From positions 62,001-126,000 of the forward strand of contig NZ_JPWI01000013.1 of assembly GCF_003326795.1 (NCBI RefSeq): 64,000 nt of DNA, given 5' to 3'. Positions 1-64,000 of the stretch are shown piece after piece. Every line of letters starts with the position of its first letter. Position 1 is the first letter of the stretch. Source of the DNA: Thalassospira profundimaris. Lineage in GTDB: Bacteria > Pseudomonadota > Alphaproteobacteria > Rhodospirillales > Thalassospiraceae. A program made the translations under genes and the position numbers. The notes under the pieces are model-generated. The model was not told the DNA's origin and made no database searches. It saw only the letters and a program-made list of their open reading frames with translations.

Positions 1-834
1 CGCAAAATGCTGATCAAGATCGCCATCAAGATATTCGCCAAGGGTGCCAAGCGCACCCGCATGGGCATCAATCAAACCCGCCCCGACCAGACAATTGGTG
101 GTCAGGCCAAGATCAGCCGCACCTTGTGCATCAAGGGTGCCAATCCGTTCACCAACGGCAAGGGCGCTTTCATGCATGTTGATCTTGTCATTAAGGTCTT
201 CCATGCCGATCACCGACAGGAAATCGTGATCCCATGTTTCATCCTGATGGGCAAGATAGGTCCATTTGCAAGTTACCGTACAGCAGGACCGCGCGTTGCT
301 TCCGGTCGCGCGGAAGGACAGAAAATCGGCAAGATCATAGGCCGCCCCCATCTTGTCCCATGCCGGTTTGTTATGGCGTTTAAGCCACATCAGTTTGGGC
401 ATTTCCATTTCCGGGGACATGGTGCCGCCGATATATTGCAAAACCCGTGAGCCGGTGGTGGTGCATTCCTCTGCCTCGCGCACTGCCCGGTGATCCATCC
501 AGACAATTACGTCCCAGTTATTGGCCTCGCCCGGTGTGACGCCCAATGGACGGTTATCCTGATCGCGGATAACCAGCGAACAGGTGGCATCAAATCCGAT
601 GGCGGCGATCTTTTCCGGTGCGACGGCCGATTTTTGCAAGGCGTCGCGCACGGACTGGCAAACCGACTGCCAGATATTTTCCGAGTCCTGTTCGACAAAG
701 TCGGGTTTCGGCCGGTTCATCGCAATGGCATGGACGGCACTGCCAAGCAATTTGCCATTGGCATCAAACACGCCTGCGCGCGCGCTGCCGGTACCGACAT
801 CTACACCGATAAAGCAGGTGTCCTGGGGACTCAT
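1..834 (-). CDS. FGGY-family pentulose kinase (partial, C-terminus outside window)
   Basis: Cytoplasmic ATP-dependent carbohydrate kinase of the FGGY family. Only the first 278 codons are present; the gene runs off the left edge. The phosphate-binding loop GVDVGTGSARAG is at residues 10-21, followed by GFDATCS (about 80-86) and VWMDHRA (111-117). This order fits the ribulokinase-like pentulose kinases better than glycerol kinase. Start ATG at 834 is preceded by GGAGG at normal spacing. It is divergent from a HAD phosphatase and next to a uronate catabolic block, so a ketopentose or polyol substrate is likely. The exact sugar cannot be read from half the protein. Confidence 0.88.
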   Translation of the reverse strand, partial: MSPQDTCFIGVDVGTGSARAGVFDANGKLLGSAVHAIAMNRPKPDFVEQDSENIWQSVCQSVRDALQKSAVAPEKIAAIGFDATCSLVIRDQDNRPLGVTPGEANNWDVIVWMDHRAVREAEECTTTGSRVLQYIGGTMSPEMEMPKLMWLKRHNKPAWDKMGAAYDLADFLSFRATGSNARSCCTVTCKWTYLAHQDETWDHDFLSVIGMEDLNDKINMHESALAVGERIGTLDAQGAADLGLTTNCLVGAGLIDAHAGALGTLGEYLDGDLDQHFA

Positions 835-1024
835 GATGGGTATTCCTCCGCATTTCCCCAGCTTTCAGGTCTGCCCTGATTGCCGGATGCTCTTTTGGTT
901 GGCCTCTTTCATCCTGATTTGATCAAAAGTTCAATAGTTGGTCAAATGTTCATTTTTATTGACGCTGAAACATTTCATTCGTTACGCTGCTTTCATCACA
1001 CAAATGAAACAAGCCAGGTTCAAC
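835..1024. promoter_or_regulatory. Divergent intergenic region with TCAAA-type direct repeats
   Basis: This 190-base gap separates the divergent kinase and HAD genes and must carry both promoters. At about 918-955 two similar segments follow each other, TTGATCAAAAGTTCA and TTGGTCAAATGTTCA (13 of 15 positions shared), which could be a regulator site. No regulator can be assigned to it. Confidence 0.3.
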
Positions 1025-1810
1025 ATGGCCACAAAAAACAATGATGGAAACGGATCGGGAAACGACGGCGGAAGCAAACCGCTTCCGGGTATCGACGATG
1101 TGCCGCTGACGACGGCATCAATTGCCAGGCTGTTTGACGGGTGCAAGATTGTCCTGTTTGATTGCGACGGTGTTCTTGTCGATAGCGAGCCGATCTCGCT
1201 TGCGACCCTTGTCGATGTTCTTGATCACTTCGGAGCCCCGCTGACTCTGGAAGAGGTCGCTGAAAGATTTACCGGCCGGTCAAGCTCCGCCCCGATTGAT
1301 CACATTCGTGCCCTGACCGGGCAGGATGTCGGCGCACAGTTCAAACCGTTCTTTTATCAGAAACTGTTTGCGCGCTATGAGACCGAGCTTTTCAGCATCC
1401 GCAATATTGACGCGGTCCTTGATGCGCTTAAGCAGCGCGCTATTGCCTTTTGCATTTCATCAAGCAGCTCGGTCGAGCGACTGGAAAAAACCATGAGGGT
1501 GACCGGGCTTGGTCCGTGGTTTGAGGACCGGATTTACAGTGCCGACTTCGTCAGGAACGGCAAACCGGCCCCGGATCTGTTTTTGCATGCCTGTGCCGAT
1601 ATGGGCCATGCCCCGGCATCAACCATCGTGATCGAGGATTCCGTTGCCGGGGTGAAGGCGGCGGTGGCCGCAGGCATGAAATGCATTGGCTTTGTCGGTG
1701 GTGGTCATTATGCCGGTCAGGAAGAAATTGCCGCAAACAGGCTTTATGACGCCGGGGCTGATATTGTGATTTCTGATATGGCGGTTCTGGTCGCCGCACT
1801 TGGTTCCTGA
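1025..1810 (+). CDS. HAD-superfamily phosphatase (beta-phosphoglucomutase/phosphatase type)
   Basis: HAD hydrolase, subfamily I, of 261 residues, which probably removes phosphate from a phosphorylated sugar or polyol. The catalytic motif DCDGVLVDSEP is at residues 45-55 (Asp45 nucleophile, Asp47 acid/base). Motif II is in the serine run CISSSSSVE, the motif III lysine is in NGKPAPDLF, and motif IV is VIEDSVAGVKAA. A cap domain lies between motifs I and II. The first 40 residues are a Gly/Asn-rich extension. I chose ATG 1025; an in-frame ATG at 1004 is possible. Its divergent partner is a sugar kinase, so a related sugar phosphate is a reasonable guess. Confidence 0.85.
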   Translation: MATKNNDGNGSGNDGGSKPLPGIDDVPLTTASIARLFDGCKIVLFDCDGVLVDSEPISLATLVDVLDHFGAPLTLEEVAERFTGRSSSAPIDHIRALTGQDVGAQFKPFFYQKLFARYETELFSIRNIDAVLDALKQRAIAFCISSSSSVERLEKTMRVTGLGPWFEDRIYSADFVRNGKPAPDLFLHACADMGHAPASTIVIEDSVAGVKAAVAAGMKCIGFVGGGHYAGQEEIAANRLYDAGADIVISDMAVLVAALGS

Positions 1811-1814
1811 TTTC

Positions 1815-2546
1815 TTATCGCTGGGTCAGAAGTTTCTGATAGCGGGTCTGGCTCAGGCTCAGGTGATCGCGCATGGCCTTGCGTGCGCCGTCATCATCGC
1901 GCGTGGCAATCGCATCGTAAATGCGGCGATGTTCGCCAAGGATCATGTCCATATAGGCCTTGTGATCTTCGGCCTCGGGCGGGCGGCGGCGCAGCTGTGC
2001 ACGGGGGATTGTCTTGTCACCAAGATGTTCAAGGAATTCGGCAAAGCGGCGATTATTGGTGGCTGCGGCAATCGCGCTATGGAATTCGAAATCGGCCAGT
2101 GCAGTCGGTTCGCCCTTTTCAACAGCGCGTTCCATTTTCTCCATGGCCTCGTAGATCTTGGCCTGCTGCGCGACCGAGCTTCGCGTGCAGGCAAGACCGG
2201 CGGCCTCGATCTCGACCGCCATGCGCAGTTCCAGAATTTCAAGTACGTCCGATACCTGCGCATAATCGACCGCAAAGATTGATCTGTCATTGCTCGGTGC
2301 CTGTGGCGCAAGAACAAATACACCCGCCCCCTGACGCGGCTCCAGAAGTCCGTCGGCCTTAAGGGCGGCAATGGCCTCGCGGATGACCGTGCGACTGACG
2401 CCAAACCGTTCGGTCAGAACCGGTTCGGTTGGCAGTTTGCTGCCCGGTTCGCGCTGACCGCTTTCAATTTCCTGCCTCAGGCTGGCAATGACCTTTTCGG
2501 TCAGTGAAACTTTTCGCGGCGTGTTTGACGCACTGGTCTTCTTCAT
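1815..2546 (-). CDS. FadR-family GntR transcriptional regulator
   Basis: Regulator of 243 residues. The N-terminal winged helix-turn-helix spans about residues 12-80 (KLPTEPVLTERFGVSR, then VIREAIAALKADGLL), and an all-helical FCD ligand-binding domain follows. FCD regulators usually bind sugar acids or other carboxylates with a metal ion. It ends only 4 bases after the convergent HAD gene. Start ATG 2546 was chosen because translation further upstream adds unrelated residues before the conserved KVSLTEKVIASLRQEI segment. Its own promoter region carries two similar CCGG(T/A)TATAAAA-like elements near 2563-2590. It is a candidate regulator of the uronate genes to its right. Confidence 0.9.
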   Translation of the reverse strand: MKKTSASNTPRKVSLTEKVIASLRQEIESGQREPGSKLPTEPVLTERFGVSRTVIREAIAALKADGLLEPRQGAGVFVLAPQAPSNDRSIFAVDYAQVSDVLEILELRMAVEIEAAGLACTRSSVAQQAKIYEAMEKMERAVEKGEPTALADFEFHSAIAAATNNRRFAEFLEHLGDKTIPRAQLRRRPPEAEDHKAYMDMILGEHRRIYDAIATRDDDGARKAMRDHLSLSQTRYQKLLTQR

Positions 2547-2671
2547 TTTGCGTGTCCGATAAATCCGGTATAAAACAACCGGATATAAAAATGACAGCCC
2601 GGCGTTAATCTTTGATTGGCGCAATGGGCTTTACCATCTTCACATAATCGAACGGAGATGGTGATGTAAAG

Positions 2672-2683
2672 TCATCATATGAT
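2672..2683. promoter_or_regulatory. Operator-like palindrome ATCATATGAT
   Basis: AAAGTCATCATATGATTTT lies 27 bases before the mutarotase start codon and contains a perfect 10-base palindrome at 2674-2683. Related copies with the core TCATCAT occur at 4705, 6565, 6613, 6718 (inverted) and 6735, each in front of a gene of the same sugar-acid block. This marks it as a likely shared regulator site. Confidence 0.6.
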
Positions 2684-2709
2684 TTTGGTTGGAATTGAGG
2701 CACCACAAG

Positions 2710-3696
2710 ATGTCCAAAAAGGGCGACGCGGAATATCGCTGGAACAGCGGACCATTTCAGATCGGGATTGTTCCCCAGGGCGGGGCGATTTCCCGCATTG
2801 ACTGGATACGCCCCGATGGTCAGGGCATCATCAATCTGTTACGTCCGGTGACCGAACAGGACATTGCATCGGGCAATCCTTCGAGCCTTGGCTGTTTTCC
2901 GATGGTGCCCTTTGCCAATCGTCTGGCCTTTGCCGAGTTCGAGTTTGACGGTCGTATCGTAAAAGTTCCGGCAAACCGCCCGCCCAGTCCGCATGCCATT
3001 CACGGTTTCGGCCGGGGCTCGGAATGGAATATTGAACGCCCGACGGTCGACAGCCTGCGCTTCAATCACAAATATGACGATCCCGAAAGCGGCTTTGTCT
3101 ATGTCGCCTGGCAGGAATTCAAGGTCACCGCACAGGATGTGACGCTTGAAATCGGGGTGCGCCATTTGGGCCGTACACCGATGCCCTATGGCATTGGCCT
3201 GCACCCCTGGTTCCCCGGTGGCGACGATGTGTCGGTTTCCTTCATCGCCACCGACTGTTTTGGCACGGACGAAGACATGTTGCCGACGACCCGCACGGTG
3301 ATTGATCTTGGGCGCGATTTTTCGGACTCCAAGATGATCCGTCATAACCGCGGGCTGGATGTGCATTATACCGGCTGGCACCGCGAAGCGGACATGGTCT
3401 GGGAAGATGCCGGTTACAGCCTGAAAATGCTGGCAAGCGAGCGGTTCGGGAACCTGCAATTCTATATCCCCGAAGACGGCAAGACCTTTTGCGTCGAGCC
3501 GGTATCGCATGTGCCCAATGTGCATAATCGTCCGGAATTCAAGGAATTCGGGGATGTGCTGGTTCTGGATCGTAACCAGACCCTGTCGGGCAGCATGACA
3601 TTGATCCCGACCTTGCTTGCGCGCCCTGATAGCGGGCTTGTCGATGACGATGATATCGCACAGCCCGAAAGCCGGGATTATTCGCTGGTAGACTGA
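2710..3696 (+). CDS. Aldose 1-epimerase family protein (mutarotase)
   Basis: Galactose-mutarotase-fold protein of 328 residues that should interconvert alpha and beta anomers of an aldose or uronic acid. Visible family features are NRLAFAEFEFDG (substrate pocket Asn-Arg), the catalytic His in HAIHGFG, a second His in GIGLHPWFPG, and the Glu in FCVEPVSHVPN. I chose ATG 2710 with GAGG about 9 bases upstream; a TTG at 2689 would add seven unlikely residues. In this block it may supply the beta-pyranose form used by uronate dehydrogenase. That link is an inference from context. Confidence 0.85.
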   Translation: MSKKGDAEYRWNSGPFQIGIVPQGGAISRIDWIRPDGQGIINLLRPVTEQDIASGNPSSLGCFPMVPFANRLAFAEFEFDGRIVKVPANRPPSPHAIHGFGRGSEWNIERPTVDSLRFNHKYDDPESGFVYVAWQEFKVTAQDVTLEIGVRHLGRTPMPYGIGLHPWFPGGDDVSVSFIATDCFGTDEDMLPTTRTVIDLGRDFSDSKMIRHNRGLDVHYTGWHREADMVWEDAGYSLKMLASERFGNLQFYIPEDGKTFCVEPVSHVPNVHNRPEFKEFGDVLVLDRNQTLSGSMTLIPTLLARPDSGLVDDDDIAQPESRDYSLVD

Positions 3697-3778
3697 CCAT
3701 GCGGTCATCTGTTGGCGTGATTTTTCGCCGTGGGGTGGTGGTTGACGGGCTTTACCGCCGGGTGATTTGCCGATAAAA

Positions 3779-3807
3779 CTTACAAGCAAGTTTTACAAGA
3801 TTACAAG
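3779..3807. promoter_or_regulatory. Triple TTACAAG repeat upstream of GntR regulator
   Basis: Three copies of TTACAAG start at 3780, 3793 and 3801, just ahead of the start codon at 3825. The same heptamer occurs in inverted orientation in front of the TRAP transporter (7853-7874). This suggests autoregulation and control of the transporter by the adjacent GntR protein. Confidence 0.5.
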
Positions 3808-3824
3808 CAGGTCCGGGGGACGGA

Positions 3825-4541
3825 ATGGCAGAATTGCTGCTTAAGGCTCAGAAACGCGAAAAACTTGCGGATCAGCTTTATGGCCAGATACTGGAACAGA
3901 TTGTTTCGGGAAATCTGAGCGAGGGGACAAAGCTTCCATCCGAGAACGAGATTTGCGCATCTTTTGGCGTCTCGCGACCGGTGGTGCGCGAAGCATTGCG
4001 CAAACTGCAATCCGACGGGCTGGTCTATGCCCGGCAAGGGGTCGGATCGTTTGTTAAAAAGCGCCCGCCACAGGGCCTGATTGAATTTGGCGGCGTGAAT
4101 GATGTTGCTGGCCTTTTGCGCTGCTTTGAAGCGCGATCCGCGATTGAGGGTGCAACCGCACGGATGGCCGCCGAACGAGCCAGTATGCGTCATCACCGCG
4201 AAATCGAAGGCGCCCTTAAAATGCTTGAACAGGGTGTTGCCGCCGGGGATATTGCCGATAAGGCCGATCTTGATTTTCACATGGCAATTGCCCGCGCCAG
4301 TGGCAATGAAATCTTTCTCACCATTCTCAATTCCCTGCACAATGTGATGCAGAAATCGATGAATGTTGCACTGAATATCACCCGTTCCGGATCGGCTGAA
4401 CGCGCCAAACGGGTGCTGGCCGAACATCGCCAAATCTATGATGCGATTCTGGGACGGGACGGTGAAAGTGCCGAACTCATGATGCGCTATCACCTCCATC
4501 AGGCCCGCCAGCGCGTCACCGATCACGCCTGCGAGATGTAA
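3825..4541 (+). CDS. FadR-family GntR transcriptional regulator
   Basis: Second FCD-type GntR regulator of the block, 238 residues. The winged HTH is at about residues 15-75 (KLPSENEICASFGVSR, then VVREALRKLQSDGLVYARQ), and the C-terminal FCD domain has the metal-ligand pattern DLDFHMAIARASGN and a later LAEHRQIYDAI. It is related to but distinct from the regulator at 1815-2546. TTACAAG repeats directly upstream and in front of dctP make the TRAP operon a likely target. The start ATG 3825 follows GGGGGACGGA. The inducer is probably a hexuronate or an aldarate intermediate, by analogy with family members. Confidence 0.9.
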   Translation: MAELLLKAQKREKLADQLYGQILEQIVSGNLSEGTKLPSENEICASFGVSRPVVREALRKLQSDGLVYARQGVGSFVKKRPPQGLIEFGGVNDVAGLLRCFEARSAIEGATARMAAERASMRHHREIEGALKMLEQGVAAGDIADKADLDFHMAIARASGNEIFLTILNSLHNVMQKSMNVALNITRSGSAERAKRVLAEHRQIYDAILGRDGESAELMMRYHLHQARQRVTDHACEM

Positions 4542-4700
4542 TTTTCCTAACATCGCGATCCGCGCCAAATCCCCGTCAGCTCTTTGCTTGCGGGCTTTTG
4601 GGGTTGGTGCACAGGCATGTCCTGGCCCAACTGACTGTCATTTGAACGGGCAAATAATGTTGACAAGCAGCGACCCGGATGGGCACACCAGAGACCATCA

Positions 4701-4719
4701 AAATTGATCATATGAATTT
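4701..4719. promoter_or_regulatory. Operator-like site AAATTGATCATATGAATTT
   Basis: Near-palindromic 19-mer 12 bases before the lactonase start. It shares the ATCATATGA core with the site at 2672, so the two genes may respond to the same repressor. Confidence 0.55.
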
Positions 4720-4731
4720 ATCGGGGGCTGC

Positions 4732-5631
4732 ATGTCGGGAACAGATCACGGGCTTTATCAGCCGGAAATCCTGCGCGATGAAACTTTCACCTTGGCGGAA
4801 TGCCCGAACTGGGATGGCCTGAAAAACCGGCTTTACTGGACAGACATCCTGAACGGAAAGCTGCATGCGCTTGATATCGAAACAGGTGACCGGCATGTCT
4901 GGGAATTTGATAGTGAACTGGGCTGTTTTGGCCTGACCGATGCCGGGCGGATCATTGTGGCCCTTCGCAAGGACATCCTGTTCCTTGATCCCGAAACCGA
5001 TGAGCGCACCCCGCTTTGCAAGATTGAAGACGGGATCAAAAGCCGCACCAATGATGGCAAGATCGGCCCGGACGGGGCGTTCTGGGTTGGCACCATGGAT
5101 GACAATGCCGACAAGCAGGCAATTGCATCGCTTTATCGCATTACAGCCGATGGCAAGATCGAAGAAAAAGCCAGGGGCTTTAAAATCTCCAACGGTATCG
5201 CCTGGTCGCCGGACGGATCGAAGATGTATCACTCCGACTCTCGCGGACCTTGGGTCAATCGCTGGGACTTTGATGTCGCGACCGGCGATATTTCCAACTG
5301 CACGCGCTTCCTTGATCTTGATGACACGCTCGGGCGTCCGGACGGGGCGGCGGTTGATATGGAAGGCTGCTATTGGTCGGCCGGTGTGTCGGCGGGCAAC
5401 CTGAACCGCTTTGCGCCCGACGGGACGCTTTTGAAATCCATCCCGATGCCGATGCCCAACCCGACCATGCCATGCTTTGGCGGGCCTGATATGAAAACGC
5501 TTTATGTCACCAGTCATCAGGAAGGCTATAGCGCAGAAAAGCGTGCCCAGTTCCCGCATGCTGGCAAGCTGGTGTCGCTGCGCGTTGAAGTTCCCGGTGT
5601 GCCGGTTACCCGGTTCCGCGAAAAGGTCTAG
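4732..5631 (+). CDS. SMP-30/gluconolactonase/LRE family lactonase
   Basis: Six-bladed beta-propeller lactonase of 299 residues, metal dependent, opening a sugar-acid lactone in the cytoplasm. Typical segments are RTNDGKIGPDGAFWVGTMDD (about 103-122), ISNGIAWSPDG and LGRPDGAAVDMEGCYW, which carry the Asn and Asp metal ligands, and CFGGPDMKTLYVTS near the C-terminus. The first motif reads LAECPNWDG rather than the usual EGP-x-W, but the ligand Glu is kept. In this block the natural substrate is probably the galactaro- or glucarolactone made by uronate dehydrogenase. It has its own operator-like site and ends at a strong hairpin. Confidence 0.88.
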   Translation: MSGTDHGLYQPEILRDETFTLAECPNWDGLKNRLYWTDILNGKLHALDIETGDRHVWEFDSELGCFGLTDAGRIIVALRKDILFLDPETDERTPLCKIEDGIKSRTNDGKIGPDGAFWVGTMDDNADKQAIASLYRITADGKIEEKARGFKISNGIAWSPDGSKMYHSDSRGPWVNRWDFDVATGDISNCTRFLDLDDTLGRPDGAAVDMEGCYWSAGVSAGNLNRFAPDGTLLKSIPMPMPNPTMPCFGGPDMKTLYVTSHQEGYSAEKRAQFPHAGKLVSLRVEVPGVPVTRFREKV

Positions 5632-5653
5632 ATCGATTTTTGCCGGTCAAGGC

Positions 5654-5686
5654 AAAAGCCATGCGGCGATGTGCCGCATGGCTTTT
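5654..5686. terminator. Bidirectional terminator hairpin
   Basis: Perfect inverted repeat AAAAGCCATGCGGC / GCCGCATGGCTTTT with a five-base loop, located between the convergent lactonase and hydratase genes. The A and T runs at the stem base serve both strands. Confidence 0.85.
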
Positions 5687-5732
5687 CTGTTTTAGACCTT
5701 GTCGGCGTATACCGGCTAAACGCCAGCGCAGA

Positions 5733-6497
5733 TCACGCCTTGCTGATCTCGGCCGTCACTGTGCCCAATCCGTCAAAGATCGCTTCGATCTTGCCATGCG
5801 GGGTGATGGTTGGAAGCGCGCAGGCACCGGTGGTGATGACGTCACCGGCTTTCAGGCTTTGACCGCGTTTGGCAAGGAAGCCGACCAGATATTCCAGCCC
5901 GCCAAAGATTTCCGGCCAGGCATCGGGATCATCATTGGTGGCAAGGACATTGCCATCGCTTTTGGTGGTCACCGTACCGCCGATGAAACCAAGGTCGCGC
6001 CAGCCGTCAATTTCCTGACCCAGCACGAAATAGCCGGTCGAATTCAGATCGGCCAGTGTCTGAACCGGGTCCTGTTTTTCGTGATAGCGACGGTCAGCAA
6101 TCTCGATGGCCAGATGCATCGACTTGATATGATCGAGAATGTCGCTTGATGTCGCATCCGGGGCAGGGGTGCTTGCCATCACCACGGCAATTTCGGCTTC
6201 GATATTCGGGAAGTTCAGATCATTGGTCGTCAGTTTTGCACCTTCGCCAAGAATGCGGCCGTCAAGCAATGGGCCAACCAGCGGGCCGTCGGCACCAATT
6301 TTTTCCTGTGCCGCACGGGTGGCAACGGCAAGTTTCCATCCCGCCTGTTTTGCCCCGGTCAGGGCAAGTGTTGCATTCTGCACCTCATAGGCCTCGTCAA
6401 ATGATTTCGGCGCAATGTCGGCAGGCAGCGGTTCAATCAGCGTGTGATTGACAAAGGCATCGGCCAGAATGCGGCTGGCGGCTTTGATATCAGTCAT
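5733..6497 (-). CDS. 2-keto-4-pentenoate hydratase / FAH-superfamily protein
   Basis: MhpD-like member of the fumarylacetoacetase superfamily, 254 residues, expected to use a divalent metal to hydrate or cleave a 2-keto acid. Family features include the GWKLAVATRAAQ segment, the metal-binding FPNIEAEIAVVM (Glu-x-Glu) with IEIADRRY following, and the C-terminal DVITTGACALPT. The gene is convergent with the lactonase and divergent from kdgD across a region with several TCATCAT operators, so it belongs to the same regulon. The exact sugar-acid intermediate is not clear; the aromatic meta-cleavage role of MhpD is unlikely here. Confidence 0.82.
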   Translation of the reverse strand: MTDIKAASRILADAFVNHTLIEPLPADIAPKSFDEAYEVQNATLALTGAKQAGWKLAVATRAAQEKIGADGPLVGPLLDGRILGEGAKLTTNDLNFPNIEAEIAVVMASTPAPDATSSDILDHIKSMHLAIEIADRRYHEKQDPVQTLADLNSTGYFVLGQEIDGWRDLGFIGGTVTTKSDGNVLATNDDPDAWPEIFGGLEYLVGFLAKRGQSLKAGDVITTGACALPTITPHGKIEAIFDGLGTVTAEISKA

Positions 6498-6564
6498 TCC
6501 CGGTCTTCTCGGCTGTGAGGGTGAAACAGGTTATGGCCGACCCTAATCGGCTTTGTCGGTAAAG

Positions 6565-6571
6565 TCATCAT
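6565..6571. promoter_or_regulatory. TCATCAT operator half-site (hydratase side)
   Basis: TAAAGTCATCATATCAATC, 68 bases before the hydratase start on the opposite strand. It matches the shared sugar-acid operator core; a second copy, CCAAGTCATCATACCAAAG, lies at 6613-6619. Confidence 0.5.
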
Positions 6572-6704
6572 ATCAATCTGTACGATTCGCCATTTTATCG
6601 CCAAAAACCAAGTCATCATACCAAAGTGCAATGGTTCTAATATCGCCTTGTAAGCGGTGTGTGGCGCAGTTTTCTGCGCATTACAGGTCATCTTGGTAAT
6701 ATGT

Positions 6705-7704
<1,000 letters not shown>

Positions 7705-7739
7705 GCGGGTGGGCCGCAATGACTTGGGGCCTGCCTTTT

Positions 7740-7765
7740 ATCCCGGCAGGTGGTTCTGCCGGGAT
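7740..7765 (+). terminator. Hairpin after kdgD
   Basis: ATCCCGGCAG / CTGCCGGGAT with a six-base loop follows kdgD by about 35 bases. There is no clean T-run after it, so it is only a probable terminator. Confidence 0.5.
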
Positions 7766-7838
7766 CACGATTTGTGACGCCACAAAAAAAACAGGCGCAC
7801 AGAATGACCACCTGGTCTGTTAGACTAGTTGTTAACTA

Positions 7839-7876
7839 ATCTTACAGTTGTCCTTACAAGTGATGAATTGTAAGAT
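7839..7876 (+). promoter_or_regulatory. TTACAAG-type operator upstream of TRAP operon
   Basis: CTTACAA (7853-7859) and TTGTAAG (7868-7874) form a perfect inverted repeat with an 8-base spacer, and another CTTACA copy lies at 7841. The same heptamer is repeated upstream of the GntR gene at 3825. The site is about 80 bases before dctP. Confidence 0.55.
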
Positions 7877-7953
7877 TATACGACAATAAAAAGTTCCCAT
7901 CAGGGAAAACAAGGCTTTAACGCAAGTGACGTAATGTCTCGGGAGGAAACCTA

Positions 7954-8946
7954 ATGAACAATCTTCTTAAAACCACGACGCTGACGATTGCTGCAGCGGC
8001 GGTATCGATGGCGCTGGCAGCCGGTGCGCAGGCAAAAGAATGGCGCGGCTGGAACATCCATCCGCCGGAATATCCGGTTTCGACCGGCATGGAAGAATTC
8101 GCCAGAATCATCAATGAAAAATCCGGTGGCGACCTTGAAGCCAAGGTTTATCACGGCGGTGTTCTGGGCAACCAGCCTGATGCGATCCAGCAGGTCCGTC
8201 TTGGCGGTCTGGACTGGGCTGTTTTCAATCTCGGCCCGCTTGGTGAGGTTGCCCCCGAAGCAAACGTTGTTTCGCTGCCCTTCATCTTTAAAAACGTCGA
8301 TGCCATGCACAAGGTCATGGATGGTCCGGCCGGTCAGCAGATCGCCGATGGCCTGATCAAGGCCGGTCTGCAGCCGCTTGGCTGGTATGATTCCGGTGCG
8401 CGTTCCTTCTATAACACCAAGCACCCGATCAAGACCCCGGCGGATCTCAAGGGGATGAAATTCCGCGTGATGAGCAACGATCTCTATGTCCAGATGGTCG
8501 CGGCCCTCGGTGGTAACGCAACCCCGATGGCCTATGGCGAAGTTTACCAGTCGCTGAAAACCGGCGTCATTGATGGTGCGGAAAACAACTATCCGTCCTA
8601 TGACAGCTCGGGTCATTTCGAAGCTGCCAAATACTACTCGGTGACCCAGCACCTGATCCTTCCGGAATGCCTGTGCATCAACAAGGCGCTTTATGACAGC
8701 CTGTCGGACGACGAAAAGAAAATCGTTCAGGAATCGGCTGATGCATCGGTCACCGTACAGCGCGCTGCCTGGGCCGCACGTGCCGAGAAATCCAAGGAAA
8801 AAGTCATTGCTGCCGGTATCGCGGTCAACGAAGTTGCCGACAAGCAGGCTTTCCAGGATGCAATGCAGCCGGTCTATGACAACTTCCTGAAGTCCAACCC
8901 GGATCTGGCCGATCTGGTCAAAGCCATCCAGGATGCTCAGAAATAA
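7954..8946 (+). CDS. dctP: TRAP transporter solute-binding protein (DctP family)
   Basis: Periplasmic ligand-binding protein of a tripartite ATP-independent transporter, 330 residues. A Sec signal peptide (AAAVSMALAAGAQA, cleavage near residue 28) precedes the mature domain. DctP hallmarks include KVYHGGVLGNQPDAIQQVRLG and the substrate-carboxylate Arg in GMKFRVMSND, followed by KTGVIDGAENNYPSY. The RBS GGAGG is strong. Together with dctQ, dctM and uronate dehydrogenase downstream, the likely ligand is a hexuronate (galacturonate or glucuronate). A stable hairpin after the gene probably raises its dosage over the membrane subunits. Confidence 0.92.
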   Translation: MNNLLKTTTLTIAAAAVSMALAAGAQAKEWRGWNIHPPEYPVSTGMEEFARIINEKSGGDLEAKVYHGGVLGNQPDAIQQVRLGGLDWAVFNLGPLGEVAPEANVVSLPFIFKNVDAMHKVMDGPAGQQIADGLIKAGLQPLGWYDSGARSFYNTKHPIKTPADLKGMKFRVMSNDLYVQMVAALGGNATPMAYGEVYQSLKTGVIDGAENNYPSYDSSGHFEAAKYYSVTQHLILPECLCINKALYDSLSDDEKKIVQESADASVTVQRAAWAARAEKSKEKVIAAGIAVNEVADKQAFQDAMQPVYDNFLKSNPDLADLVKAIQDAQK

Positions 8947-8960
8947 AACATGAACGGTCC

Positions 8961-8989
8961 GAAGGGCGGCGATGATATCGTCGCCCTTC
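8961..8989 (+). terminator. Intra-operon hairpin between dctP and dctQ
   Basis: GAAGGGCGGCGAT / ATCGTCGCCCTTC forms a 13-pair stem (one G-T) with a 3-base loop, followed by TTTCTG. Such a partial terminator or RNA 3'-end protector between a binding protein and its permease genes allows more binding protein to be made. Confidence 0.65.
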
Positions 8990-9054
8990 TTTCTGTCTGT
9001 GGTTATTCTATTTCTGGTTCTGTTGCTGATTAATCCAATTCTGGCGGCGCATAG

Positions 9055-9600
9055 ATGTTTTCCAGCTTTATCAATTTGATTGACCGTCTGGGCGGGGGGA
9101 TTGCCGGGGTTCTGAACCTTATTGGTGGTCTGGCTCTTGTGGCACTGATCCCGAGTTTCGCCTGGCTGGTCTTTGGCCGATATGTTTTGAACGAAACACC
9201 GACCTGGGTCGAACAGATCTCCCTGATCCTTATTGTTCTGATTACCTTTCCCGTGGCAGCGGCCGGTATGCGCGACAACAGCCATCTTTCGGTATCGTTT
9301 TTTCGCGATGCCTTGCCGCCAAGGATTGCGGCAATTGTCGCTGCGATCAGCTACGCGGCCATGGCCTGGTTCGGCTACTGGATGCTGATGGGCGGGATGG
9401 ATCTGGTGGCCTTTAACTGGGCCAAACAGATGCCGATCATTCATATTTCTGACGGATGGCGTTCGGTGCCGATGGCGGTTTGCGGGGCCGGGATCACTTT
9501 TTACAGTCTGGTGCATATTCTTAAAATCATCACCCGCTGGAAAACCATTTCAAATGCCAGCCTTTACCATGACGATTTGTTAAACGAGGATATTGAATAA
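9055..9600 (+). CDS. dctQ: TRAP transporter small permease (DctQ family)
   Basis: Small inner-membrane subunit of 181 residues with four predicted membrane helices (about 13-38, 48-68, 90-112 and 130-155). It contains the DctQ landmark FGRYVLNETPTWVEQISL. It scaffolds the large permease and helps dock the binding protein. Its stop codon is immediately followed by the dctM start, so the two are translationally coupled. The RBS in front is weak, consistent with lower expression than dctP. Confidence 0.9.
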   Translation: MFSSFINLIDRLGGGIAGVLNLIGGLALVALIPSFAWLVFGRYVLNETPTWVEQISLILIVLITFPVAAAGMRDNSHLSVSFFRDALPPRIAAIVAAISYAAMAWFGYWMLMGGMDLVAFNWAKQMPIIHISDGWRSVPMAVCGAGITFYSLVHILKIITRWKTISNASLYHDDLLNEDIE

Positions 9601-10890
9601 ATGGGCATGACCATTCTTCTGGGCGTGTTTGCCATCGGTATTCTGATTGGCATGCCCGTTGCCATTGCACTTGGCATTGCGGCCCTTGGCGCATTTTTCT
9701 ATGAAGGTCTTCCGACCCTGATTGCCTTTCAGCGTATAGGATCGGGCATTTCGGCCTTTTCACTTCTGGCTATTCCGTTCTTTATCTTTGCCGGCGAGCT
9801 GATGCTTCACGGCGGGATTGCCTCGCGCCTTGTGCAATTTGCAACTGCCCTTGTCGGCAGTCGCCGGGGCGGTCTTGGCATTGTGAACGTGTTTTCATCC
9901 ATGCTGTTTGGCGGCATTTCCGGATCGGCGGTGGCTGATACATCCGCCCTTGGATCGATCCTTATTCCGGTGATGAAAAAGGAAGGCTATCGCGCCGATT
10001 ACGCCGTTAACGTCACCGTGACATCATCGATTGCCGGGATCATGATCCCGCCCAGCCATAACATGATCCTTTATGCGGTGGCCGCAGGCGGCGGGATTTC
10101 GATTTCCAAGTTGTTCATGGCCGGTGTTGTTCCGGGCGTGATCATGTGCCTGCTGCTTGGTCTTGCCACCTGGCTTGTGGCGATCAAGCATGGCTATCCG
10201 GCTGAACCGTTTCCGGGCTGGGGCGTTGTCTGGCGCACGGCGGTGCGGGCGATCCCGGGCTTCTTTACGGCGGTCATCATTGTTGGCGGGGTATTAAGCG
10301 GTGTCTTCACGGTTACGGAATCGGGTGCCATCGGCGTTGCCTATGCGTTGATCATTACCGGGCTTGTCTATCGCGAACTCAGCTGGACAGGCTTTGTTGC
10401 CGCCGTGCGGCAATCGGCCAAGACCACAGCCCTTGTGATGCTGCTGGTCGGCTGTGCATCGGCCTATGGCTATATGCTGGCCTTCTATCAGGTGCCTGAT
10501 GCGCTGGCCGAGGCGATCACCGGGATTACCGACAATCCGATCATGGTTCTGTTGCTGATCAATATCATGCTGCTGATTGCCGGCATGATCATGGATATGG
10601 CCGCATTGATCCTGATCTGTACGCCGATCTTCCTGCCGCTGGCGGTACAGTTTGGTATGGACCCGATCCAGTTCGGGATGGTGCTGATGATGAATTTGGG
10701 CCTTGGCCTGTGTACGCCGCCGGTTGGTTCGTGCCTGTTTGTCGGGTGTGCGATTGGCGGGGTGAAAATCGAAAAGGCAGTTCAGTCGATCTGGCCATTT
10801 TATCTGGCGATCTTGAGTGCGCTTTTGCTGACAACCTATATTCCGGCGATTTCAATGACGCTGCCTAACCTTGTGTTCGGGGCGAATTGA
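9601..10890 (+). CDS. dctM: TRAP transporter large permease (DctM family)
   Basis: Sodium-coupled transport subunit of 429 residues with about 12 hydrophobic segments. DctM motifs are visible: FIFAGELMLHGGIA, FGGISGSAVADTSALGSI (helical hairpin region), IMIPPSHNMILYAVAAGGGIS, and near the C-terminus MNLGLGLCTPPVGSCLFVG. It belongs to the dctPQM-udh operon and probably imports uronates. The start is ATG 9601, directly abutting the dctQ stop. Confidence 0.93.
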   Translation: MGMTILLGVFAIGILIGMPVAIALGIAALGAFFYEGLPTLIAFQRIGSGISAFSLLAIPFFIFAGELMLHGGIASRLVQFATALVGSRRGGLGIVNVFSSMLFGGISGSAVADTSALGSILIPVMKKEGYRADYAVNVTVTSSIAGIMIPPSHNMILYAVAAGGGISISKLFMAGVVPGVIMCLLLGLATWLVAIKHGYPAEPFPGWGVVWRTAVRAIPGFFTAVIIVGGVLSGVFTVTESGAIGVAYALIITGLVYRELSWTGFVAAVRQSAKTTALVMLLVGCASAYGYMLAFYQVPDALAEAITGITDNPIMVLLLINIMLLIAGMIMDMAALILICTPIFLPLAVQFGMDPIQFGMVLMMNLGLGLCTPPVGSCLFVGCAIGGVKIEKAVQSIWPFYLAILSALLLTTYIPAISMTLPNLVFGAN

Positions 10891-10923
10891 CCGCGGGCAA
10901 AACCGATATCAAAGAGGATACCT

Positions 10924-11718
10924 ATGAAACGTTTGCTGATTACCGGTGCTGGTGGAAACCTTGGCAAGATTTGTCGCGAAGGGCTTAAGGGCTATGCCGA
11001 TGTCATTCGCCTGTCCGACATTTCCCCGATGGACCCGGCCGGTCCGAACGAGGAAGTCGTGCAGTGCGACCTGTCTGATCGTGCAGCGGTGATCGAACTG
11101 ACCAAGGATGTTGATGGCATCATTCATCTTGGCGGTATTTCGATCGAAGCAGCCTTTGACGACCTTCTTCAGGCCAATCTTGCCGGGACCTATAACCTGT
11201 ATGAAGGGGCGCGTCAGAACGGCGTTAAACGCATCATGTTTGCCAGCTCCAACCATGCAATCGGTTTCCACAAGCGCACCACCAAGCTTGATGACAAATC
11301 CGAACTGCGCCCCGATAGCCTGTATGGTGTCACCAAATGCTATGGCGAGGCGGTGGCAAGCTATTATTACGACAAGTTCGATGTGGAAACGGTTTCGGTG
11401 CGGATCGGATCGTGCTTTGAAAAACCGCGTGATCGCCGGATGCTGTCAACCTGGCTAAGCCCGCGTGACTTTATCTCGCTGATGAAGGCGATCTTTGATG
11501 CCCCCATGACCGGTCATCTGGTGGTCTATGGTGTGTCGGACAACAAATCCAAATGGTGGAGCAATGATCATGCGGACTTCCTTGGCTGGAAACCGCAAGA
11601 CAGCTCCGAACAGTTCCGTGCCGAGATCGAAGCGGCCTTTGGCCCGGAAGATCGCCATGATCCGGCGGTGATCTATCAGGGCGGTGGATTTGCCGCCAAG
11701 GGCCATTTCGAAGACTGA
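10924..11718 (+). CDS. udh: Uronate dehydrogenase (NAD-dependent)
   Basis: Short-chain dehydrogenase/epimerase-fold enzyme of 264 residues that oxidizes galacturonate or glucuronate to the aldarolactone with NAD. The Rossmann motif GAGGNLGK is at residues 8-15. The catalytic YxxxK is YGVTKCYGE, with the partner Ser in FASSNHAIGFH. The segments HLGGISIEAAFDDLLQANL, RIGSCFEKPRDRRMLSTWLS and WWSNDHADFLGWKPQDS match characterized uronate dehydrogenases closely. It lies 33 bases after dctM behind GAGG. It defines the pathway of the upstream operon. Confidence 0.93.
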   Translation: MKRLLITGAGGNLGKICREGLKGYADVIRLSDISPMDPAGPNEEVVQCDLSDRAAVIELTKDVDGIIHLGGISIEAAFDDLLQANLAGTYNLYEGARQNGVKRIMFASSNHAIGFHKRTTKLDDKSELRPDSLYGVTKCYGEAVASYYYDKFDVETVSVRIGSCFEKPRDRRMLSTWLSPRDFISLMKAIFDAPMTGHLVVYGVSDNKSKWWSNDHADFLGWKPQDSSEQFRAEIEAAFGPEDRHDPAVIYQGGGFAAKGHFED

Positions 11719-11755
11719 TCCAAGATCGGCTTTCGATCTCGGAACCGCCTAAAAT

Positions 11756-11788
11756 CGATGGCCCGAACGAAACTCGTTCGGGCCATCG
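11756..11788. terminator. Strong terminator hairpin between udh and flagellin
   Basis: Perfect 15-pair stem CGATGGCCCGAACGA / TCGTTCGGGCCATCG with a 3-base loop, located between convergent genes. Confidence 0.85.
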
Positions 11789-11833
11789 TTGCATCAGGTA
11801 GGGTGCGTCAAAAAGTTTGTCAGATGTCGTTCA

Positions 11834-13183
11834 CTAGCCTTGCAGCAACCGCAGCAGGTTTTGCGGCATCTGGTTGGCTTGGGCCAGCATCGCAACCCCG
11901 GACTGAACCAAAATCTGTTTGGATGTAAAGGACGTCATTTCGGCGGCAACATCCAGATCAAGCAGAGTGGAACGTGCTGATTCCGTATTTTCCTGCGTCG
12001 AAGCAAGGTTCTGGGCCGCAAAGTCCAGACGGTTTTGGGATGTGCCGATGGCTGCGCGAGCGCGCTGAAGGTCGTCAATCGCCCGTGTCACAACTTCGAC
12101 CGCGTTCTGGGCGCCAGCAGCAGTGTTAACAGCGTTCGCACCAAGATCCTCGAGCGTTTCCTGACCGATACCAGATGATCCCAGTACAGCAGAGTCAACG
12201 GCGGTCAGATTAATCGAAAGACGATCATTTGCGGTGTTGCCGCCACCGACCTGGAAATCAATTGAGTCGGAAAGCTGCTGGCCCTTGTCCTCTTCCATGA
12301 AGAAGAACTGGCCACCGGATGTATCGATGCCAGATCCCATGAAATCCGTATTGGCCGAGTTAAACCCGAAATCATTGGAACCTGCGGCACCGGCTCTAAC
12401 GTAATCAACTGAGTCCGAGAAGTTGGTGTTTACTGTAATTGTGAGTCCGAGCTCATCAAAATTGAGCACCTTGCTCCCGCCAGCAGCAATGGATTGTGAC
12501 CCGCCGGTCGCGGCAAAATCAGTGACGTCGATTGATTGGGTCCGGTCCAGCGTGCCATCAATCGCCGTCAATACCGTCATAATGACCTGATTGCCGCCAA
12601 TCTCCTGGATCCGTATCTCCAGCCCGTTATCGTCGACACCATCTGCAGTGGCGTCCTGTGCCCAGTAATTGTTGTCAGTGATAGCAAACTGGTCAAAGCC
12701 GAAAGCGGGCGTAAGCGCTGCATTGCTGATGGCAGGCGTGAGATTGATTGCAACATCACCCCCATCGCCAAGCAGTTGGATACCATTGAAGTTGGTAGAG
12801 GACGCGATACGGTCGATCTCGTCACGCAGTTGGACGAACTCGTCATTGAGGAAACCACGTTCCACGTCTGACAGGTTGCCTGACGATGCCTGTACGGCCA
12901 GTGTTTTCATCCGGACAAGAACGTCGTCGATGGTGGCCATGCCGCCGTCGGCAATTTGCAACATCGAGTTGGCTTGCCCGACATTGACCGAGGCAGTTTT
13001 AAGCGCCTGCGTCGTCGCGTTAAGGCGCGCGCCGATTGCCATCGATGCCGCATCGTCCCGGGCTGAGACAATACGTGTGCCAGATGACAGCTTTGAAAGC
13101 GACTTGGTTGCCATTGCATCAGACGCAGTCAGATTGCGATGCGCAACATTTGCCGCATAGTTGGAAATAATGTTGAGTGCCAT
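11834..13183 (-). CDS. fliC: Flagellin
   Basis: Structural protein of the flagellar filament, 449 residues. The conserved N-terminal D0/D1 coiled segment (about 1-140, with LSSGTRIVSARDDAASMAI) and the C-terminal D1/D0 segment (about 345-449, with LDLDVAAEMTSFTSKQIL and ending QNLLRLLQG) enclose a variable central domain. The RBS AGGTAGGAA is good. No other flagellar gene is adjacent, so this is a stand-alone filament gene, perhaps one of several in the genome. A promoter should lie in the AT-rich stretch at 13200-13320, but I see no confident sigma-28 or sigma-54 match. Confidence 0.95.
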   Translation of the reverse strand: MALNIISNYAANVAHRNLTASDAMATKSLSKLSSGTRIVSARDDAASMAIGARLNATTQALKTASVNVGQANSMLQIADGGMATIDDVLVRMKTLAVQASSGNLSDVERGFLNDEFVQLRDEIDRIASSTNFNGIQLLGDGGDVAINLTPAISNAALTPAFGFDQFAITDNNYWAQDATADGVDDNGLEIRIQEIGGNQVIMTVLTAIDGTLDRTQSIDVTDFAATGGSQSIAAGGSKVLNFDELGLTITVNTNFSDSVDYVRAGAAGSNDFGFNSANTDFMGSGIDTSGGQFFFMEEDKGQQLSDSIDFQVGGGNTANDRLSINLTAVDSAVLGSSGIGQETLEDLGANAVNTAAGAQNAVEVVTRAIDDLQRARAAIGTSQNRLDFAAQNLASTQENTESARSTLLDLDVAAEMTSFTSKQILVQSGVAMLAQANQMPQNLLRLLQG

Positions 13184-13631
13184 TGGTTTTCCTACCTGGA
13201 AAGTGGCGGTGGTTTACTACGTGTAAAGTTCGCAATTAGTAATAAAGCGAGAATAACAACTATAAGTAAAATATCCTCTTGTCGAGCAAAATCTAATTTA
13301 CACGACGGATAGACAGTTCATTCCTACTCTTTAGGGTGGGTTTTGGGCGGTTGTTTTCGATTAATAGAGGGCGAAACAATGCCGTTCTGAGAGCACATGT
13401 GGGGTTTCTGTGCCGGGACTCGCACCGTCTGGCGGTTTCGCACTCTGTCATTAGAACAGATCCGGCACAGAGTTGGGGCTTAAATCGTTAGTTGTTGTGT
13501 AGCGAACACAGCAAGATTTTCAGATCGCTATGCAGGTTTCAAACCCGGGCCTTTCCCGTGGGGAATGGTCGAAGAGGGCGTATGCTTTTTGAATTGACGC
13601 ATGGTCAGGATTGCTTATAAGCATGAATGAA
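13184..13631. other. Non-coding region between flagellin and the Fur box
   Basis: About 450 bases without a convincing gene. The flagellin-proximal third is AT-rich and presumably holds its promoter. TCTGTGCCGG (13407-13416) and CCGGCACAGA (13462-13471) form a perfect 10-base inverted repeat separated by 45 bases. Its role is unknown. Confidence 0.5.
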
Positions 13632-13650
13632 AATGATAACAGTTATCATT
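13632..13650 (+). promoter_or_regulatory. Fur box
   Basis: AATGATAAC-A-GTTATCATT is a perfect 9-1-9 inverted repeat that matches the classical Fur consensus very closely. It ends 22 bases before the start of the ECF sigma factor gene, so iron repletion should repress the fecI/fecR/receptor unit. Confidence 0.88.
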
Positions 13651-13672
13651 ATCGAATTCTGGATGTGCAGCT

Positions 13673-14197
13673 ATGGCGGTCTGTGACCGTTCCTGGGATA
13701 ATCTTTATCAGCAATATCATGACCGTTTGTTGCGACAGGTGCAAAAATACCTGCCGACGCGCGACGAAAGCCAGGATGTGTTGCAGGATCTTTATGTGCA
13801 GCTGCGCCATCGCAATGTCGACCCGGCCCAGATTGACAATCCTCCGGCCTTTCTGATGCGTATGGCGACCAATCTGGCAATTGATGCCTTGCGTCGTCAC
13901 AAACGCAATCCGGTTGAATTCAATGACCCGGTCGCGATCAGCGAGATGGATGGTGCAGGCAGGCAGTCTGTCACGCCTGAACAGATCAGTTCTGATCGCC
14001 AGCGGCTTGAGATCGTCCGACGTGCGATTGATGATCTGCCGCCACGCTGTCGCGAGGTGTTCCTGCTGTGCAAACGCGATCATTTCAGCCCGACCGAGGC
14101 CGCTGAACATCTTGGTGTCAGTCGCAATATGGTGGAAAAGCATTTGCGTCAGGCGCTTGGACATTGCAAACAGGTTCTGGCGCGTCATGAAAACTAG
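13673..14197 (+). CDS. FecI-type ECF RNA polymerase sigma factor
   Basis: Extracytoplasmic-function sigma factor of 174 residues. Region 2 is YHDRLLRQVQKYLPTRDESQDVLQDLYV and extends to FLMRMATNLAIDALRR. Region 4 is LPPRCREVFLLCKRDHFSPTEAAEHLGVSRNMVEKHLRQAL, with its HTH at about 140-165. It is expected to direct transcription of the TonB receptor when an iron-siderophore complex is sensed. The Fur box upstream and the FecR-type gene downstream support this. Confidence 0.93.
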   Translation: MAVCDRSWDNLYQQYHDRLLRQVQKYLPTRDESQDVLQDLYVQLRHRNVDPAQIDNPPAFLMRMATNLAIDALRRHKRNPVEFNDPVAISEMDGAGRQSVTPEQISSDRQRLEIVRRAIDDLPPRCREVFLLCKRDHFSPTEAAEHLGVSRNMVEKHLRQALGHCKQVLARHEN

Positions 14198-14272
14198 ACA
14201 TCCTCAAATGACGCGCCCCGACGTCTATAAGATAACAGGTCACGCAGCCAGAAGCCGGATAATGCCTTTGCC

Positions 14273-15331
14273 ATGACAGAATTCCGCTATCCCGAAGACT
14301 GCCAAAGCAATGATGACATTGCTGATTTCTGGGCAGTGCGCCTTGATCAATCGGGATTGACCCCGGCTGAAGAAGCCGCATTTGCCGCGTGGCAGGATGC
14401 CGATCCGAAAAACCCGCAACGCCTTGTGCTGGCCTGTCAGCTTTGGCAAAGCATGGAAATTGTGGCGGCCGACACGGCGTTGTCCGGGCCATCTTCATCT
14501 GCCTCTGATCAGGACAAACGGCCGGTTGATCAAGAGGGTATTCGCCGTGATCTGGAACGGCTGGGCGCACTTGAAGGCGGGGATGGGCGGTTGCCCGGAA
14601 TGCGATCGGCCAAGCGTCGGCCGCGCCCGCTTGTTGCCCTGATAACCTGTTTGTTGCTGGTGGGGCTGTTTGCCTATTCTGCCCTGCAACCGGCCCCCGA
14701 TCTGGTGGCGGCGGCAAATGTTTCGGTGGTGACAGAAGTTCATTCCCTGCCAGACGGATCGCGTGTCTGGATGGAGCCCGGAACCCGCGTCAGCCTGAAT
14801 TACAGCGATACCCTGCGCGATATCACGGTTCTGGACGGCGGTATTTTCATCGAAGTCGCCAAGGATGCAACCCGTCCCTTGCGCATTCATCTTAATCAGT
14901 TCACGGCCATTGCCGTTGGAACCGCGTTCAGTGCATCCAAATGGGGCGGTCATACCCGCATCGAGGTTGCGGAGGGCACGGTCGATCTCGAAGATCGCAA
15001 GATGCGTCTGGCCAGGCTGACCGCGGGGCGGTCTGCATGGCAGGATGCGGATGGTGACCTGTATTATGCCGATGTGGCCCCGGATCGCGTCGCCCTCTGG
15101 CGCGGTGGCCGCTGGATTGTCGATGACATGCCCGTTGATGAGTTGCTGGCGCGCCTTTCCCCGCTTCTGGGTGGTCTGACCTTTGTACGTGATCCTCGCC
15201 TGGATGAAATCACCGTATCGGGAAGCTTTGATCTTGCGAAACCCGAAAGTGCCCATGATGCAATTCTGGCCGCCTATGGTTTGCAGGAAAGCGCATTTCC
15301 GGGCGGCTTCAGAATAATTTCAAGAAAATAG
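14273..15331 (+). CDS. FecR-type anti-sigma/signal-transducing membrane protein
   Basis: Inner-membrane regulator of 352 residues. The N-terminal cytoplasmic DUF4880-like part has the WAVRLDQSGLTPAEEAAFAAW and NPQRLVLACQLW motifs that contact the sigma factor. One membrane helix, about residues 121-142 (PLVALITCLLLVGLFAYSAL), follows a basic stretch. The periplasmic FecR domain has LPDGSRVWMEPGTRVSL and the typical FTAIAVGTAFSAS segment, and it should bind the receptor's signalling domain. It is the middle gene of a standard three-part cell-surface signalling system. Confidence 0.92.
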   Translation: MTEFRYPEDCQSNDDIADFWAVRLDQSGLTPAEEAAFAAWQDADPKNPQRLVLACQLWQSMEIVAADTALSGPSSSASDQDKRPVDQEGIRRDLERLGALEGGDGRLPGMRSAKRRPRPLVALITCLLLVGLFAYSALQPAPDLVAAANVSVVTEVHSLPDGSRVWMEPGTRVSLNYSDTLRDITVLDGGIFIEVAKDATRPLRIHLNQFTAIAVGTAFSASKWGGHTRIEVAEGTVDLEDRKMRLARLTAGRSAWQDADGDLYYADVAPDRVALWRGGRWIVDDMPVDELLARLSPLLGGLTFVRDPRLDEITVSGSFDLAKPESAHDAILAAYGLQESAFPGGFRIISRK

Positions 15332-15372
15332 AAAAAATGGACTCCTCAAATCCTGATGCCATTCGTCATGAG

Positions 15373-15397
15373 GATAATAGTGATTTGCATTATTATC
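15373..15397 (+). promoter_or_regulatory. AT-rich inverted repeat upstream of the TonB receptor
   Basis: GATAATA (15373-15379) and TATTATC (15391-15397) form a perfect 7-base inverted repeat with an 11-base spacer, 22 bases before the receptor start. It partly resembles a Fur site but fits the consensus poorly; it could also be an RNA hairpin. Confidence 0.35.
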
Positions 15398-15418
15398 TTC
15401 GAGCGAAGGGGTTAAGCT

Positions 15419-17839
15419 TTGAAAGCTGAGAATTTCGGGATGTCGCGCCTGTTGGGAACCAGCGCGCTTGTGGCGACATTGATGATTACGGCAGTGCCGA
15501 TGGCATCGGCACAGGATACAACCGCCGCCATGCAACAGGTCAGCATTTCCGCGGGCAATCTGCGTGCGGCCCTTGATCGGGTGGCCGACCAGTTCGGTCT
15601 GCAACTGATCGTGCAGGGGGACCTGGCGGGACTTGATAGTGCGGCAATATCGGCCGAGCTAAGTGCTGCTGATGCCTTGGGGCGTCTTCTGGCCGGAAGT
15701 GGTTACCAGTTTGAATTTGTCACCAATGATAGTGTGCGCATTGCACCGGTGCCGACCCAAAGCATGGGGGATAACGGTGCCATGGTCCTGCCCGATGTCG
15801 TGGTCAGCGCGACACGTTCACGCCGTTCGATCAAATCCATGTCGCCATCGGTTGTGGTGATTGGTCGTGATCAGATCGAAACCCAGATGGCCAAAAGCAG
15901 CGACATCACCAATGTCATTCGCAACACCGTGCCGGGCTTCATGTTCGATGATCAAAGCCTGATTTCAAGCACGGAAACTTTCCGGGGCCGTGATGTCCAG
16001 GTGCTGGTCGATGGCGTGTCGCGCAATACGCCGCTTCGTAACAGCAGCCGCATTCTGTCGATGATCGATATCGCGCAGGTCGACAGCATCGAAGTCATTC
16101 CGGGGTCGAATGCCATGAATGGTGATGGAGCGACCGGGGCAACCATCAACATCATCACCAGGACCGGCGAAGTCGGAAATAACAGCTTTGTCGTCGATGG
16201 TCATATGACCAGCTATACCGATGATATCGGTGACAGTTTTTCGCCGTCGCTGACGCTTTCGGGCAGTGGCGGTGTCGGTGCGATCGATCTTGCCGCCAGT
16301 GTGACGGCTTCGAAAACCGGCAATGCGTATGACGGTTATGGCAATCAGGTGCCATCCGATGCCATGCTGGGGCAGGGGGGCTTTGACAATGCCGAGGATT
16401 TGAACCTGTTTGGCAAGGCCGGTGTGACTGTTGCCGACGGGCATCGCCTGTTCCTGTCGACCGAGATTGTCCGGTTCCGTCAGGACATTGAATATAACGT
16501 CGATCTGACGACCCATCCGGTGTCGGTTGACTATGATAATCCCTACACCGCCCAGCCGCTGGAAGATGAAAGCCAGTATTTCACTGCCGGATACGAATAT
16601 GATTTCGGCAAGATCGGTACCGGCGATCTGAAGCTGTTTTACAATGACAGCTACAAACAGGCTGCGCGTGCCGATTACCATTCAAGTTACAACCCGGCAC
16701 TGGTTGCGCTGTCCGATGCCGGTTCGGTCGAAGACCCGCTGGGGCAGTCGGTGATTGATACGGTCAAATACGGGGTGAAGCTTTCGACCGATACCAGCCT
16801 TGATGCCGCCTATGACGGACTTACCCTGACCTGGGGTGGGGATCTGACCTTTGATGATGTCAAATATCGTACGATCAGCGGCCGTGATATCGGTGCCCCG
16901 ATGAAACAGGATGGCCGGGCCGTATTTGCGCAGCTGAGTGCGCCGGTAACCCGGTTTGTCGACCTTTCCGGCGGGGTGCGTTATGAAAAATACGACCTGA
17001 CGGTCAAGGATTTCCTGCGTCCGAACTATATGCGCTATAACGCCGGTGCAGGTCAGGCCATCCTTGCCGCCGCGCAATATACCGGGGGCAATACGACCTA
17101 TAGTGCGGTGACCTATAACGCCTCTGCTGTTGTTCACTGGACAGACCGGTTCGACACTTCACTCAGCTATAGCGAAGGTTTCTCTGTTCCTGATGTCGGG
17201 GCCTATACCCGTCGTGCCGGTCTTAGCGGCGTGCCAATGAATTTCAGCGCACTGGATGTCGAGGCCTCCAAGGTTAAAACCTACGAGCTGGCGGCGCGTT
17301 ATAACGGGCAGGATTTCCGTACCACGGGTGCTGTTTACATGAGCACCAACGAACGTGGCGACAATTTCGATGCTGCGACCAACTCGCTCAGTCAGGAAAA
17401 GGAACGCATTCTCGGGGCCGAACTGACCGGGGAATATGACATCACTGACGATACCTATGTCGGTGCCCTGGCTTCCTATGTCGAAGGCCGTTATGACACC
17501 AACAAGGATGGTGATCTTGACAGTCCGCTTCCCAATAACCGCATTCCGTCGCCGTTCCGCTTTACCGGATATGTCGACAGCTATGTCTGGGGGGATCTGA
17601 ATATGCGCCTTGACGGGACCTATACGGCGGCGCGTAACGAGATCAAAACCGCCAAGATCAAGCCAAGCCTCGTCTTTAACCTGATGGGCAACTATCCGGT
17701 GCTGGGCGGGACCGCGCGCTTTGGTATCGAGAACATCCTTGATACCAGTTACGAAAACCCGGCAGCAACGGCCCTTCGCGGGTATGCCGTTGCCGGGCAC
17801 GGGCGGAGCATTACCATCGGATTCCGTCGTGAATTCTGA
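15419..17839 (+). CDS. TonB-dependent siderophore receptor with signalling domain
   Basis: Outer-membrane receptor of 806 residues. A signal peptide (to about ASAQ, residue 32) is followed by an STN domain at about 38-115 (ISAGNLRAALDRVADQFGLQL), a plug at about 125-250 (LPDVVVSATRSRRS, then LVDGVSRN and MNGDGATGATINIITR), and a beta-barrel ending in GHGRSITIGFRREF with a terminal Phe. The STN domain should signal to the FecR protein. The start is uncertain: TTG 15419 has GAAGGGG at good spacing, while ATG 15440 gives a more standard signal peptide. The ligand is probably a ferric siderophore, which fits the fhu-like operon nearby. Confidence 0.92.
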   Translation: MKAENFGMSRLLGTSALVATLMITAVPMASAQDTTAAMQQVSISAGNLRAALDRVADQFGLQLIVQGDLAGLDSAAISAELSAADALGRLLAGSGYQFEFVTNDSVRIAPVPTQSMGDNGAMVLPDVVVSATRSRRSIKSMSPSVVVIGRDQIETQMAKSSDITNVIRNTVPGFMFDDQSLISSTETFRGRDVQVLVDGVSRNTPLRNSSRILSMIDIAQVDSIEVIPGSNAMNGDGATGATINIITRTGEVGNNSFVVDGHMTSYTDDIGDSFSPSLTLSGSGGVGAIDLAASVTASKTGNAYDGYGNQVPSDAMLGQGGFDNAEDLNLFGKAGVTVADGHRLFLSTEIVRFRQDIEYNVDLTTHPVSVDYDNPYTAQPLEDESQYFTAGYEYDFGKIGTGDLKLFYNDSYKQAARADYHSSYNPALVALSDAGSVEDPLGQSVIDTVKYGVKLSTDTSLDAAYDGLTLTWGGDLTFDDVKYRTISGRDIGAPMKQDGRAVFAQLSAPVTRFVDLSGGVRYEKYDLTVKDFLRPNYMRYNAGAGQAILAAAQYTGGNTTYSAVTYNASAVVHWTDRFDTSLSYSEGFSVPDVGAYTRRAGLSGVPMNFSALDVEASKVKTYELAARYNGQDFRTTGAVYMSTNERGDNFDAATNSLSQEKERILGAELTGEYDITDDTYVGALASYVEGRYDTNKDGDLDSPLPNNRIPSPFRFTGYVDSYVWGDLNMRLDGTYTAARNEIKTAKIKPSLVFNLMGNYPVLGGTARFGIENILDTSYENPAATALRGYAVAGHGRSITIGFRREF

Positions 17840-17876
17840 TCAGGTTGTCCGAAGTTAATCCAGTTAACACCACACG

Positions 17877-17904
17877 ATGGCCCGGTGATTTTTCGCCGGG
17901 CCAT
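17877..17904 (+). terminator. Hairpin between TonB receptor and His-rich protein
   Basis: ATGGCCCGG / CCGGGCCAT stem with a 10-base T-rich loop. It lacks a following T-run and may act as a partial terminator or a 3'-end stabilizer. Confidence 0.5.
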
Positions 17905-17924
17905 TCGCGCACAGGAGGTCCGGG

Positions 17925-18338
17925 ATGTTTCGCGCAAGCCAACCCGCCAGTGATATTGTACTGTTTGAAATGATCGACCGTCAAAGTGATGCGGACGGGC
18001 AGGCCTATCTGGCTGCACTCGATGATCTGGCCGCGCGTAGCGATCCGGTAATCCTGATTTTTCTTGTGTCGGGTTTTGTCGATCAGGATCATGAAATCCG
18101 CAAACAGGCGGCAATCTGGTTTAAGCACAATCGCGACCGGCTGGGGCATTTCGCCAAGGGCCTTATTCGCGTTGATGAAGGCCATCATCATGGCGACGGA
18201 AATGTTCACAGCCATGGCAGCGATGATCCTGAACACAGCAACTTTGCCCGCATGCTGCCATTTCCGGTCCGGCATGTCGTCACACGTGACGACGCCTTTG
18301 CCCTAGCGCGCGATTGGCCATCAGTGTCAGCAGACTGA
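17925..18338 (+). CDS. Small soluble protein with His-rich segment, unknown function
   Basis: 137-residue protein behind an excellent AGGAGG. I do not recognise it with certainty. The first 85 residues look like one alpha/beta domain, with a hydrophobic strand VILIFLVSGF and then AAIWFKHNRDRLGHFAKGLI, weakly reminiscent of SpoIIAA/STAS-like proteins. At about residues 86-105 comes a histidine-rich loop (HHHGDGNVHSHGSDDPEH) suited to metal binding, followed by a short alpha/beta tail. It directly follows the TonB receptor in the same orientation, so a role in metal uptake or sensing is possible but is an inference. Confidence 0.75.
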   Translation: MFRASQPASDIVLFEMIDRQSDADGQAYLAALDDLAARSDPVILIFLVSGFVDQDHEIRKQAAIWFKHNRDRLGHFAKGLIRVDEGHHHGDGNVHSHGSDDPEHSNFARMLPFPVRHVVTRDDAFALARDWPSVSAD

Positions 18339-18429
18339 TCTCATTGATAAATTATTGTGACGGGGTTGGAATGTGATAAATGTTCATGTTATGTTCTTTT
18401 CTCTGAAATTAAAAATAAAGGGATGAGAA

Positions 18430-18831
18430 ATGATCAAGGGAAGCTGTTTGTGTGGCAAGGTCCGGTTTGAAATTTCGGGCACGCCATCATCGCTGAGCTA
18501 CTGCCATTGTTCGCGCTGTCGCAAAGCGGCAGGCGTGTTTTCCGCTGTGGTGATCGGCAAGGCCGATGACTTTCATCTGCGATCAGGTGATGATGTGATT
18601 GGCCGGTACAGCGGACCTGATTCAAAGTTCGAACGCTGCTTTTGCAAGGAATGCGGCACATCGCTTGGCGATATGTCTTCGGGCTCGATTTACGTGGTTG
18701 CGGCATCGGCCCTTGATGATGATCCAAAGATCAGACCATCCCTTCATATCCATACCGCATCCAAACCCGACTGGTATGAAATCACCGACGAGCTCAGGAA
18801 ATTCGAAGGCGATTATATCGCGGATCAGTAA
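18430..18831 (+). CDS. GFA-family (glutathione-dependent formaldehyde-activating-like) zinc protein
   Basis: Member of the GFA/CENP-V fold family, 133 residues. The zinc ligands are clear: GSCLCGKVRF (Cys5, Cys7), YCHCSRCRKAAG (three Cys, about 24-29) and CFCKECGTSL (about 71-77). Most family members have no established enzyme activity; true formaldehyde adduct formation is shown for only a few. No neighbour suggests a C1 pathway. The start ATG 18430 is behind AAGGGATGAG. It faces the iron ABC operon across a hairpin. Confidence 0.88.
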   Translation: MIKGSCLCGKVRFEISGTPSSLSYCHCSRCRKAAGVFSAVVIGKADDFHLRSGDDVIGRYSGPDSKFERCFCKECGTSLGDMSSGSIYVVAASALDDDPKIRPSLHIHTASKPDWYEITDELRKFEGDYIADQ

Positions 18832-18846
18832 GGCCGGGTGCATGTG

Positions 18847-18875
18847 CCGTGCGTCAGATATTGTCTGACGCACGG
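18847..18875. terminator. Bidirectional terminator hairpin
   Basis: CCGTGCGTCAGA / TCTGACGCACGG, a perfect 12-pair stem with a five-base loop between convergent genes. Confidence 0.8.
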
Positions 18876-18880
18876 GATTA

Positions 18881-20866
18881 TTATCGTTTGCGCACCGCAA
18901 GGATCAGGAAGTATCCGGTGCCGATCAGGGCGGCGATAAGCCCGGTGGGAAGCTGTGCCGGATAGATCATGTTCCGTGCCAGCCATTCGGCCACCATCAT
19001 CACATTGACCCCGATCAGAACAGCCCCCAGCAAATGCCCGCCCGCCAGCCGGTAACCGGCAACGCGCGCCAGATGCGGGGCCATCAGGCCGACAAAACTA
19101 AGCGGCCCGACAAGCAGGGTGGCACTGGCCGCAAGGATTGCTGCAAGTAACATCATGGCAAACTGGAAACCGGTGATGCCAAGACCCAGCGACACCGACT
19201 GATCGGTGCCAAGGGATGCCAGTTCAAGCGGGCGACGAAGCGCAATCGCCACCACCAGCAACACCGCCGTCACCCCGGCAACGATCAGGACTTCATCCAT
19301 ATTGGTGAAGTATGTCGTCCCGGCCAGCCAGGACATCAGCATGGATGTCTGTGTGCCGCTGCGCGTCAGAACGATGCGGACCATCGCCCCCAGGATCGCG
19401 GTCAGGGCCAGACCATTGAGCAGCATGTAATGCGGAGCATGGGTGAATTTGCGGCACAGGATCAGCAACACAAACAGCGATATGATCCCGCCTGCTGCCC
19501 CGATCATCATCAGTTCGGCACGTTGCCCGAACCCGAAAATGGCAAGGGCAATGATCATGGCGAGCGCGGTGGCCGAACTGACCCCGGTAATTTCCGGGCT
19601 GGCCAGCGGATTGCGACCGACGCGCTGGATAAGCGTGCCTGAAACCGCCAGTGCCGCGCCGCAAATCATCGCGGCAAAACTGCGTTCCGAGCGACCCAGA
19701 AGGATATCTAAACTGTCCGCATTCCAGCCCAGAAACACAAGGCCATTGCCATCAAGCGACACAAACAGCGAGACGAAGATACCAGCCACAAGCGTGACGC
19801 CAAGGATCACGGTCAGCCGCGTTTTGGATACGATTTCCTGATCGCTGTGCTGGTCTTCGCTTTGGGTGCCCGGCATGATCCGGGCCTTGCGCAGGATCAG
19901 GATAATAAAAGGTGCCCCGAAAAGCGCGGTTGCCGCCCCGGTCGGCAAAACATCGCCGCCAAGGCCATTAAACTGGCGCACGATAAAATCAATCAGCACC
20001 AGAACAAACCCGCCGGTCACAACCGAACAGATCATAAGATCGCGTGACCGGGTCAGTCCGGCAATACGCAGCGCGGCAGGAACCGCAAGCCCGACAAAAC
20101 CGATCATGCCCGCAGCCGAAATCACCGATGCGGTGATGAAGACAGCAAAGCCAAGGATCAAAAAACGTAAGGTCGTGACTTTGGCGCCAAGCGAACTGGC
20201 CGTCTCATCGCCCAGTGCCAGCAAATCCAGCGGACGCGACAGGGCCAGAACCGCGATCATGCCAATGATCACACGCGGCAGCACAAATTCGGTTGCTTCC
20301 CAGCCATTCTGGGCCAGATCACCGGCCCCCCACATAAAGATCGATTGCAGATATTGCTCGTTAAACAGCAAGACGATCTGCGATCCCGACTGCAACAGCA
20401 GATTGACGATCATTCCGGCCAGAATAAGCCACAGTGTCGCATTGCCGCGCTTTGACGCAATCAGATACACCGCACCCAATGCAATCATGCCCCCGGCAAG
20501 GGCAAAGGCTTCCTGAAAGAGTGCCATTGATGCCGGGGCAATCAGCAGGAAAATGGTTAGGGCAAATTCAACACCGGCCCCGACGCCAAGGGTGGTCGGG
20601 GAGGCCAGCGGATTGCGCAACACTGTCTGGATTGCCGCACCGGCCAAGGCCAGTCCCGCCCCGCACAGGAACGCCATCGCAAGCCGGGGCAGGATGCTGT
20701 AATGAAACAGGATCTGGTCAAAGTCGGTTTCATCGGGACTGAACATGACTTGCCCAGCCAGTCCTTTCTGCAGGAACGGCCAGAAATCCGTGATCAGAAC
20801 ACCGACACAGGACAGACCAAGCAGAATCAGGAAGGTAGCGGGAAGCCGGGAACGGGTATTGGTCAT
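18881..20866 (-). CDS. fhuB: Fused FecCD/FhuB-type iron-siderophore ABC permease
   Basis: Inner-membrane permease of 661 residues made of two tandem FecCD domains (about 1-335 and 345-661), as in FhuB. Each half repeats the signatures RLAMAFLCGAGLALAGAAIQ / RSFAAMICGAALAVSGTLIQ, NPLASPTTLGVG / NPLASPEITGVS, and GMIGFVGLAVPAALR / GPLSFVGLMAPHLAR. It therefore forms the whole channel as one polypeptide. Its ATG overlaps the preceding stop by 4 bases, so it is translationally coupled to the binding-protein gene. It is the last gene of a four-gene operon. The substrate is probably a ferric hydroxamate. Confidence 0.93.
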   Translation of the reverse strand: MTNTRSRLPATFLILLGLSCVGVLITDFWPFLQKGLAGQVMFSPDETDFDQILFHYSILPRLAMAFLCGAGLALAGAAIQTVLRNPLASPTTLGVGAGVEFALTIFLLIAPASMALFQEAFALAGGMIALGAVYLIASKRGNATLWLILAGMIVNLLLQSGSQIVLLFNEQYLQSIFMWGAGDLAQNGWEATEFVLPRVIIGMIAVLALSRPLDLLALGDETASSLGAKVTTLRFLILGFAVFITASVISAAGMIGFVGLAVPAALRIAGLTRSRDLMICSVVTGGFVLVLIDFIVRQFNGLGGDVLPTGAATALFGAPFIILILRKARIMPGTQSEDQHSDQEIVSKTRLTVILGVTLVAGIFVSLFVSLDGNGLVFLGWNADSLDILLGRSERSFAAMICGAALAVSGTLIQRVGRNPLASPEITGVSSATALAMIIALAIFGFGQRAELMMIGAAGGIISLFVLLILCRKFTHAPHYMLLNGLALTAILGAMVRIVLTRSGTQTSMLMSWLAGTTYFTNMDEVLIVAGVTAVLLVVAIALRRPLELASLGTDQSVSLGLGITGFQFAMMLLAAILAASATLLVGPLSFVGLMAPHLARVAGYRLAGGHLLGAVLIGVNVMMVAEWLARNMIYPAQLPTGLIAALIGTGYFLILAVRKR

Positions 20867-21798
20867 CGATGCGGGCCGTTCTCGATGCTTTCGGTCAAAA
20901 GCCTTGCAAAGCGAAGCGATGATGGAACACCGCCATACATCCAGACGACCGGAAGCTCATAGACCCGGTTGTTGCGGGTGAAGGCCATGAATTTCCACAT
21001 CGGGGATGCAAACATTTTCTCCAGAATGGTGTCGGGTACAGGGTTGGTGTAAACCACGCTTCCCTCGGCATAGGGGGCAATAAGTTCAAGCCCGCCACGT
21101 GCAAAGCCCCATTTATTGACCTCACCGGTGAAACCCATGGGCACATTCATCGCGGCCATCACCGATCCGGGAAGGGACGTGCCGCCAAAAATGCCGATCG
21201 TGCTTTCATCAAAGAAATAAATGACATTCAGTTTCTGATCGGGGCCCAGCGCCATCCTTATACGTTCGCCATATTCGGCAAGCTTGGCATCAACATGTGC
21301 CAGATATGCCTGTCCTTCGGCTTCGCGGCCAGTGGCCTTGGCGATCTTGGCGAAAACATCGCGTGCGGCCTCGAATGCCGGGCGCTTTTCATCAAACAGC
21401 TTCAATTCCAGAACCGGGGCTATCTCGGAAAGCTTTTCATAGCTCATGCCGATATCGGGAATGGTGATGATCAGGTCGGGTTTGGCGGCACGCAGGGCTT
21501 CCAGATTGGGGGATGACCGTTGACCAAGGTCGACAAAACCATCGGGGAGTTTCGGTTCTGCGACCCAGTCGGCATAATCCTGCGGATCGGCGACCGCGAC
21601 GGGCGACAGGCCAAGCTCAATCACTGTTTCGGTAAAGGACCAGTTGATCGTCGCCACCCGCTTTGCCGGTGCCGGAAGTTCAAGGATCCCGCGTTCATGT
21701 TCAATCCGGATCGGATCAGCCTTGGCGTATGTGCCGTTCACGGCAACAAGGCCGATGCAAAGGACAAGACAACGAAAGGCAGCGCGTATGGTCTTCAT
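20863..21798 (-). CDS. Iron-siderophore periplasmic binding protein (FhuD/FecB-like), copy 1
   Basis: Class III periplasmic binding protein of 311 residues with a signal peptide (to about KADP, residue 28). It has the family's KRVATINWSFTETVIELGLSP opening, the LEALRAAKPDLI helix and a C-terminal RNNRVYELPVVWMYGG segment. It delivers a ferric siderophore to the FhuB/FhuC transporter. It is a clear paralogue of the next gene upstream, with the same WVxEPxLPxxFxDLG region, suggesting two substrate specificities for one transporter. Confidence 0.9.
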   Translation of the reverse strand: MKTIRAAFRCLVLCIGLVAVNGTYAKADPIRIEHERGILELPAPAKRVATINWSFTETVIELGLSPVAVADPQDYADWVAEPKLPDGFVDLGQRSSPNLEALRAAKPDLIITIPDIGMSYEKLSEIAPVLELKLFDEKRPAFEAARDVFAKIAKATGREAEGQAYLAHVDAKLAEYGERIRMALGPDQKLNVIYFFDESTIGIFGGTSLPGSVMAAMNVPMGFTGEVNKWGFARGGLELIAPYAEGSVVYTNPVPDTILEKMFASPMWKFMAFTRNNRVYELPVVWMYGGVPSSLRFARLLTESIENGPHR

Positions 21799-21801
21799 GA
21801 T

Positions 21802-22773
21802 TTACGATCCGGTTGCGGTGGTCCGGGTGCCGGTCACGGCATCGGCCAGAAGTTCGGCAAAGCGCGCTGCGGACAAAACCCCGCCAAAGGTCCAGCTTGC
21901 GGGCACGGCGTAAACATGGTCGTTGCGGGCAAAGGGCATGGCCTTCCAGATCGCGGTATCAAGCAAACGGCTTTGAACGGTCGGGGCAATCGGCTCGATA
22001 TAGGCAAAATGCACATCGCCCATCCCGGCAAGATCGGACACATCGCCGTTATGGAAAGCCCAGCCATTGACGTCACCTTTCCAGGCGTTGGCAAAACCCA
22101 TGCGTTCAATCAGCGAGCCAAACAGCGATGTTTTGCCATGGATGCGGAAATGGGCCTCGTCGATGATACGGACGATGGCAAATCTGGCGTCCGTACCAAC
22201 CGCGTCACGGATACGCGCGGCTGCGGCATCAATCCGTGCATTGACCGATGTGATGACTTCTTCGGCCTTGTCGGATTTGCCCGCGATTTTTGCGACATTG
22301 CGCAATAACATTTCCGCACGGTCGATGGCGGGTTCGCCCGATTGGGTATTATAGATCGAATAGACCAGTGTCGGGGCGATGACTGAGAGTTTGTCATAGG
22401 CCATGGCAACATCTGCACTGATCAGGATCGCGTCGGGTTTGGCATCGCGCAGCGCCTCGAAATTCGGTTCGCGGCGGGTGCCCAGATCGGCAAACTCGGC
22501 CGGAAGTTCCGGTTCGACGACCCACGCGCGATAGCCATCTGCCTCAGGCACGGCAACCGGATCAATGCCAAGTGCCAGAAGACTTTCGGTCAGCGCCCAG
22601 TTCGATCCGGCAAAGCGGGTCGGCGTGGTCTCAAAGGTCACGTCGCCCATTTCGTGGCTGATGGTCTGACCGGTAGTCTGGCTTGCGGTCTGGGCTGTTG
22701 CACTCAGGGGCGACAATGACGCCATGGTCACAAGGCAGCTTGCCGTAATCTGGCTGATCAAACGGGTGCGCAT
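21802..22773 (-). CDS. Iron-siderophore periplasmic binding protein (FhuD/FecB-like), copy 2
   Basis: Second class III binding protein, 323 residues, with a signal peptide ending near SATAQT. It shares ESLLALGIDPVAVPEADGY and WVVEPELPAEFADLGTRREP with copy 1, and a C-terminal RNDHVYAVPASWTFGG. ATG 22773 was chosen because AGGAA lies at the right distance; an in-frame ATG at 22806 has no good RBS. It is the second gene of the fhuC-SBP-SBP-fhuB operon, spaced 3 bases from the next start. Confidence 0.9.
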   Translation of the reverse strand: MRTRLISQITASCLVTMASLSPLSATAQTASQTTGQTISHEMGDVTFETTPTRFAGSNWALTESLLALGIDPVAVPEADGYRAWVVEPELPAEFADLGTRREPNFEALRDAKPDAILISADVAMAYDKLSVIAPTLVYSIYNTQSGEPAIDRAEMLLRNVAKIAGKSDKAEEVITSVNARIDAAAARIRDAVGTDARFAIVRIIDEAHFRIHGKTSLFGSLIERMGFANAWKGDVNGWAFHNGDVSDLAGMGDVHFAYIEPIAPTVQSRLLDTAIWKAMPFARNDHVYAVPASWTFGGVLSAARFAELLADAVTGTRTTATGS

Positions 22774-22824
22774 GGTAAATATTCCTGATCCCTGTTGGTC
22801 GATCATTTCCGCATGTCAGGCGCG

Positions 22825-23601
22825 CTAGGCGACAAAACTGACGAAACGGTCATGGTCGGGCAGATGGATGACATCAATGTCGGTTTGGAAAATATCGCGA
22901 AGGGTTTCGCCCTGCATGAAATCGCGGGCTGTGCCCTGCCAGCAGGTTTGACCGCCGCGCAAGGCAATGATGTGGTCGGCAAAACGTCCCACCATGTCGA
23001 TATCGTGCAGAACGGCAATCACGGTCAGGTTGCCGTGATTTTTCAGATTGGCGACCAGCTGCAAAATGTCGCGCTGATGGCCGACATCAAGGGCCGATGT
23101 CGGTTCGTCCAGCAGCAGAACCGGTGCATCCTGTGCCAGCAGCATCGCAAGCCAGACACGCTGGCGTTCCCCGCCGGAAAGGCTGGCAACCAGACGGTCA
23201 GCAAAGCCGGTGACATGGGTCAGTTCCATCGCCTGGTCGATCCTGGCGTGATCCTCGGCGCGATAGCGCCCGAATGCGCCGCGCCAGGGATAGCGTCCGA
23301 ATGCGACGAGTTCGCGCACGCTCAGATGCGGTGGCACCACCGGGTTTTGCGGCAGATAGGCGACCTTGCGGGCGAAATCGCGCGTACCGTGATGTTCGAG
23401 AACCGCATCATCAAGGGTGATGGTGCCGGAATGCTTTTTGTTCTTGCGGGCAAGCAATTTCAAAAGCGTACTTTTGCCCGATCCGTTATGGCCGACAATC
23501 GCGCTGAATGCTCCGGTCGGGAAATTGACCGTGATGTTCTCAAGCAGCGTCTTTGGGCTTTTGCCGTCACTTTTGAAGGTAACGTCTTGGAGGTCGAACA
23601 T
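22825..23601 (-). CDS. fhuC: Iron-siderophore ABC transporter ATPase
   Basis: ATP-binding subunit of 258 residues. Walker A is GHNGSGKST, the Q-loop is in YLPQNPVV, the signature is LSGGERQR, and Walker B is VLLLDEPTSALD followed by the H-loop His in VLHDIDM. It energizes uptake through the fused permease. The start is uncertain: MFDLQDVTF at 23601 matches the family start but has a weak RBS, while the frame stays open to 23700. It is the first gene of the operon. A Fur-like site lies 84 bases upstream. Confidence 0.92.
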   Translation of the reverse strand: MFDLQDVTFKSDGKSPKTLLENITVNFPTGAFSAIVGHNGSGKSTLLKLLARKNKKHSGTITLDDAVLEHHGTRDFARKVAYLPQNPVVPPHLSVRELVAFGRYPWRGAFGRYRAEDHARIDQAMELTHVTGFADRLVASLSGGERQRVWLAMLLAQDAPVLLLDEPTSALDVGHQRDILQLVANLKNHGNLTVIAVLHDIDMVGRFADHIIALRGGQTCWQGTARDFMQGETLRDIFQTDIDVIHLPDHDRFVSFVA

Positions 23602-23684
23602 ATGCTGGAAACTCGTAAATGCAGTAATCGGGCAGGGCCGCCCATACCAATTGGCCAGGTCATGACGGCATGCCAATGATGATA

Positions 23685-23699
23685 TGAGAATGCCTATCA
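23685..23699 (-). promoter_or_regulatory. Candidate Fur box upstream of fhuC
   Basis: TGAGAATGCCTATCA matches the 7-1-7 Fur consensus TGATAATNATTATCA at 11 of 14 defined positions. The iron-uptake operon downstream makes this plausible. Confidence 0.5.
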
Positions 23700-23910
23700 A
23701 TTACTTGTAGAAATTGCAACCGAGTTGCGATTGCATCTGGAGAAAATTTTGGCCGGGAAAAACAATCATCATACAAAATGACTTTTCAGAACTTCCCATT
23801 CCGGGTAGCAATAGAAATAACGACTTCGATCCGATGCGGGTCAACGGATACTGCATTGAATGATCGGGCAAACCAGCGCGGAAGACCGCCCAGAATATCA
23901 GGGAGAAATC

Positions 23911-24801
23911 ATGGCCAACGTGAAAACCGTATTGCCAAACCTGCGATGTACATTGGGCGAAGGCCCGCATTGGGACTCCCGGGAAGGTGTCCTGTATTGG
24001 GTGGATATCGTCGGGAAAACCGCCTATGCGCTCCGCCCCAATGATGGCGGATCACGCAGCTGGACCTTTGATCAGCCAGTGGCTGCAATTGTCCCGCGCG
24101 AGAATGGCGGTCTTATGGTTGCACTTGCCGATGGTTTGGCTTTCCTTGATCCGGAAAGCGGGGAAACCACGCCATTTGTCGCCCCCGATAGCGACCATGC
24201 CGGTAATCGGTCCAATGAAAGTCGCGTTGATCCGGCCGGGCGTTTCTGGCACGGGACCATGCAAAACAATATCGGTCCGAATGGCGAAGACCTGCCGGTG
24301 ACGGCTTCGACCGGGACGCTTAACCGGGTCGGAGCTGACGGGGAGACAGCCCGTTTCCTGTCTGACATCGGGATTTCGAACACGCTGCTTTGGTCGGCAG
24401 ATGGCACCAGAATGTTCTTTGGCGATACGATCAAAAACACGCTTAATGTCTATGATTTTGACATGGAAACCGGTGTGCCCAGCAATCCGCGCGTCTTCTT
24501 TGGTCCGCAGGATCGTGGCAATATGGATGGATCGGCCATGGATGCAGATGGCTATATCTGGAACGCGCGCTGGGGCGGGGGATGTCTGATCCGCTTTAAT
24601 CCGGCAGGTGAAATCGACAGGATCATAGATCTGCCGGTGACCCAGCCGACCAGCTGTGTGTTTGGCGGGCCGGACCTTAAAACCCTTTACATCACCTCTG
24701 CCTCGGTCGGGCTTGAGGGCAATGGCAACGAACTTGAAGGCGCACTTCTGTCGATTCAGACCGATGTCGCCGGGCTGCCCTGTACCCGTTTTGCCGGCTG
24801 A
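23911..24801 (+). CDS. SMP-30/gluconolactonase/LRE family protein
   Basis: Second beta-propeller lactonase-like protein of the window, 296 residues. It has LGEGPHWDS with the metal-ligand Glu, RSNESRVDPAGRFWHGTM, IGISNTLLWSADG with the ligand Asn, NMDGSAMDADGYIW with the ligand Asp, and CVFGGPDLKTLYITSA. ATG 23911 was chosen behind CAGGGAGAAATC. It is similar in architecture to the protein at 4732 but lies alone between the iron and lipoprotein genes and has no TCATCAT site, so it probably serves a different sugar lactone. Confidence 0.87.
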   Translation: MANVKTVLPNLRCTLGEGPHWDSREGVLYWVDIVGKTAYALRPNDGGSRSWTFDQPVAAIVPRENGGLMVALADGLAFLDPESGETTPFVAPDSDHAGNRSNESRVDPAGRFWHGTMQNNIGPNGEDLPVTASTGTLNRVGADGETARFLSDIGISNTLLWSADGTRMFFGDTIKNTLNVYDFDMETGVPSNPRVFFGPQDRGNMDGSAMDADGYIWNARWGGGCLIRFNPAGEIDRIIDLPVTQPTSCVFGGPDLKTLYITSASVGLEGNGNELEGALLSIQTDVAGLPCTRFAG

Positions 24802-25005
24802 TCAGCCACGGGCATTCCGGATACCGGGCATCTGTCTGATCGTGACGATATGCGTCCTGATCAGGGGGGCGTAATGGCCGCATTGCAGCATTTGATTGGG
24901 AAATAACACCTTTGCCGCTTTTTGGCCTTGGTTTTAGGTATTTTTGGCGGCAACATTGTGTGCAGAGCAACGCACACTCCAAAATACGAGCAAACCGGGG
25001 TCACA

Positions 25006-26571
25006 ATGAATCCAGTATCGTCCGCAAAAATGTGGGTAAGGGCGTTATTTACCGTTGGCATGGTCACGATTTTATCGGGCTGTGCTGCACTTCAAACCAG
25101 CACGACCAAGGTCACCGGATCGGTTTCCTATCGTGAACGCATAGCATTGTCGCCAGACAATGCGTTTCTTGTCGTGCGGCTGCTTGATGTGTCGCGCGCC
25201 GGTGCGCCATCGGTCGAAATCGCATCCCTGCGTCAGCCGGTTTCCAGTCCGCCGATGGTCTTCGTTCTGCCCTATGACGCGGCAAAGATCGACCCGCGCA
25301 TGAGTTATGCGATCGAGGCAAAAATCGTCAATGCAAATGGCGATACCTTGTTCCGCAATGATCAGTCCTATGGGGTTCTGACGCGCGGTGCGCCAAGCGA
25401 TGTTGAAATTCTGGTACGTCCGGTCGCACATACGCTTTCTGACGGGGCGCGCAAAACCAACGGCACGGACATTTCGCGCGACATTGCCGCGATCGAGGAA
25501 CGGCTTCCGGCCATGCGGGTAATTCCCGGTCAGTATGTCGCAAGCGATCATACCGTCACCTACAAGGCCTATGTGTCGCCTGAAGGCGAACCGATGATGG
25601 TCGAGGAGCATCGCGACCTTGGCAAATACGGCAAGTCCGATGTGAAGCTTTATTACCGCAACAACCAGTTGCTGCGATTTTCCGAAAATGCCACCCGTGT
25701 CAATTTCGGGGGCGCGGAAAGTGATACGCCGCTTCAATACAGCCTGCAGCTTGATTTTGCCCAGGGGCGCTTTTCATCGGGAACCAAAACCGTCAATGGT
25801 ATCGCAAGCAGCCCCGATGAGCATGAAGTCAGCGGGGCGCAGGCCCAAAGCAAGGTCGCACTCAGCCGCATTGACGCCATGCTGGCCCAGATGAATACCA
25901 ACCCGACCGAGGCGGCTGGCCCGAAAATATTTGTCTGCGACGACAAAAGCCGGTTTTCGGTAACCTTCGAAAAGCGGATTGAACGCGCCATTGTTGAATT
26001 CCCGGGCCGCGAACCCTTGTCGCTGTCTCGGATCGAGACCGGGTCGGGATATGGCTATGGCAATGAAATCTATGAATTGCGCGGCAAGGGCGAAGATGCA
26101 ATCTGGCAAACGCCGTCAGGCGATACTCATTGCGCCGTTTCGGCCGAGACTGTCAGCCTTGCGCTGGCACCGGGCAATTTCCCGGTCGTAAAGGTGGCCG
26201 AGCTTAAAGCCGCGGGCAAGGGGCTCTGGACCGAGTATTTCGAAGATTTGCAACCGGCCATCATCGCCTGTCTTGCCGAAAATCCCGGCGATCTTGTGTC
26301 GGTGCTTAAGGCCTGGCCGATGAACCATGGCATGGTTGGCGTGCGCACGGTCAATGGCAATGGCGGTCGTTATGATTGCCTTGTCCCGGCCGATGGTCTT
26401 GGCACGGTTCATACCGAACTGGTCGAAACGACCACCAACATTCTGCCCGGCGAAGACGATGTCCGCTTTACCCCGGCAACCGGTGCCTATCCCGGTGGCA
26501 AATGCTTTAGCCATGAACGGCTTGAAGACGGCGCGACCTTTGTTGGCTGGCTGTCGGAAAAAACCTGCTAG
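25006..26571 (+). CDS. Multidomain lipoprotein with YbaY/YscW-like and MliC-like domains
   Basis: Lipoprotein of 521 residues with a lipobox LSGC (Cys26). Residues about 33-145 look like the YscW/YbaY lipoprotein domain (GSVSYRERIALSPDNAF, then VVRLLDVSRAGAPSVE). Residues about 305-380 resemble MliC, the membrane-bound C-type lysozyme inhibitor: FVCDDKSRFSVTFEKR, SGYGYGNEIYELRGKGEDAIW and a closing Cys. A middle segment (about 165-270) and a Cys-containing C-terminal part are unassigned. It probably sits in the outer membrane facing the periplasm. The domain assignments are from pattern recognition. ATG 25006 was chosen because it gives a proper lipoprotein signal. Confidence 0.78.
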   Translation: MNPVSSAKMWVRALFTVGMVTILSGCAALQTSTTKVTGSVSYRERIALSPDNAFLVVRLLDVSRAGAPSVEIASLRQPVSSPPMVFVLPYDAAKIDPRMSYAIEAKIVNANGDTLFRNDQSYGVLTRGAPSDVEILVRPVAHTLSDGARKTNGTDISRDIAAIEERLPAMRVIPGQYVASDHTVTYKAYVSPEGEPMMVEEHRDLGKYGKSDVKLYYRNNQLLRFSENATRVNFGGAESDTPLQYSLQLDFAQGRFSSGTKTVNGIASSPDEHEVSGAQAQSKVALSRIDAMLAQMNTNPTEAAGPKIFVCDDKSRFSVTFEKRIERAIVEFPGREPLSLSRIETGSGYGYGNEIYELRGKGEDAIWQTPSGDTHCAVSAETVSLALAPGNFPVVKVAELKAAGKGLWTEYFEDLQPAIIACLAENPGDLVSVLKAWPMNHGMVGVRTVNGNGGRYDCLVPADGLGTVHTELVETTTNILPGEDDVRFTPATGAYPGGKCFSHERLEDGATFVGWLSEKTC

Positions 26572-26599
26572 TCCGGATCGGTTTTGGATATCCATCACA

Positions 26600-26627
26600 A
26601 AGCCCCGCAGATGCTGCGGGGCTTTTT
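26600..26627 (+). terminator. Rho-independent terminator after the lipoprotein gene
   Basis: AAGCCCCGCAG / CTGCGGGGCTT with a 3-base loop and a run of five T. Confidence 0.93.
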
Positions 26628-26663
26628 GACTTCGCTTCAAGAAGTACACCGTCTGGAATAAAA

Positions 26664-26697
26664 AAATCCCGGCAGGGGGCTAGCCATACCGGGATTT
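26664..26697 (-). terminator. Terminator of the decarboxylase/GNAT operon
   Basis: On the minus strand AAATCCCGG / CCGGGATTT encloses a 16-base loop and is followed by a T-run (TTTTTATTCC). Confidence 0.75.
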
Positions 26698-26722
26698 CAA
26701 AGTCGGAATTCTTTTTATTGCC

Positions 26723-27229
26723 TTAGTGGGCCATGGCACCGGTAGCACAAAGCATACCTTGCGCGCCGGTCAGGACGTCGTCATTGCCAAGATTGATCGC
26801 CTGGAACCGGTGACGATCAAAATGGCCGGGCATCAAAAGCCCGCTTGCCGGTGCGGCCTTGAAGCCAAAGCGTGCGTAGTAATCCGGGTCTCCGACAAGA
26901 AGAACCGAACGGTGACCAGCCGATTGCGCAGCGTTAAGGGCTGCGTAAACCAGACCGGCACCAACACCCGATCCGCTATAGACCTTTTCAACGGCCAGCG
27001 GACCGAGCAACAGGGCAGAGCCACTGTCACCCGCATTGACATTCCATAACCGGACAGTACCGATCAGCTGTTTGCCGTCGTGGGCGACAAACGCAAGACC
27101 GTTCGCCGGAAGCCGGTCGCGGCGCAGGATTTCAGAAGATTTCTGAAAACGCGCCGGACCCATGACGCGATCAAGCAGCTTTTCACGTTCGACGTGGTCA
27201 AAGCGGCCTTCGCGATCAAACGTGATCAC
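26723..27229 (-). CDS. GNAT-family N-acetyltransferase (YhbS-like)
   Basis: Acetyl-CoA-dependent acetyltransferase of 168 residues. It has GTVRLWNVNAG then LLLGPLAV, the acetyl-CoA loop GSGVGAGLVYAAL (the Q/RxxGxG/A region) and DPDYYARFGFKAAP, the characteristic YhbS ending. The start is GTG 27229 behind GGGAAAG. It lies 22 bases after the ornithine decarboxylase stop and shares its terminator, so the two are one operon. A polyamine or amino-acid substrate is an attractive idea but is inferred only from that linkage. Confidence 0.85.
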   Translation of the reverse strand: MITFDREGRFDHVEREKLLDRVMGPARFQKSSEILRRDRLPANGLAFVAHDGKQLIGTVRLWNVNAGDSGSALLLGPLAVEKVYSGSGVGAGLVYAALNAAQSAGHRSVLLVGDPDYYARFGFKAAPASGLLMPGHFDRHRFQAINLGNDDVLTGAQGMLCATGAMAH

Positions 27230-27251
27230 TGATCTGTCTTTCCCGAAAGGG

Positions 27252-28385
27252 TCAGATGATATAGGCGGTCAGCGGCGAGAAGCCGTTAAACGCCACAGAT
27301 GCATAAGTGGTGGTGTAAGCGCCGGTTGCTTCGATCAGAACCTCGTCACCGATGGTCAGGGCAATCGGAAGGTCATAAGGTTTTTTCTCGTAAAGCACGT
27401 CGGCAGAATCACAGGTCGGACCTGCAAGCACGCACGGGGCAACATCGCCGCCATCATGAATGGTCGTGATCGGGTAACGGATCGCTTCATCCATGGTTTC
27501 GGCAAGGCCACCGAATTTACCGATATCAAGGTAAACCCAGCGCACCGGATCATCTTCGTGCTTGCGCGAAATCAGAACGACTTCGGCTTTGATCACGCCG
27601 GCATCACCAACCATGCCGCGGCCCGGTTCGATAATGGTTTCGGGCATGTGATTGCCAAAGTGGGTGTGAAGCGCGTCAATGATCGCCGAGCCATAGGCTT
27701 CGGTCGCCGGTACGTCGCGCAGGTAACGGGTCGGGAAACCCCCACCCATATTGACCATGCGAAGGACAATGCCTTTGTCGGCCAGGGTACGGAAGATCGC
27801 CGATGCTTCTGCAAGTGCGGTGTTCCAGGCATCAAGGTTGCACTGCTGCGAACCAACATGGAAGGATACGCCATAAGCGTCCAGACCCATGTGATGGGCA
27901 TGTTCAAGAACTTCGAGGGCCATGCTTGGTGCGCAGCCGAATTTGCGCGACAGCGGCCATTCTGCACCAACACCATCGGTCAGGATGCGGCAGAACACAC
28001 GCGATGCCGGAGCAACACGGGCAATTTTTTCGACTTCTTCGACGCAATCAACGGCGAACAGGCGAACACCCATCTGATAAGCGCGCGCAATGTCGCGTTC
28101 TTTTTTGATGGTGTTGCCAAACGAAATACGTTCAGGCGTCGCACCAGCGGCCATCGCCATTTCGATTTCGGGTACGGATGCGGTGTCGAAGTTGCTGCCA
28201 AGGTCGGCAAGCAGGCTCAGAACTTCCGGGGCCGGGTTTGCTTTGACCGCATAGAAAATGCGGGAATCCGGCAGGGCACGGGTAAAGGTCTCGTAGTTGC
28301 GCTGAACAACGTCGAGATCAACAACAAGGCACGGGCCTTCCGGTCGGTTCTGTGCGAGAAAATCAATAATACGCTGAGTTGCCAT
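27252..28385 (-). CDS. Type III PLP ornithine (lysine/ornithine) decarboxylase
   Basis: Fold-III PLP enzyme of 377 residues that makes putrescine from ornithine (possibly cadaverine from lysine). The Schiff-base lysine is in IFYAVKANPAPEVL (about residue 45). GVSFHVGSQQ, NMGGGFPTRY and EPGRGMVGDAG are the PLP phosphate-binding segments. The substrate-side GPTCDSADVLYEK supplies the Cys of the second subunit. The length and motifs fit the eukaryote-like ODC found in Alphaproteobacteria. ATG 28385 follows GGGAGAA. The 5' leader is long and structured, and can hide this ribosome-binding site. Confidence 0.93.
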   Translation of the reverse strand: MATQRIIDFLAQNRPEGPCLVVDLDVVQRNYETFTRALPDSRIFYAVKANPAPEVLSLLADLGSNFDTASVPEIEMAMAAGATPERISFGNTIKKERDIARAYQMGVRLFAVDCVEEVEKIARVAPASRVFCRILTDGVGAEWPLSRKFGCAPSMALEVLEHAHHMGLDAYGVSFHVGSQQCNLDAWNTALAEASAIFRTLADKGIVLRMVNMGGGFPTRYLRDVPATEAYGSAIIDALHTHFGNHMPETIIEPGRGMVGDAGVIKAEVVLISRKHEDDPVRWVYLDIGKFGGLAETMDEAIRYPITTIHDGGDVAPCVLAGPTCDSADVLYEKKPYDLPIALTIGDEVLIEATGAYTTTYASVAFNGFSPLTAYII

Positions 28386-28700
28386 TGGGGCGTTCTCCCA
28401 TTCCACGAATATGGCAGCGTGCCGGTACCTGATGCGTATGGGCGCGGTGGAGGCGCGTGACGCGGACTACCTGCGTGCTGTAAAGCTCCGGGGCCAACCG
28501 GAACTGCGAAGTAAGTCTGCCTCGCTATGGAATGGGATGTCCCGTTCCGCACGTGGGCAATGATGGTGTGCCTCTTTAGTGTCGGTGGATTTGGACGCCA
28601 CCTGAGACCAAAAAAGCCCTACACCGTCGTTGCTTTAAGTAAGTCCTACAGGGTTCCAGTAAGCAGGACCACCACAGGCACGTGCGACTTTGGGCAAGTC
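28386..28700 (-). ncRNA. Candidate speF-type leader RNA of the ornithine decarboxylase gene
   Basis: About 570 bases upstream of the decarboxylase hold no credible gene. In the transcript, segment B (28537-28528, TCCCATTCCA) is perfectly complementary over 10 bases to segment C (28405-28396, TGGAATGGGA), which overlaps the ribosome-binding site GGGAGAA. An upstream segment A (28548-28541, GGAACGGG) can pair with B instead (7 of 8 pairs, one C-A mismatch, 4-base loop), freeing the site. Further stems lie in 28580-28620. Conserved leaders of the speF family are known in front of such genes in Alphaproteobacteria; I cannot confirm membership by eye. The boundaries are approximate. Confidence 0.6.
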
Positions 28701-28960
28701 GCGATTTACGCCTGTTGCTTTTTCCGCGCAAGTGAAATTTTCACCCTTTTTGTCCTGAAACAATCGCAGGATCGTCGAAGAACACATGCGGCAACGCACA
28801 AAATGGCTCAAAAGGCCGTGTTTTCGGTTTGCAAGAAGATGAGTTCACGCATTTTGGTATGGGGCATTGCAATTTGTGCATATCCGGGACCTGGGTGATG
28901 TTTCATGTCAGGTCTGAAACAGGTGCTCAATGGTATGGAATTGCATGAACCGGGGAAGCG
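28701..28960. other. Intergenic region, promoter of the decarboxylase operon presumed
   Basis: No gene or clear repeat is visible here. It should contain the promoter of the leader RNA and the 3' end of the convergent-side GNAT transcript. Confidence 0.4.
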
Positions 28961-29944
28961 TTACCGGCGCGTTGCGGGGGCTGTTTCACCTGTTTGAGGC
29001 GCACCCGGATCTTGATCCGGGATTTCCGAGATAAAATGCCTGCAATAGCCGTTTTCATAAGACCCCACACTTTTGTGAAGCCGTATCGAGGCGGCGTTTT
29101 TTTCACGGACCATCGACCAAAGGGGTTTTATCCCCATTTTTTGAAACTCATCCAGCGAATAGCCGGTGATCCATTTGGCAAGTCCGGTTCCCCACCATGG
29201 GCGCAAGACGGCAATCCCTGAAAACATCCCGAAACGGGTACATTCAGTACAGGCGGCAATTTGTCCGGTCGCATCGTCACGGGCATAAACCATCCAGGCA
29301 TCGTCAGTTTTGATCAGCTTCGAGATCAGATCGCTTGTGACTGTCGGATGAACATGTTCGGTACTGTAGGCTCGGTTGTAAAAATCGGCCAGTTCGCCAG
29401 CAACCTTGGGGTCGAAATGGTCGCGGTCAAAAGGATAAAGGGTCAAACCCGGCACGGGGATATAAGAATAGGGGGCGCCATCCCAGCAGAAACGAAAGCT
29501 CCGTTCGTGCAGATTCTCGGTAAATCCGCAACGCGCAAGAAACGGAATGATCTCGGCATTTTCGGGCGTGACCAGTGCATATTGATGTGTCAGGCCCCGT
29601 TGTTGAAAAACACGGTCCATCCCGTCTTTAAGGACATCCCCCACGCCCTGATTGCGATAGGGGGCGGCAACCATGTAGACAACGCTTCTGCATCCTTCAG
29701 AAAAATAGGGACGCCAGTGCGCCAGGCCCACACCGATGCACTGATCGTTGTGAGTGGCAAGGACCAGTGCCGCAAGACGGTCGAAGGGATTTTTCAGGAT
29801 GGATTGCCAGAAATCGTAATAATTCGATTCCGGCTTGGTCAAGCCCCATTCCTCAACTGCGCGATAGAGCATGTCTTGCATAGTGGATGGATCATATTCC
29901 GTAACAGATAGCGTTGCTGTCAGCGGGGAAGGACTGGATCGCAT
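28961..29944 (-). CDS. Tandem-domain GNAT acetyltransferase, RiPP-associated (copy 1)
   Basis: 327-residue protein with two GNAT-like halves. The N-terminal half (about 10-150) contains YDFWQSILKNPFDRL, VVYMVAAPYRNQGVGDVLKDG (acetyl-CoA loop) and PFLARCGFTEN. The C-terminal half (about 165-310) contains MVYARDDATGQIAACTEC, FSGIAVLRPWWGTGLAKWI and VREKNAASIRLHKSVG. It is a clear paralogue of the protein at 33172-34101, and each follows a peptide gene with the same leader. It may acetylate the azole-modified peptide; that role is inferred from the duplicated pairing. A terminator-like hairpin separates it from the peptide gene. Confidence 0.82.
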   Translation of the reverse strand: MRSSPSPLTATLSVTEYDPSTMQDMLYRAVEEWGLTKPESNYYDFWQSILKNPFDRLAALVLATHNDQCIGVGLAHWRPYFSEGCRSVVYMVAAPYRNQGVGDVLKDGMDRVFQQRGLTHQYALVTPENAEIIPFLARCGFTENLHERSFRFCWDGAPYSYIPVPGLTLYPFDRDHFDPKVAGELADFYNRAYSTEHVHPTVTSDLISKLIKTDDAWMVYARDDATGQIAACTECTRFGMFSGIAVLRPWWGTGLAKWITGYSLDEFQKMGIKPLWSMVREKNAASIRLHKSVGSYENGYCRHFISEIPDQDPGAPQTGETAPATRR

Positions 29945-29973
29945 CGCGGGTTTCTCGACAGAGCAAAAGACAA

Positions 29974-30006
29974 GAAAAATGCGATTGCCGATATCGGCAA
30001 TCGCGT
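29974..30006 (-). terminator. Attenuator hairpin between peptide gene and GNAT (copy 1)
   Basis: Positions 29981-30004 are a perfect 24-base palindrome with the arm GCGATTGCCGAT. On the minus strand it is followed by ATTTTTCTTG, so it can work as a partial terminator that keeps the peptide transcript in excess over the acetyltransferase. Confidence 0.7.
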
Positions 30007-30047
30007 TGAAATGCAGGGCTTGAGGTTCTTAGCTGCCTTTAAGTGCC

Positions 30048-30422
30048 TCAGACATCACCACTAATGCAGCCGAAGCATTGCTGCATCTGATGCATCGAGA
30101 CACTCAGTTCCTCGTCCGAAGAGATGATGCAAGGTGTGAAACCACCTTGACAGGGACGAGGGTAGCCGGACATGCCGAGCTCTTCGTCATTACGGGTCAG
30201 GCTTTTTGCAGGGGGGGACATTTCAGCGTCGCCCGTAATACCATAACCGCAAAATGGTCCCCCCGGACGCGGGCCGGGAAAAATGCCGAGATCCTCATCC
30301 GAACGGTCGAAGGAAAAACTGTTCTGTGGCTGCGAGGTCGAAAGCGGACGACCCTGGTCACTGGCAAGACGGTAAAATGCTGGCGACGGAACGGATCCGG
30401 CGGTCAGGTTTTCGTTTGTCAT
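30048..30422 (-). CDS. Candidate azole-RiPP (TOMM) precursor peptide, three-unit
   Basis: 124-residue acidic peptide beginning MTNENLTAGSVPSPAFYRL, which shares 14 of the first 19 residues with the repeat peptide at 34276-35016. After the leader, three spacer-core units can be read. Each opens with an acidic motif (SDEDLG, NDEELG, SDEELS) and continues into a Gly/Pro/Cys-rich stretch: FPGPRPGGPFCGYG, SGYPRPCQGGFTPC and HQMQQCFGCISG. Cys, Ser and Thr in these could become azol(in)es. ATG 30422 is behind CAGGAGTATCAGGGAT, nearly the same 5' context as the other peptide gene. A longer reading to 30482 would add 20 unrelated residues. It is followed by a GNAT gene. Confidence 0.8.
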   Translation of the reverse strand: MTNENLTAGSVPSPAFYRLASDQGRPLSTSQPQNSFSFDRSDEDLGIFPGPRPGGPFCGYGITGDAEMSPPAKSLTRNDEELGMSGYPRPCQGGFTPCIISSDEELSVSMHQMQQCFGCISGDV

Positions 30423-30763
30423 ATCCCTGATACTCCTGATGGCGAGGTTGATGATCTGTGGAGGCGCAAGTCCAACTATCAACCAACATCAATTACGGAA
30501 GTGACATTGGTTCAAAATTGACCATTCGTACCGGAAAGTCCTGATTTTTCTATTTTTTCCGGGTCTTGTTCTTGCAAAACTTTACAATAGTAATTCACGG
30601 TGCGCAACTGCAGGTTCATTCAATTGAAGCCCCATAAACGGCATCGTTAATGCTTGCCGGGTGGGGAAAGGGAGAACAGTCAAAAAATGATCGTGCCTGA
30701 GGGGTTTGTTGGCGCTAAACATCGCGCAGGGTCTGGACTTCTATCAGAACAGGATGTTGCAAA
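30423..30763. promoter_or_regulatory. Divergent region between peptide gene and anion permease
   Basis: 341 bases without a gene. It is AT-rich at 30510-30600, where the promoter of the peptide gene is expected. I find no sequence clearly shared with the other peptide promoter beyond the 20 bases around the start codon. Confidence 0.35.
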
Positions 30764-31990
30764 TTGGACTGGTTGATTGTTGCTGTCTTTGCGGGGGTCT
30801 ATTTCGGCATGGCGCTGGGGCGCTGGCCGGGGCTTGCGATCAATCGCACCGGAATTGCCGTGATCGGGGCGCTGATCCTGTTGCTGGCTGGCGCTGTCAA
30901 CGGGGGTCAGGCACTGGCATCAATTGATTTTGCGACCCTGTCGGTTTTGCTGACCCTGATGGTGCTGTCATCTCAATATGCAGCCAGCGGCTTTTTTGAC
31001 TGGATCGGCAATCGCATTACCCATCTTGATCTGACACCGCGCGGATTGCTTGCCGGGGTGATCATGATTTGCGGTGGCTTGTCGGCGGTCATGACCAATG
31101 ATGTGGTGGTCTGGGCGGTAACGCCGATCCTGATCTCAGGGGTGATCGCGCGCGGCCTTGATCCAAAACCCTTTGTCATAGCGGTGGCCTGTGCGGCCAA
31201 TGCCGGATCGGCCGCGACCCTGATCGGCAATCCGCAAAACCTGATGATTGCCGAATTTGGGCAGCTTGATTTCATCGAATTCCTGATGGTTTGCAGTGTT
31301 CCGGCCCTGATCGGGTTGCTGACTGTTTATGCCGTGCTGGTCTATGGCCCGATGACGCGTGGCGCGTTACAGCAGGTCGAAAGGATCGCAGCCGGTTCGG
31401 ACGCAACGGCCGTGTTGCCTGATCGTCCGATGCTGATCAAGGCGGTGGCGGCAACCATTGCCGTGATCCTGATCTTTATCCTTGTCGATGAACGTGCGCT
31501 TTGGTGCCTGCTGATTGTTGCCATGCTGTTGCTTAGCCGCAGGCTTGGCACGGATCAGGTCCTGGGGCGGGTCGACTGGCATTTGCTGGCACTGTTTTGC
31601 GGGTTGTTCATTGTCACCGGCGCAATGTCGGGCGATGACGTGATTGCAGGGTTCTTTCGTGACATCCTGATCACGCTTCATATTGATCAGCCCGCGGTTC
31701 TTGTCGGTCTGTCACTTGCCGGATCAAACACCATTGGCAATGTGCCGCTGGTGATGATGTTGCTATCCCTTGGCCCGGACTGGTCGCAAAGCATGTTGCA
31801 TGGCCTGGCTGTTTTCAGCACATTGTCGGGTAATTTTCTGATTGTCGGCTCGGTCGCCAATATCATTGCCGTTGAACAGGCCGCAAAGGCCGGAACGGTG
31901 ATTTCATTTACAGACTATGCGCGCCTTGGCGTGCCGATCACGTTGATCAGTCTTGTAATGGCGCTGGGCTGGATGACACTGATTTCGTAG
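30764..31990 (+). CDS. ArsB/SLC13-like anion permease
   Basis: Inner-membrane permease of 408 residues with about 11 hydrophobic segments, of the ArsB/NhaD/DASS ion-transporter superfamily. Recognizable parts are GGLSAVMTNDVVVWAVTPIL (first hairpin with Thr-Asn-Asp), AANAGSAATLIGNPQNLMIA, and the repeat-related LAGSNTIGNVPLVMM and SGNFLIVGSVANIIAVEQA in the C-terminal half. It may carry a carboxylate, sulfate-like anion or arsenite; it does not look like a peptide exporter. The start appears to be TTG 30764 behind AGGA; no in-frame ATG lies closer. It is the first of three same-strand genes set between the two peptide/GNAT pairs. Confidence 0.8.
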   Translation: MDWLIVAVFAGVYFGMALGRWPGLAINRTGIAVIGALILLLAGAVNGGQALASIDFATLSVLLTLMVLSSQYAASGFFDWIGNRITHLDLTPRGLLAGVIMICGGLSAVMTNDVVVWAVTPILISGVIARGLDPKPFVIAVACAANAGSAATLIGNPQNLMIAEFGQLDFIEFLMVCSVPALIGLLTVYAVLVYGPMTRGALQQVERIAAGSDATAVLPDRPMLIKAVAATIAVILIFILVDERALWCLLIVAMLLLSRRLGTDQVLGRVDWHLLALFCGLFIVTGAMSGDDVIAGFFRDILITLHIDQPAVLVGLSLAGSNTIGNVPLVMMLLSLGPDWSQSMLHGLAVFSTLSGNFLIVGSVANIIAVEQAAKAGTVISFTDYARLGVPITLISLVMALGWMTLIS

Positions 31991-31998
31991 GATCCAAG

Positions 31999-32412
31999 AT
32001 GACCAAGATTAAGATCACCGCAGGCCCGTTCACCTTTGACGGCGTGCTTGAAACCGAAAAAGCCCCGCAGACCTGCAAGGCGTTTCTTGACCGCATGCCG
32101 TTTGAAAGCAAGGCCGTCCATGTCCGCTGGAGCGGCGAGGGTGTCTGGATGCCGCTGGGCGATTATCAGTTCGGTGTTGGTTATGAAAACCACACCAGCT
32201 TCCCGGCACCGGGCCAGATCATCCTTTATCCCGGCGGGATCAGCGAAACCGAAATCCTGCTTGCCTATGGCGGCGTTCATTTCGCCTCCAAGGTCGGCCA
32301 GCTTGCCGGGAACCATTTCATCACGGTGACCAGCAATCTCGATGACCTTGAAAAACTTGGTAAAATGACGCTGTGGGAAGGTGCCCAGCCGATCCGGTTC
32401 GAGGTTGCATGA
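31999..32412 (+). CDS. DUF3830 cyclophilin-like protein
   Basis: 137-residue protein of the cyclophilin-like fold group (DUF3830/DUF369-like). Hallmarks are TFDGVLETEKAPQTCKAFLDRMPFES split across the N-terminal strand and helix, HVRWSGEGVWMPLGD, and QIILYPGGISETEILLAYGG near the centre. Catalytic prolyl isomerase residues are not evident; members are usually of unknown function and some sit in catabolic operons. It starts 8 bases after the permease stop, so it is probably co-transcribed with it. Confidence 0.82.
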   Translation: MTKIKITAGPFTFDGVLETEKAPQTCKAFLDRMPFESKAVHVRWSGEGVWMPLGDYQFGVGYENHTSFPAPGQIILYPGGISETEILLAYGGVHFASKVGQLAGNHFITVTSNLDDLEKLGKMTLWEGAQPIRFEVA

Positions 32413-32496
32413 TCGCATTGTGAACGGGCACACTCGTCTTGAGGCCCGGATTGCCCTAGAAGGCTTGCAATCTTTATTAAACGGGCGAGTGATGCC

Positions 32497-33090
32497 GTGT
32501 TCGAGACAATCAATCTGTGGATTCAGGACCACCAACAGCTGGTCTACACCCTGATCTTTACCTATTGCGTCAGCAAGGCCAGCATCCTGCCGGTGTTTGT
32601 CGGCATCTTTGTGGTATCCGAAAGCCTGTTGCCGGGGCCGTCTATTGTCGCGATGCTGTCCGGGGCCTTTGTCGGCGATATGATACGGTTCTGGCTGGGG
32701 CGCAAATATGGTGACGTGATTATGCGCAAGCTCCCGGATGGTCTGTCAAAGTGGTTGGGCAAAACCATGCGTTTGTTTGAGCATTATGGCGTCGCCTATA
32801 TCCTTTTGTGCCGCTATCCCAATACCATCCGCTCGATCAGTGTGTTTCCGGTCGGCATGAGTTCGATGTCATTCATGCGCTTCCTGCCGCTTTGCATCGC
32901 ATCAATCCTGCTTTGGGTAGGGATTTACTTTGCACTTGGTTATGTGCTGGGAGAGGGGATGTCGGAACTGCTTGAACGCAACCTCACACTGCTCAGTCCG
33001 ATCTTGCTGATTGTGTTCCTTGGGCTTGGCTGGTTCGGGCTTAAACGCATCGACAAGCTCGAACAGCAGGCCGAACGCGCCATCAAGTAA
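32497..33090 (+). CDS. DedA-family (SNARE-associated) membrane protein
   Basis: 197-residue integral membrane protein of the DedA/VTT family, linked to lipid scrambling, membrane energetics and resistance to cationic peptides. The re-entrant hairpin regions are visible as LLPGPSIVAMLSGAFVGDMIRFWLG and the Arg-containing LLCRYPNTIRSISVFPVGMSSM. The start is probably GTG 32497, as no in-frame ATG fits the N-terminus. It closes the three-gene unit between the two RiPP halves. A resistance role against the local peptide product is conceivable but unsupported. Confidence 0.82.
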   Translation: MFETINLWIQDHQQLVYTLIFTYCVSKASILPVFVGIFVVSESLLPGPSIVAMLSGAFVGDMIRFWLGRKYGDVIMRKLPDGLSKWLGKTMRLFEHYGVAYILLCRYPNTIRSISVFPVGMSSMSFMRFLPLCIASILLWVGIYFALGYVLGEGMSELLERNLTLLSPILLIVFLGLGWFGLKRIDKLEQQAERAIK

Positions 33091-33096
33091 TCAAAT

Positions 33097-33127
33097 AGAA
33101 ACGGCAGCCACACGGGCTGCCGTTTCT
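33097..33127. terminator. Terminator hairpin after the DedA gene
   Basis: AGAAACGGCAGCC / GGCTGCCGTTTCT, 13 pairs with a 5-base loop, lies between the DedA gene and the convergent GNAT gene and serves both. Confidence 0.85.
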
Positions 33128-33171
33128 GTATTCAGGCTTTGTGCTGTTGCAGGGAATGTGGGGTCCGCTGA

Positions 33172-34101
33172 TCAGGCCTGCTCGATCTGCGAAAAAAAGT
33201 ATCGGTAAATTCCGTCGCCATCGCGTTTCCAGCCCATCCGTTCGTGCAACCGGATTGATGCGGCATTGCGGGTGCGTACAAGGCTCCAGAGCTTGTCGAT
33301 CCCGTTTGCCCTGAAATGATCCATGCAATGGGCGGCGAGCCATTCGGCAACACCTTTGCCCCAATAGGGACGAATGACAGAAATCGCAGAGAACATTCCA
33401 TCTACGCCGCATTCGGCATAGGCAACGATTGCCCCGGTTGCCTGTTCGCGGGCAAAGGCAAACCACGTGCCGCCATGGGTGGCCAGTTTGCGAATGTCCT
33501 TGCCTTCAAGGTCAGCACAGGCCGGTTCATTGGCAAAGGTGCGGTTAAACAGGGTGGCCAGTTCGGCCTCGATCACCGGATCGGGATGATCGCGGTCGTA
33601 ATGATGGATGCTGAGCCCTGCGACGGCGGGCTTAGCATAATCACCGCCATCCCAGATCATGCGCATTGAATCATATTCTGCCTGATGGGCAAAACCGACT
33701 TTTTCATAAAGGGTACTATATTCGGCAAGTTCCGGGGGGGCAAAGGCGACTTGCGTGGTCCATCCCCGTTGGCGAAACAGTATATCGAGATGCTGCTTCA
33801 AGGCCCGCGCAACTGTTTCCCTAGGCTGGTTGCGATCAATGAAATAGGAAACCGAGCGCGAATTTTTATCAATGGTCGGCCGCCAGTTGATCTGTGCCAG
33901 TCCTATGATCGAAGTTCCATCAAAGGCCATAACCAATCCATCAAGGACCGTTCGATGGTCTTTCAGGATTGGTTGCCAGTAATCATAGAAGGGAGAGCTT
34001 TGCTCAAGCACTCCCCAACCGGTCAGCAACGCGCGAAACGGTTCTTCCATCGTGGCGGGATCATATTGTGCGACATGCAAGGCCAAATCGGTGTCAGACA
34101 T
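33172..34101 (-). CDS. Tandem-domain GNAT acetyltransferase, RiPP-associated (copy 2)
   Basis: 309-residue paralogue of the protein at 28961-29944. Shared landmarks are YDYWQPILKDHRTV, FRQRGWTTQVAFAPPELAEY, MIWDGGDYAKPAV, FSAISVIRPYWGKGVAEWL and VRTRNAASIRLHERMG. The C-terminal half keeps the acetyl-CoA pyrophosphate loop PYWGKGVA; the N-terminal half lacks a clear one (NQPRETVA), so it may be structural. It lies downstream of the multi-core peptide, separated by a long stem-loop. Its RBS is weak, consistent with lower expression than the peptide. Confidence 0.82.
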   Translation of the reverse strand: MSDTDLALHVAQYDPATMEEPFRALLTGWGVLEQSSPFYDYWQPILKDHRTVLDGLVMAFDGTSIIGLAQINWRPTIDKNSRSVSYFIDRNQPRETVARALKQHLDILFRQRGWTTQVAFAPPELAEYSTLYEKVGFAHQAEYDSMRMIWDGGDYAKPAVAGLSIHHYDRDHPDPVIEAELATLFNRTFANEPACADLEGKDIRKLATHGGTWFAFAREQATGAIVAYAECGVDGMFSAISVIRPYWGKGVAEWLAAHCMDHFRANGIDKLWSLVRTRNAASIRLHERMGWKRDGDGIYRYFFSQIEQA

Positions 34102-34158
34102 GATATCTCGGCACGCTTTCGATCAGGGCCTGTTTGCAAACAACGGCACGCCAGAGTC

Positions 34159-34202
34159 TCCGTTCAGGCCAAATGTTGATTATGTGGACTGGCCTGAACG
34201 GA
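34159..34202 (-). terminator. Stem-loop between multi-core peptide gene and GNAT (copy 2)
   Basis: TCCGTTCAGGCCA / TGGCCTGAACGGA, a perfect 13-pair stem with an 18-base loop. It occupies the same relative place as the attenuator at 29974-30006. There is no T-run, so termination is uncertain. Confidence 0.55.
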
Positions 34203-34275
34203 ATCCTCTTACGTCGCTTCCCCGTCTTCAGGGATGTTCGCACGACGGCAGGTCCGGGCATCTATGTAAGGGAAA

Positions 34276-35016
34276 TTACCATACACCGCATGCCGAGTAG
34301 CAGGGTTTCGGGCCGCCGGGAATCGGTGCACTAAGCGTCAGGTCATTGTCAGAGAATTCAGACTTGTCGGCGACCGGTGCACGACACCCCAGACCGCATG
34401 AGCAGCTTTGGGTGTGAAAGCCGGGAGGCGGTGCGCTCAGATCAAGGTCGTCAAATTGAACAGACAGTTCATCTTTACCGCGCCTGACGCAAAAACTTGG
34501 TGGCTGCGGAAGGGCGGCGTTGAGATTGGCATCGCTGACATCATCACTTTCTGGCCGCAGGGTGGTAATACACTGGCACGGAGCGGGTGGGTGACTTAAA
34601 GCCAGATTGCTGTCGCTGAGCTCAGCATTTTCTGGCAGCAAGGTGCAAATACACTGGCACGGAGCGGGTGGGTGACTTAAAGCCAGATTGCTGTCGCTGA
34701 GCTCAGCATTTTCTGGCAGCAAGGTGCAAATACACTGGCACGGAGCGGGTGGGTGACTTAAAGCCAGATTGCTGTCGCTGAGCTCAGCATTTTCTGGCAG
34801 CAAGGTGCAAATACACTGGCACGGAGCGGGCGGGTGATTTAAAGCCAGATTGCTGTCGGTGACATCATCACTTTCTGGCCGCAGGATGGTAATACTCTGC
34901 CCCGGAGCGGGCGGACGACTGAAAGCCAGATTGTTGTCGCTGATGTGATCATCGTCAAACAGACGAAGGAAAGCTGGTGTCGGCAATGACCCTGCAGCGA
35001 GATTTTCCTGTGTCAT
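34276..35016 (-). CDS. Multi-core azole-RiPP (TOMM) precursor with tandem repeats
   Basis: 246-residue peptide. The leader MTQENLAAGSLPTPAFLRL is nearly the same as in the peptide at 30048. Then come five full 27-residue units, each starting with an SD-x-N-L motif and carrying PPAPCQCICTLLPENA or a variant. Unit 1 is Cys-free (PPAPGQSITIL), units 2-4 have three Cys, and unit 5 ends CQCITT. The C-terminal part has three more divergent units (PSFCVRR, HTQSCSCGLGCR, KPCYSACGVW). There are 17 Cys in all. Alternating Cys-x-Cys-x-Cys-Thr suits azole formation by the divergent YcaO/SagB genes. The RBS AGGAG is strong. No homologue is known to me. Confidence 0.85.
   Translation of the reverse strand: MTQENLAAGSLPTPAFLRLFDDDHISDNNLAFSRPPAPGQSITILRPESDDVTDSNLALNHPPAPCQCICTLLPENAELSDSNLALSHPPAPCQCICTLLPENAELSDSNLALSHPPAPCQCICTLLPENAELSDSNLALSHPPAPCQCITTLRPESDDVSDANLNAALPQPPSFCVRRGKDELSVQFDDLDLSAPPPGFHTQSCSCGLGCRAPVADKSEFSDNDLTLSAPIPGGPKPCYSACGVW
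34520..34924. repeat. Tandem 81-bp repeat array encoding RiPP cores
   Basis: Five head-to-tail 81-base units begin at 34520, 34601, 34682, 34763 and 34844. The units at 34601 and 34682 are identical and the one at 34763 differs at two bases; the outer two are diverged. The repeats are in frame (27 codons) inside the precursor gene. Near identity at silent positions points to recent duplication or gene conversion. Confidence 0.95.
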
Positions 35017-35260
35017 ATCCAGAAACTCCTGAAACCGGTTGCCCGACGAACTGCTTGGGCACCCTTATTTATTCTTGGTGTCACAAACGTTTGGCGCGAA
35101 AAATACGCTAACATATGTCTAATATACTGTGCAACGCAGATTGCGCGATTTTTCCGATTGTGCATTGATATTTAGTTGTTTTTGCTCTTGCGTAAAAGAT
35201 GCAAGGCAGGGCAACCTGATCTGAGATCTGGACGGTTATAACAACACTTGCGGGGGAAGA
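35017..35260. promoter_or_regulatory. Divergent promoter region of precursor and YcaO genes
   Basis: 244 bases, AT-rich at 35060-35200. It must hold the promoters for the repeat peptide (minus) and the YcaO-SagB operon (plus). I see no recognizable operator. Confidence 0.45.
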
Positions 35261-37537
35261 ATGGCAATGGCGGAAGATCAGAAATACCTTGCGATTGCCC
35301 CACATTTCACCCTGCACACAATTGGCAATCACACCTACTTGCTATTGTCGGAAACCCAAAGTTTTCGCCTGAATGGCGAAAGATACGGGATTTTGTTCCC
35401 CTATCTTGATGGACGTCTGCGCGAGCAGGAGATTATCGCCCGGCTCGGTGATCGCATTCCGCCTGCGGATATATCCGAGATGATCGCGCATATGCGTAAG
35501 CGGGGCTATGTCGTTGCGATTGATCCATGGGCGGATCATGCCCGATCTGCATATTGGAGCGCCAATGTCTTGCAACCTGATGAATGTGAAAGCTTTGCCC
35601 AGTCGGTCAAGCTTGGCGTTGTCGGGCTGGGTCGCGATGGGGCTGCCGGGTCGGTGCAGGCGTCCGAACTTGCCGCGATGCTTATGGCGCAAGGTTTCAG
35701 CATTACCGATTTTAAAAATGCCAATCTGACCATTGTTCTGACCGAAGATTATCTGCAACCGGCACTTTCGGATTTCGCCCGCATGGCGGCCAAAAGCGAA
35801 ATGGCATGGGTGCCGTTCAAGCCAGGTGGATTAAATGCATGGTTTGGGCCCGTCATTGGGGCTGATAGCGGTGCGGGCAATTGTTATTTCTGTCTGGCAA
35901 GGCGACTGGCCGAACATCGTCAGGGCGATACAGTGGCCCCGGCATCACCAGAAGGTGCCCGTCCGGCACGGGCCTTTACCAAGGCCAGTCTGGCGGTTGC
36001 ATTTGGTCGGGCGGCGCTTGAAACGGTGCGTCTGAGTTTTGGCCTGTGCGATGATCTTCGCACGAAGTTGCAGGTCTGGTCGTTAAGCGATGGGGTGAAT
36101 GAGCAGCATGGCGTGCCGTTATTTGCCGATTGTCCCGAACATGCTCTGCAGTCAACACCGCAAACACCCGATCAGATGCATCGACCAATCACCCTGTCAC
36201 GGATCAAAAATCAGGATGGGGCGGATGGCGGTTGGCGGGCGCTGACCCCGGAACAGGCACTGGCCAGACTGGAACCGATTGTCAGCCCCCTGACCGGGAT
36301 TGTTGGCCATCTGCACAAGGCTGATCTGGCGGAGGGGCTGCATGTTTATTCCGCCTCGCAGGGACGCCGGATGTCGATTGATCCACGTCAGAACCGATCG
36401 CTTGGGCGTCCGGGCGGGGCCGCAGGCAAGGGGTTAAGTGACAGTCAGGCCAAGATCAGCTGTCTGGCCGAGGCTGTTGAACGCTATAGTGCGCAATGGT
36501 CGGGCTCTGAACCCCGCCATCAGGCAAGCTGGCGGGAAATTCGCGAACATGCCCCGCATCCAGCTTCGTTTCTGGACTATGCCGCGCAGCAATATCAGAA
36601 CCGCGAAAGCCTGAACCGGAATGCCACCACGATGGCCCGCATTCCCGAACCGTTTGACGAGACAGCGGTGATTGACTGGACCCCGGCCTGGTCGCTGCGG
36701 GATCACGCGCCGCGCTGGGTGCCGACCCGGTTCTGTTATTACGAATATCGGGGTAATGCGCCCGGTGATCATGATTTCTGTATGGCGGATTCAAATGGCT
36801 GTGCGACAGGTGGCAGCATCGAAGAAGCAATCCTGCAGGGGGTGCTTGAACTGGTTGAACGCGATGCGATTTCGATCTGGTGGTATAACCGCCTTGTGCC
36901 AAGGCGCGTATCGCTTGACGGGCTTGATGATGCGTTTATTGCCAATATGCAGGCCCATTACCAGTCACTGGGACGAACGTTCTGGGTGATTGATCTGACC
37001 ACCGATCTTGGGATTCCGGTGATGATTGCTGCATCAGCCAAACAGGATGGCAGCCGGATATTGCTTGGTTTCGGATCACATCTTGACGGGCGGATTGCCG
37101 CTTTGCGTGCCCTGACCGAACTCAACCAGATTTTGATGCATGATGATATCGAGCCCTCAACGATCCAGACCAAGGGCGGGATCGAAGATGCTATGATGGA
37201 ATGGCTGGCAACCGCCAATCTCGCCGACCATCCCTATATTGCCGGGACCGGTGCGGAAAAGTCGGTCGATGATCTTCCAAGCGCCGGGTTTGATACGATT
37301 GATCAGGCAGTCCGGTTTTGTGTCGATCGGATGGCAGAAGAAGGGCTCGATACCATTGTTGTCGATTACAGCCGCCCGGACCTGCCGCTTTCCTGTGTTC
37401 GTGTTGTGGTGCCGGGTCTGCGTCATTTCTGGAACCGCCGTGCGCCGGGACGGCTGTTTGATGCGCCGGTCAAGATGGGCGCACTTGATCACCCCCATAG
37501 CTATGACGATCTGCACCCCTTGGCCTTTTTCCTGTGA
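35261..37537 (+). CDS. Fused E1-like/YcaO azoline-forming cyclodehydratase
   Basis: 758-residue fusion expected to form azolines on Cys/Ser/Thr of the local peptides with ATP. The N-terminal part (about 1-300) resembles TOMM E1-like/RRE scaffolds: KLGVVGLGRDGAAGSV near 115, GNCYFCLARR (CxxC, about 207), and a second half-motif CPEH near 290 where a CxxC is usual. The YcaO domain (about 370-758) has the ATP/Mg motifs GKGLSDSQAKISCLAEAVER and NGCATGGSIEEAILQGVLEL followed by VERDAISIWW. The C-terminus is HPLAFFL instead of the usual PxPxP. The start is ATG 35261 or 35267. SagB follows after 6 bases. Confidence 0.92.
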   Translation: MAMAEDQKYLAIAPHFTLHTIGNHTYLLLSETQSFRLNGERYGILFPYLDGRLREQEIIARLGDRIPPADISEMIAHMRKRGYVVAIDPWADHARSAYWSANVLQPDECESFAQSVKLGVVGLGRDGAAGSVQASELAAMLMAQGFSITDFKNANLTIVLTEDYLQPALSDFARMAAKSEMAWVPFKPGGLNAWFGPVIGADSGAGNCYFCLARRLAEHRQGDTVAPASPEGARPARAFTKASLAVAFGRAALETVRLSFGLCDDLRTKLQVWSLSDGVNEQHGVPLFADCPEHALQSTPQTPDQMHRPITLSRIKNQDGADGGWRALTPEQALARLEPIVSPLTGIVGHLHKADLAEGLHVYSASQGRRMSIDPRQNRSLGRPGGAAGKGLSDSQAKISCLAEAVERYSAQWSGSEPRHQASWREIREHAPHPASFLDYAAQQYQNRESLNRNATTMARIPEPFDETAVIDWTPAWSLRDHAPRWVPTRFCYYEYRGNAPGDHDFCMADSNGCATGGSIEEAILQGVLELVERDAISIWWYNRLVPRRVSLDGLDDAFIANMQAHYQSLGRTFWVIDLTTDLGIPVMIAASAKQDGSRILLGFGSHLDGRIAALRALTELNQILMHDDIEPSTIQTKGGIEDAMMEWLATANLADHPYIAGTGAEKSVDDLPSAGFDTIDQAVRFCVDRMAEEGLDTIVVDYSRPDLPLSCVRVVVPGLRHFWNRRAPGRLFDAPVKMGALDHPHSYDDLHPLAFFL

Positions 37538-37543
37538 GGCGTC

Positions 37544-39046
37544 ATGACTGCGAATGCATCGACTGGATCTGCTTTTTTTGCATCTTCTGACCCCTATCTT
37601 GGTATCGGGCTTGGTCCCCATGTTCGGGCGGTCTCATTCGATGAGACCGGTGGGCGCATGGTGTTGAAAACGGCCTTTGGCGATGAACCGACGCTTTATG
37701 ATCATCCAACCGGTTGGTCAGACCCGCGGTTTGTCGATCTGGTCGCATCCTGGGGTGTCGACAATGGGGTGCCGGTTGCAACGCTCTGTGAACAGATTGG
37801 CGATATCTGCCCCGAACTGAACGAGGAACAGGTTTGGAAAAAGGCCGATCAATTGCTACATGAGCTGGCCAAGGTTCAGGCGTTGCAGTGGTGGTATTGG
37901 CCAGATAAATCTTCTGGTGCGCCGCTGTGTCATATTGAGTCAGGGTCGCGGCTTTATTATACGCCGCTTGAAATCGGGGCGGCGCCCGAGGATGCAGAGA
38001 TTTCGCGCTTTGCCTTTGTTCAGCGCGAAGGCGGCAAGACAGTTCTTGAAAACTGTGAGATCGGTGTGCGGTTGGTGCTTGGTCCGCAGGGTGACGGGTT
38101 GCTGGCCCACATCTTTGGCGATCCGAAGCATGGCAATAGCATGAATTCAGGCGATGAAGGCAAACTGGTCTATCCCGGTTTCTGGCATTTTCTGTGGCGG
38201 TTCGGCTTTTTGCAAAGCCCGTCTCATGACAGTTTTGATCGTCAAAGCTGGGAATTTCATGAACGGCTGTTCCATTCCCGATCCCGCAGTTTTCTGGATC
38301 AGAGAATGATTGGCGGGACCTATCGGTTCAAGGACAAGGTGCCATCCCTGCCCGCGATCAAGGCGCCAATGTCTGCCCACAAGATCGCATTGCCGCGCCC
38401 GGATGACAATTCAGCCGATGCCAAGCATAAGCCGCTGTCGCTTTATGATGTGATGGATGCGCGCAAATCCATCCGCGAACCGGGCGCTCGCCCGCTGAGG
38501 CTTGATGATCTGGGCGGCTTTTTATGGCGGTCTGTTTCTACCCGCAAACATATCAAGCATGGCACGTCGCAGGATTTGCTGGAACGTCCGGTTCCTGCCG
38601 GTGGCGCGATCCACGAGATCGAAATCTATCTGGTCATCAATCGCTGCGATGGTTTGAAACCGGGCATCTATCATTATCAGGGGGCGGAACATGCACTTTA
38701 TGCCTTGCCTGCTCGTGAACAGGTGCGCAAAGCCATCCTTGGTGTGGCAAGCGGTGCTACGGGTCTTGGTTCCAAGTTACCCGATAGTCTGATCGTGATG
38801 GCAAGCCGGATGCCGCGCCTTGGCTGGAAATACCAGAATCTCTGTTATCGGCTTTCGCTGCTTAATGCAGGGGTGATGATGGAAGCCTTCTATCTGGTGG
38901 CAACTGAAATGGGGTTGTCGCCCTGTGCCACCGGAAGCGGCGATAGCGCGCTGTTTGCGCTTGCCACAGGTCTTGGCATCGAGCATGAAACCGCGATTGG
39001 CGAATTCATCCTGAATGGCCCGCCGATCAAGAAATCCTATCACTGA
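37544..39046 (+). CDS. SagB-type azoline dehydrogenase
   Basis: 500-residue protein. The C-terminal half (about 290-500) is a nitroreductase-like FMN domain: SLYDVMDARKSIREPGARPL, LDDLGGFLWRS, GGAIHEIEIYLVINRCDGL, YRLSLLNAGVMMEAFYLVAT and GLSPCATGSGDSALF. The N-terminal half matches the extension common in SagB-type proteins. It should oxidize azolines to azoles using FMN. The gene follows the cyclodehydratase by 6 bases in one operon, completing the minimal TOMM enzyme set. No dedicated protease or ABC exporter is found next to it. Confidence 0.9.
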   Translation: MTANASTGSAFFASSDPYLGIGLGPHVRAVSFDETGGRMVLKTAFGDEPTLYDHPTGWSDPRFVDLVASWGVDNGVPVATLCEQIGDICPELNEEQVWKKADQLLHELAKVQALQWWYWPDKSSGAPLCHIESGSRLYYTPLEIGAAPEDAEISRFAFVQREGGKTVLENCEIGVRLVLGPQGDGLLAHIFGDPKHGNSMNSGDEGKLVYPGFWHFLWRFGFLQSPSHDSFDRQSWEFHERLFHSRSRSFLDQRMIGGTYRFKDKVPSLPAIKAPMSAHKIALPRPDDNSADAKHKPLSLYDVMDARKSIREPGARPLRLDDLGGFLWRSVSTRKHIKHGTSQDLLERPVPAGGAIHEIEIYLVINRCDGLKPGIYHYQGAEHALYALPAREQVRKAILGVASGATGLGSKLPDSLIVMASRMPRLGWKYQNLCYRLSLLNAGVMMEAFYLVATEMGLSPCATGSGDSALFALATGLGIEHETAIGEFILNGPPIKKSYH

Positions 39047-39102
39047 TCCGGGCTGAAGTGATCCGGGGACTGCCGACTTTGGATTTGGTGGGCCAAACAA
39101 AA

Positions 39103-39126
39103 AACCGCCGGGATTGTCCGGCGGCT
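39103..39126. terminator. Terminator between SagB and U32 genes
   Basis: CCGCCGG / CCGGCGG stem with a six-base loop. Read on the minus strand it is followed by TTTTTTG, a good terminator for the U32 gene; it also ends the SagB transcript. Confidence 0.75.
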
Positions 39127-39153
39127 TTGTGTGATCAGCAATCTGAAGAATGC

Positions 39154-40800
39154 TTATTCCGCAGCAATCGTCTTGCCGTCTTTTTCAAGCATCTCGCCCT
39201 GTTTGCGTTTGGCAAGGATTTCGCGTGCCTTGGCATAGGTGTCATCGTGCCAGAAGATCAGGCAACCGTTACAGCCACGGCCACAACAGCCTTTGGTGCC
39301 CACGCGCGGTGTACGGAAAGAACGTTCTTTCTGACGATCATCAAGGGCGGTCTGAAGCGCATCGCGTTTGGCGTCATAGCGGTCTTCATTGCCTTTGCCC
39401 ATCTCGATCTTGTGGCCTTCCTGATCAAGTTTCAGGCGCTGCCATTCGTCTTCCGAAAGGGCTTTTTCCTTGCGTACGATGGTCATCGGAAGCACTTCGC
39501 GACGCAGGAATTCCGGGTCTTCCTGTTCAAACAGCGAGAACGGAAGGCGGATGCGCGGATGGGTGTTGGCGTGGACAGCTTCGCCGACCTTGCCGGTTTT
39601 GGCGTCGATGAATTCATACATGCGGATGAAAATGGTCTGACGCGAGCGCGGCGGGACGATTTCAATCACGTCACCGGGCAGCATGCGGTTTTTGACCGAC
39701 ATGATAAAGGCGTCGTCTTCGACTTCCTCGATCATTCCGGCAAATTCCCAATCCGACACATTGGTGTTGCTGTCATAGCCATGCGCATAGTTGGTCAGAC
39801 GGCCATCATGGAAGGCAAGGGTGTAACCCCGGTTCGGAATGGTCGACAGTTCCTTCATATATTCGTCAGCTGACCAGTTTTCCGGATCCTTGTACCAGTC
39901 ATCAATCGCCATGCGATAGGCACGGGCAACGAGGCCGGCGTAATAGGGACTTTTGCCGCGGCCTTCGACCTTGAGGCTGTCGACGCCGATTTTCAGGTAA
40001 TCTTCAAGCTTCGGCATGATGCAAAGATCACGCGAGTTCAGGATATAGGAGCCGCGCTCGTCTTCCTGAATTTCCATCAGCTCGCCCGGACGCATGTCTT
40101 CTTCAAGGAAGAAGTCAAACATCTCAAGGTTTTCTTCGGTCAGGTTCAGTTCCTTGACCGTGCCGTCCTTGAGCTTCATATGGACTTTGTATTTCCAGCG
40201 GCACGAGTTCGCACAGGCCCCCTGATTGGCGCCACGTTCGGCCATGAAGTTCGACAAAAGGCAACGACCTGAATAGGTCATGCACATCGAACCATGCACA
40301 AAGGCCTCGATCTTGATGTCCTGGCATTTTTCGCGGATTTCGGTCAGCTCGGCATAGGAAACCTCGCGGCCGAGCACCACAAGCTTTGCCCCGATGCTTT
40401 GCCAGAATTTCACCGACTGCCAGGAACAGACATTGGCCTGTGTCGACACATGCAAATCAAGTTCCGGCGCATGTTCACGCACAAACATGAAAACACCGGG
40501 ATCAGCAACGATCAGACCATCCGGACGGACCTTGCGCACGGTATCGACATATTCCGGAAGCTTGTCGATATCCTTGTTATGCGAAAACAGGTTCAGCGTC
40601 AGATAAACGCGCACACCGTGGCTATGGGCAAAGTCGATGCCTTCGACCACGTCTTCAAGCGACAACTGGCTTTTGACACGCAAGGACAGGTCGGGCGTGC
40701 CCATGTAAACGGCGTCTGCACCATAAAGCACAGCCACTTTCAGTTTTTCGAGCGAACCTGCCGGCATCAGCAATTCGGAACGGCGCGATTGATTACTCAT
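39154..40800 (-). CDS. Peptidase U32 family protein (YegQ/TrhP-like)
   Basis: 548-residue U32-family protein. Family features are ELLMPAGSLEKLKVAVLYGADAVY, the signature-like EAFVHGSMCMTYSGRCLLSN, the cluster-binding Cys of CANSCRWKYK, and SLKVEGRGKSPYYAG. The C-terminal tail carries KGCCGRGCNGCLIFWHDD, an extra Cys-rich motif. Members such as TrhP and RlhA act in RNA hydroxylation rather than proteolysis, so the historic peptidase name may mislead. ATG 40800 was chosen because MSNQSRRSELLMPAG matches the family start. The RBS is weak. Confidence 0.9.
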   Translation of the reverse strand: MSNQSRRSELLMPAGSLEKLKVAVLYGADAVYMGTPDLSLRVKSQLSLEDVVEGIDFAHSHGVRVYLTLNLFSHNKDIDKLPEYVDTVRKVRPDGLIVADPGVFMFVREHAPELDLHVSTQANVCSWQSVKFWQSIGAKLVVLGREVSYAELTEIREKCQDIKIEAFVHGSMCMTYSGRCLLSNFMAERGANQGACANSCRWKYKVHMKLKDGTVKELNLTEENLEMFDFFLEEDMRPGELMEIQEDERGSYILNSRDLCIMPKLEDYLKIGVDSLKVEGRGKSPYYAGLVARAYRMAIDDWYKDPENWSADEYMKELSTIPNRGYTLAFHDGRLTNYAHGYDSNTNVSDWEFAGMIEEVEDDAFIMSVKNRMLPGDVIEIVPPRSRQTIFIRMYEFIDAKTGKVGEAVHANTHPRIRLPFSLFEQEDPEFLRREVLPMTIVRKEKALSEDEWQRLKLDQEGHKIEMGKGNEDRYDAKRDALQTALDDRQKERSFRTPRVGTKGCCGRGCNGCLIFWHDDTYAKAREILAKRKQGEMLEKDGKTIAAE

Positions 40801-40929
40801 CACTTGGGTCTTTTCGTCGGTATGCGGGAAATCTCTCTGTCCCGTTTCATATGGGACTTGGCGCGCTTCATAACATGGCGCGACCAGATTTCCGACCAAA
40901 ATCGCATATTCAAGCCCGTTTGCATAGGT

Positions 40930-40971
40930 CGCAGCCCTGCGTACCCGCCATGCCCGGTGCGCAGGGCTGCG
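40930..40971. terminator. Large inverted repeat between thioesterase and U32 genes
   Basis: CGCAGCCCTGCG / CGCAGGGCTGCG, a perfect 12-pair stem with an 18-base spacer, lies downstream of the thioesterase gene. It is probably its terminator, though no T-run follows. Confidence 0.55.
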
Positions 40972-41020
40972 GATTATCGTATGCCGACTGGGGGGGGATT
41001 GCAGCCAGACCGACGCTCAA

Positions 41021-41446
41021 TCAGGCTTTGGAAACCGGATCCTGCGGATCGGGATCAATCGGGCGCGGACGGCCTTCATCGTCAAGGGCGACGAAGGTAA
41101 AGACGCCTTCGGTCACTTTATCAGACGTTTCGGCAAAGCGTGTCTGACGCCAGGCTTCGACATTGATGCGAAGCGATGTGCGCCCGGTATGGATGATTTC
41201 GGTAAAGAACGAAACTTCATCGCCGACATGCACCGGGCGCAGGAACGACATGGTATCGACAAAGACCGTGGCGGTTCTGCCCTTGGCCCGGCGTGCGGCT
41301 GCGGTGCCCGCGGCAAGGTCCATTTGCGACATCAGCCAGCCGCCAAAGATATCGCCGCTCGGATTGGTATCAGAAGGCATTGCAACGGCCCGGACCGAAG
41401 GTTGACGATCGGGAAGGATGTCCGTTGCGGTTTCTTTTGATGTCAT
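41021..41446 (-). CDS. Acyl-CoA thioesterase (YciA-type hotdog fold)
   Basis: Hotdog-fold thioesterase of 141 residues that hydrolyses acyl-CoA. The YciA signature AMPSDTNPSGDIFGGWLMSQMDLAAG (about residues 22-47) is complete, including the Asn and the catalytic Asp on the central helix. VFVDTMSFLRPVHVGDEVSF follows, and EGVFTFVALDDEGRPRPI lies near the end. It is a single gene of general metabolism with no clear functional link to either neighbour. Confidence 0.92.
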   Translation of the reverse strand: MTSKETATDILPDRQPSVRAVAMPSDTNPSGDIFGGWLMSQMDLAAGTAAARRAKGRTATVFVDTMSFLRPVHVGDEVSFFTEIIHTGRTSLRINVEAWRQTRFAETSDKVTEGVFTFVALDDEGRPRPIDPDPQDPVSKA

Positions 41447-41972
41447 TACAGGCGTTCCGAAATGGGTTATTCGCGCAACGTTACTTTAGTTTATCTAATT
41501 AAAGCCAGCGTAAAGTATCGCCAAATCAGGGCTCTACCAGATGTCACGTAGTCTGAAACACAATGCGGACCGGGCCGTTTCAGAGGTGAGTTTCAAGGGG
41601 AATTCAGCCATATTCAGAGCCTGACAAGAATTCGGATTTTTAATCTTGACCAAATGATCAGGATTGGACATGCTGTATCTGTCAGAGAGAGGCATCTGTA
41701 CGTGTAATCAACCGGGGATAACCCCGAAACTATAATCACACGACAGATTAGATACTGGGAAAAGTCCGGCATTGTCCGGACGGATACGCCAAGAATGTCA
41801 GAACAGGAAGACCCAGAGTTGGTCGGGCTCGCCCGTCCGCGCACGCCATAAATCTATCCTGATCCCGTATGCGGGATCGCAGTGCCCGCGCTGGTCAGAC
41901 TGTTTTTGCATTCTTGTTTTGTCTCTCGATGACATCAGGAGAGGACGCCTTTTTGGCAGGGAGACAAAACCA
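41447..41972. promoter_or_regulatory. Long intergenic region with RutR-box-like site at 41646-41661
   Basis: 526 bases between the thioesterase and preT. TTGACCAAATGATCAG at 41646-41661 matches the RutR consensus TTGACCANNTGGTCAA at 12 of 14 defined positions. It is framed by the same C and GG as the site upstream of rutR. TGAAAC (41551) and GTTTCA (41577) form a short inverted repeat. No gene is visible. Confidence 0.6.
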
Positions 41973-43331
41973 ATGACCACCTTGCAGGCCAAGCAAGTTT
42001 CCAAATCCGGTGCCATCCATGGTGGGGCCGGGCACAATGCAGCAGATGACGGTTTTTCCGATCTGCATCCGGCATATTCCACCCTTCAGGCAATGGCAGA
42101 AAGCAATCGTTGCCTCTATTGCTATGACGCCCCTTGTGTCACCGCATGCCCGACATCAATCGACATTCCGACCTTCATCCGCAAGATCAGCACCGGCAAC
42201 CCGGATGGGGCGGCAAAGACCATTTTGTCGGCCAATATCATGGGCGGCACCTGTGCCCGTGCCTGCCCGACCGAAGTTCTGTGCGAACAGGCCTGTGTGC
42301 GCAATGTCGCCGAAGATACCGCCGTTGAAATCGGAAGCCTGCAACGCTTTGCCGTTGATCATCTGATGGCGCGCGATCTGCCCCATCCGTTCAAGCGTGC
42401 GCCGGAAACCGGCAAGAATATTGCCGTGATCGGGGCCGGTCCGGCGGGGCTTTCATGTGCGCACCGTGCCGCTATGCTGGGTCACAATGTGACCGTATTC
42501 GAAGCCAAGGCAAAGCCGGGCGGTCTGAACGAATATGGTCTGGCCGCCTATAAGATGACCAATGATTTCGCCCAGCGCGAAGTTGAATTCCTGCTTGGCA
42601 TCGGCGGCATTCGCATCGAATACGGCAAGGCGCTTGGCAAGGATATCAGCCTTGCTGCCCTTAAGGATTCCTATGACGCGGTATTTGTCGGTGTCGGTCT
42701 TGGATCGACCAACAATCTTGGACTTACGGGCGAAGATTTCCCGGGCGTTGATGACGCGATCAGCTTTATCGAGAAGCTCCGTCAGACCGAACCGAAATCC
42801 GACATGCCGGTTGGCAATAATGTGATTGTCATTGGCGGCGGTAACACCGCAATCGATGCCGCAGTTCAGGCCAAACGCCTTGGTGCCGATGAAGTCACCC
42901 TTGTTTACCGTCGCGGTGCCGAAAACATGTCGGCGACCGAGTTCGAACAGGATCTTGCGAAAACCAACGGTGTTGTCGTTCGCTATTGGGCCAAGCCCGT
43001 TGCGATCAAGGCCAATGGCAAGCTTCAGGGCATGGAGTTCGAGAAAACCGAACTGGATGCCAGCGGCAAGCTGGTTGGAACCGGCGAGACCTTTGAAGTG
43101 CGTGCCGACCAGATTTTGAAAGCCATCGGACAGAAAATCAAAACCGATGACCTTGCCGGAATGGAGATCGCCGGTGGCAAAATCGTGGTCGATGAAAACT
43201 ATCAGACAACAGCCCCGGGCGTGTTCGCCGGTGGGGACTGCATCAAAAGTGGCGAAGACCTGACTGTTCAGTCGGTCGAGGACGGCAAACAGGCCGCCAT
43301 CGCCATCGATGCATTCCTGAAATCCGCTTGA
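41973..43331 (+). CDS. preT: NAD-dependent dihydropyrimidine dehydrogenase subunit PreT
   Basis: Flavin/iron-sulfur subunit of 452 residues of the enzyme that reduces uracil and thymine to dihydropyrimidines. The N-terminal Fe-S part has CLYCYDAPCVTACPTSIDIP and GGTCARACPTEVLCEQACVR. An FAD site GAGPAGLSCAHRAAMLGH is at about 152-170, an NAD(P) site VIGGGNTAIDAAVQAKRLG is at about 288-306, and a closing GVFAGGDCIKSGEDLT is present. ATG 41973 follows GGGAGA. It is the first gene of preT-preA-carbamoylase. Confidence 0.93.
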   Translation: MTTLQAKQVSKSGAIHGGAGHNAADDGFSDLHPAYSTLQAMAESNRCLYCYDAPCVTACPTSIDIPTFIRKISTGNPDGAAKTILSANIMGGTCARACPTEVLCEQACVRNVAEDTAVEIGSLQRFAVDHLMARDLPHPFKRAPETGKNIAVIGAGPAGLSCAHRAAMLGHNVTVFEAKAKPGGLNEYGLAAYKMTNDFAQREVEFLLGIGGIRIEYGKALGKDISLAALKDSYDAVFVGVGLGSTNNLGLTGEDFPGVDDAISFIEKLRQTEPKSDMPVGNNVIVIGGGNTAIDAAVQAKRLGADEVTLVYRRGAENMSATEFEQDLAKTNGVVVRYWAKPVAIKANGKLQGMEFEKTELDASGKLVGTGETFEVRADQILKAIGQKIKTDDLAGMEIAGGKIVVDENYQTTAPGVFAGGDCIKSGEDLTVQSVEDGKQAAIAIDAFLKSA

Positions 43332-43356
43332 ACCGTAGCCAAAGGGAGAGAGAAAA

Positions 43357-44634
43357 ATGGCTGATCTAAGCTGCAAAATCGCCGGAATTGATTCGCTTAA
43401 CCCGTTCTGGCTGGCCTCTGCACCGCCGACCGATAAGAAATACAACGTCGTTCGCGCCTTTGAAGCAGGATGGGGCGGGGTTGTCTGGAAGACGCTGGGC
43501 ATTGATCCGCCCGTGATCAACGTATCGTCGCGTTATGGTGCCCATCATGACCAGAACCGCCGTCTGCTTGGCATCAACAATATCGAACTGATTTCCGACC
43601 GGCCGCTTGCCGTCAACCTTCAGGAAATCCGCGAATGCCGTGCGGAATATCCCGATCATGTCATTATCGGATCGATGATGGCCCCGATCGAGGAGCGCGC
43701 CTGGAAGGACCTTGCCCAGCAGATCGCCGAAAGCGGTGTGCACGGGATCGAACTTAACCTTGGTTGCCCGCATGGCATGTGCGAACGCGGTATGGGCTCG
43801 GCCATTGGTCAGGTGCCTGAAATGGTTGAGCAGGTCACCCGCTGGGTCAAGGAAAGCGTTGATATTCCAGTCTTTACCAAACTGACGCCAAACATCACCA
43901 ATATCCTGTGGTCGGCCGAGGCTGCCTATAAGGGCGGGGCGGATGCGGTATCACTGATTAACACCGTTAACTCGATCATTTCGGTCGATATCGATCAGAT
44001 GGTGCCCGAACCGATGGTCGATGGCAAAGGTACGCATGGCGGTTATTGCGGATCGGCAGTCAAGCCGATTGCACTGAACATGGTTGCTGAAATCGCGCGC
44101 AGCCCGGAAACGAAGAACCTTCACATTTCCGGTATCGGTGGCATCACCACCTGGAAAGATGCGGTCGAATTCATGGCGCTGGGGTCTAACGCGGTTCAGG
44201 TTTGTACCGCTGCGATGATCTATGGCTTCCGTGTGGTCGATGATCTGATCGACGGCATGAGCCAGTGGATGGATGACAAGGGCTACACCAGTGTCGAACA
44301 GTTCACCCGTGCCGCCGTTCCGCAGGTTGCGGACTGGAACGAGCTGAACATGAACTTTGACACCAAGGCCGTGATCAACCCGGATAACTGCATCGAGTGC
44401 GGCCGTTGCCATATCGCATGTGAGGATACCTCACATCAGGCAATCACCATGACCAACAAGCCTGAAGGCGGCCGTCTGTTCGAGGTTGTCGACGAGGAAT
44501 GCGTTGGCTGTAACCTTTGCTATCACATCTGTCCGGTGCCCGATTGCATCACGATGGAACCGGTCAAAACCGACAAGCCGCCAATGACCTGGCCGGAACA
44601 TCCATTGAACCCGATGCGTATGGCTGCGGAATAA
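43357..44634 (+). CDS. preA: NAD-dependent dihydropyrimidine dehydrogenase subunit PreA
   Basis: Catalytic subunit of 425 residues. The dihydroorotate-dehydrogenase-like FMN barrel covers about 1-320 (NPFWLASAPPTDKKYNVVRAF split around the substrate loop; NLGCPHGMCERGMGSAIGQ holds the catalytic Cys; GIGGITTWKDAVEFMALG binds FMN phosphate). A C-terminal two-cluster ferredoxin domain follows (CIECGRCHIACEDTSHQ and CVGCNLCYHICPVPDCI). Together with PreT it performs the first reductive step of pyrimidine breakdown. The RBS AAGGGAGAG is strong. Confidence 0.95.
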   Translation: MADLSCKIAGIDSLNPFWLASAPPTDKKYNVVRAFEAGWGGVVWKTLGIDPPVINVSSRYGAHHDQNRRLLGINNIELISDRPLAVNLQEIRECRAEYPDHVIIGSMMAPIEERAWKDLAQQIAESGVHGIELNLGCPHGMCERGMGSAIGQVPEMVEQVTRWVKESVDIPVFTKLTPNITNILWSAEAAYKGGADAVSLINTVNSIISVDIDQMVPEPMVDGKGTHGGYCGSAVKPIALNMVAEIARSPETKNLHISGIGGITTWKDAVEFMALGSNAVQVCTAAMIYGFRVVDDLIDGMSQWMDDKGYTSVEQFTRAAVPQVADWNELNMNFDTKAVINPDNCIECGRCHIACEDTSHQAITMTNKPEGGRLFEVVDEECVGCNLCYHICPVPDCITMEPVKTDKPPMTWPEHPLNPMRMAAE

Positions 44635-44668
44635 TCCATCAGCGCCACCAACCTAAAAGGATTGAATA

Positions 44669-45946
44669 ATGACTCTTCAACCCAGTGTTCGAAATCTGTC
44701 AATTGACGGTGACCGCCTTTGGGACAGCCTGATGGAAATGGCCAAAATCGGCAAAACTGCAAAGGACGGCGTATGCCGTCTGGCGCTGACCGATCTTGAC
44801 CGCGAAAGCCGCGATCTGTTTATCAAATGGTGCGAGGCCGAGGGATGCTCGATCCGCATCGACAAGATGGGCAATATCTTTGCCCGTCGTGAAGGCCGCA
44901 ACCCCGACCTGCCACCGGTCGTGATGGGCAGTCACCTTGATAGTCAGCCGACCGGCGGTAAATATGACGGCGTTTATGGTGTGCTCTCGGGGCTTGAAGT
45001 CATCCGTGCGCTCAATGAAGCCAAATACGAAACCGAAGCCCCGCTGGAAGTTGTGTGCTGGACAAATGAGGAAGGCTCACGTTTTGCACCGGCAATGGTG
45101 GCATCAGGCGTTTTTGCCAAGGTGTTTGACCTTGAATACGGTCATTCACGGGCCGATGTTGACGGCAAGACCATGGGCGAGGAACTGACGCGGATCGGCT
45201 ATATGGGCCCGGACGAGCCGACCATTGATGCCCATCCGATGGGGGCCTATTTCGAAGCCCATATCGAACAGGGCCCGATCCTTGAAGACGAAGGCAAGGA
45301 TATCGGTATCGTCACCGATGCACAGGGGCAGCGCTGGTACGAAATCAAATTCACCGGTGTCGAAGCCCATGCCGGTCCGACCCCGATGAAAACGCGCAAG
45401 GATGCGTTGCTTGGTGCGGCGCGCGTGATTGATCTGGTCAACAAGATCGGTCTGGATCGATCCCCGCTTGCCTGTGCCACGGTGGGCATGATGCAAATCC
45501 ATCCGAATTCACGCAACGTCATCCCGGGTGAAGTCTTCTTCACCGTTGATTTCCGTCATCCCGATGATGCGGTGCTGGCCGATATGGACAAGGCCCTTCG
45601 CGAAGGGGTGGAGAAAATCGCAGCCGAGATCGGCCTTCAGACCGAGCTTGAACAGATTTTCTATTACGCCCCGGTGCCGTTCGATGCATCCTGTGTTGAT
45701 GCGGTACGCAAGGGTGCGGAACTTGGCGGGTTCTCGGCCCGTGAAATCGTGTCGGGTGCCGGGCATGATGCCTGCTATCTCGCACAGGTCTGCCCGACGG
45801 CAATGATCTTTATCCCCTGTGTGGACGGTATTTCGCACAACGAAATCGAGGAAGTCCACAAACACTGGTCGGATGCTGGCGGACAGGTTCTGCTGCACGC
45901 GGTTCTGGCCAAGGCTGACGAAACCGTTATGCAGAAATCAGACTGA
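44669..45946 (+). CDS. Zn-dependent N-carbamoyl amino acid amidohydrolase (M20 family)
   Basis: M20/hydantoinase-carbamoylase family hydrolase of 425 residues. Metal-binding residues are seen in VVMGSHLDSQPTGGKYDGVYG (His, Asp), CWTNEEGSRFAPAM (Glu-Glu), and the His in EAHIEQGPILED; SGAGHDACYLAQVCPTAMIFIP near the C-terminus holds another ligand His. Following preTA directly, it most likely cleaves N-carbamoyl-beta-alanine to beta-alanine. A nitrilase-type enzyme for the same step is encoded at 51354, so one of the two may act on another ureido acid. Confidence 0.9.
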   Translation: MTLQPSVRNLSIDGDRLWDSLMEMAKIGKTAKDGVCRLALTDLDRESRDLFIKWCEAEGCSIRIDKMGNIFARREGRNPDLPPVVMGSHLDSQPTGGKYDGVYGVLSGLEVIRALNEAKYETEAPLEVVCWTNEEGSRFAPAMVASGVFAKVFDLEYGHSRADVDGKTMGEELTRIGYMGPDEPTIDAHPMGAYFEAHIEQGPILEDEGKDIGIVTDAQGQRWYEIKFTGVEAHAGPTPMKTRKDALLGAARVIDLVNKIGLDRSPLACATVGMMQIHPNSRNVIPGEVFFTVDFRHPDDAVLADMDKALREGVEKIAAEIGLQTELEQIFYYAPVPFDASCVDAVRKGAELGGFSAREIVSGAGHDACYLAQVCPTAMIFIPCVDGISHNEIEEVHKHWSDAGGQVLLHAVLAKADETVMQKSD

Positions 45947-45995
45947 TTTCAGGATTTTCGATCTCCCGTGGCTGACCATGCAGCCACCCAGAGCG

Positions 45996-46025
45996 GGGCG
46001 GGTTTTATACCCGCCCTTCTTCTTG
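45996..46025 (+). terminator. Terminator of the preTA-carbamoylase operon
   Basis: GGGCGGG / CCCGCCC with the loop TTTTATA, followed by TTCTTCTTG. Confidence 0.8.
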
Positions 46026-46039
46026 TCCGGATTTCGGGA

Positions 46040-47539
46040 CTAGGCCGGGACCGGGTGAATGACCTTGGTAAAGGGTTCTTCCTGTCCCTCGGCAATCCAG
46101 TGCGCCCAATAGCGTTTCTGACCATTGCGATCATCCGGTTCAAGACACAGGAAGTTGCGCGCCCCGACAAATTTGACATCCGCCCCCGGCAGGTTTGCCA
46201 TCCGCGACTGAATGCCCGGATCAATTTCCTTGTCGTTATCCAGCAGGTGGCGAAGGGCAAACAGTACCATCTTGCTTGGGGCCGGATGGACGATGGCCGA
46301 TGAAATCAGCTGATTGATGACGCGCGTTTTGCCGCCATATTCCATGCGGTCATTTTGCAGAATACCAAGGGCTGCGACATGAACATCGCCCGACAGAATG
46401 GTGATCCGCATGCCGGTTTTCTGGAAATCAAAAAGGCGGTGAACCATGCGGGTGCGTTCGCCCTTGTGGCTTCGGCTGCTCCAGTGATCCTGAAGATCGT
46501 CTTCCAGTTCCTGTTGGCCGGGCACCACGCCAAGCAGGCTTTCAAGCACATTGAAATCGGGATAGACCACCGGAATGCTCGACATCACAAACAGATGTTT
46601 GATGTCGGCCAGACCCGAAACCCAGTCATAAATCTGTTTCCAGTGATCGTTTGACAGAACCTGACGCTGGCTGCGTTCGGATCGCATATCAAGGCACAAA
46701 ATGGCGGTATCGCCAATCACATGGCCCATCGAAAACCCGTAATCGGGGGCCAGATAGGCGTCCGGCTTTTGAACGCCCGGCGCGATATGTTGCTGAAAGA
46801 CGCCAAAGGCTTTGGTTGCGATGGCACCGATCCCCTGAAACACCGCACAGTCCTGACGGGCAGGCGGGTAGGAGCCCCAGCCATCAAAGATGTCATGGTC
46901 ATCCCAGATCGCAATCGACGGGATGCTGGCCATCATGGCGCGGACTTCCGGCTGTGCCCAGCGTTCGGTGTAAAGGTTGAAATAAAATGCCTCGACCTGC
47001 TTTTCCATGATCTTGGTAAAGCTTGCCTTGTTTGCAGCGTCGTTGGGTTTGTTGTTCCATTCCTTGATGGATGGGACGACTTCCCAGATGGAATCCGCAT
47101 AGACCTGATCGCCGCCCAAAAGCATCAGATGGATGGGCTTGTTGTCATGGCGTTTGGCCATTTCCTGCCACATCCGGTTTTTGACCTCGACACCTTTCAT
47201 GACCTTTTGCGATGAAAACCCGTTGCAGGATGCATAGGACATGTTGGGTGCATCCCCCTTGGCGGGGAGGGCAATGTTATAATAGACACCGTCTTCAATG
47301 CTATAGGTCAGGGTGGCGGGCACATCGGCAAGTGCTGTATCAAAGGCGATGCAATGGGCAAAGCGGTTACCGTTTTGCCAGATCGTTTCCGGCTGACCCG
47401 CATTGGCTGCATGGGCGTTCGTAAAGAATATCGGGCAGGGCTGATCGCTGTCGGTGACGATCAGGGCACTTAGTTTCCAGCGATTGCTGGCCTTGTCATA
47501 TCCCTTGAATGACAGAACGGGTCCCATCAGGATTTTCAT
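46040..47539 (-). CDS. PhoD-like phosphodiesterase/alkaline phosphatase family protein
   Basis: 499-residue metallophosphoesterase-like protein. The metal-site motifs are LLGGDQVYADSIWEVVP (about 139-155), IAIWDDHDIFDGWGSYPP (about 213-230) and ILSGDVHVAALGI (about 400-412), typical of the PhoD superfamily. No signal peptide or Tat motif is visible at the N-terminus, so it may be cytoplasmic, unlike classical PhoD. It is on the opposite strand within the pyrimidine locus and has no evident link to it. It could act on phosphodiesters or teichoic-acid-like polymers. Confidence 0.85.
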   Translation of the reverse strand: MKILMGPVLSFKGYDKASNRWKLSALIVTDSDQPCPIFFTNAHAANAGQPETIWQNGNRFAHCIAFDTALADVPATLTYSIEDGVYYNIALPAKGDAPNMSYASCNGFSSQKVMKGVEVKNRMWQEMAKRHDNKPIHLMLLGGDQVYADSIWEVVPSIKEWNNKPNDAANKASFTKIMEKQVEAFYFNLYTERWAQPEVRAMMASIPSIAIWDDHDIFDGWGSYPPARQDCAVFQGIGAIATKAFGVFQQHIAPGVQKPDAYLAPDYGFSMGHVIGDTAILCLDMRSERSQRQVLSNDHWKQIYDWVSGLADIKHLFVMSSIPVVYPDFNVLESLLGVVPGQQELEDDLQDHWSSRSHKGERTRMVHRLFDFQKTGMRITILSGDVHVAALGILQNDRMEYGGKTRVINQLISSAIVHPAPSKMVLFALRHLLDNDKEIDPGIQSRMANLPGADVKFVGARNFLCLEPDDRNGQKRYWAHWIAEGQEEPFTKVIHPVPA

Positions 47540-47677
47540 TGATCCTCCCCTGCGGTGCGGGCCGCAAAATTAAAGTTTTCCTGAATATAACTTTGACAAC
47601 TTTAAGTCGAAATCGACGGCAGGAAAAGAGGGCAGGGGCAAACATTCCTTATTCAAGCTGCTGATGGTCAGACCATC

Positions 47678-48529
47678 CTAGCTGCCGCTTTCGGCATTCA
47701 GAATGATGTGATTCTGTGTCCAGAGTTCGAGTGTCCCGTCTTCATCAAGGGCCTCGATCAGCAGATTGATATTTGCAATGTCGCGCACACAGGGGCTTGA
47801 GCGGGAAAACAGGAAAAGGACCTCGTTACGGACCAGTGGCGGTTCAACGGCTTTGATCTTGTCGGTCAGTTTGTCACGATACAGGTTGCTCAGACCGTCA
47901 TAGCGGCCCAGCATGACGTAATCGACGCGACCATTGAGCAGGATATTGAAAATCTTGTTGCCGGTCGGCGAGAAAATCATATCAAGATTATCCTGCGCAT
48001 AGCGATCCAGTTTGTCGCCATAACTGCCCCCTTGCGGGCGGGCACCGGTATAGCCGATCAGGTCTCGCAGTTCTTCGACATCAAAAAGATTGTCATGTCG
48101 TTGAAAGACCATGATGTCATCGGACGCAAAAGCCGTGCTGTAGTGGAACATCTGGTCGCGTTCCGTGGTGAAATAGGCCCCGGCAATGACATCAAGTTCA
48201 CCCTGTTCGAGCATCTGCAAGGCGCGGGTCCAGGGAATTTCAAGCTGAAGCGACAGATGCGTGCCGGTTTGGGCGCTATAGCGACGCAAGATATCAATCG
48301 CAACCCCGACCTGCCGGCCATCGGCATCAATATAGGAAATCGGTTCCCACCCGTCCGCTCCGCCAACAGACATGGTACTGCAAGGCCGCATCAGCGTGCC
48401 GTTCAGGGGGGATTTTTCAGATCCATCCGCCGCAAGCGCAAGGCCGTCAAACAAGGAAATCAGGCCACCAACAAGGATGACTGCGATGCAAGCTCCTGCG
48501 ACGCGGGTCGACGATATGTGACGCGTCAT
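47678..48529 (-). CDS. Periplasmic solute-binding protein, family 3
   Basis: 283-residue secreted protein with a signal sequence (ACIAVILVGGLISLFDGLALAA). The mature part is a PBPb-type domain: GWEPISYIDADGRQVGVAIDIL, SLQLEIPWTRALQMLEQGELDVIAGA, FTTERDQMFHYSTAF and DYVMLGRYDGLSNLYRDKL. It has no ABC permease neighbours, as is common for orphan family-3 proteins. The start is ATG 48529; an upstream in-frame TTG at 48544 is less likely. A similar orphan protein is at 60994-61845. Confidence 0.85.
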   Translation of the reverse strand: MTRHISSTRVAGACIAVILVGGLISLFDGLALAADGSEKSPLNGTLMRPCSTMSVGGADGWEPISYIDADGRQVGVAIDILRRYSAQTGTHLSLQLEIPWTRALQMLEQGELDVIAGAYFTTERDQMFHYSTAFASDDIMVFQRHDNLFDVEELRDLIGYTGARPQGGSYGDKLDRYAQDNLDMIFSPTGNKIFNILLNGRVDYVMLGRYDGLSNLYRDKLTDKIKAVEPPLVRNEVLFLFSRSSPCVRDIANINLLIEALDEDGTLELWTQNHIILNAESGS

Positions 48530-48649
48530 TTTGGTCCCGGGCAATCATGTTGCAGATACTGCGTCTACAGATTTGTCCGGTCGGACGTTTGCACAACTAT
48601 GCAGAAGTGGTGCCAGTCCACCCCCTTTGAGGTGGTTCCTGGCGAATGA

Positions 48650-49327
48650 TCAGTTAAGCCCGACGCCTTTCAGGATGATTTTAACAACATTTTCCTTGGC
48701 CTCGGCGAACTGTTCTTCGCTAAGCGGTTTGTCATTGTTGAAAATCTCGATCTGGCGGCCAAAGTCGGCATAGTGCTGGGTGGTGGCAAAGATCATATAC
48801 ATCAGCGAATAGGGTTCGATGTCATCCATCTTGCCTTCGTCGATCCAGCCCCTGATCACCACAACACGGCTATCAAGCCAATTCTTGACGGTGGTCGAGA
48901 TGTAATCGGACGAGAATTTGGCCCCACGGATGATTTCATGGGCCCAAAGGCGCGAACCATAGGGGCGGGCACGCGACAAATCCATCTTGGCTTCGATATA
49001 GCCGCGCAGGATCACGGCCGGGTCGGCACTGTTGTCAAAGGTCATGGCGGCTTCAAGCCAGTGATCACAGACATCTTCCATGATCCGGCGATACAGCGCC
49101 TCCTTGGTGCTGAAATAGTAATGCACGTTGGCCTTGGGCACATTGGCGATTTCGGCAATACGTGCGGTGGTCGCCCCCTTGAAGCCGTAATCGGCAAAAA
49201 CCTGTTCTGCGGCGGCAAGAATCTGTTCTTCGTTTTCCTGTCGGATCGCGGCCTTGTGTGCCCCGTTTACTGCGGGTTTGGCGCCTATCCGTGTGTCCTG
49301 TTTCGAGCCGCTTTTTACTGAGGTCAT
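48650..49327 (-). CDS. rutR: TetR-family regulator RutR
   Basis: 225-residue TetR-type regulator. The HTH is at about residues 30-80 (ILAAAEQVFADYGFKGATTARIAEIANVPKANVHYYFSTKEALY when read through). The C-terminal domain has RPYGSRLWAHEIIRGAKF and MYMIFATTQHYADFGRQI, matching RutR, whose ligand is uracil/thymine. A TTGACC-N4-GGTCAG palindrome upstream suggests autoregulation. Its place inside a pyrimidine degradation locus strongly supports the name. Confidence 0.92.
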   Translation of the reverse strand: MTSVKSGSKQDTRIGAKPAVNGAHKAAIRQENEEQILAAAEQVFADYGFKGATTARIAEIANVPKANVHYYFSTKEALYRRIMEDVCDHWLEAAMTFDNSADPAVILRGYIEAKMDLSRARPYGSRLWAHEIIRGAKFSSDYISTTVKNWLDSRVVVIRGWIDEGKMDDIEPYSLMYMIFATTQHYADFGRQIEIFNNDKPLSEEQFAEAKENVVKIILKGVGLN

Positions 49328-49355
49328 TCGTGCTCTCTGATTTGTGTCATTTATC

Positions 49356-49371
49356 TTGACCGTTTGGTCAG
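49356..49371. promoter_or_regulatory. RutR box upstream of rutR
   Basis: TTGACCGTTTGGTCAG matches the consensus TTGACCANNTGGTCAA at 12 of 14 positions and lies 29 bases before the rutR start codon. Confidence 0.75.
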
Positions 49372-49780
49372 GTTAAAATAACCTCTACCACAAATATGCA
49401 AAAGAAACTTTTTTATGCGCGTCGTTCTTGACCAGGGTCGAGAGTCGGGTTTGTCCGAAATATCGAACAGCACCGATGAAAGATAAAGAGAAAATAGACG
49501 CCATAAATAAAAAACAGGGTCGCTGAAATGGTGTTTGACGGTCGAATATTCGAAACAATTTCCCGGTAGCGTTTAAGCTCTAGTGCGTGGGCGTGTCTCA
49601 TGCTAACGATTTTTGCGCGCCTGCCTGTCAGGCCGTTCCGGAAATCGAATGTGCGACATTTTGGTCACTTGGCCAAATTTGTCAGGCAAACGGAATAAAA
49701 GATGTCAGATGCCGGAAATACGGGTGCCCGCCATCCGTCCGGGATCAGGGAAGTAATAAAAAAGGTACGGGAGACCTTTT
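49372..49780. promoter_or_regulatory. Intergenic region with TTTGGTCACTTGGCCAAA palindrome at 49660-49677
   Basis: About 410 bases between rutR and the aminotransferase. The near-perfect palindrome at 49660-49677 has the same CA-NN-TG centre as RutR boxes but different outer bases. TTGACCAGGGTCGA at about 49429 is a poorer match. No convincing gene is present; a 62-codon reading at 49413-49601 has no support. Confidence 0.45.
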
Positions 49781-51112
49781 ATGACAGCCACCACGAAAAT
49801 CAGCCGTCCGAACGATCTTTCAGCGTTCTGGATGCCTTTTACGGCCAATCGCCAGTTCAAGCAGACCCCACGTATGCTGGTCTCTGCCGATGGCATGTAT
49901 TACAAAACCGACGATAATCGTGAAATCCTTGACGGTACTGCGGGCCTTTGGTGCTGCAACGCCGGTCACAAGCGTCCGAAAATCGTCGAAGCCGTCAAGG
50001 CGCAGATGGACGAACTGGATTATGCGCCAGCATTCCAGATGGGCCATCCCAAGGCGTTTGAACTTGCCAGCCGTCTGGCACAGTTGATGCCGGGCAATCT
50101 CAACCATGTTTTCTATACCAACTCCGGTTCTGAATCGGTTGAAACCGCCCTTAAGATTGCACTGGCCTATCACCGCGCACGCGGCGACGGTCAGCGTACC
50201 CGTCTGATCGGTCGTGAACGCGGCTATCACGGTGTTAACTTTGGCGGCATTTCGGTTGGTGGTATTTCGGGCAACCGCAAGACCTTTGGCCAGATGCTGG
50301 GCGGTGTTGACCATATGCGTCACACCTATCTGCCAGAAGAAAACGGTGTGACCCGCGGGATGCCCGAACATGGCGCGTTCCTGGCCGATGATCTTGAGCG
50401 CATTTGCGCGCTGCATGATCCGTCAACCATTGCCGCCGTGATTGTCGAGCCGGTTGCCGGTTCGACCGGCGTTCTGATCCCGCCGAAAGGCTATCTGGAA
50501 CGTCTGCGCGAGATTTGCACCAAGCATGGCATCCTTCTGATCTTTGATGAAGTCATCACCGGCTTTGGCCGTCTGGGTGCGCCGTTCGCGGTTGACTATT
50601 TCGGTGTTCAGCCCGATCTGGTCACGACTGCAAAGGGCCTGACCAACGGGACGATCCCGATGGGGGCGGTCTTTGCGACCGACGAGATTCATGATGCCTT
50701 CATGACCGGCCCGGAAAACATGATCGAGCTGTTCCATGGCTATACCTATTCGGGCAACCCGGTTGCCTGTGCGGCTGGCCTTGCGACCCTTGAGACCTAT
50801 GAAGAAGAAGGTCTTTATGAAAAGGGCAAGGAACTTGGCCAGTATTGGGAAGATGCGGTTCACAGCCTGATTGATCTGCCGCGCGTCAAGGATATCCGTA
50901 ACCTTGGCCTGATCGGGGCGATCGAACTTGAAGGGATCGAAGGTTTCCCGACCAAGCGTGCCTTCAGTGCATTCCTCAAGGCATTTGAGAAAGGCATCCT
51001 GATCCGCACCACGGGCGATATCATTGCGCTTTCACCGCCGCTGATCATTGAAAAATCACATATCGATCAGCTGTTTGGTACATTGCGCGACGTGCTTAAA
51101 GAGATCGATTAA
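49781..51112 (+). CDS. Omega-aminotransferase (beta-alanine:pyruvate type)
   Basis: Class III PLP aminotransferase of 443 residues. The opening LSAFWMPFTANRQFKQTPRML is typical of beta-alanine:pyruvate transaminases. YTNSGSESVETALKIALAYH binds the cofactor phosphate, IFDEVITGFGRLG holds the PLP Asp, and TTAKGLTNGTIPMGAV holds the Schiff-base Lys. It converts the beta-alanine made by this pathway to malonate semialdehyde. ATG 49781 follows GGGAGA. A stem-loop follows the gene. Confidence 0.94.
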   Translation: MTATTKISRPNDLSAFWMPFTANRQFKQTPRMLVSADGMYYKTDDNREILDGTAGLWCCNAGHKRPKIVEAVKAQMDELDYAPAFQMGHPKAFELASRLAQLMPGNLNHVFYTNSGSESVETALKIALAYHRARGDGQRTRLIGRERGYHGVNFGGISVGGISGNRKTFGQMLGGVDHMRHTYLPEENGVTRGMPEHGAFLADDLERICALHDPSTIAAVIVEPVAGSTGVLIPPKGYLERLREICTKHGILLIFDEVITGFGRLGAPFAVDYFGVQPDLVTTAKGLTNGTIPMGAVFATDEIHDAFMTGPENMIELFHGYTYSGNPVACAAGLATLETYEEEGLYEKGKELGQYWEDAVHSLIDLPRVKDIRNLGLIGAIELEGIEGFPTKRAFSAFLKAFEKGILIRTTGDIIALSPPLIIEKSHIDQLFGTLRDVLKEID

Positions 51113-51127
51113 GATCGAAGACTGATA

Positions 51128-51153
51128 CCCATCGCCCGGTGACGGGCGATGGG
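51128..51153 (+). terminator. Hairpin after the aminotransferase gene
   Basis: CCCATCGCCCG / CGGGCGATGGG, 11 pairs with the loop GTGA; no strong T-run follows. Confidence 0.6.
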
Positions 51154-51353
51154 GGCTTGCCGGATCGACAAAAAAATACCTGATCTGGCAACGCCACGGA
51201 GGAAACATCTGTTTCGCGATTTTTCCGACCGCGTCCCGTCTGGGAACAGACCCGCATAAAAACAAAAGGGTCTTTGGGGCGCGTAAGGACATAAGTCCGT
51301 CAGACCACAAAAGTGGCAAGGACATAAAATATCAGATCAAGGAGGTATCTCGG

Positions 51354-52220
51354 ATGTCAATGCTGAGAGGCGGCCTGATTCAAATGAGCCTTAAGGGTTC
51401 AACTGATCAGACCCCCGAAGAAATCCGCAAGGCCATGATCGACGCACATCTGCCCCTTATTGAAGAGGCGGGTAAAAAAGGCGTGCAGGTCCTGTGCTTT
51501 CAGGAGGTTTTCACACAGCCCTATTTCTGTCCGAGCCAGGACAAGAAATGGTACGCGGCCGCGGAAAAAATTCCCGATGGTCCGACCACACAACTGATGT
51601 GCGAACTGGCAGCCAAATACAAAATGGTGATCGTTGTTCCGATCTATGAGGAAGACATTACCGGGGTGTATTACAACACTGCTGCGGTGATTGACGCCGA
51701 TGGCACCTATCTTGGTAAATACCGCAAAACCCATATCCCTCATGTCGCCGGTTTCTGGGAGAAATTCTTCTTCAAGCCGGGCGCTTCGGACTGGCCGGTC
51801 TTTGAGACCCAGTATTGCAAGCTTGGCGTTTATATCTGCTATGACCGCCACTTCCCGGAAGGCTGGCGTGCGCTGGCGCTTAATGGTGCGGAATATATCG
51901 TCAATCCGTCGGCCACGGTTGCAGGCGTCTCGGAATATATCTGGAAACTCGAACAGCCTGCATCGGCGGTTGCCAATGGCTGCTTTATCGGGGCGATCAA
52001 CCGGGTTGGCCGCGAACAGCCGTGGGATATTGGCGAGTTTTACGGTCAAAGCTATTTCGTCAATCCGCGTGGCGAGATCGAAGCCCAGGCTTCGCGCGAC
52101 AAGGACGAATTGCTGGTCCATGACATGGATATGTCGATGGTGCGTGAAATCCGCAATAACTGGCAATTCTTCCGCGACCGTCGTCCGTCGACCTATACGC
52201 GCCTGACGGACGGAAACTGA
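51354..52220 (+). CDS. Beta-ureidopropionase / N-carbamoyl amide hydrolase (nitrilase superfamily)
   Basis: Carbon-nitrogen hydrolase of 288 residues. The catalytic triad is Glu in VLCFQEVFTQPYF, Lys in YRKTHIPHV and Cys in GVYICYDRHFPEGWRALAL. The segment WEKFFFKPGASDWPVF and the EFYGQSYFVNPRGEI end match bacterial beta-ureidopropionases. It releases beta-alanine, CO2 and ammonia from N-carbamoyl-beta-alanine. It has an almost ideal RBS (AAGGAGGTATCTC). It lies between its transaminase and the transporter genes of the same pathway. Confidence 0.93.
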   Translation: MSMLRGGLIQMSLKGSTDQTPEEIRKAMIDAHLPLIEEAGKKGVQVLCFQEVFTQPYFCPSQDKKWYAAAEKIPDGPTTQLMCELAAKYKMVIVVPIYEEDITGVYYNTAAVIDADGTYLGKYRKTHIPHVAGFWEKFFFKPGASDWPVFETQYCKLGVYICYDRHFPEGWRALALNGAEYIVNPSATVAGVSEYIWKLEQPASAVANGCFIGAINRVGREQPWDIGEFYGQSYFVNPRGEIEAQASRDKDELLVHDMDMSMVREIRNNWQFFRDRRPSTYTRLTDGN

Positions 52221-52231
52221 TTTCTGGATAC

Positions 52232-52266
52232 CGGCAAGCGGGCAAAGATCTGCTTGCCGTTTTGCT
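52232..52266 (+). terminator. Terminator after beta-ureidopropionase
   Basis: CGGCAAGC / GCTTGCCG stem with a 12-base loop followed by TTTTGCTTTG. Confidence 0.7.
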
Positions 52267-52446
52267 TTGACCGACATGAACGGGCCATGATCCCGTAATC
52301 CCGGCAATGACCGGGCAGACGCAACACATGCATCTGATCAAATGTTGGCAAGGTCCAGGGCAACGTCCCTGAAGGGAAGCTTCCATCGAGTGTGCCAGAA
52401 AAGTCTTTTCTGGTTCCGAGAGAGACATACGATCAGGGGAAACCCC

Positions 52447-53274
52447 ATGACGCTAAAACAAGTCGTCAATAATGTTGCTGAGATGCCCGCATCAAAGAAC
52501 GCAGTTGTTGATATCAAAAACCTGTCGCTGACCTTTCAGACGGCGGACGGTCCGGTTTATGCGCTTTCTGATGTTGATCTGACGATCAATGAAGGCGATT
52601 TCGTTTCCTTTATCGGCCCGTCGGGCTGTGGCAAGACCACGCTGTTGCGCGTGATCGCCGACCTTGAAAAGGCCACCGGGGGCGATATTTCGATCAATGG
52701 CGTTTCGCCCGAACAGGCCCGCGAAAACCGCGCTTATGGCTATGTGTTCCAGGCGCCAGCCCTTTTGCCATGGCGTTCGATTGAACGTAACGTCACCTTG
52801 CCGCTTGAAATCATGGAGATTTCCAAGGAAGAGCGGATCAAACGTGCGCATGAAGCCCTTAAGCTTGTTGAACTCAACGGTTTTGAAAAGAAATTCCCAT
52901 GGCAGCTGTCAGGCGGGATGCAGCAACGTGCCTCAATTGCGCGTGCATTGTCATTTGATGCCGATCTGCTTTTGATGGACGAGCCGTTTGGCGCGCTTGA
53001 TGAAATCGTGCGTGATCACCTTAATGAACAGCTTTTGAAGCTGTGGGCGCGCACCAACAAGACGGTGGCCTTTGTCACCCACTCGATCCCCGAGGCGGTC
53101 TATCTGTCGACCAAGATTGTCGTCATGTCACCGCGTCCGGGCCGCATCATTGATGTGATTGAAACCGATTTCCCGCGTGAGCGTAATCTTGATATCCGTG
53201 AAACACCGGAATTCCTCGAGATCGCGCATCGGGTTCGCGAAGGTTTGCGCGCGGGGCACAGCAATGACGAGTAA
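52447..53274 (+). CDS. ABC transporter ATPase (pyrimidine uptake, NitT/TauT type)
   Basis: ATPase subunit of 275 residues. Walker A is GPSGCGKTT, the Q-loop is in YVFQAPALLPWRS, the signature is LSGGMQQRASIARAL, Walker B is LLLMDEPFGALDE, and the H-loop is FVTHSIPEAVYLS. It belongs to the nitrate/taurine/HMP importer class. ATG 52447 is behind AGGGGAAA. Co-location with dihydropyrimidinase and the ureidopropionase suggests uracil, thymine or a dihydropyrimidine as cargo. The next permease start overlaps its end by 11 bases. Confidence 0.92.
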   Translation: MTLKQVVNNVAEMPASKNAVVDIKNLSLTFQTADGPVYALSDVDLTINEGDFVSFIGPSGCGKTTLLRVIADLEKATGGDISINGVSPEQARENRAYGYVFQAPALLPWRSIERNVTLPLEIMEISKEERIKRAHEALKLVELNGFEKKFPWQLSGGMQQRASIARALSFDADLLLMDEPFGALDEIVRDHLNEQLLKLWARTNKTVAFVTHSIPEAVYLSTKIVVMSPRPGRIIDVIETDFPRERNLDIRETPEFLEIAHRVREGLRAGHSNDE

Positions 53275-54193
53275 CACTGCCACCATGACCGGGTCCCTTG
53301 CCGGACCGTCGATCTGGTCCCGGATGATGTCGGGACAGACCGGTCCGGTCTGTGTTGTTCTGATTGCACTGTTTGTTCTCTGGTATGTCGGCGCAGTCTT
53401 CATGAATGCACCGACCCAGATCGACAAATACAATCGTGCGGACCAGACCTGGACCACCAGCCAGTTGATCGAAGATACCCTGGCACAGGAACGCCCGATC
53501 CTTCCGGCCCCCCACCAGGTGGCACAGGAAATGTACAAGACCATCTTTGCCACCAGCATCACGTCAAAACGCTCGCTGGTTTATCACAGCTGGGTGACGC
53601 TTTCCTCGACCCTGCTCGGGTTCGGGATCGGCACCATTCTGGGCATTGTTCTGGCCGTCGGCATTGTGCATGTCATGACGCTTGAAAAAAGCCTGATGCC
53701 GTGGGTGATTTCATCGCAAACCATTCCGATCCTTGCCATTGCGCCGATGATCATCGTCGTTCTGGGGGCCATCGGGATCAAGGGCGTTGTGCCCAAGGCG
53801 GTGATTTCGACCTATTTGTGCTTCTTCCCTGTGACGATCAGTATGGTCAAGGGGCTTCGGTCGCCGCAAGTCATCCAGCTTGATCTGATGCGGACCTATA
53901 ATGCCTCGAAATGGCAGACCTTCTGGCAACTGCGGTTGCCATCGGCGATGCCTTATCTGTTTGCCAGCCTGAAAGTCGCGATTGCGATCAGTCTGGTCGG
54001 TGCGATTGTCGGTGAATTGCCGACCGGTGCACAGGCCGGTCTGGGTGCACGTCTTCTGGCCGGGTCCTATTACGGTCAGACCATCCAGATCTGGTCAGCG
54101 CTTCTGACGGCGGCCTTTGTTGCCGCCATGATGGTGGTGATTGTCGGATGGTGTGAACGCCGCGTCCTTGCCCGGATGGGGGTAAAGGCATGA
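53264..54193 (+). CDS. ABC transporter permease 1 (BPD_transp_1)
   Basis: Inner-membrane permease of 309 residues. One N-terminal membrane segment (VCVVLIALFVLWYVGAVFM) is followed by a larger periplasmic loop and then five or six helices. The EAA loop, which contacts the ATPase, is around RTYNASKWQTFWQLRLPSAMP. ATG 53264 overlaps the ATPase stop by 11 bases, so translation is coupled. It pairs with the next permease to form the channel. Confidence 0.9.
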   Translation: MTSNTATMTGSLAGPSIWSRMMSGQTGPVCVVLIALFVLWYVGAVFMNAPTQIDKYNRADQTWTTSQLIEDTLAQERPILPAPHQVAQEMYKTIFATSITSKRSLVYHSWVTLSSTLLGFGIGTILGIVLAVGIVHVMTLEKSLMPWVISSQTIPILAIAPMIIVVLGAIGIKGVVPKAVISTYLCFFPVTISMVKGLRSPQVIQLDLMRTYNASKWQTFWQLRLPSAMPYLFASLKVAIAISLVGAIVGELPTGAQAGLGARLLAGSYYGQTIQIWSALLTAAFVAAMMVVIVGWCERRVLARMGVKA

Positions 54194-55347
54194 CCGAGAT
54201 GAAACTTGATAAATTCTGTCTGGTGGGCGCGATTGCAGCCCTTCTGGCGCTGATCTTCCCGCTTGCCGGTATTGATGCCGATACTGGTAAACAGGTCGCC
54301 TTTGTCAGTGATATTCCCGGTCTTGCCATTGCCATGGCGCTTTGCGTGATCGCCGGGGCGGCCTTTACCTGGCTTGGCGTGCGTTCCGTCATCAGTGGTG
54401 TGATCATTCTGGCCGTCGCGGTGTTTGGCTGCTGGCAGGCGATTGCGACGCTTTATGATCATGGTGTTGCGGGCTTTGCCGGGACCGGTTTCTGGTTGTT
54501 CATCCTTTCGCTTTGGGCCTTTGTCTGGCGCGGGATTGATGTGATTGCCAATTACCGTTCTCTGGAAACAGCCAAACAACAGATCGCCAATGTTACCGTG
54601 CCGGTGGCGTTCGGGTTTTGGCTTTTGTTTGTCTGGGAAGTTCTGGTTGCCGGATTTGGCGTGCCGCAGGTTCTGTTGCCGCCGCCCAGCATGATCGGTG
54701 TGCGGTTTGTTACCTCGACCGATATCATGGCGGCTGATTTCTATCAGACCTTTGTGAAGGCGGTTCTGAGCGGCTATGTGCTTGGATGTGGTTCGGCCTT
54801 TGTCATGGCAATTGCCGTGGACCGGGTGCCGTTCCTCAAACGCGGTCTGTTGCCACTGGGCAATATGGTGTCGGCACTGCCGATCATCGGGGTGGCACCG
54901 ATCATGGTGATGTGGTTTGGCTTTGACTGGCAGTCAAAGGCCGCGGTGATCGTGATCATGACCTTCTTCCCGATGCTGGTGAATACGGTGACCGGGCTTA
55001 ATGCGGCCGGAAAGCTTGAACGCGACCTGATGGCGACCTATGCGTCGGGTTACTGGTCGACGCTGTTCCGCTTGCGGTTGCCTGCGGCCATGCCGTTCGT
55101 ATTCAACGCACTTAAAATCAATTCCACGCTTGCGCTGATTGGTGCAATCGTCGCCGAATTTTTCGGCACCCCGATTGTTGGTATGGGCTTCCGCATTTCG
55201 ACCGAGGTCGGGCGGATGAATATCGACATGGTCTGGGCAGAGATCGCTTTGGCGGCCCTTGCGGGGACCGCCTTCTATGGGGCCGTGGCTTATATCGAGA
55301 GAAAAGCGACGTCATGGCATCCATCTTTTCGGGTACGTCGCCATTAA
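54190..55347 (+). CDS. ABC transporter permease 2 (BPD_transp_1)
   Basis: Permease of 385 residues, longer than usual. The first 130 residues hold about four extra membrane helices before the standard BPD_transp_1 core (LSGYVLGCGSAFVMAIAVDR and MATYASGYWSTLFRLRLPAAMPFVF, the EAA loop). Its ATG overlaps the stop of permease 1 (ATGA). The N-terminal membrane extension is an unusual feature relative to ordinary NitT/TauT permeases. Confidence 0.9.
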   Translation: MTEMKLDKFCLVGAIAALLALIFPLAGIDADTGKQVAFVSDIPGLAIAMALCVIAGAAFTWLGVRSVISGVIILAVAVFGCWQAIATLYDHGVAGFAGTGFWLFILSLWAFVWRGIDVIANYRSLETAKQQIANVTVPVAFGFWLLFVWEVLVAGFGVPQVLLPPPSMIGVRFVTSTDIMAADFYQTFVKAVLSGYVLGCGSAFVMAIAVDRVPFLKRGLLPLGNMVSALPIIGVAPIMVMWFGFDWQSKAAVIVIMTFFPMLVNTVTGLNAAGKLERDLMATYASGYWSTLFRLRLPAAMPFVFNALKINSTLALIGAIVAEFFGTPIVGMGFRISTEVGRMNIDMVWAEIALAALAGTAFYGAVAYIERKATSWHPSFRVRRH

Positions 55348-55408
55348 AGGCACAATCAAAGACGGCCCACCGGGAGGACTTGACTACAACCTGAGGAGAC
55401 ATCGACGA

Positions 55409-56392
55409 ATGAAGAAATTGTTTGCGACTGCATTAGGGTTGAGTTTCGGTCTGACATCGCTTTCGGCGATGGCAGCAGATGAAGTAACCTTGCAGCTTAA
55501 ATGGGTCACACAGGCCCAGTTTGCCGGTTATTACGTGGCACTCGACAAGGGTTTCTACGAAGAAGCCGATCTTGACGTGACCATCAATCCGGGCGGTCCG
55601 GATATCGCCCCGCCGCAGGTGATTGCCGGTGGTGGTGCAGATGTGATTATTGACTGGATGCCGTCCGCACTTGCATCGCGTGAAAAAGGCGTGGCGCTGG
55701 TCAATATCGCACAGCCCTTTGCCAAATCGGGCATGATGCTGACCTGCCTTAAGGAAACCGGTGTTGAAAGCCCGGATGACTTCCCGGGCCGTACGCTTGG
55801 CGTCTGGTTCTTTGGCAACGAATATCCGTTCCTGAGCTGGATGTCGAAGCTTGGCATTCCGACCGATGGCGGCGACAAGGGGGTTACGGTTCTTAAACAG
55901 GGCTTTAACGTTGACCCGCTGCTTCAGAAGCAGGCCGATTGCATTTCGACCATGACCTATAACGAATACTGGCAGGTGATTGATGCCGGTATCTCGGAAG
56001 GTGATCTCAAGGTCTTCAAATACGAAGATCAGGGTGTCGCGACCCTTGAAGACGGCCTTTATGTTCTTGAAGACAAACTCAAGGACCCGGCATTCGTCGA
56101 CAAGATGGCGCGTTTCGTAGATGCCAGCATGAAAGGCTGGATGTATGCGAAAGAAAACCCGGAAGAAGCCGCAACCATCGTGCTTGATAACGATGCAACC
56201 GGTGCCCAGACCGAAAAACATCAGGTCCGCATGATGACCGAAATTGCCAAACTGCTTGGCGATTCCGGCAAACTCGACGAGGCAGCTTATCAGCGTACCG
56301 TTGACAGCCTGCTCTCTGGCGGTTCTGACCCGGTCATCACCAAGGAGCCGGAAGGCGCCTGGACCCATGCGGTGACCGACAAGGTCATGTAA
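55409..56392 (+). CDS. ABC transporter substrate-binding protein (NMT1/ThiY-like)
   Basis: Periplasmic binding protein of 327 residues with a signal peptide (FATALGLSFGLTSLSAMAA, cleavage near residue 23). The mature part begins VTLQLKWVTQAQFAGYYVALDKG, the typical NMT1/THI5-like opening, and has QVIAGGGADVIIDWMPSALA and YEDQGVATLEDGLYVLEDKL. This family binds thiamine pyrimidine precursors and related rings, which suits a pyrimidine base importer. GAGGAG precedes ATG 55409. Confidence 0.9.
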   Translation: MKKLFATALGLSFGLTSLSAMAADEVTLQLKWVTQAQFAGYYVALDKGFYEEADLDVTINPGGPDIAPPQVIAGGGADVIIDWMPSALASREKGVALVNIAQPFAKSGMMLTCLKETGVESPDDFPGRTLGVWFFGNEYPFLSWMSKLGIPTDGGDKGVTVLKQGFNVDPLLQKQADCISTMTYNEYWQVIDAGISEGDLKVFKYEDQGVATLEDGLYVLEDKLKDPAFVDKMARFVDASMKGWMYAKENPEEAATIVLDNDATGAQTEKHQVRMMTEIAKLLGDSGKLDEAAYQRTVDSLLSGGSDPVITKEPEGAWTHAVTDKVM

Positions 56393-56550
56393 TCCGACTT
56401 TACCTGTCTGGCGGTGGCATCTTGCGCCGCCAGACAGAATTACCTCCCGAATTTGATGTGAAACGAGATGCCCCGGTGACGTCCGGGAATTGGGTGAAAT
56501 GCCGGGATGGCCCGCAACTTTTCGCCAAACAGACAGACAAGGAGCCACCC

Positions 56551-58002
56551 ATGTCCATGGTTATTCGTGGCGGAACCATCGTTACCGCCGATCTGACATA
56601 CAAATCCGATATCCTGATCGAGGACGGCAAGATTGCCGCGATCGGAGACAACCTGACCGGGGACAAGGTGATCGACGCCGATGGCTGCTATGTAATGCCC
56701 GGCGGGATTGATCCGCACACCCATATGGAAATGCCCTTTATGGGGACCTATTCCGCCGACGATTTCGAAAGCGGCACCAAGGCGGCTGTTGCCGGTGGCA
56801 CCACCATGGTGGTTGATTTCTGCCTGCCTTCGCCAAACCAGTCGCTGCTTGAAGCGCTTCAGGCGTGGGACAACAAATCATCCAAGGCGGTTTGCGATTA
56901 TTCCTTCCACATGGCGATCACCTGGTGGAGCGAGCAGGTCTTTGACGAAATGAAGACCATCGTTCAGGAAAAAGGCATCAACACCTTCAAGCATTTCATG
57001 GCCTATAAGGGCGCGCTTATGGTGGATGATGACGAGATGTTTGCATCCTTCTCGCGCTGTTCGGAACTGGGTGCGATGCCGCTTGTCCATGCCGAGAACG
57101 GTGACGTTGTCGCCACCCTTCAGCAGAAATTGCTGGCCGAAGGCAATAACGGCCCCGAAGCCCATGCCTATTCCCGCCCGGTCGATGTCGAAGGGGAGGC
57201 GTGCAACCGTGCGATCATGATAGCCGATATGGCCAATGTGCCACTTTATATCGTGCATGTTTCCTGCGAACCGGCCCATGAAGCCATTCGTCGCGCGCGT
57301 GCCAATGGCAAACGCGTGTTTGGTGAACCGCTGATCCAGCACCTGATCCTTGATGACAGCGAATATAAAAACCCGGACTGGGATCATGCGGCACGTCGCG
57401 TCATGTCCCCGCCATTCCGCAGCAAGGAACATCAGGACGGTCTGTGGAACGGTCTGGCATCGGGCAGCTTGCAGGTTGTCGCGACCGACCATTGCGCCTT
57501 TACCACCGAACAGAAACGCTATGGCGTTGGCGATTTCACCAAGATCCCGAACGGCACGGGCGGCCTTGAAGACCGCATGCCGCTTCTCTGGAGCTATGGT
57601 GTCAATACCGGTCGCCTGACCCCGAACGAATTCGTGGCGGCAACCTCGACCAATATTGCCAAGATTCTCAATATCTATCCGCGCAAGGGTGCGATCCTTG
57701 TCGGGGCGGATGCGGATCTTGTGGTCTGGGATCCGAAGGCGTCGAAAACCATTACCGCCAAGCACCAGCAATCGACCATCGATTACAACGTGTTTGAAGG
57801 CATCGAGGTCACCGGTCTTCCGCGCTATACGCTCAGCCGTGGTCGCATCGCCGCCGAGGAAGGTGTGGTTCTCGCCAAATGCGGCGACGGCGAATTCATC
57901 GCCCGCGAACCCTATCCGGCAGTCAACAAGGCGCTGTCGAAATGGAAAGAAATCACCTCACCTCGCAAGGTCGAACGCAGCGGCATTCCCGCAGGCGTCT
58001 AG
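56551..58002 (+). CDS. hydA: Dihydropyrimidinase
   Basis: Cyclic amidohydrolase of 483 residues that opens dihydrouracil to N-carbamoyl-beta-alanine. The binuclear metal site is visible: GGIDPHTHMEMPFMG (His-x-His), FKHFMAYKGALM (carboxylated Lys), PLVHAENGD (His), YIVHVSCEPAH (His) and VVATDHCAFTTEQK (Asp). SVFEGIEVTGLP-like and YTLSRGRIAAEEG parts close the fold. ATG 56551 follows AAGGAG. It completes the reductive pathway between PreTA and the ureidopropionase. Confidence 0.95.
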   Translation: MSMVIRGGTIVTADLTYKSDILIEDGKIAAIGDNLTGDKVIDADGCYVMPGGIDPHTHMEMPFMGTYSADDFESGTKAAVAGGTTMVVDFCLPSPNQSLLEALQAWDNKSSKAVCDYSFHMAITWWSEQVFDEMKTIVQEKGINTFKHFMAYKGALMVDDDEMFASFSRCSELGAMPLVHAENGDVVATLQQKLLAEGNNGPEAHAYSRPVDVEGEACNRAIMIADMANVPLYIVHVSCEPAHEAIRRARANGKRVFGEPLIQHLILDDSEYKNPDWDHAARRVMSPPFRSKEHQDGLWNGLASGSLQVVATDHCAFTTEQKRYGVGDFTKIPNGTGGLEDRMPLLWSYGVNTGRLTPNEFVAATSTNIAKILNIYPRKGAILVGADADLVVWDPKASKTITAKHQQSTIDYNVFEGIEVTGLPRYTLSRGRIAAEEGVVLAKCGDGEFIAREPYPAVNKALSKWKEITSPRKVERSGIPAGV

Positions 58003-58027
58003 GCGGCGAACCGAACGAACAAACAGA

Positions 58028-58060
58028 AACAGGGCAGCCATTGGCTGCCCTGTTTTGCTT
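58028..58060. terminator. Terminator after dihydropyrimidinase
   Basis: AACAGGGCAGCC / GGCTGCCCTGTT with the loop ATT and a following TTGCTTT. Confidence 0.85.
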
Positions 58061-58101
58061 TAGGAGTTCTGTGGGAATTCTTTGGGATCTCAGCGGCGCG
58101 G

Positions 58102-58422
58102 TCAGGTCGGGCTGAACAGTTTCAGCATGACGATCCCGCCCAGGATCATGCAGATCGCGATCAGGCGACCGATACTGGCCGCTTCACCCAGCATGACAAT
58201 GCCGAAAATCACCGCGCCCACTGCGCCAATGCCGGTCCAGATGGCATAGGCCGTGCCAAGCGGAATGGTGCGCATGGCAAGGGCCAGCAACCAGAAGCTG
58301 CCGATCATGGTGACAAGGGTAAAGATGGTCGGGATCGGTTTGGTGAAACCTTCGGAATATTTCAGGCCCGACGCCCAGCAAACTTCCAGAACACCGGCGA
58401 TAATCAATGCAATCCAGGCCAT
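58102..58422 (-). CDS. gdx: SMR-family guanidinium exporter (SugE/Gdx-like)
   Basis: Four-helix small multidrug resistance protein of 106 residues. The essential Glu is Glu13 in AGVLEVCWASGLKYSEGF, and LPLGTAYAIWTG-like spacing is present as IPLGTAYAIWTGIGAVGA. Trp16 and the SEGF motif place it in the SugE/Gdx branch, which exports guanidinium, rather than EmrE. The upstream guanidine-II-like riboswitch strongly supports this. AGGAGG precedes the start. Confidence 0.92.
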   Translation of the reverse strand: MAWIALIIAGVLEVCWASGLKYSEGFTKPIPTIFTLVTMIGSFWLLALAMRTIPLGTAYAIWTGIGAVGAVIFGIVMLGEAASIGRLIAICMILGGIVMLKLFSPT

Positions 58423-58441
58423 GGGTGGCCTCCTGTCTTAA

Positions 58442-58486
58442 GGGGCCGTCCCCATTGATCCTGTAACGACATCCGGTCGTCCGGAT
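58442..58486 (-). ncRNA. Guanidine-II (mini-ykkC) riboswitch
   Basis: In the transcript, hairpin P1 is ATCCGG-ACGA-CCGGAT (58486-58471) and hairpin P2 is GGGG-ACGG-CCCC (58453-58442), joined by a 17-base linker. Both loops fit the ACGR signature of this class. P2 lies just upstream of the AGGAGG of the SMR gene. This arrangement, two stem-loops before the RBS of a guanidinium exporter, is the known one. Confidence 0.88.
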
Positions 58487-58790
58487 ATCGAGGCGGCAAG
58501 CCGCAATGTCTGAACCAAATTTTAGGACAAAGAGACAAGATCGGCAATGCAGAAATGCTGCATTGCGGCAATGTCGGAAATGTGAGGAAACTTCAGGAAA
58601 CATGCCGAAATTCTAAATTAAATATCGCCATAACCCTGTGTGCACGGGGCATTTTTATTGTGCAATTTGTAGCCCCCGGACATATGATTGATTGTATTGG
58701 TATAACGTTCTTCAATCTTGAACTCTGCCTGTGGCGCAAACCGGGAATTGCCCCGGTTGCCTGTCCGGGCAGGCATGTTAAGGGCATCAC
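58487..58790. other. Intergenic region between riboswitch and qmcA
   Basis: About 300 bases holding the promoters of the divergent SMR and qmcA transcripts. No gene or further repeat is evident. Confidence 0.4.
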
Positions 58791-59717
58791 ATGCAATCAA
58801 CTTTCGCAGTTTTCTCGGTCGCTTTTGTTGTGCTGGCCGCCGTTCTGACCTTTATGAGTGTCAAGATCGTCCCGCAAGGATACGAGTTCACAGTTGAACG
58901 ATTGGGGCGGTATCTGAAAACACTTGATCCCGGCCTGCATGTGCTTATTCCGCTGTTTGATCGTGTCGGACAACGCATGAGCCTGATGGAACGCGTGCTT
59001 GATATTCCAAGTCAGGAAGTGATTTCCAAGGATAACGCATCTGTGGTTGTTGATGGCGTGGTGTTCATCCGTGTGACCAATACCAAGGATGCGTCCTATA
59101 AGGTCGAAAGTCTCGATTACGCGGTTCAGAACCTTGCCATGACCAACTTGCGCAGTGTTCTGGGGTCGATGGAGCTTGATGAAATGCTGTCGAACCGCGA
59201 AAAGATCAGCGCGTCGCTTTTGATGGTTCTTGATGAAGCCACCAGCGATTGGGGGGTGAAAATCACCCGTGTTGAAATCAAGGACGTCAATCCGCCGGAA
59301 GACCTGACCGAAGCCATGAACCGCCAGATGAAGGCCGAACGCGAAAAGCGTGCCCTGATCCTTGAGGCCGATGGCGAACGCGAAGCAAATATCAAACGTG
59401 CAGAAGGTGAAAAGTCCGCAGCAGTTCTGGCCGCCGAGGGGCGCATGATTGCTGCCGACCTTGATGCGCAGGCCCGTGAACGTACGGCTGCCGCCGAGGC
59501 CAAGGCAACCGAGATTGTCTCGACTGCAATTCGCGATGGTGACATTCAGGCAATCAATTACTTCGTTGCCCAGAAATATGTTGAATCGCTTGGGCAAGTT
59601 GCCTCAAGCCCCAACAGCAAGCTGGTCTTCATGCCATTGGATGCATCCGGAATTGTGGGATCGATCGGCGGGGTTTCCGAACTGATCAAGACGATCTCCC
59701 AGAAAGACGGCAAGTAA
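58791..59717 (+). CDS. qmcA: SPFH/Band 7 stomatin-like membrane protein
   Basis: 308-residue membrane protein with one N-terminal helix ([20 protein letters not shown]). The Band 7 domain covers about 25-190 ([19 protein letters not shown], then [18 protein letters not shown] and [21 protein letters not shown]). A charged coiled coil follows (about 190-250, rich in [17 protein letters not shown]). It probably forms large oligomeric membrane domains. It is encoded just before its usual partner, an NfeD-type protein. Confidence 0.93.
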
Positions 59718-59738
59718 CCGACATTTGGAAGTGTTGCG

Positions 59739-60212
59739 ATGGACATGTTTTCGAACCTTGCGGTCGAGTTCTGGCACTGGTGGATACTGGCCTGTGTGTT
59801 TCTCGTCCTTGAAATGGTGCTGCCCGGGATCATCTTTTTGTGGTTGTCGATTGCCGCTGCGATTGCGGGGATCATCCTTTTGATCGTTCCTGACATCTCG
59901 CCGGAATTCCAGCTGATCGCATTTGGCGTGCTGAGTGTGATTGCGGTGCTGGTTGGCAGGCGTTTTCTGAAACCCGGCCGTTCGGGCACGACGGACGAGG
60001 ATGTCAGCAGTGCCAGTTCTTCACTGGTTGGCAAAACCGCAATCCTGACCGAAAAAACCGTCAATGGTCAGATCCGTCAAAGCGTGTATGGCTCAAGCTG
60101 GGTTCTGGTCGCCGAACGTGACCTTCCCAAGGGACAGAAAGTGCGTGTCAGTGAGGTGAGTGGCAGCAAGCTTCTGATCGAGCCGGTAATGACCGATCCG
60201 GAAGAAACCTGA
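59739..60212 (+). CDS. NfeD-family membrane protein
   Basis: 157-residue protein of the short NfeD class. Two or three N-terminal helices (WWILACVFLVLEMVLPGIIFLW, then IAAAIAGIILLIV) are followed by a soluble OB-fold at about 95-150 (LVGKTAILTEKTVNGQIRQ, VYGSSWVLVAERDLPKGQKV). NfeD proteins assist the assembly of SPFH proteins. It is spaced 21 bases from qmcA, a classical two-gene unit. Confidence 0.92.
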   Translation: MDMFSNLAVEFWHWWILACVFLVLEMVLPGIIFLWLSIAAAIAGIILLIVPDISPEFQLIAFGVLSVIAVLVGRRFLKPGRSGTTDEDVSSASSSLVGKTAILTEKTVNGQIRQSVYGSSWVLVAERDLPKGQKVRVSEVSGSKLLIEPVMTDPEET

Positions 60213-60261
60213 TTGCGACTTTACTGTCGTTTGGACGGCTTCTTTAATCCTGACCTCGTTC

Positions 60262-60298
60262 AATGTGCCGATGTATTGTAAGATCATCGGCACATTTT
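60262..60298 (+). terminator. Terminator after the NfeD gene
   Basis: AATGTGCCGATG / CATCGGCACATT with an 11-base loop and TTAT after it. Confidence 0.8.
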
Positions 60299-60327
60299 AT
60301 ATCCAGCTGAAATCCCGGATCCATCGC

Positions 60328-60978
60328 ATGTCATACGGGTCACAAAGTGACAATCATTCAGGCGTAAATATCGCTGGCCTTGTCCTTGCCGGGGGGGAAG
60401 GACGCCGGATGGGCGGGGATAAGCCGTTTCGCGAAATCGCCGGTCGGTCCCTGATATCTCTTGCGATTGAAACTGCGCAGCGGCAATGCGGGCATGTGAT
60501 GATCTCGTCCAATCAATCGCCAGACACCTTTGCCGGTTTTGATATTCCGGTGGTGGCAGATGCTCCTGTACCGGGGCAGGGGCCGCTTGGCGGGATTCTT
60601 GGTGGATTGACGGTGATGTCTGATGCGGTGGACTGGCTGGTGACCTTTCCGGTTGACTGCCCGGTGGTGCCCGATGATATGGCACAGGAACTGATTGCTG
60701 CGGCAAGGGAGGCGGGGAGCAAAGCCGCCTTCGTTCGTCACGGGGAACGGGACCACTACCTGTCATCGGCATGGCACCGGGATTGTGCGCCGGTGATTGC
60801 AGAATTATTGAGCAATGAGCAATATCGGGTTCGTGGACCGCTGATGGCGGTCGATGCGATTGCTGTGCCCTTTGCCATTGATCCCGATCAGCCGACCCTG
60901 TTTGCCAACGTCAATACAGGTGACGATCTGGCATCCCTTGCGATGATGCTGAGCAAGGATGATCTGGCCGGGCGATAG
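60328..60978 (+). CDS. mobA: Molybdenum cofactor guanylyltransferase
   Basis: 216-residue nucleotidyltransferase that attaches GMP to molybdopterin. The signature AGLVLAGGEGRRMGGDKPFREIAG (about 16-39) holds the nucleotide-binding LxGGxxxRMGxxK pattern. VVADAPVPGQGPLGGILGGL, VTFPVDCPVVPDDM (metal Asp) and FANVNTGDDLA near the end are typical. ATG 60328 was chosen; the frame is open from 60265 through the terminator stem. It is a single gene; no other moco gene is nearby. Confidence 0.92.
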   Translation: MSYGSQSDNHSGVNIAGLVLAGGEGRRMGGDKPFREIAGRSLISLAIETAQRQCGHVMISSNQSPDTFAGFDIPVVADAPVPGQGPLGGILGGLTVMSDAVDWLVTFPVDCPVVPDDMAQELIAAAREAGSKAAFVRHGERDHYLSSAWHRDCAPVIAELLSNEQYRVRGPLMAVDAIAVPFAIDPDQPTLFANVNTGDDLASLAMMLSKDDLAGR

Positions 60979-60993
60979 GATCGCGCCGGTCAA

Positions 60994-61845
60994 TCAGGGT
61001 GTTGCAGCCGCCCAGCGGTCATAGAATGCTTCAAGTTCCTGACGGTTTTGCTGGTCGGAAAGCAAGCTGTTAACAGCATCAATGATTTGTTGGGCCTGCT
61101 TTTTATCTCCGCTGCAGGAAACCGGTAACGGCCGGACAGGCACACCCATGATCGGGACCGGTATGGTTTCCCGCCCCAGTTCCCCGGCTTCGCGGTAATA
61201 GTTCACATTGACCTGATAGCTGATGAAGCCGTCGATACGACTGACATCAAACAGGCGGATGGTCATTTCTGTGGTCCCGGCGCTTTGGGTCATTTTCGAT
61301 TGCAGGAAATCATTCACGCCGGGCACCAGTGCCTCGTCAAAGCGATATCCGACCGGCATGCCAATCGACAATTTGTTCTGATGGGCCAGAAGACCAAGAT
61401 CAACCATGCCGTCACGCATGGCATAGCGCAGCTCGTTGAGTTTTTCGGGCGCGATGAACATGGTTAATGCCTGCAACTCCAGGAGCGGATCAGAAAAGAT
61501 CAGGAAGTTGCGTCGATAGTCACTTTCGTAAAGAAAGTTGGAGCACATGAATTCACCCTTGGCCATGACATCAAGGGCCCTGGGGATCGGGACCATACGC
61601 TTTTCATGACGGTAACCGGGAAGATGGCTGATCAGCCAGTCTGTTGTGCGTTGCAGATATCCGTCACCCGCAGATGGGCCATCGACGATCACAGCAGGAG
61701 GTGACGGGGCCTGTTGCCAAACAATCAAAGGGAGGGCAGGATCTGCTGCCTGTGCCTTGCCACCAGATTTCACGAGGCTGGCCGCTGACAGGTAACAGGC
61801 AACGGTCAGGCCACTGATCATCAGATATCGAGAAAACTCTCCCAC
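60994..61845 (-). CDS. Orphan periplasmic solute-binding-like protein
   Basis: 283-residue secreted protein with an N-terminal signal (LTVACYLSAASLV, cleavage near AQAAD). The mature part resembles family-3 binding proteins: DWLISHLPGYRHEKRMVPIPRAL read in two parts, GEFMCSNFLYESDYRR and YAMRDGMVDLGLLAHQ. It is close to the group of polar-amino-acid-like proteins without transporters. GTG 61845 with GGGGAT upstream is the likely start; ATG 61821 is an alternative. Ligand unknown. Confidence 0.8.
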   Translation of the reverse strand: MGEFSRYLMISGLTVACYLSAASLVKSGGKAQAADPALPLIVWQQAPSPPAVIVDGPSAGDGYLQRTTDWLISHLPGYRHEKRMVPIPRALDVMAKGEFMCSNFLYESDYRRNFLIFSDPLLELQALTMFIAPEKLNELRYAMRDGMVDLGLLAHQNKLSIGMPVGYRFDEALVPGVNDFLQSKMTQSAGTTEMTIRLFDVSRIDGFISYQVNVNYYREAGELGRETIPVPIMGVPVRPLPVSCSGDKKQAQQIIDAVNSLLSDQQNRQELEAFYDRWAAATP

Positions 61846-61930
61846 GTCAGATCCCCGCGATTATGCATTAGCATTATGTGTTAGACGGAGGGGGGAGGCA
61901 AGGTTGAAAGTCCGGTAATTTACTGTTCTG

Positions 61931-62824
61931 TCACCGCACGGCGCAGGCCTTCCAGGGGGTCCATGGCTTATAGTTTTCAAAGAAAGTGGCAAGGAACTGG
62001 TCAACGCGTTCGCGGTTTGCCGCACGGGCTGTGTCGTCAAGGTCCTTGTCAAATTTTCCACAGTTTTTCTCAACTGCGTCGCCGATGGTTTTCCAGTCGA
62101 CATCTTCGTTATGACCGGGAAGGCCGGTGGCAATCGCGCACCAGCCAACCGCCTCGGCGGTGTCGTTGACTGAACGGGCTTCTTCGGCCAGATAGGCCGC
62201 AGCGCGCATTTCGCCGTTCTGGGCGGCGGCGCGAAGATACTGATACCGTCCGCTGTCGGTTTTGGTGAACCGGTTGGCAAGCAATGTTGCTGCCCGCGGA
62301 TCACCAAGTTCCCAAGCCTTTTCAAGCAGGGTTTTTGCCGTGTCATTGTGACCCTGATCCATGGCGTCGAGTGCCAGCCACAGCATTGCCTGTGTTTCGC
62401 CCTGATCGGCACTTTGCTGATACAGGGCACGGATCTGATCTTTGGGGGCCTGGGAAGCTTCGGCTTTGCGCGCCAGAATGATGCTGGCATCCGGTTGCCG
62501 GTTATGTGCGGCCTTTTGCATCAAATCCCAACCGGTATCCTCATTGGCCGGGATGCCGGCACCATTGATCATCTGACAGGATAAAAGATATTGCGCGGTG
62601 GCATCCCCATTCTCGGCCAGAGGTCCAAAGATGGCTGCGGACTTTTCAAAATCGCCCTGGCGATAGGCCGTCATGCCATCATCAAGTGCAGAAGCGGCCA
62701 AAGCAGGCGCGCTGATACTGGTCAGGGCCGTGGCGATGACAAGAGCCGATGCTGACAGGCGCAGGCCGGTTGCTGTGGAGCCGATCCGGGGCGCGTTCAG
62801 AAAGTTGACGATCATGTTTTTCAT
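61931..62824 (-). CDS. Sel1-like repeat (TPR) secreted protein
   Basis: 297-residue protein with a signal sequence (LSASALVIATALTSISAPALA). At least four Sel1-like helical repeats follow at about 50-220, e.g. YRQGDFEKSAAIFGPLAENG, DTGWDLMQKAAHN, QIRALYQQSADQGETQAML and KTLLEKAWELGDPRAATLL. Such proteins mediate protein-protein contacts, often in the periplasm. The last 70 residues are not repeat-like and hold several Cys. ATG 62824 gives a proper signal peptide although its RBS is poor. Confidence 0.82.
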   Translation of the reverse strand: MKNMIVNFLNAPRIGSTATGLRLSASALVIATALTSISAPALAASALDDGMTAYRQGDFEKSAAIFGPLAENGDATAQYLLSCQMINGAGIPANEDTGWDLMQKAAHNRQPDASIILARKAEASQAPKDQIRALYQQSADQGETQAMLWLALDAMDQGHNDTAKTLLEKAWELGDPRAATLLANRFTKTDSGRYQYLRAAAQNGEMRAAAYLAEEARSVNDTAEAVGWCAIATGLPGHNEDVDWKTIGDAVEKNCGKFDKDLDDTARAANRERVDQFLATFFENYKPWTPWKACAVR

Positions 62825-62916
62825 AGCATTCTGTCTAACATTGTTGCTGCCCTGAGCGAGAGAAAAAATGCCGGAACCGGTTGGGTACATACCCGCTCGG
62901 TCCCGGCGAGGTGCGC

Positions 62917-64000
62917 TCATGGCAGGGAGTATGGTTCCCGGGTTGACCCGGTCGTCTGATTTGCAGGTTGTTCCGAGCGGATCGAGGTCAGGAAATCACG
63001 CACACGGCTGCCCAGATCGTCAGACTGGCTGCGCAGGCGATCCGTTGCCTGACGCAAGCCGTCAACAGCCTGAAGGTTATCATCAGCAGCTGTGCTGACT
63101 TGCGCGATTGTGCCGTTCATTTCACTGGCAGCAGTGGCCGATTGTTCGACATTGCTTGCGATTTCGGCAACGAATTCCTGTTGCTCGTTAACCGCATCCG
63201 ACATTTCGCCCACCGTTTCGTGGATGCCGGTTATGCTGTCCCGGATGCCGGCAATTGCCTGAACCGCGATGCCGGTGGTGGACTGGATTTCAGTGATCCG
63301 CTCGGCAATCCGGTCGGTGGCCGACCCGGTCTGATTGGCAAGATTTTTGACTTCCTGTGCGACCACGGCAAAGCCCTTGCCTGCCTCGCCAGCGCGGGCA
63401 GCTTCAATCGTGGCATTGAGCGCAAGCAAATTGGTCTGGGCGGCAATATCCTGAATCAGGCTCAGTATTTCGCCGATTTCCTGCGCACCGGTTTCAAGTT
63501 CATGCATCGTGGCATTGGTGCGCTGGGCTGCTTCAACGGCACTGGTGGCTGCGCCGACCGATTTCTGGGCACGATGACCAGTATCACGCACCCGGTCCGA
63601 TAGTGACTGGGTCGCATCGGACACGGACGCCATATTGATCGAGATTTCCTCGGATGCACCGGCGACGCCGGTGGCATTGGTCGAGGCGATCTGGGCGTGA
63701 TCACGGACCTGATTGGACGTTGCCTGAATGTTTTCGGCTTCGCGAGCAACACCCTCGGCAACCTGCATGATCGATGCTTCAAATGCATCGGCCAACTCAA
63801 GCATATCCTGCCGACGCTTGGCTTCGGCATGTTCGCGTTCGCGGGCGACTTTTTCCTCGGCCTGCTGTGCCGCAAGGCTGGTTTCACGGAACTGGCCAAG
63901 GATTTCAGCCATGCGGCCGATCTCATCGCGGCCGGTGTCCTTTACCTCGGTTGACAGATCACCATTGGCGACCTGACGCATGCCGTCTATCACGCGCAAC
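62917..64000 (-). CDS. Methyl-accepting chemotaxis protein (partial, N-terminus outside window)
   Basis: C-terminal 360 residues of a chemoreceptor. A HAMP end ([21 protein letters not shown] and [15 protein letters not shown]) precedes a long coiled coil. The signalling tip reads [44 protein letters not shown] when taken in pieces, with the invariant EAARAGE. It contacts CheA and CheW. The sensory and membrane domains lie beyond the right edge. The C-terminus lacks a CheR-binding pentapeptide. Confidence 0.93.

Follow-up and report, generated by a model that had tools for sequence, protein, structure and literature searches.

Families of TOMM peptides have been catalogued (Cox 2015, PMC4603692), and the terms Thalassospira, alphaproteobacteria, multiple core and acetyltransferase are absent from the main text of that paper. 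Among the described systems, cyanobactin precursors contain one to four cores, with RSI directing heterocyclisation (according to the accessible part of PMC4663559), and multi-core processing has been called rare in the sections available of PMC5934393. For goadsporin, GodH is reported to acetylate the N-terminus after removal of the leader (excerpt of PMC5303826).

Here, we analysed a window of 64,000 nucleotides from the marine bacterium Thalassospira profundimaris (contig NZ_JPWI01000013.1, positions 62,001 to 126,000). About 28961-39046 of this window is occupied by what is probably an azole-forming RiPP system, the precursors of which are chains of self-contained substrate units, i.e. the recognition motif has been multiplied together with the core. 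A preliminary description had already proposed a multi-core azole RiPP, and this is the reading best supported by our data, in particular by the cyanobactin-like enzymes, the co-occurrence of the units with one YcaO clade and the resemblance of the unit motif to that of related precursors. In the openly licensed literature, titles and abstracts among the matches listed contain no description of such a YcaO protein combined with motif repeats. If our reading is true, an entire series of peptides with rings might derive from a single gene.

Genes of the locus

Precursor P1 (34276-35016, minus strand) is, as in the preliminary description, a protein of 246 residues encoded beside a YcaO fusion and a SagB gene; it has nine motif-anchored units and 17 Cys residues. 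In the span 30000-44000 Tandem Repeats Finder detects a single array, which lies inside P1 (34532-34943, minus strand; 5.1 copies of 81 nt, score 628). The exact PPAPCQCICTLLPENA core quoted in the preliminary description is found in three P1 units only; PPAP(C/G)Q(C/S)I opens five units. Similarly, at least eight core-like units had been claimed, which is correct for the units as such (nine by motif-based segmentation), but not for Cys-bearing cores, of which we count seven. Two P1 units are identical over 81 nt, suggesting that part of the expansion is recent, and since the P1 copy in T. profundimaris strain 35 (L003) comprises only 142 aa, the number of units differs between relatives whose YcaO proteins are 94% identical.

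Comparison of the window with strain 35 yields dN/dS values of 0.34 for P1 and 0.28 for P2 (see below), 0.12 for YcaO, 0.16 for SagB, 0.16 and 0.19 for two acetyltransferases, and 0.04 for an adjoining U32 gene. Thus, the P1 frame behaves as a gene, and both precursors are under constraint, yet they are the least conserved of the genes compared. Neither protein matches any Pfam or NCBIfam model, and a PHROGs scan of P1 returns one weak match of 15 residues. A scan of 34900-35350 for promoters and terminators yields one promoter-like and three terminator-like sites, where 0.4 of each kind would be expected; we place no weight on this result.

P2 (30051-30422, minus strand) has 124 aa with SDEDL, NDEEL and SDEEL units and 5 Cys residues, and its N-terminus (MTNENLTAGSVPSPAFYRL) resembles that of P1 (MTQENLAAGSLPTPAFLRL). 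In the source genome, searches with P1 and with the unit profile retrieve only P1 and P2 at the limits used. Each of the two genes is directly followed on the same strand by its own GNAT gene, i.e. GNAT1 (33172-34101; Pfam PF00583) downstream of P1 and its paralogue GNAT2 (28961-29944; 39% identity, GNAT matches in both halves) downstream of P2, an arrangement that points to further modification or self-protection. The gene set of the preliminary description, i.e. P1, the YcaO fusion and SagB, is therefore real but incomplete, as P2 and both GNAT genes had been missed. GNAT homologues lie near a precursor in seven of the eight precursor genomes (window, L003, L015, L016, L018, L039 and L066), but not near the third precursor of G062 (L067). 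None is found in the 20-kb locus of G668 (L050), where YcaO (8678-10989) is split over two overlapping frames, reflecting either a genuine disruption of the gene or a mistake in the assembly; both features of this locus weaken the reading as azole RiPP cassettes. Lys residues are scarce (0-10 per precursor), which mildly disfavours acetylation of precursor side chains at Lys.

Downstream of GNAT2 the window contains a gene of the ornithine/arginine decarboxylase type together with a small GNAT gene (26723-28406, minus strand); here the gene is the one at 27252-28406 on the minus strand, the plus-strand ORF at 27162-28460 being antisense. A decarboxylase-type/small GNAT pair likewise lies downstream of precursor and GNAT in L015, and a decarboxylase is present in L016. 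In Thalassospira this pair could be part of the azole system.

Upstream on the opposite strand relative to P1, the plus strand encodes a fused RRE/leader-binding/YcaO cyclodehydratase (35261-37537, 758 aa) that scores above the cut-offs of TIGR03882 and TIGR03604. It consists of an N-terminal winged-helix domain of the RRE type (35294-35512, residues 12-84; PF21084, aligned with the N-terminus of LynD), an E1-like leader-peptide-binding domain (35804-36304, residues 182-348; TIGR03882) and a SagD-type YcaO domain (36422-37423, residues 388-721; TIGR03604 and PF02624, E 6.9e-91). Among solved structures the best matches are LynD, MusD and TruD, covering residues 9-224 and 308-753 (E 2e-134 for LynD). 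The adjacent SagB-type (ThcOx-like) FMN dehydrogenase (37544-39046, plus strand, 500 aa; TIGR03605 over cut-off) is closest to CyaGox among solved structures (PDB, E 2e-39), and the Lys-Tyr pair located in this match is presumably catalytic. A SagB homologue is present in ten out of ten genomes searched. Small lipoprotein-like proteins lacking a Pfam match are encoded after SagB in L015 (6418-6933) and L016 (6616-7161).

The locus thus combines the hallmarks of azole RiPPs: a YcaO cyclodehydratase with a leader-binding domain, nearby precursors with Cys/Ser/Thr in the core (P1 and P2) and, as an optional component, an FMN-dependent azoline dehydrogenase. An alignment of ten YcaO proteins shows conserved EA-x-ERY, DSNG, (E/D)-A-(I/V)-LQG and WWYNR stretches, which we take to belong to the active site. 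Two features weaken the assignment. A PxPxP tail is typical of azole-forming YcaOs, but the window protein ends in HPLAFFL (the tails of its relatives L040 and L017 read NPIPFFL and NPIPCFL). Furthermore, a C-x-x-C pair, presumably part of a zinc site, has lost one of its Cys residues in all four Thalassospira proteins of the group, whereas the six others aligned retain it.

Repeat precursors and their YcaO clade

A search with the YcaO protein gave matches in 5/29 genomes of the genus, 11/297 of the order and 14/385 of the class, in 5/398 genomes of the phylum at a stricter limit, and in 2/4 and 1/5 genomes of two families, counts that overlap between ranks and were obtained with differing E-value limits. 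A close group with 43-94% identity comprises the proteins of four Thalassospira genomes and of G062, G530, G611 and G668. These eight alphaproteobacterial genomes harbour 12 repeat precursors ranging from 72 to 633 aa and from 3 to 27 units, i.e. several core-like segments per precursor, as expected for multi-core RiPPs. A precursor of 505 aa in Thalassospira G025, located beside YcaO, SagB and GNAT genes, contains 22 anchors and 38 Cys residues, and the largest precursor, from G611, has 633 aa with 27 motif anchors and 58 Cys residues. Beside the G611 YcaO gene (L038, 5191-7642) we find genes for a DUF2282-like small protein and for DUF692-like, DUF2063-like and DoxX-like proteins, a set that by our reading resembles a bufferin-type cluster.

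To follow the units themselves, we used a profile of 30 positions built from 43 units, some of which were taken from positive genomes. Among 29 Thalassospira genomes it matched all four that have a close YcaO and gave one weak match elsewhere (G012, a 59-aa frame, E 0.0086); T. marina (G010), which has a distant YcaO, gave none. Among 385 genomes of the class four matches were obtained at E 1e-4, with at most 21 candidates scored per genome, and all four genomes have the close YcaO; of the 14 YcaO-positive genomes of the class only the source genome, G530, G611 and G668 contain units. Among the genomes searched, the units are thus almost confined to those with this YcaO clade. As the profile includes units from positive genomes and the number of candidates per genome was limited, the weight of this co-occurrence lies on the near-absence of units elsewhere.

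In a FastTree analysis of 24 YcaO proteins (omitting L021, L023, L045, L049 and L069-L072) those of the eight repeat-bearing genomes form one clade with a support of 1.000, apart from NHLP-type YcaOs and from L130, the only cyanobactin protein in the tree. The YcaO of G675 (40% identity) is the sister of this clade, and neither inspection of its 20-kb locus nor the unit profile revealed a precursor. We also considered the YcaO proteins of L017, L019-L023, L041-L049 and L069-L072 as members of the same system, but set them aside, at 33-38% identity, as other systems: T. marina G010 and most YcaO-positive genomes of the class lack the units.

The distribution bears on the view that the repeat precursors are ordinary Cys-rich proteins with a metal or redox function (cf. 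CGPC and CGQC) and no substrates of YcaO. The connection between peptide and enzyme is drawn from sequence, and in G611 the precursor and the YcaO gene reside on different contigs, an observation that also weakens our own reading. Nonetheless, the G611 precursor adjoins SagB and GNAT genes, the units co-occur with a single YcaO clade, and their motif is similar to the leader motifs of related YcaO systems, so that we regard this view as hardly probable at all.

Anatomy of the repeat unit and related single-motif systems

Units start with an acidic (I/V)SDEEL-like motif. When the 12 precursors are segmented, 97 motif anchors result; 87 of the units contain Cys and ten do not. As the anchor pattern was chosen by us, conservation at its own positions is no evidence, but in 11/12 precursors the strict motif is more frequent than the maximum obtained in 500 shuffles. 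The first Cys is located 9-11 residues past the anchor Leu in 64 of the 87 Cys units and preceded by Pro in 49. The L016 precursor, which has no strict motif, and the 10/97 units devoid of Cys weaken the reading as azole RiPP cassettes. Different genera have 12 core 8-mers in common as compared to none in 200 within-unit shuffles, indicating that certain cores persist from genus to genus whereas others change. The conserved cores APMPCTFS, RPDQNWCR, PPPCGFPC and SPRPCAPC are concrete product candidates. Beyond the preliminary description, the repeated stretch includes the recognition motif along with the core, and relatives reach 27 units.

Motifs of the same kind occur singly in related systems. 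In T. marina (L017, G010:C2, 5997-15154) a distant YcaO is encoded between U32 and PreT/PreA genes, as in the window, on a record filed as plasmid; in our reading this set also includes a lanthionine-synthetase-like protein and a fusion of SagB with a P450-like segment. A precursor-like ORF of this locus contains one ADLSDEQLNQA followed by a Cys/Ser-rich end, and we read the precursors of L017 and L042 as NHLP-like. As the T. marina system occupies the same site, RiPP islands may have a hot spot in this U32-PreT/PreA region; a U32-family gene (39157-40806 in the window, adjoining SagB) flanks L003, L015, L016 and L017, too, and by dN/dS is more constrained than the precursors. In a plasmid cluster of Gloeothece verrucosa, the annotation of which lists PatA/PatG-family proteases as well as PatB/PatC-type proteins, a small ORF carries a single IDLSEEELTAEG ahead of a Cys-bearing end; we interpret this ORF as the precursor of that cyanobactin cluster. 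Since the repeated motif resembles these single motifs in T. marina and Gloeothece, we favour a reading in which every unit serves as a substrate by itself, and the simplest history is a joint duplication of recognition motif and core.

Based on these findings we propose that a unit is made up of an (I/V/L)-(S/T)-(D/N)-x-(E/D/N)-L motif, a short linker, a Pro-rich stretch and usually one to three Cys residues. At the N-terminus of P1 and P2, what would be the leader looks like such a unit lacking Cys. The winged-helix RRE of the YcaO fusion may dock on each unit's own motif, allowing the YcaO domain to cyclodehydrate Cys, and perhaps some Ser/Thr, usually starting 9-11 residues downstream, whereupon SagB would oxidise the azolines to azoles. 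An unlinked protease may then cut the modified chain, and the paired GNAT most likely either N-acetylates the released peptide, which may be active, or protects the producer.

Alternatively, ordinary leader logic might apply, i.e. only the first motif is bound and the enzyme proceeds along the chain, the repeated SDxxL sequences serving as spacers or protease sites between cores like RSII/RSIII of cyanobactins. There, a single RSI serves one to four cores, each flanked by RSII/RSIII (accessible part of PMC4663559), and P1 and P2 do have a distinct N-terminus in common. Against this, related systems carry a single leader motif to which the repeated one is similar, G062 has two precursors with just five residues ahead of the first motif, and in chains of 22-27 units cores would be hundreds of residues away from a lone leader. 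We therefore consider an ordinary leader unlikely. A further-reaching version of our own reading, in which the leader has dissolved into the repeat and autonomous docking-plus-core cassettes have been duplicated, shuffled and shared between genera, with the 633-aa gene giving rise to about 27 modified segments as a combinatorial library on one chain, is a doubtful extension; taken to its extreme, the product would be the completely modified chain itself, which would never be cut.

That last idea can also be put as an explanation of its own, with an intact many-azole polypeptide that has an intracellular role or serves as a polymer for structure or metal binding. Consistent with the statement of the preliminary description that no protease or ABC exporter is adjacent, we find neither an exporter nor a RiPP protease among the immediate window neighbours scanned. 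A U32-family protein adjoins, but it also flanks the loci named above and is more constrained. Many Cys residues occur in pairs. Moreover, a PatA/PatG protease (TIGR03895) scores above cut-off in none of ten genomes searched, which fits an uncut chain and weakens the reading as azole RiPP cassettes. The sole match to the PatA model in these genomes is partial (L119, G062:C133:21786-22346; 63.7 bits, cut-off 421). On the other hand, cores are conserved across genera while their neighbours vary, as would fit separate products, a general protease could cut the chain, and the exporter scan covered the other loci in part, AcrB-type pumps being found in two precursor loci (L039 and L050). An uncut product is thus very unlikely in our estimation.

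Returning to units that each serve as a substrate, independent docking would constitute a natural design for peptide libraries encoded by a single gene, in which an added cassette means an added product and no leader has to stay within reach. The system would then allow a direct test of whether RRE-dependent enzymes need a single leader for the entire chain or a separate motif for every core.

Comparison with known systems

Cyanobactins provide the closest solved enzymes over the full length (LynD/TruD/MusD and ThcOx/CyaGox), have Cys-bearing cores, may contain several cores per precursor (accessible part of PMC4663559), and an acidic LSEEEL-type motif is found in the precursor-like ORF beside the Gloeothece cyanobactin cluster. 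However, they use a single RSI for one to four cores with RSII/RSIII, whereas here the motif recurs before nearly every core in chains of 3 to 27 units. Together with the YcaO clade, which lies outside the cyanobactin grouping as represented by L130, and the lack of PatA/PatG over cut-off (0/10), this layout led us to reject membership in the cyanobactins. Azole systems with NHLP or Nif11 leaders have in common with the locus the YcaO-SagB pair and leaders ending in ADLSDEQLNQA- or NEELSELDLMTVAGG-type sequences before the core, but they have one long leader and one core, their YcaOs are 33-38% identical and fall outside the clade, and neither a nitrile-hydratase-like nor a Nif11 leader is recognized in P1 and P2 by Pfam or NCBIfam.

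Goadsporin is an azole RiPP finished by a GNAT, GodH, and serves as precedent for N-acetylation as the most likely role of the GNATs here, self-protection being the alternative; it differs in having a single leader and core, and the window GNATs, for all NCBIfam models that they match, stay well under the respective cut-off. In the multi-core microviridin precursor AMdnA several cores per chain are likewise processed by one enzyme, but by ATP-grasp ester chemistry and with one leader motif for three cores (sections available of PMC5934393). Regarding the mode of working, the plant burpitides ArbA2/ArbB2 come close, as their tandem cores each have their own recognition sequence (excerpt of PMC12186524); with a plant origin, a copper enzyme and unrelated chemistry, this likeness is one of working and not of family relation.
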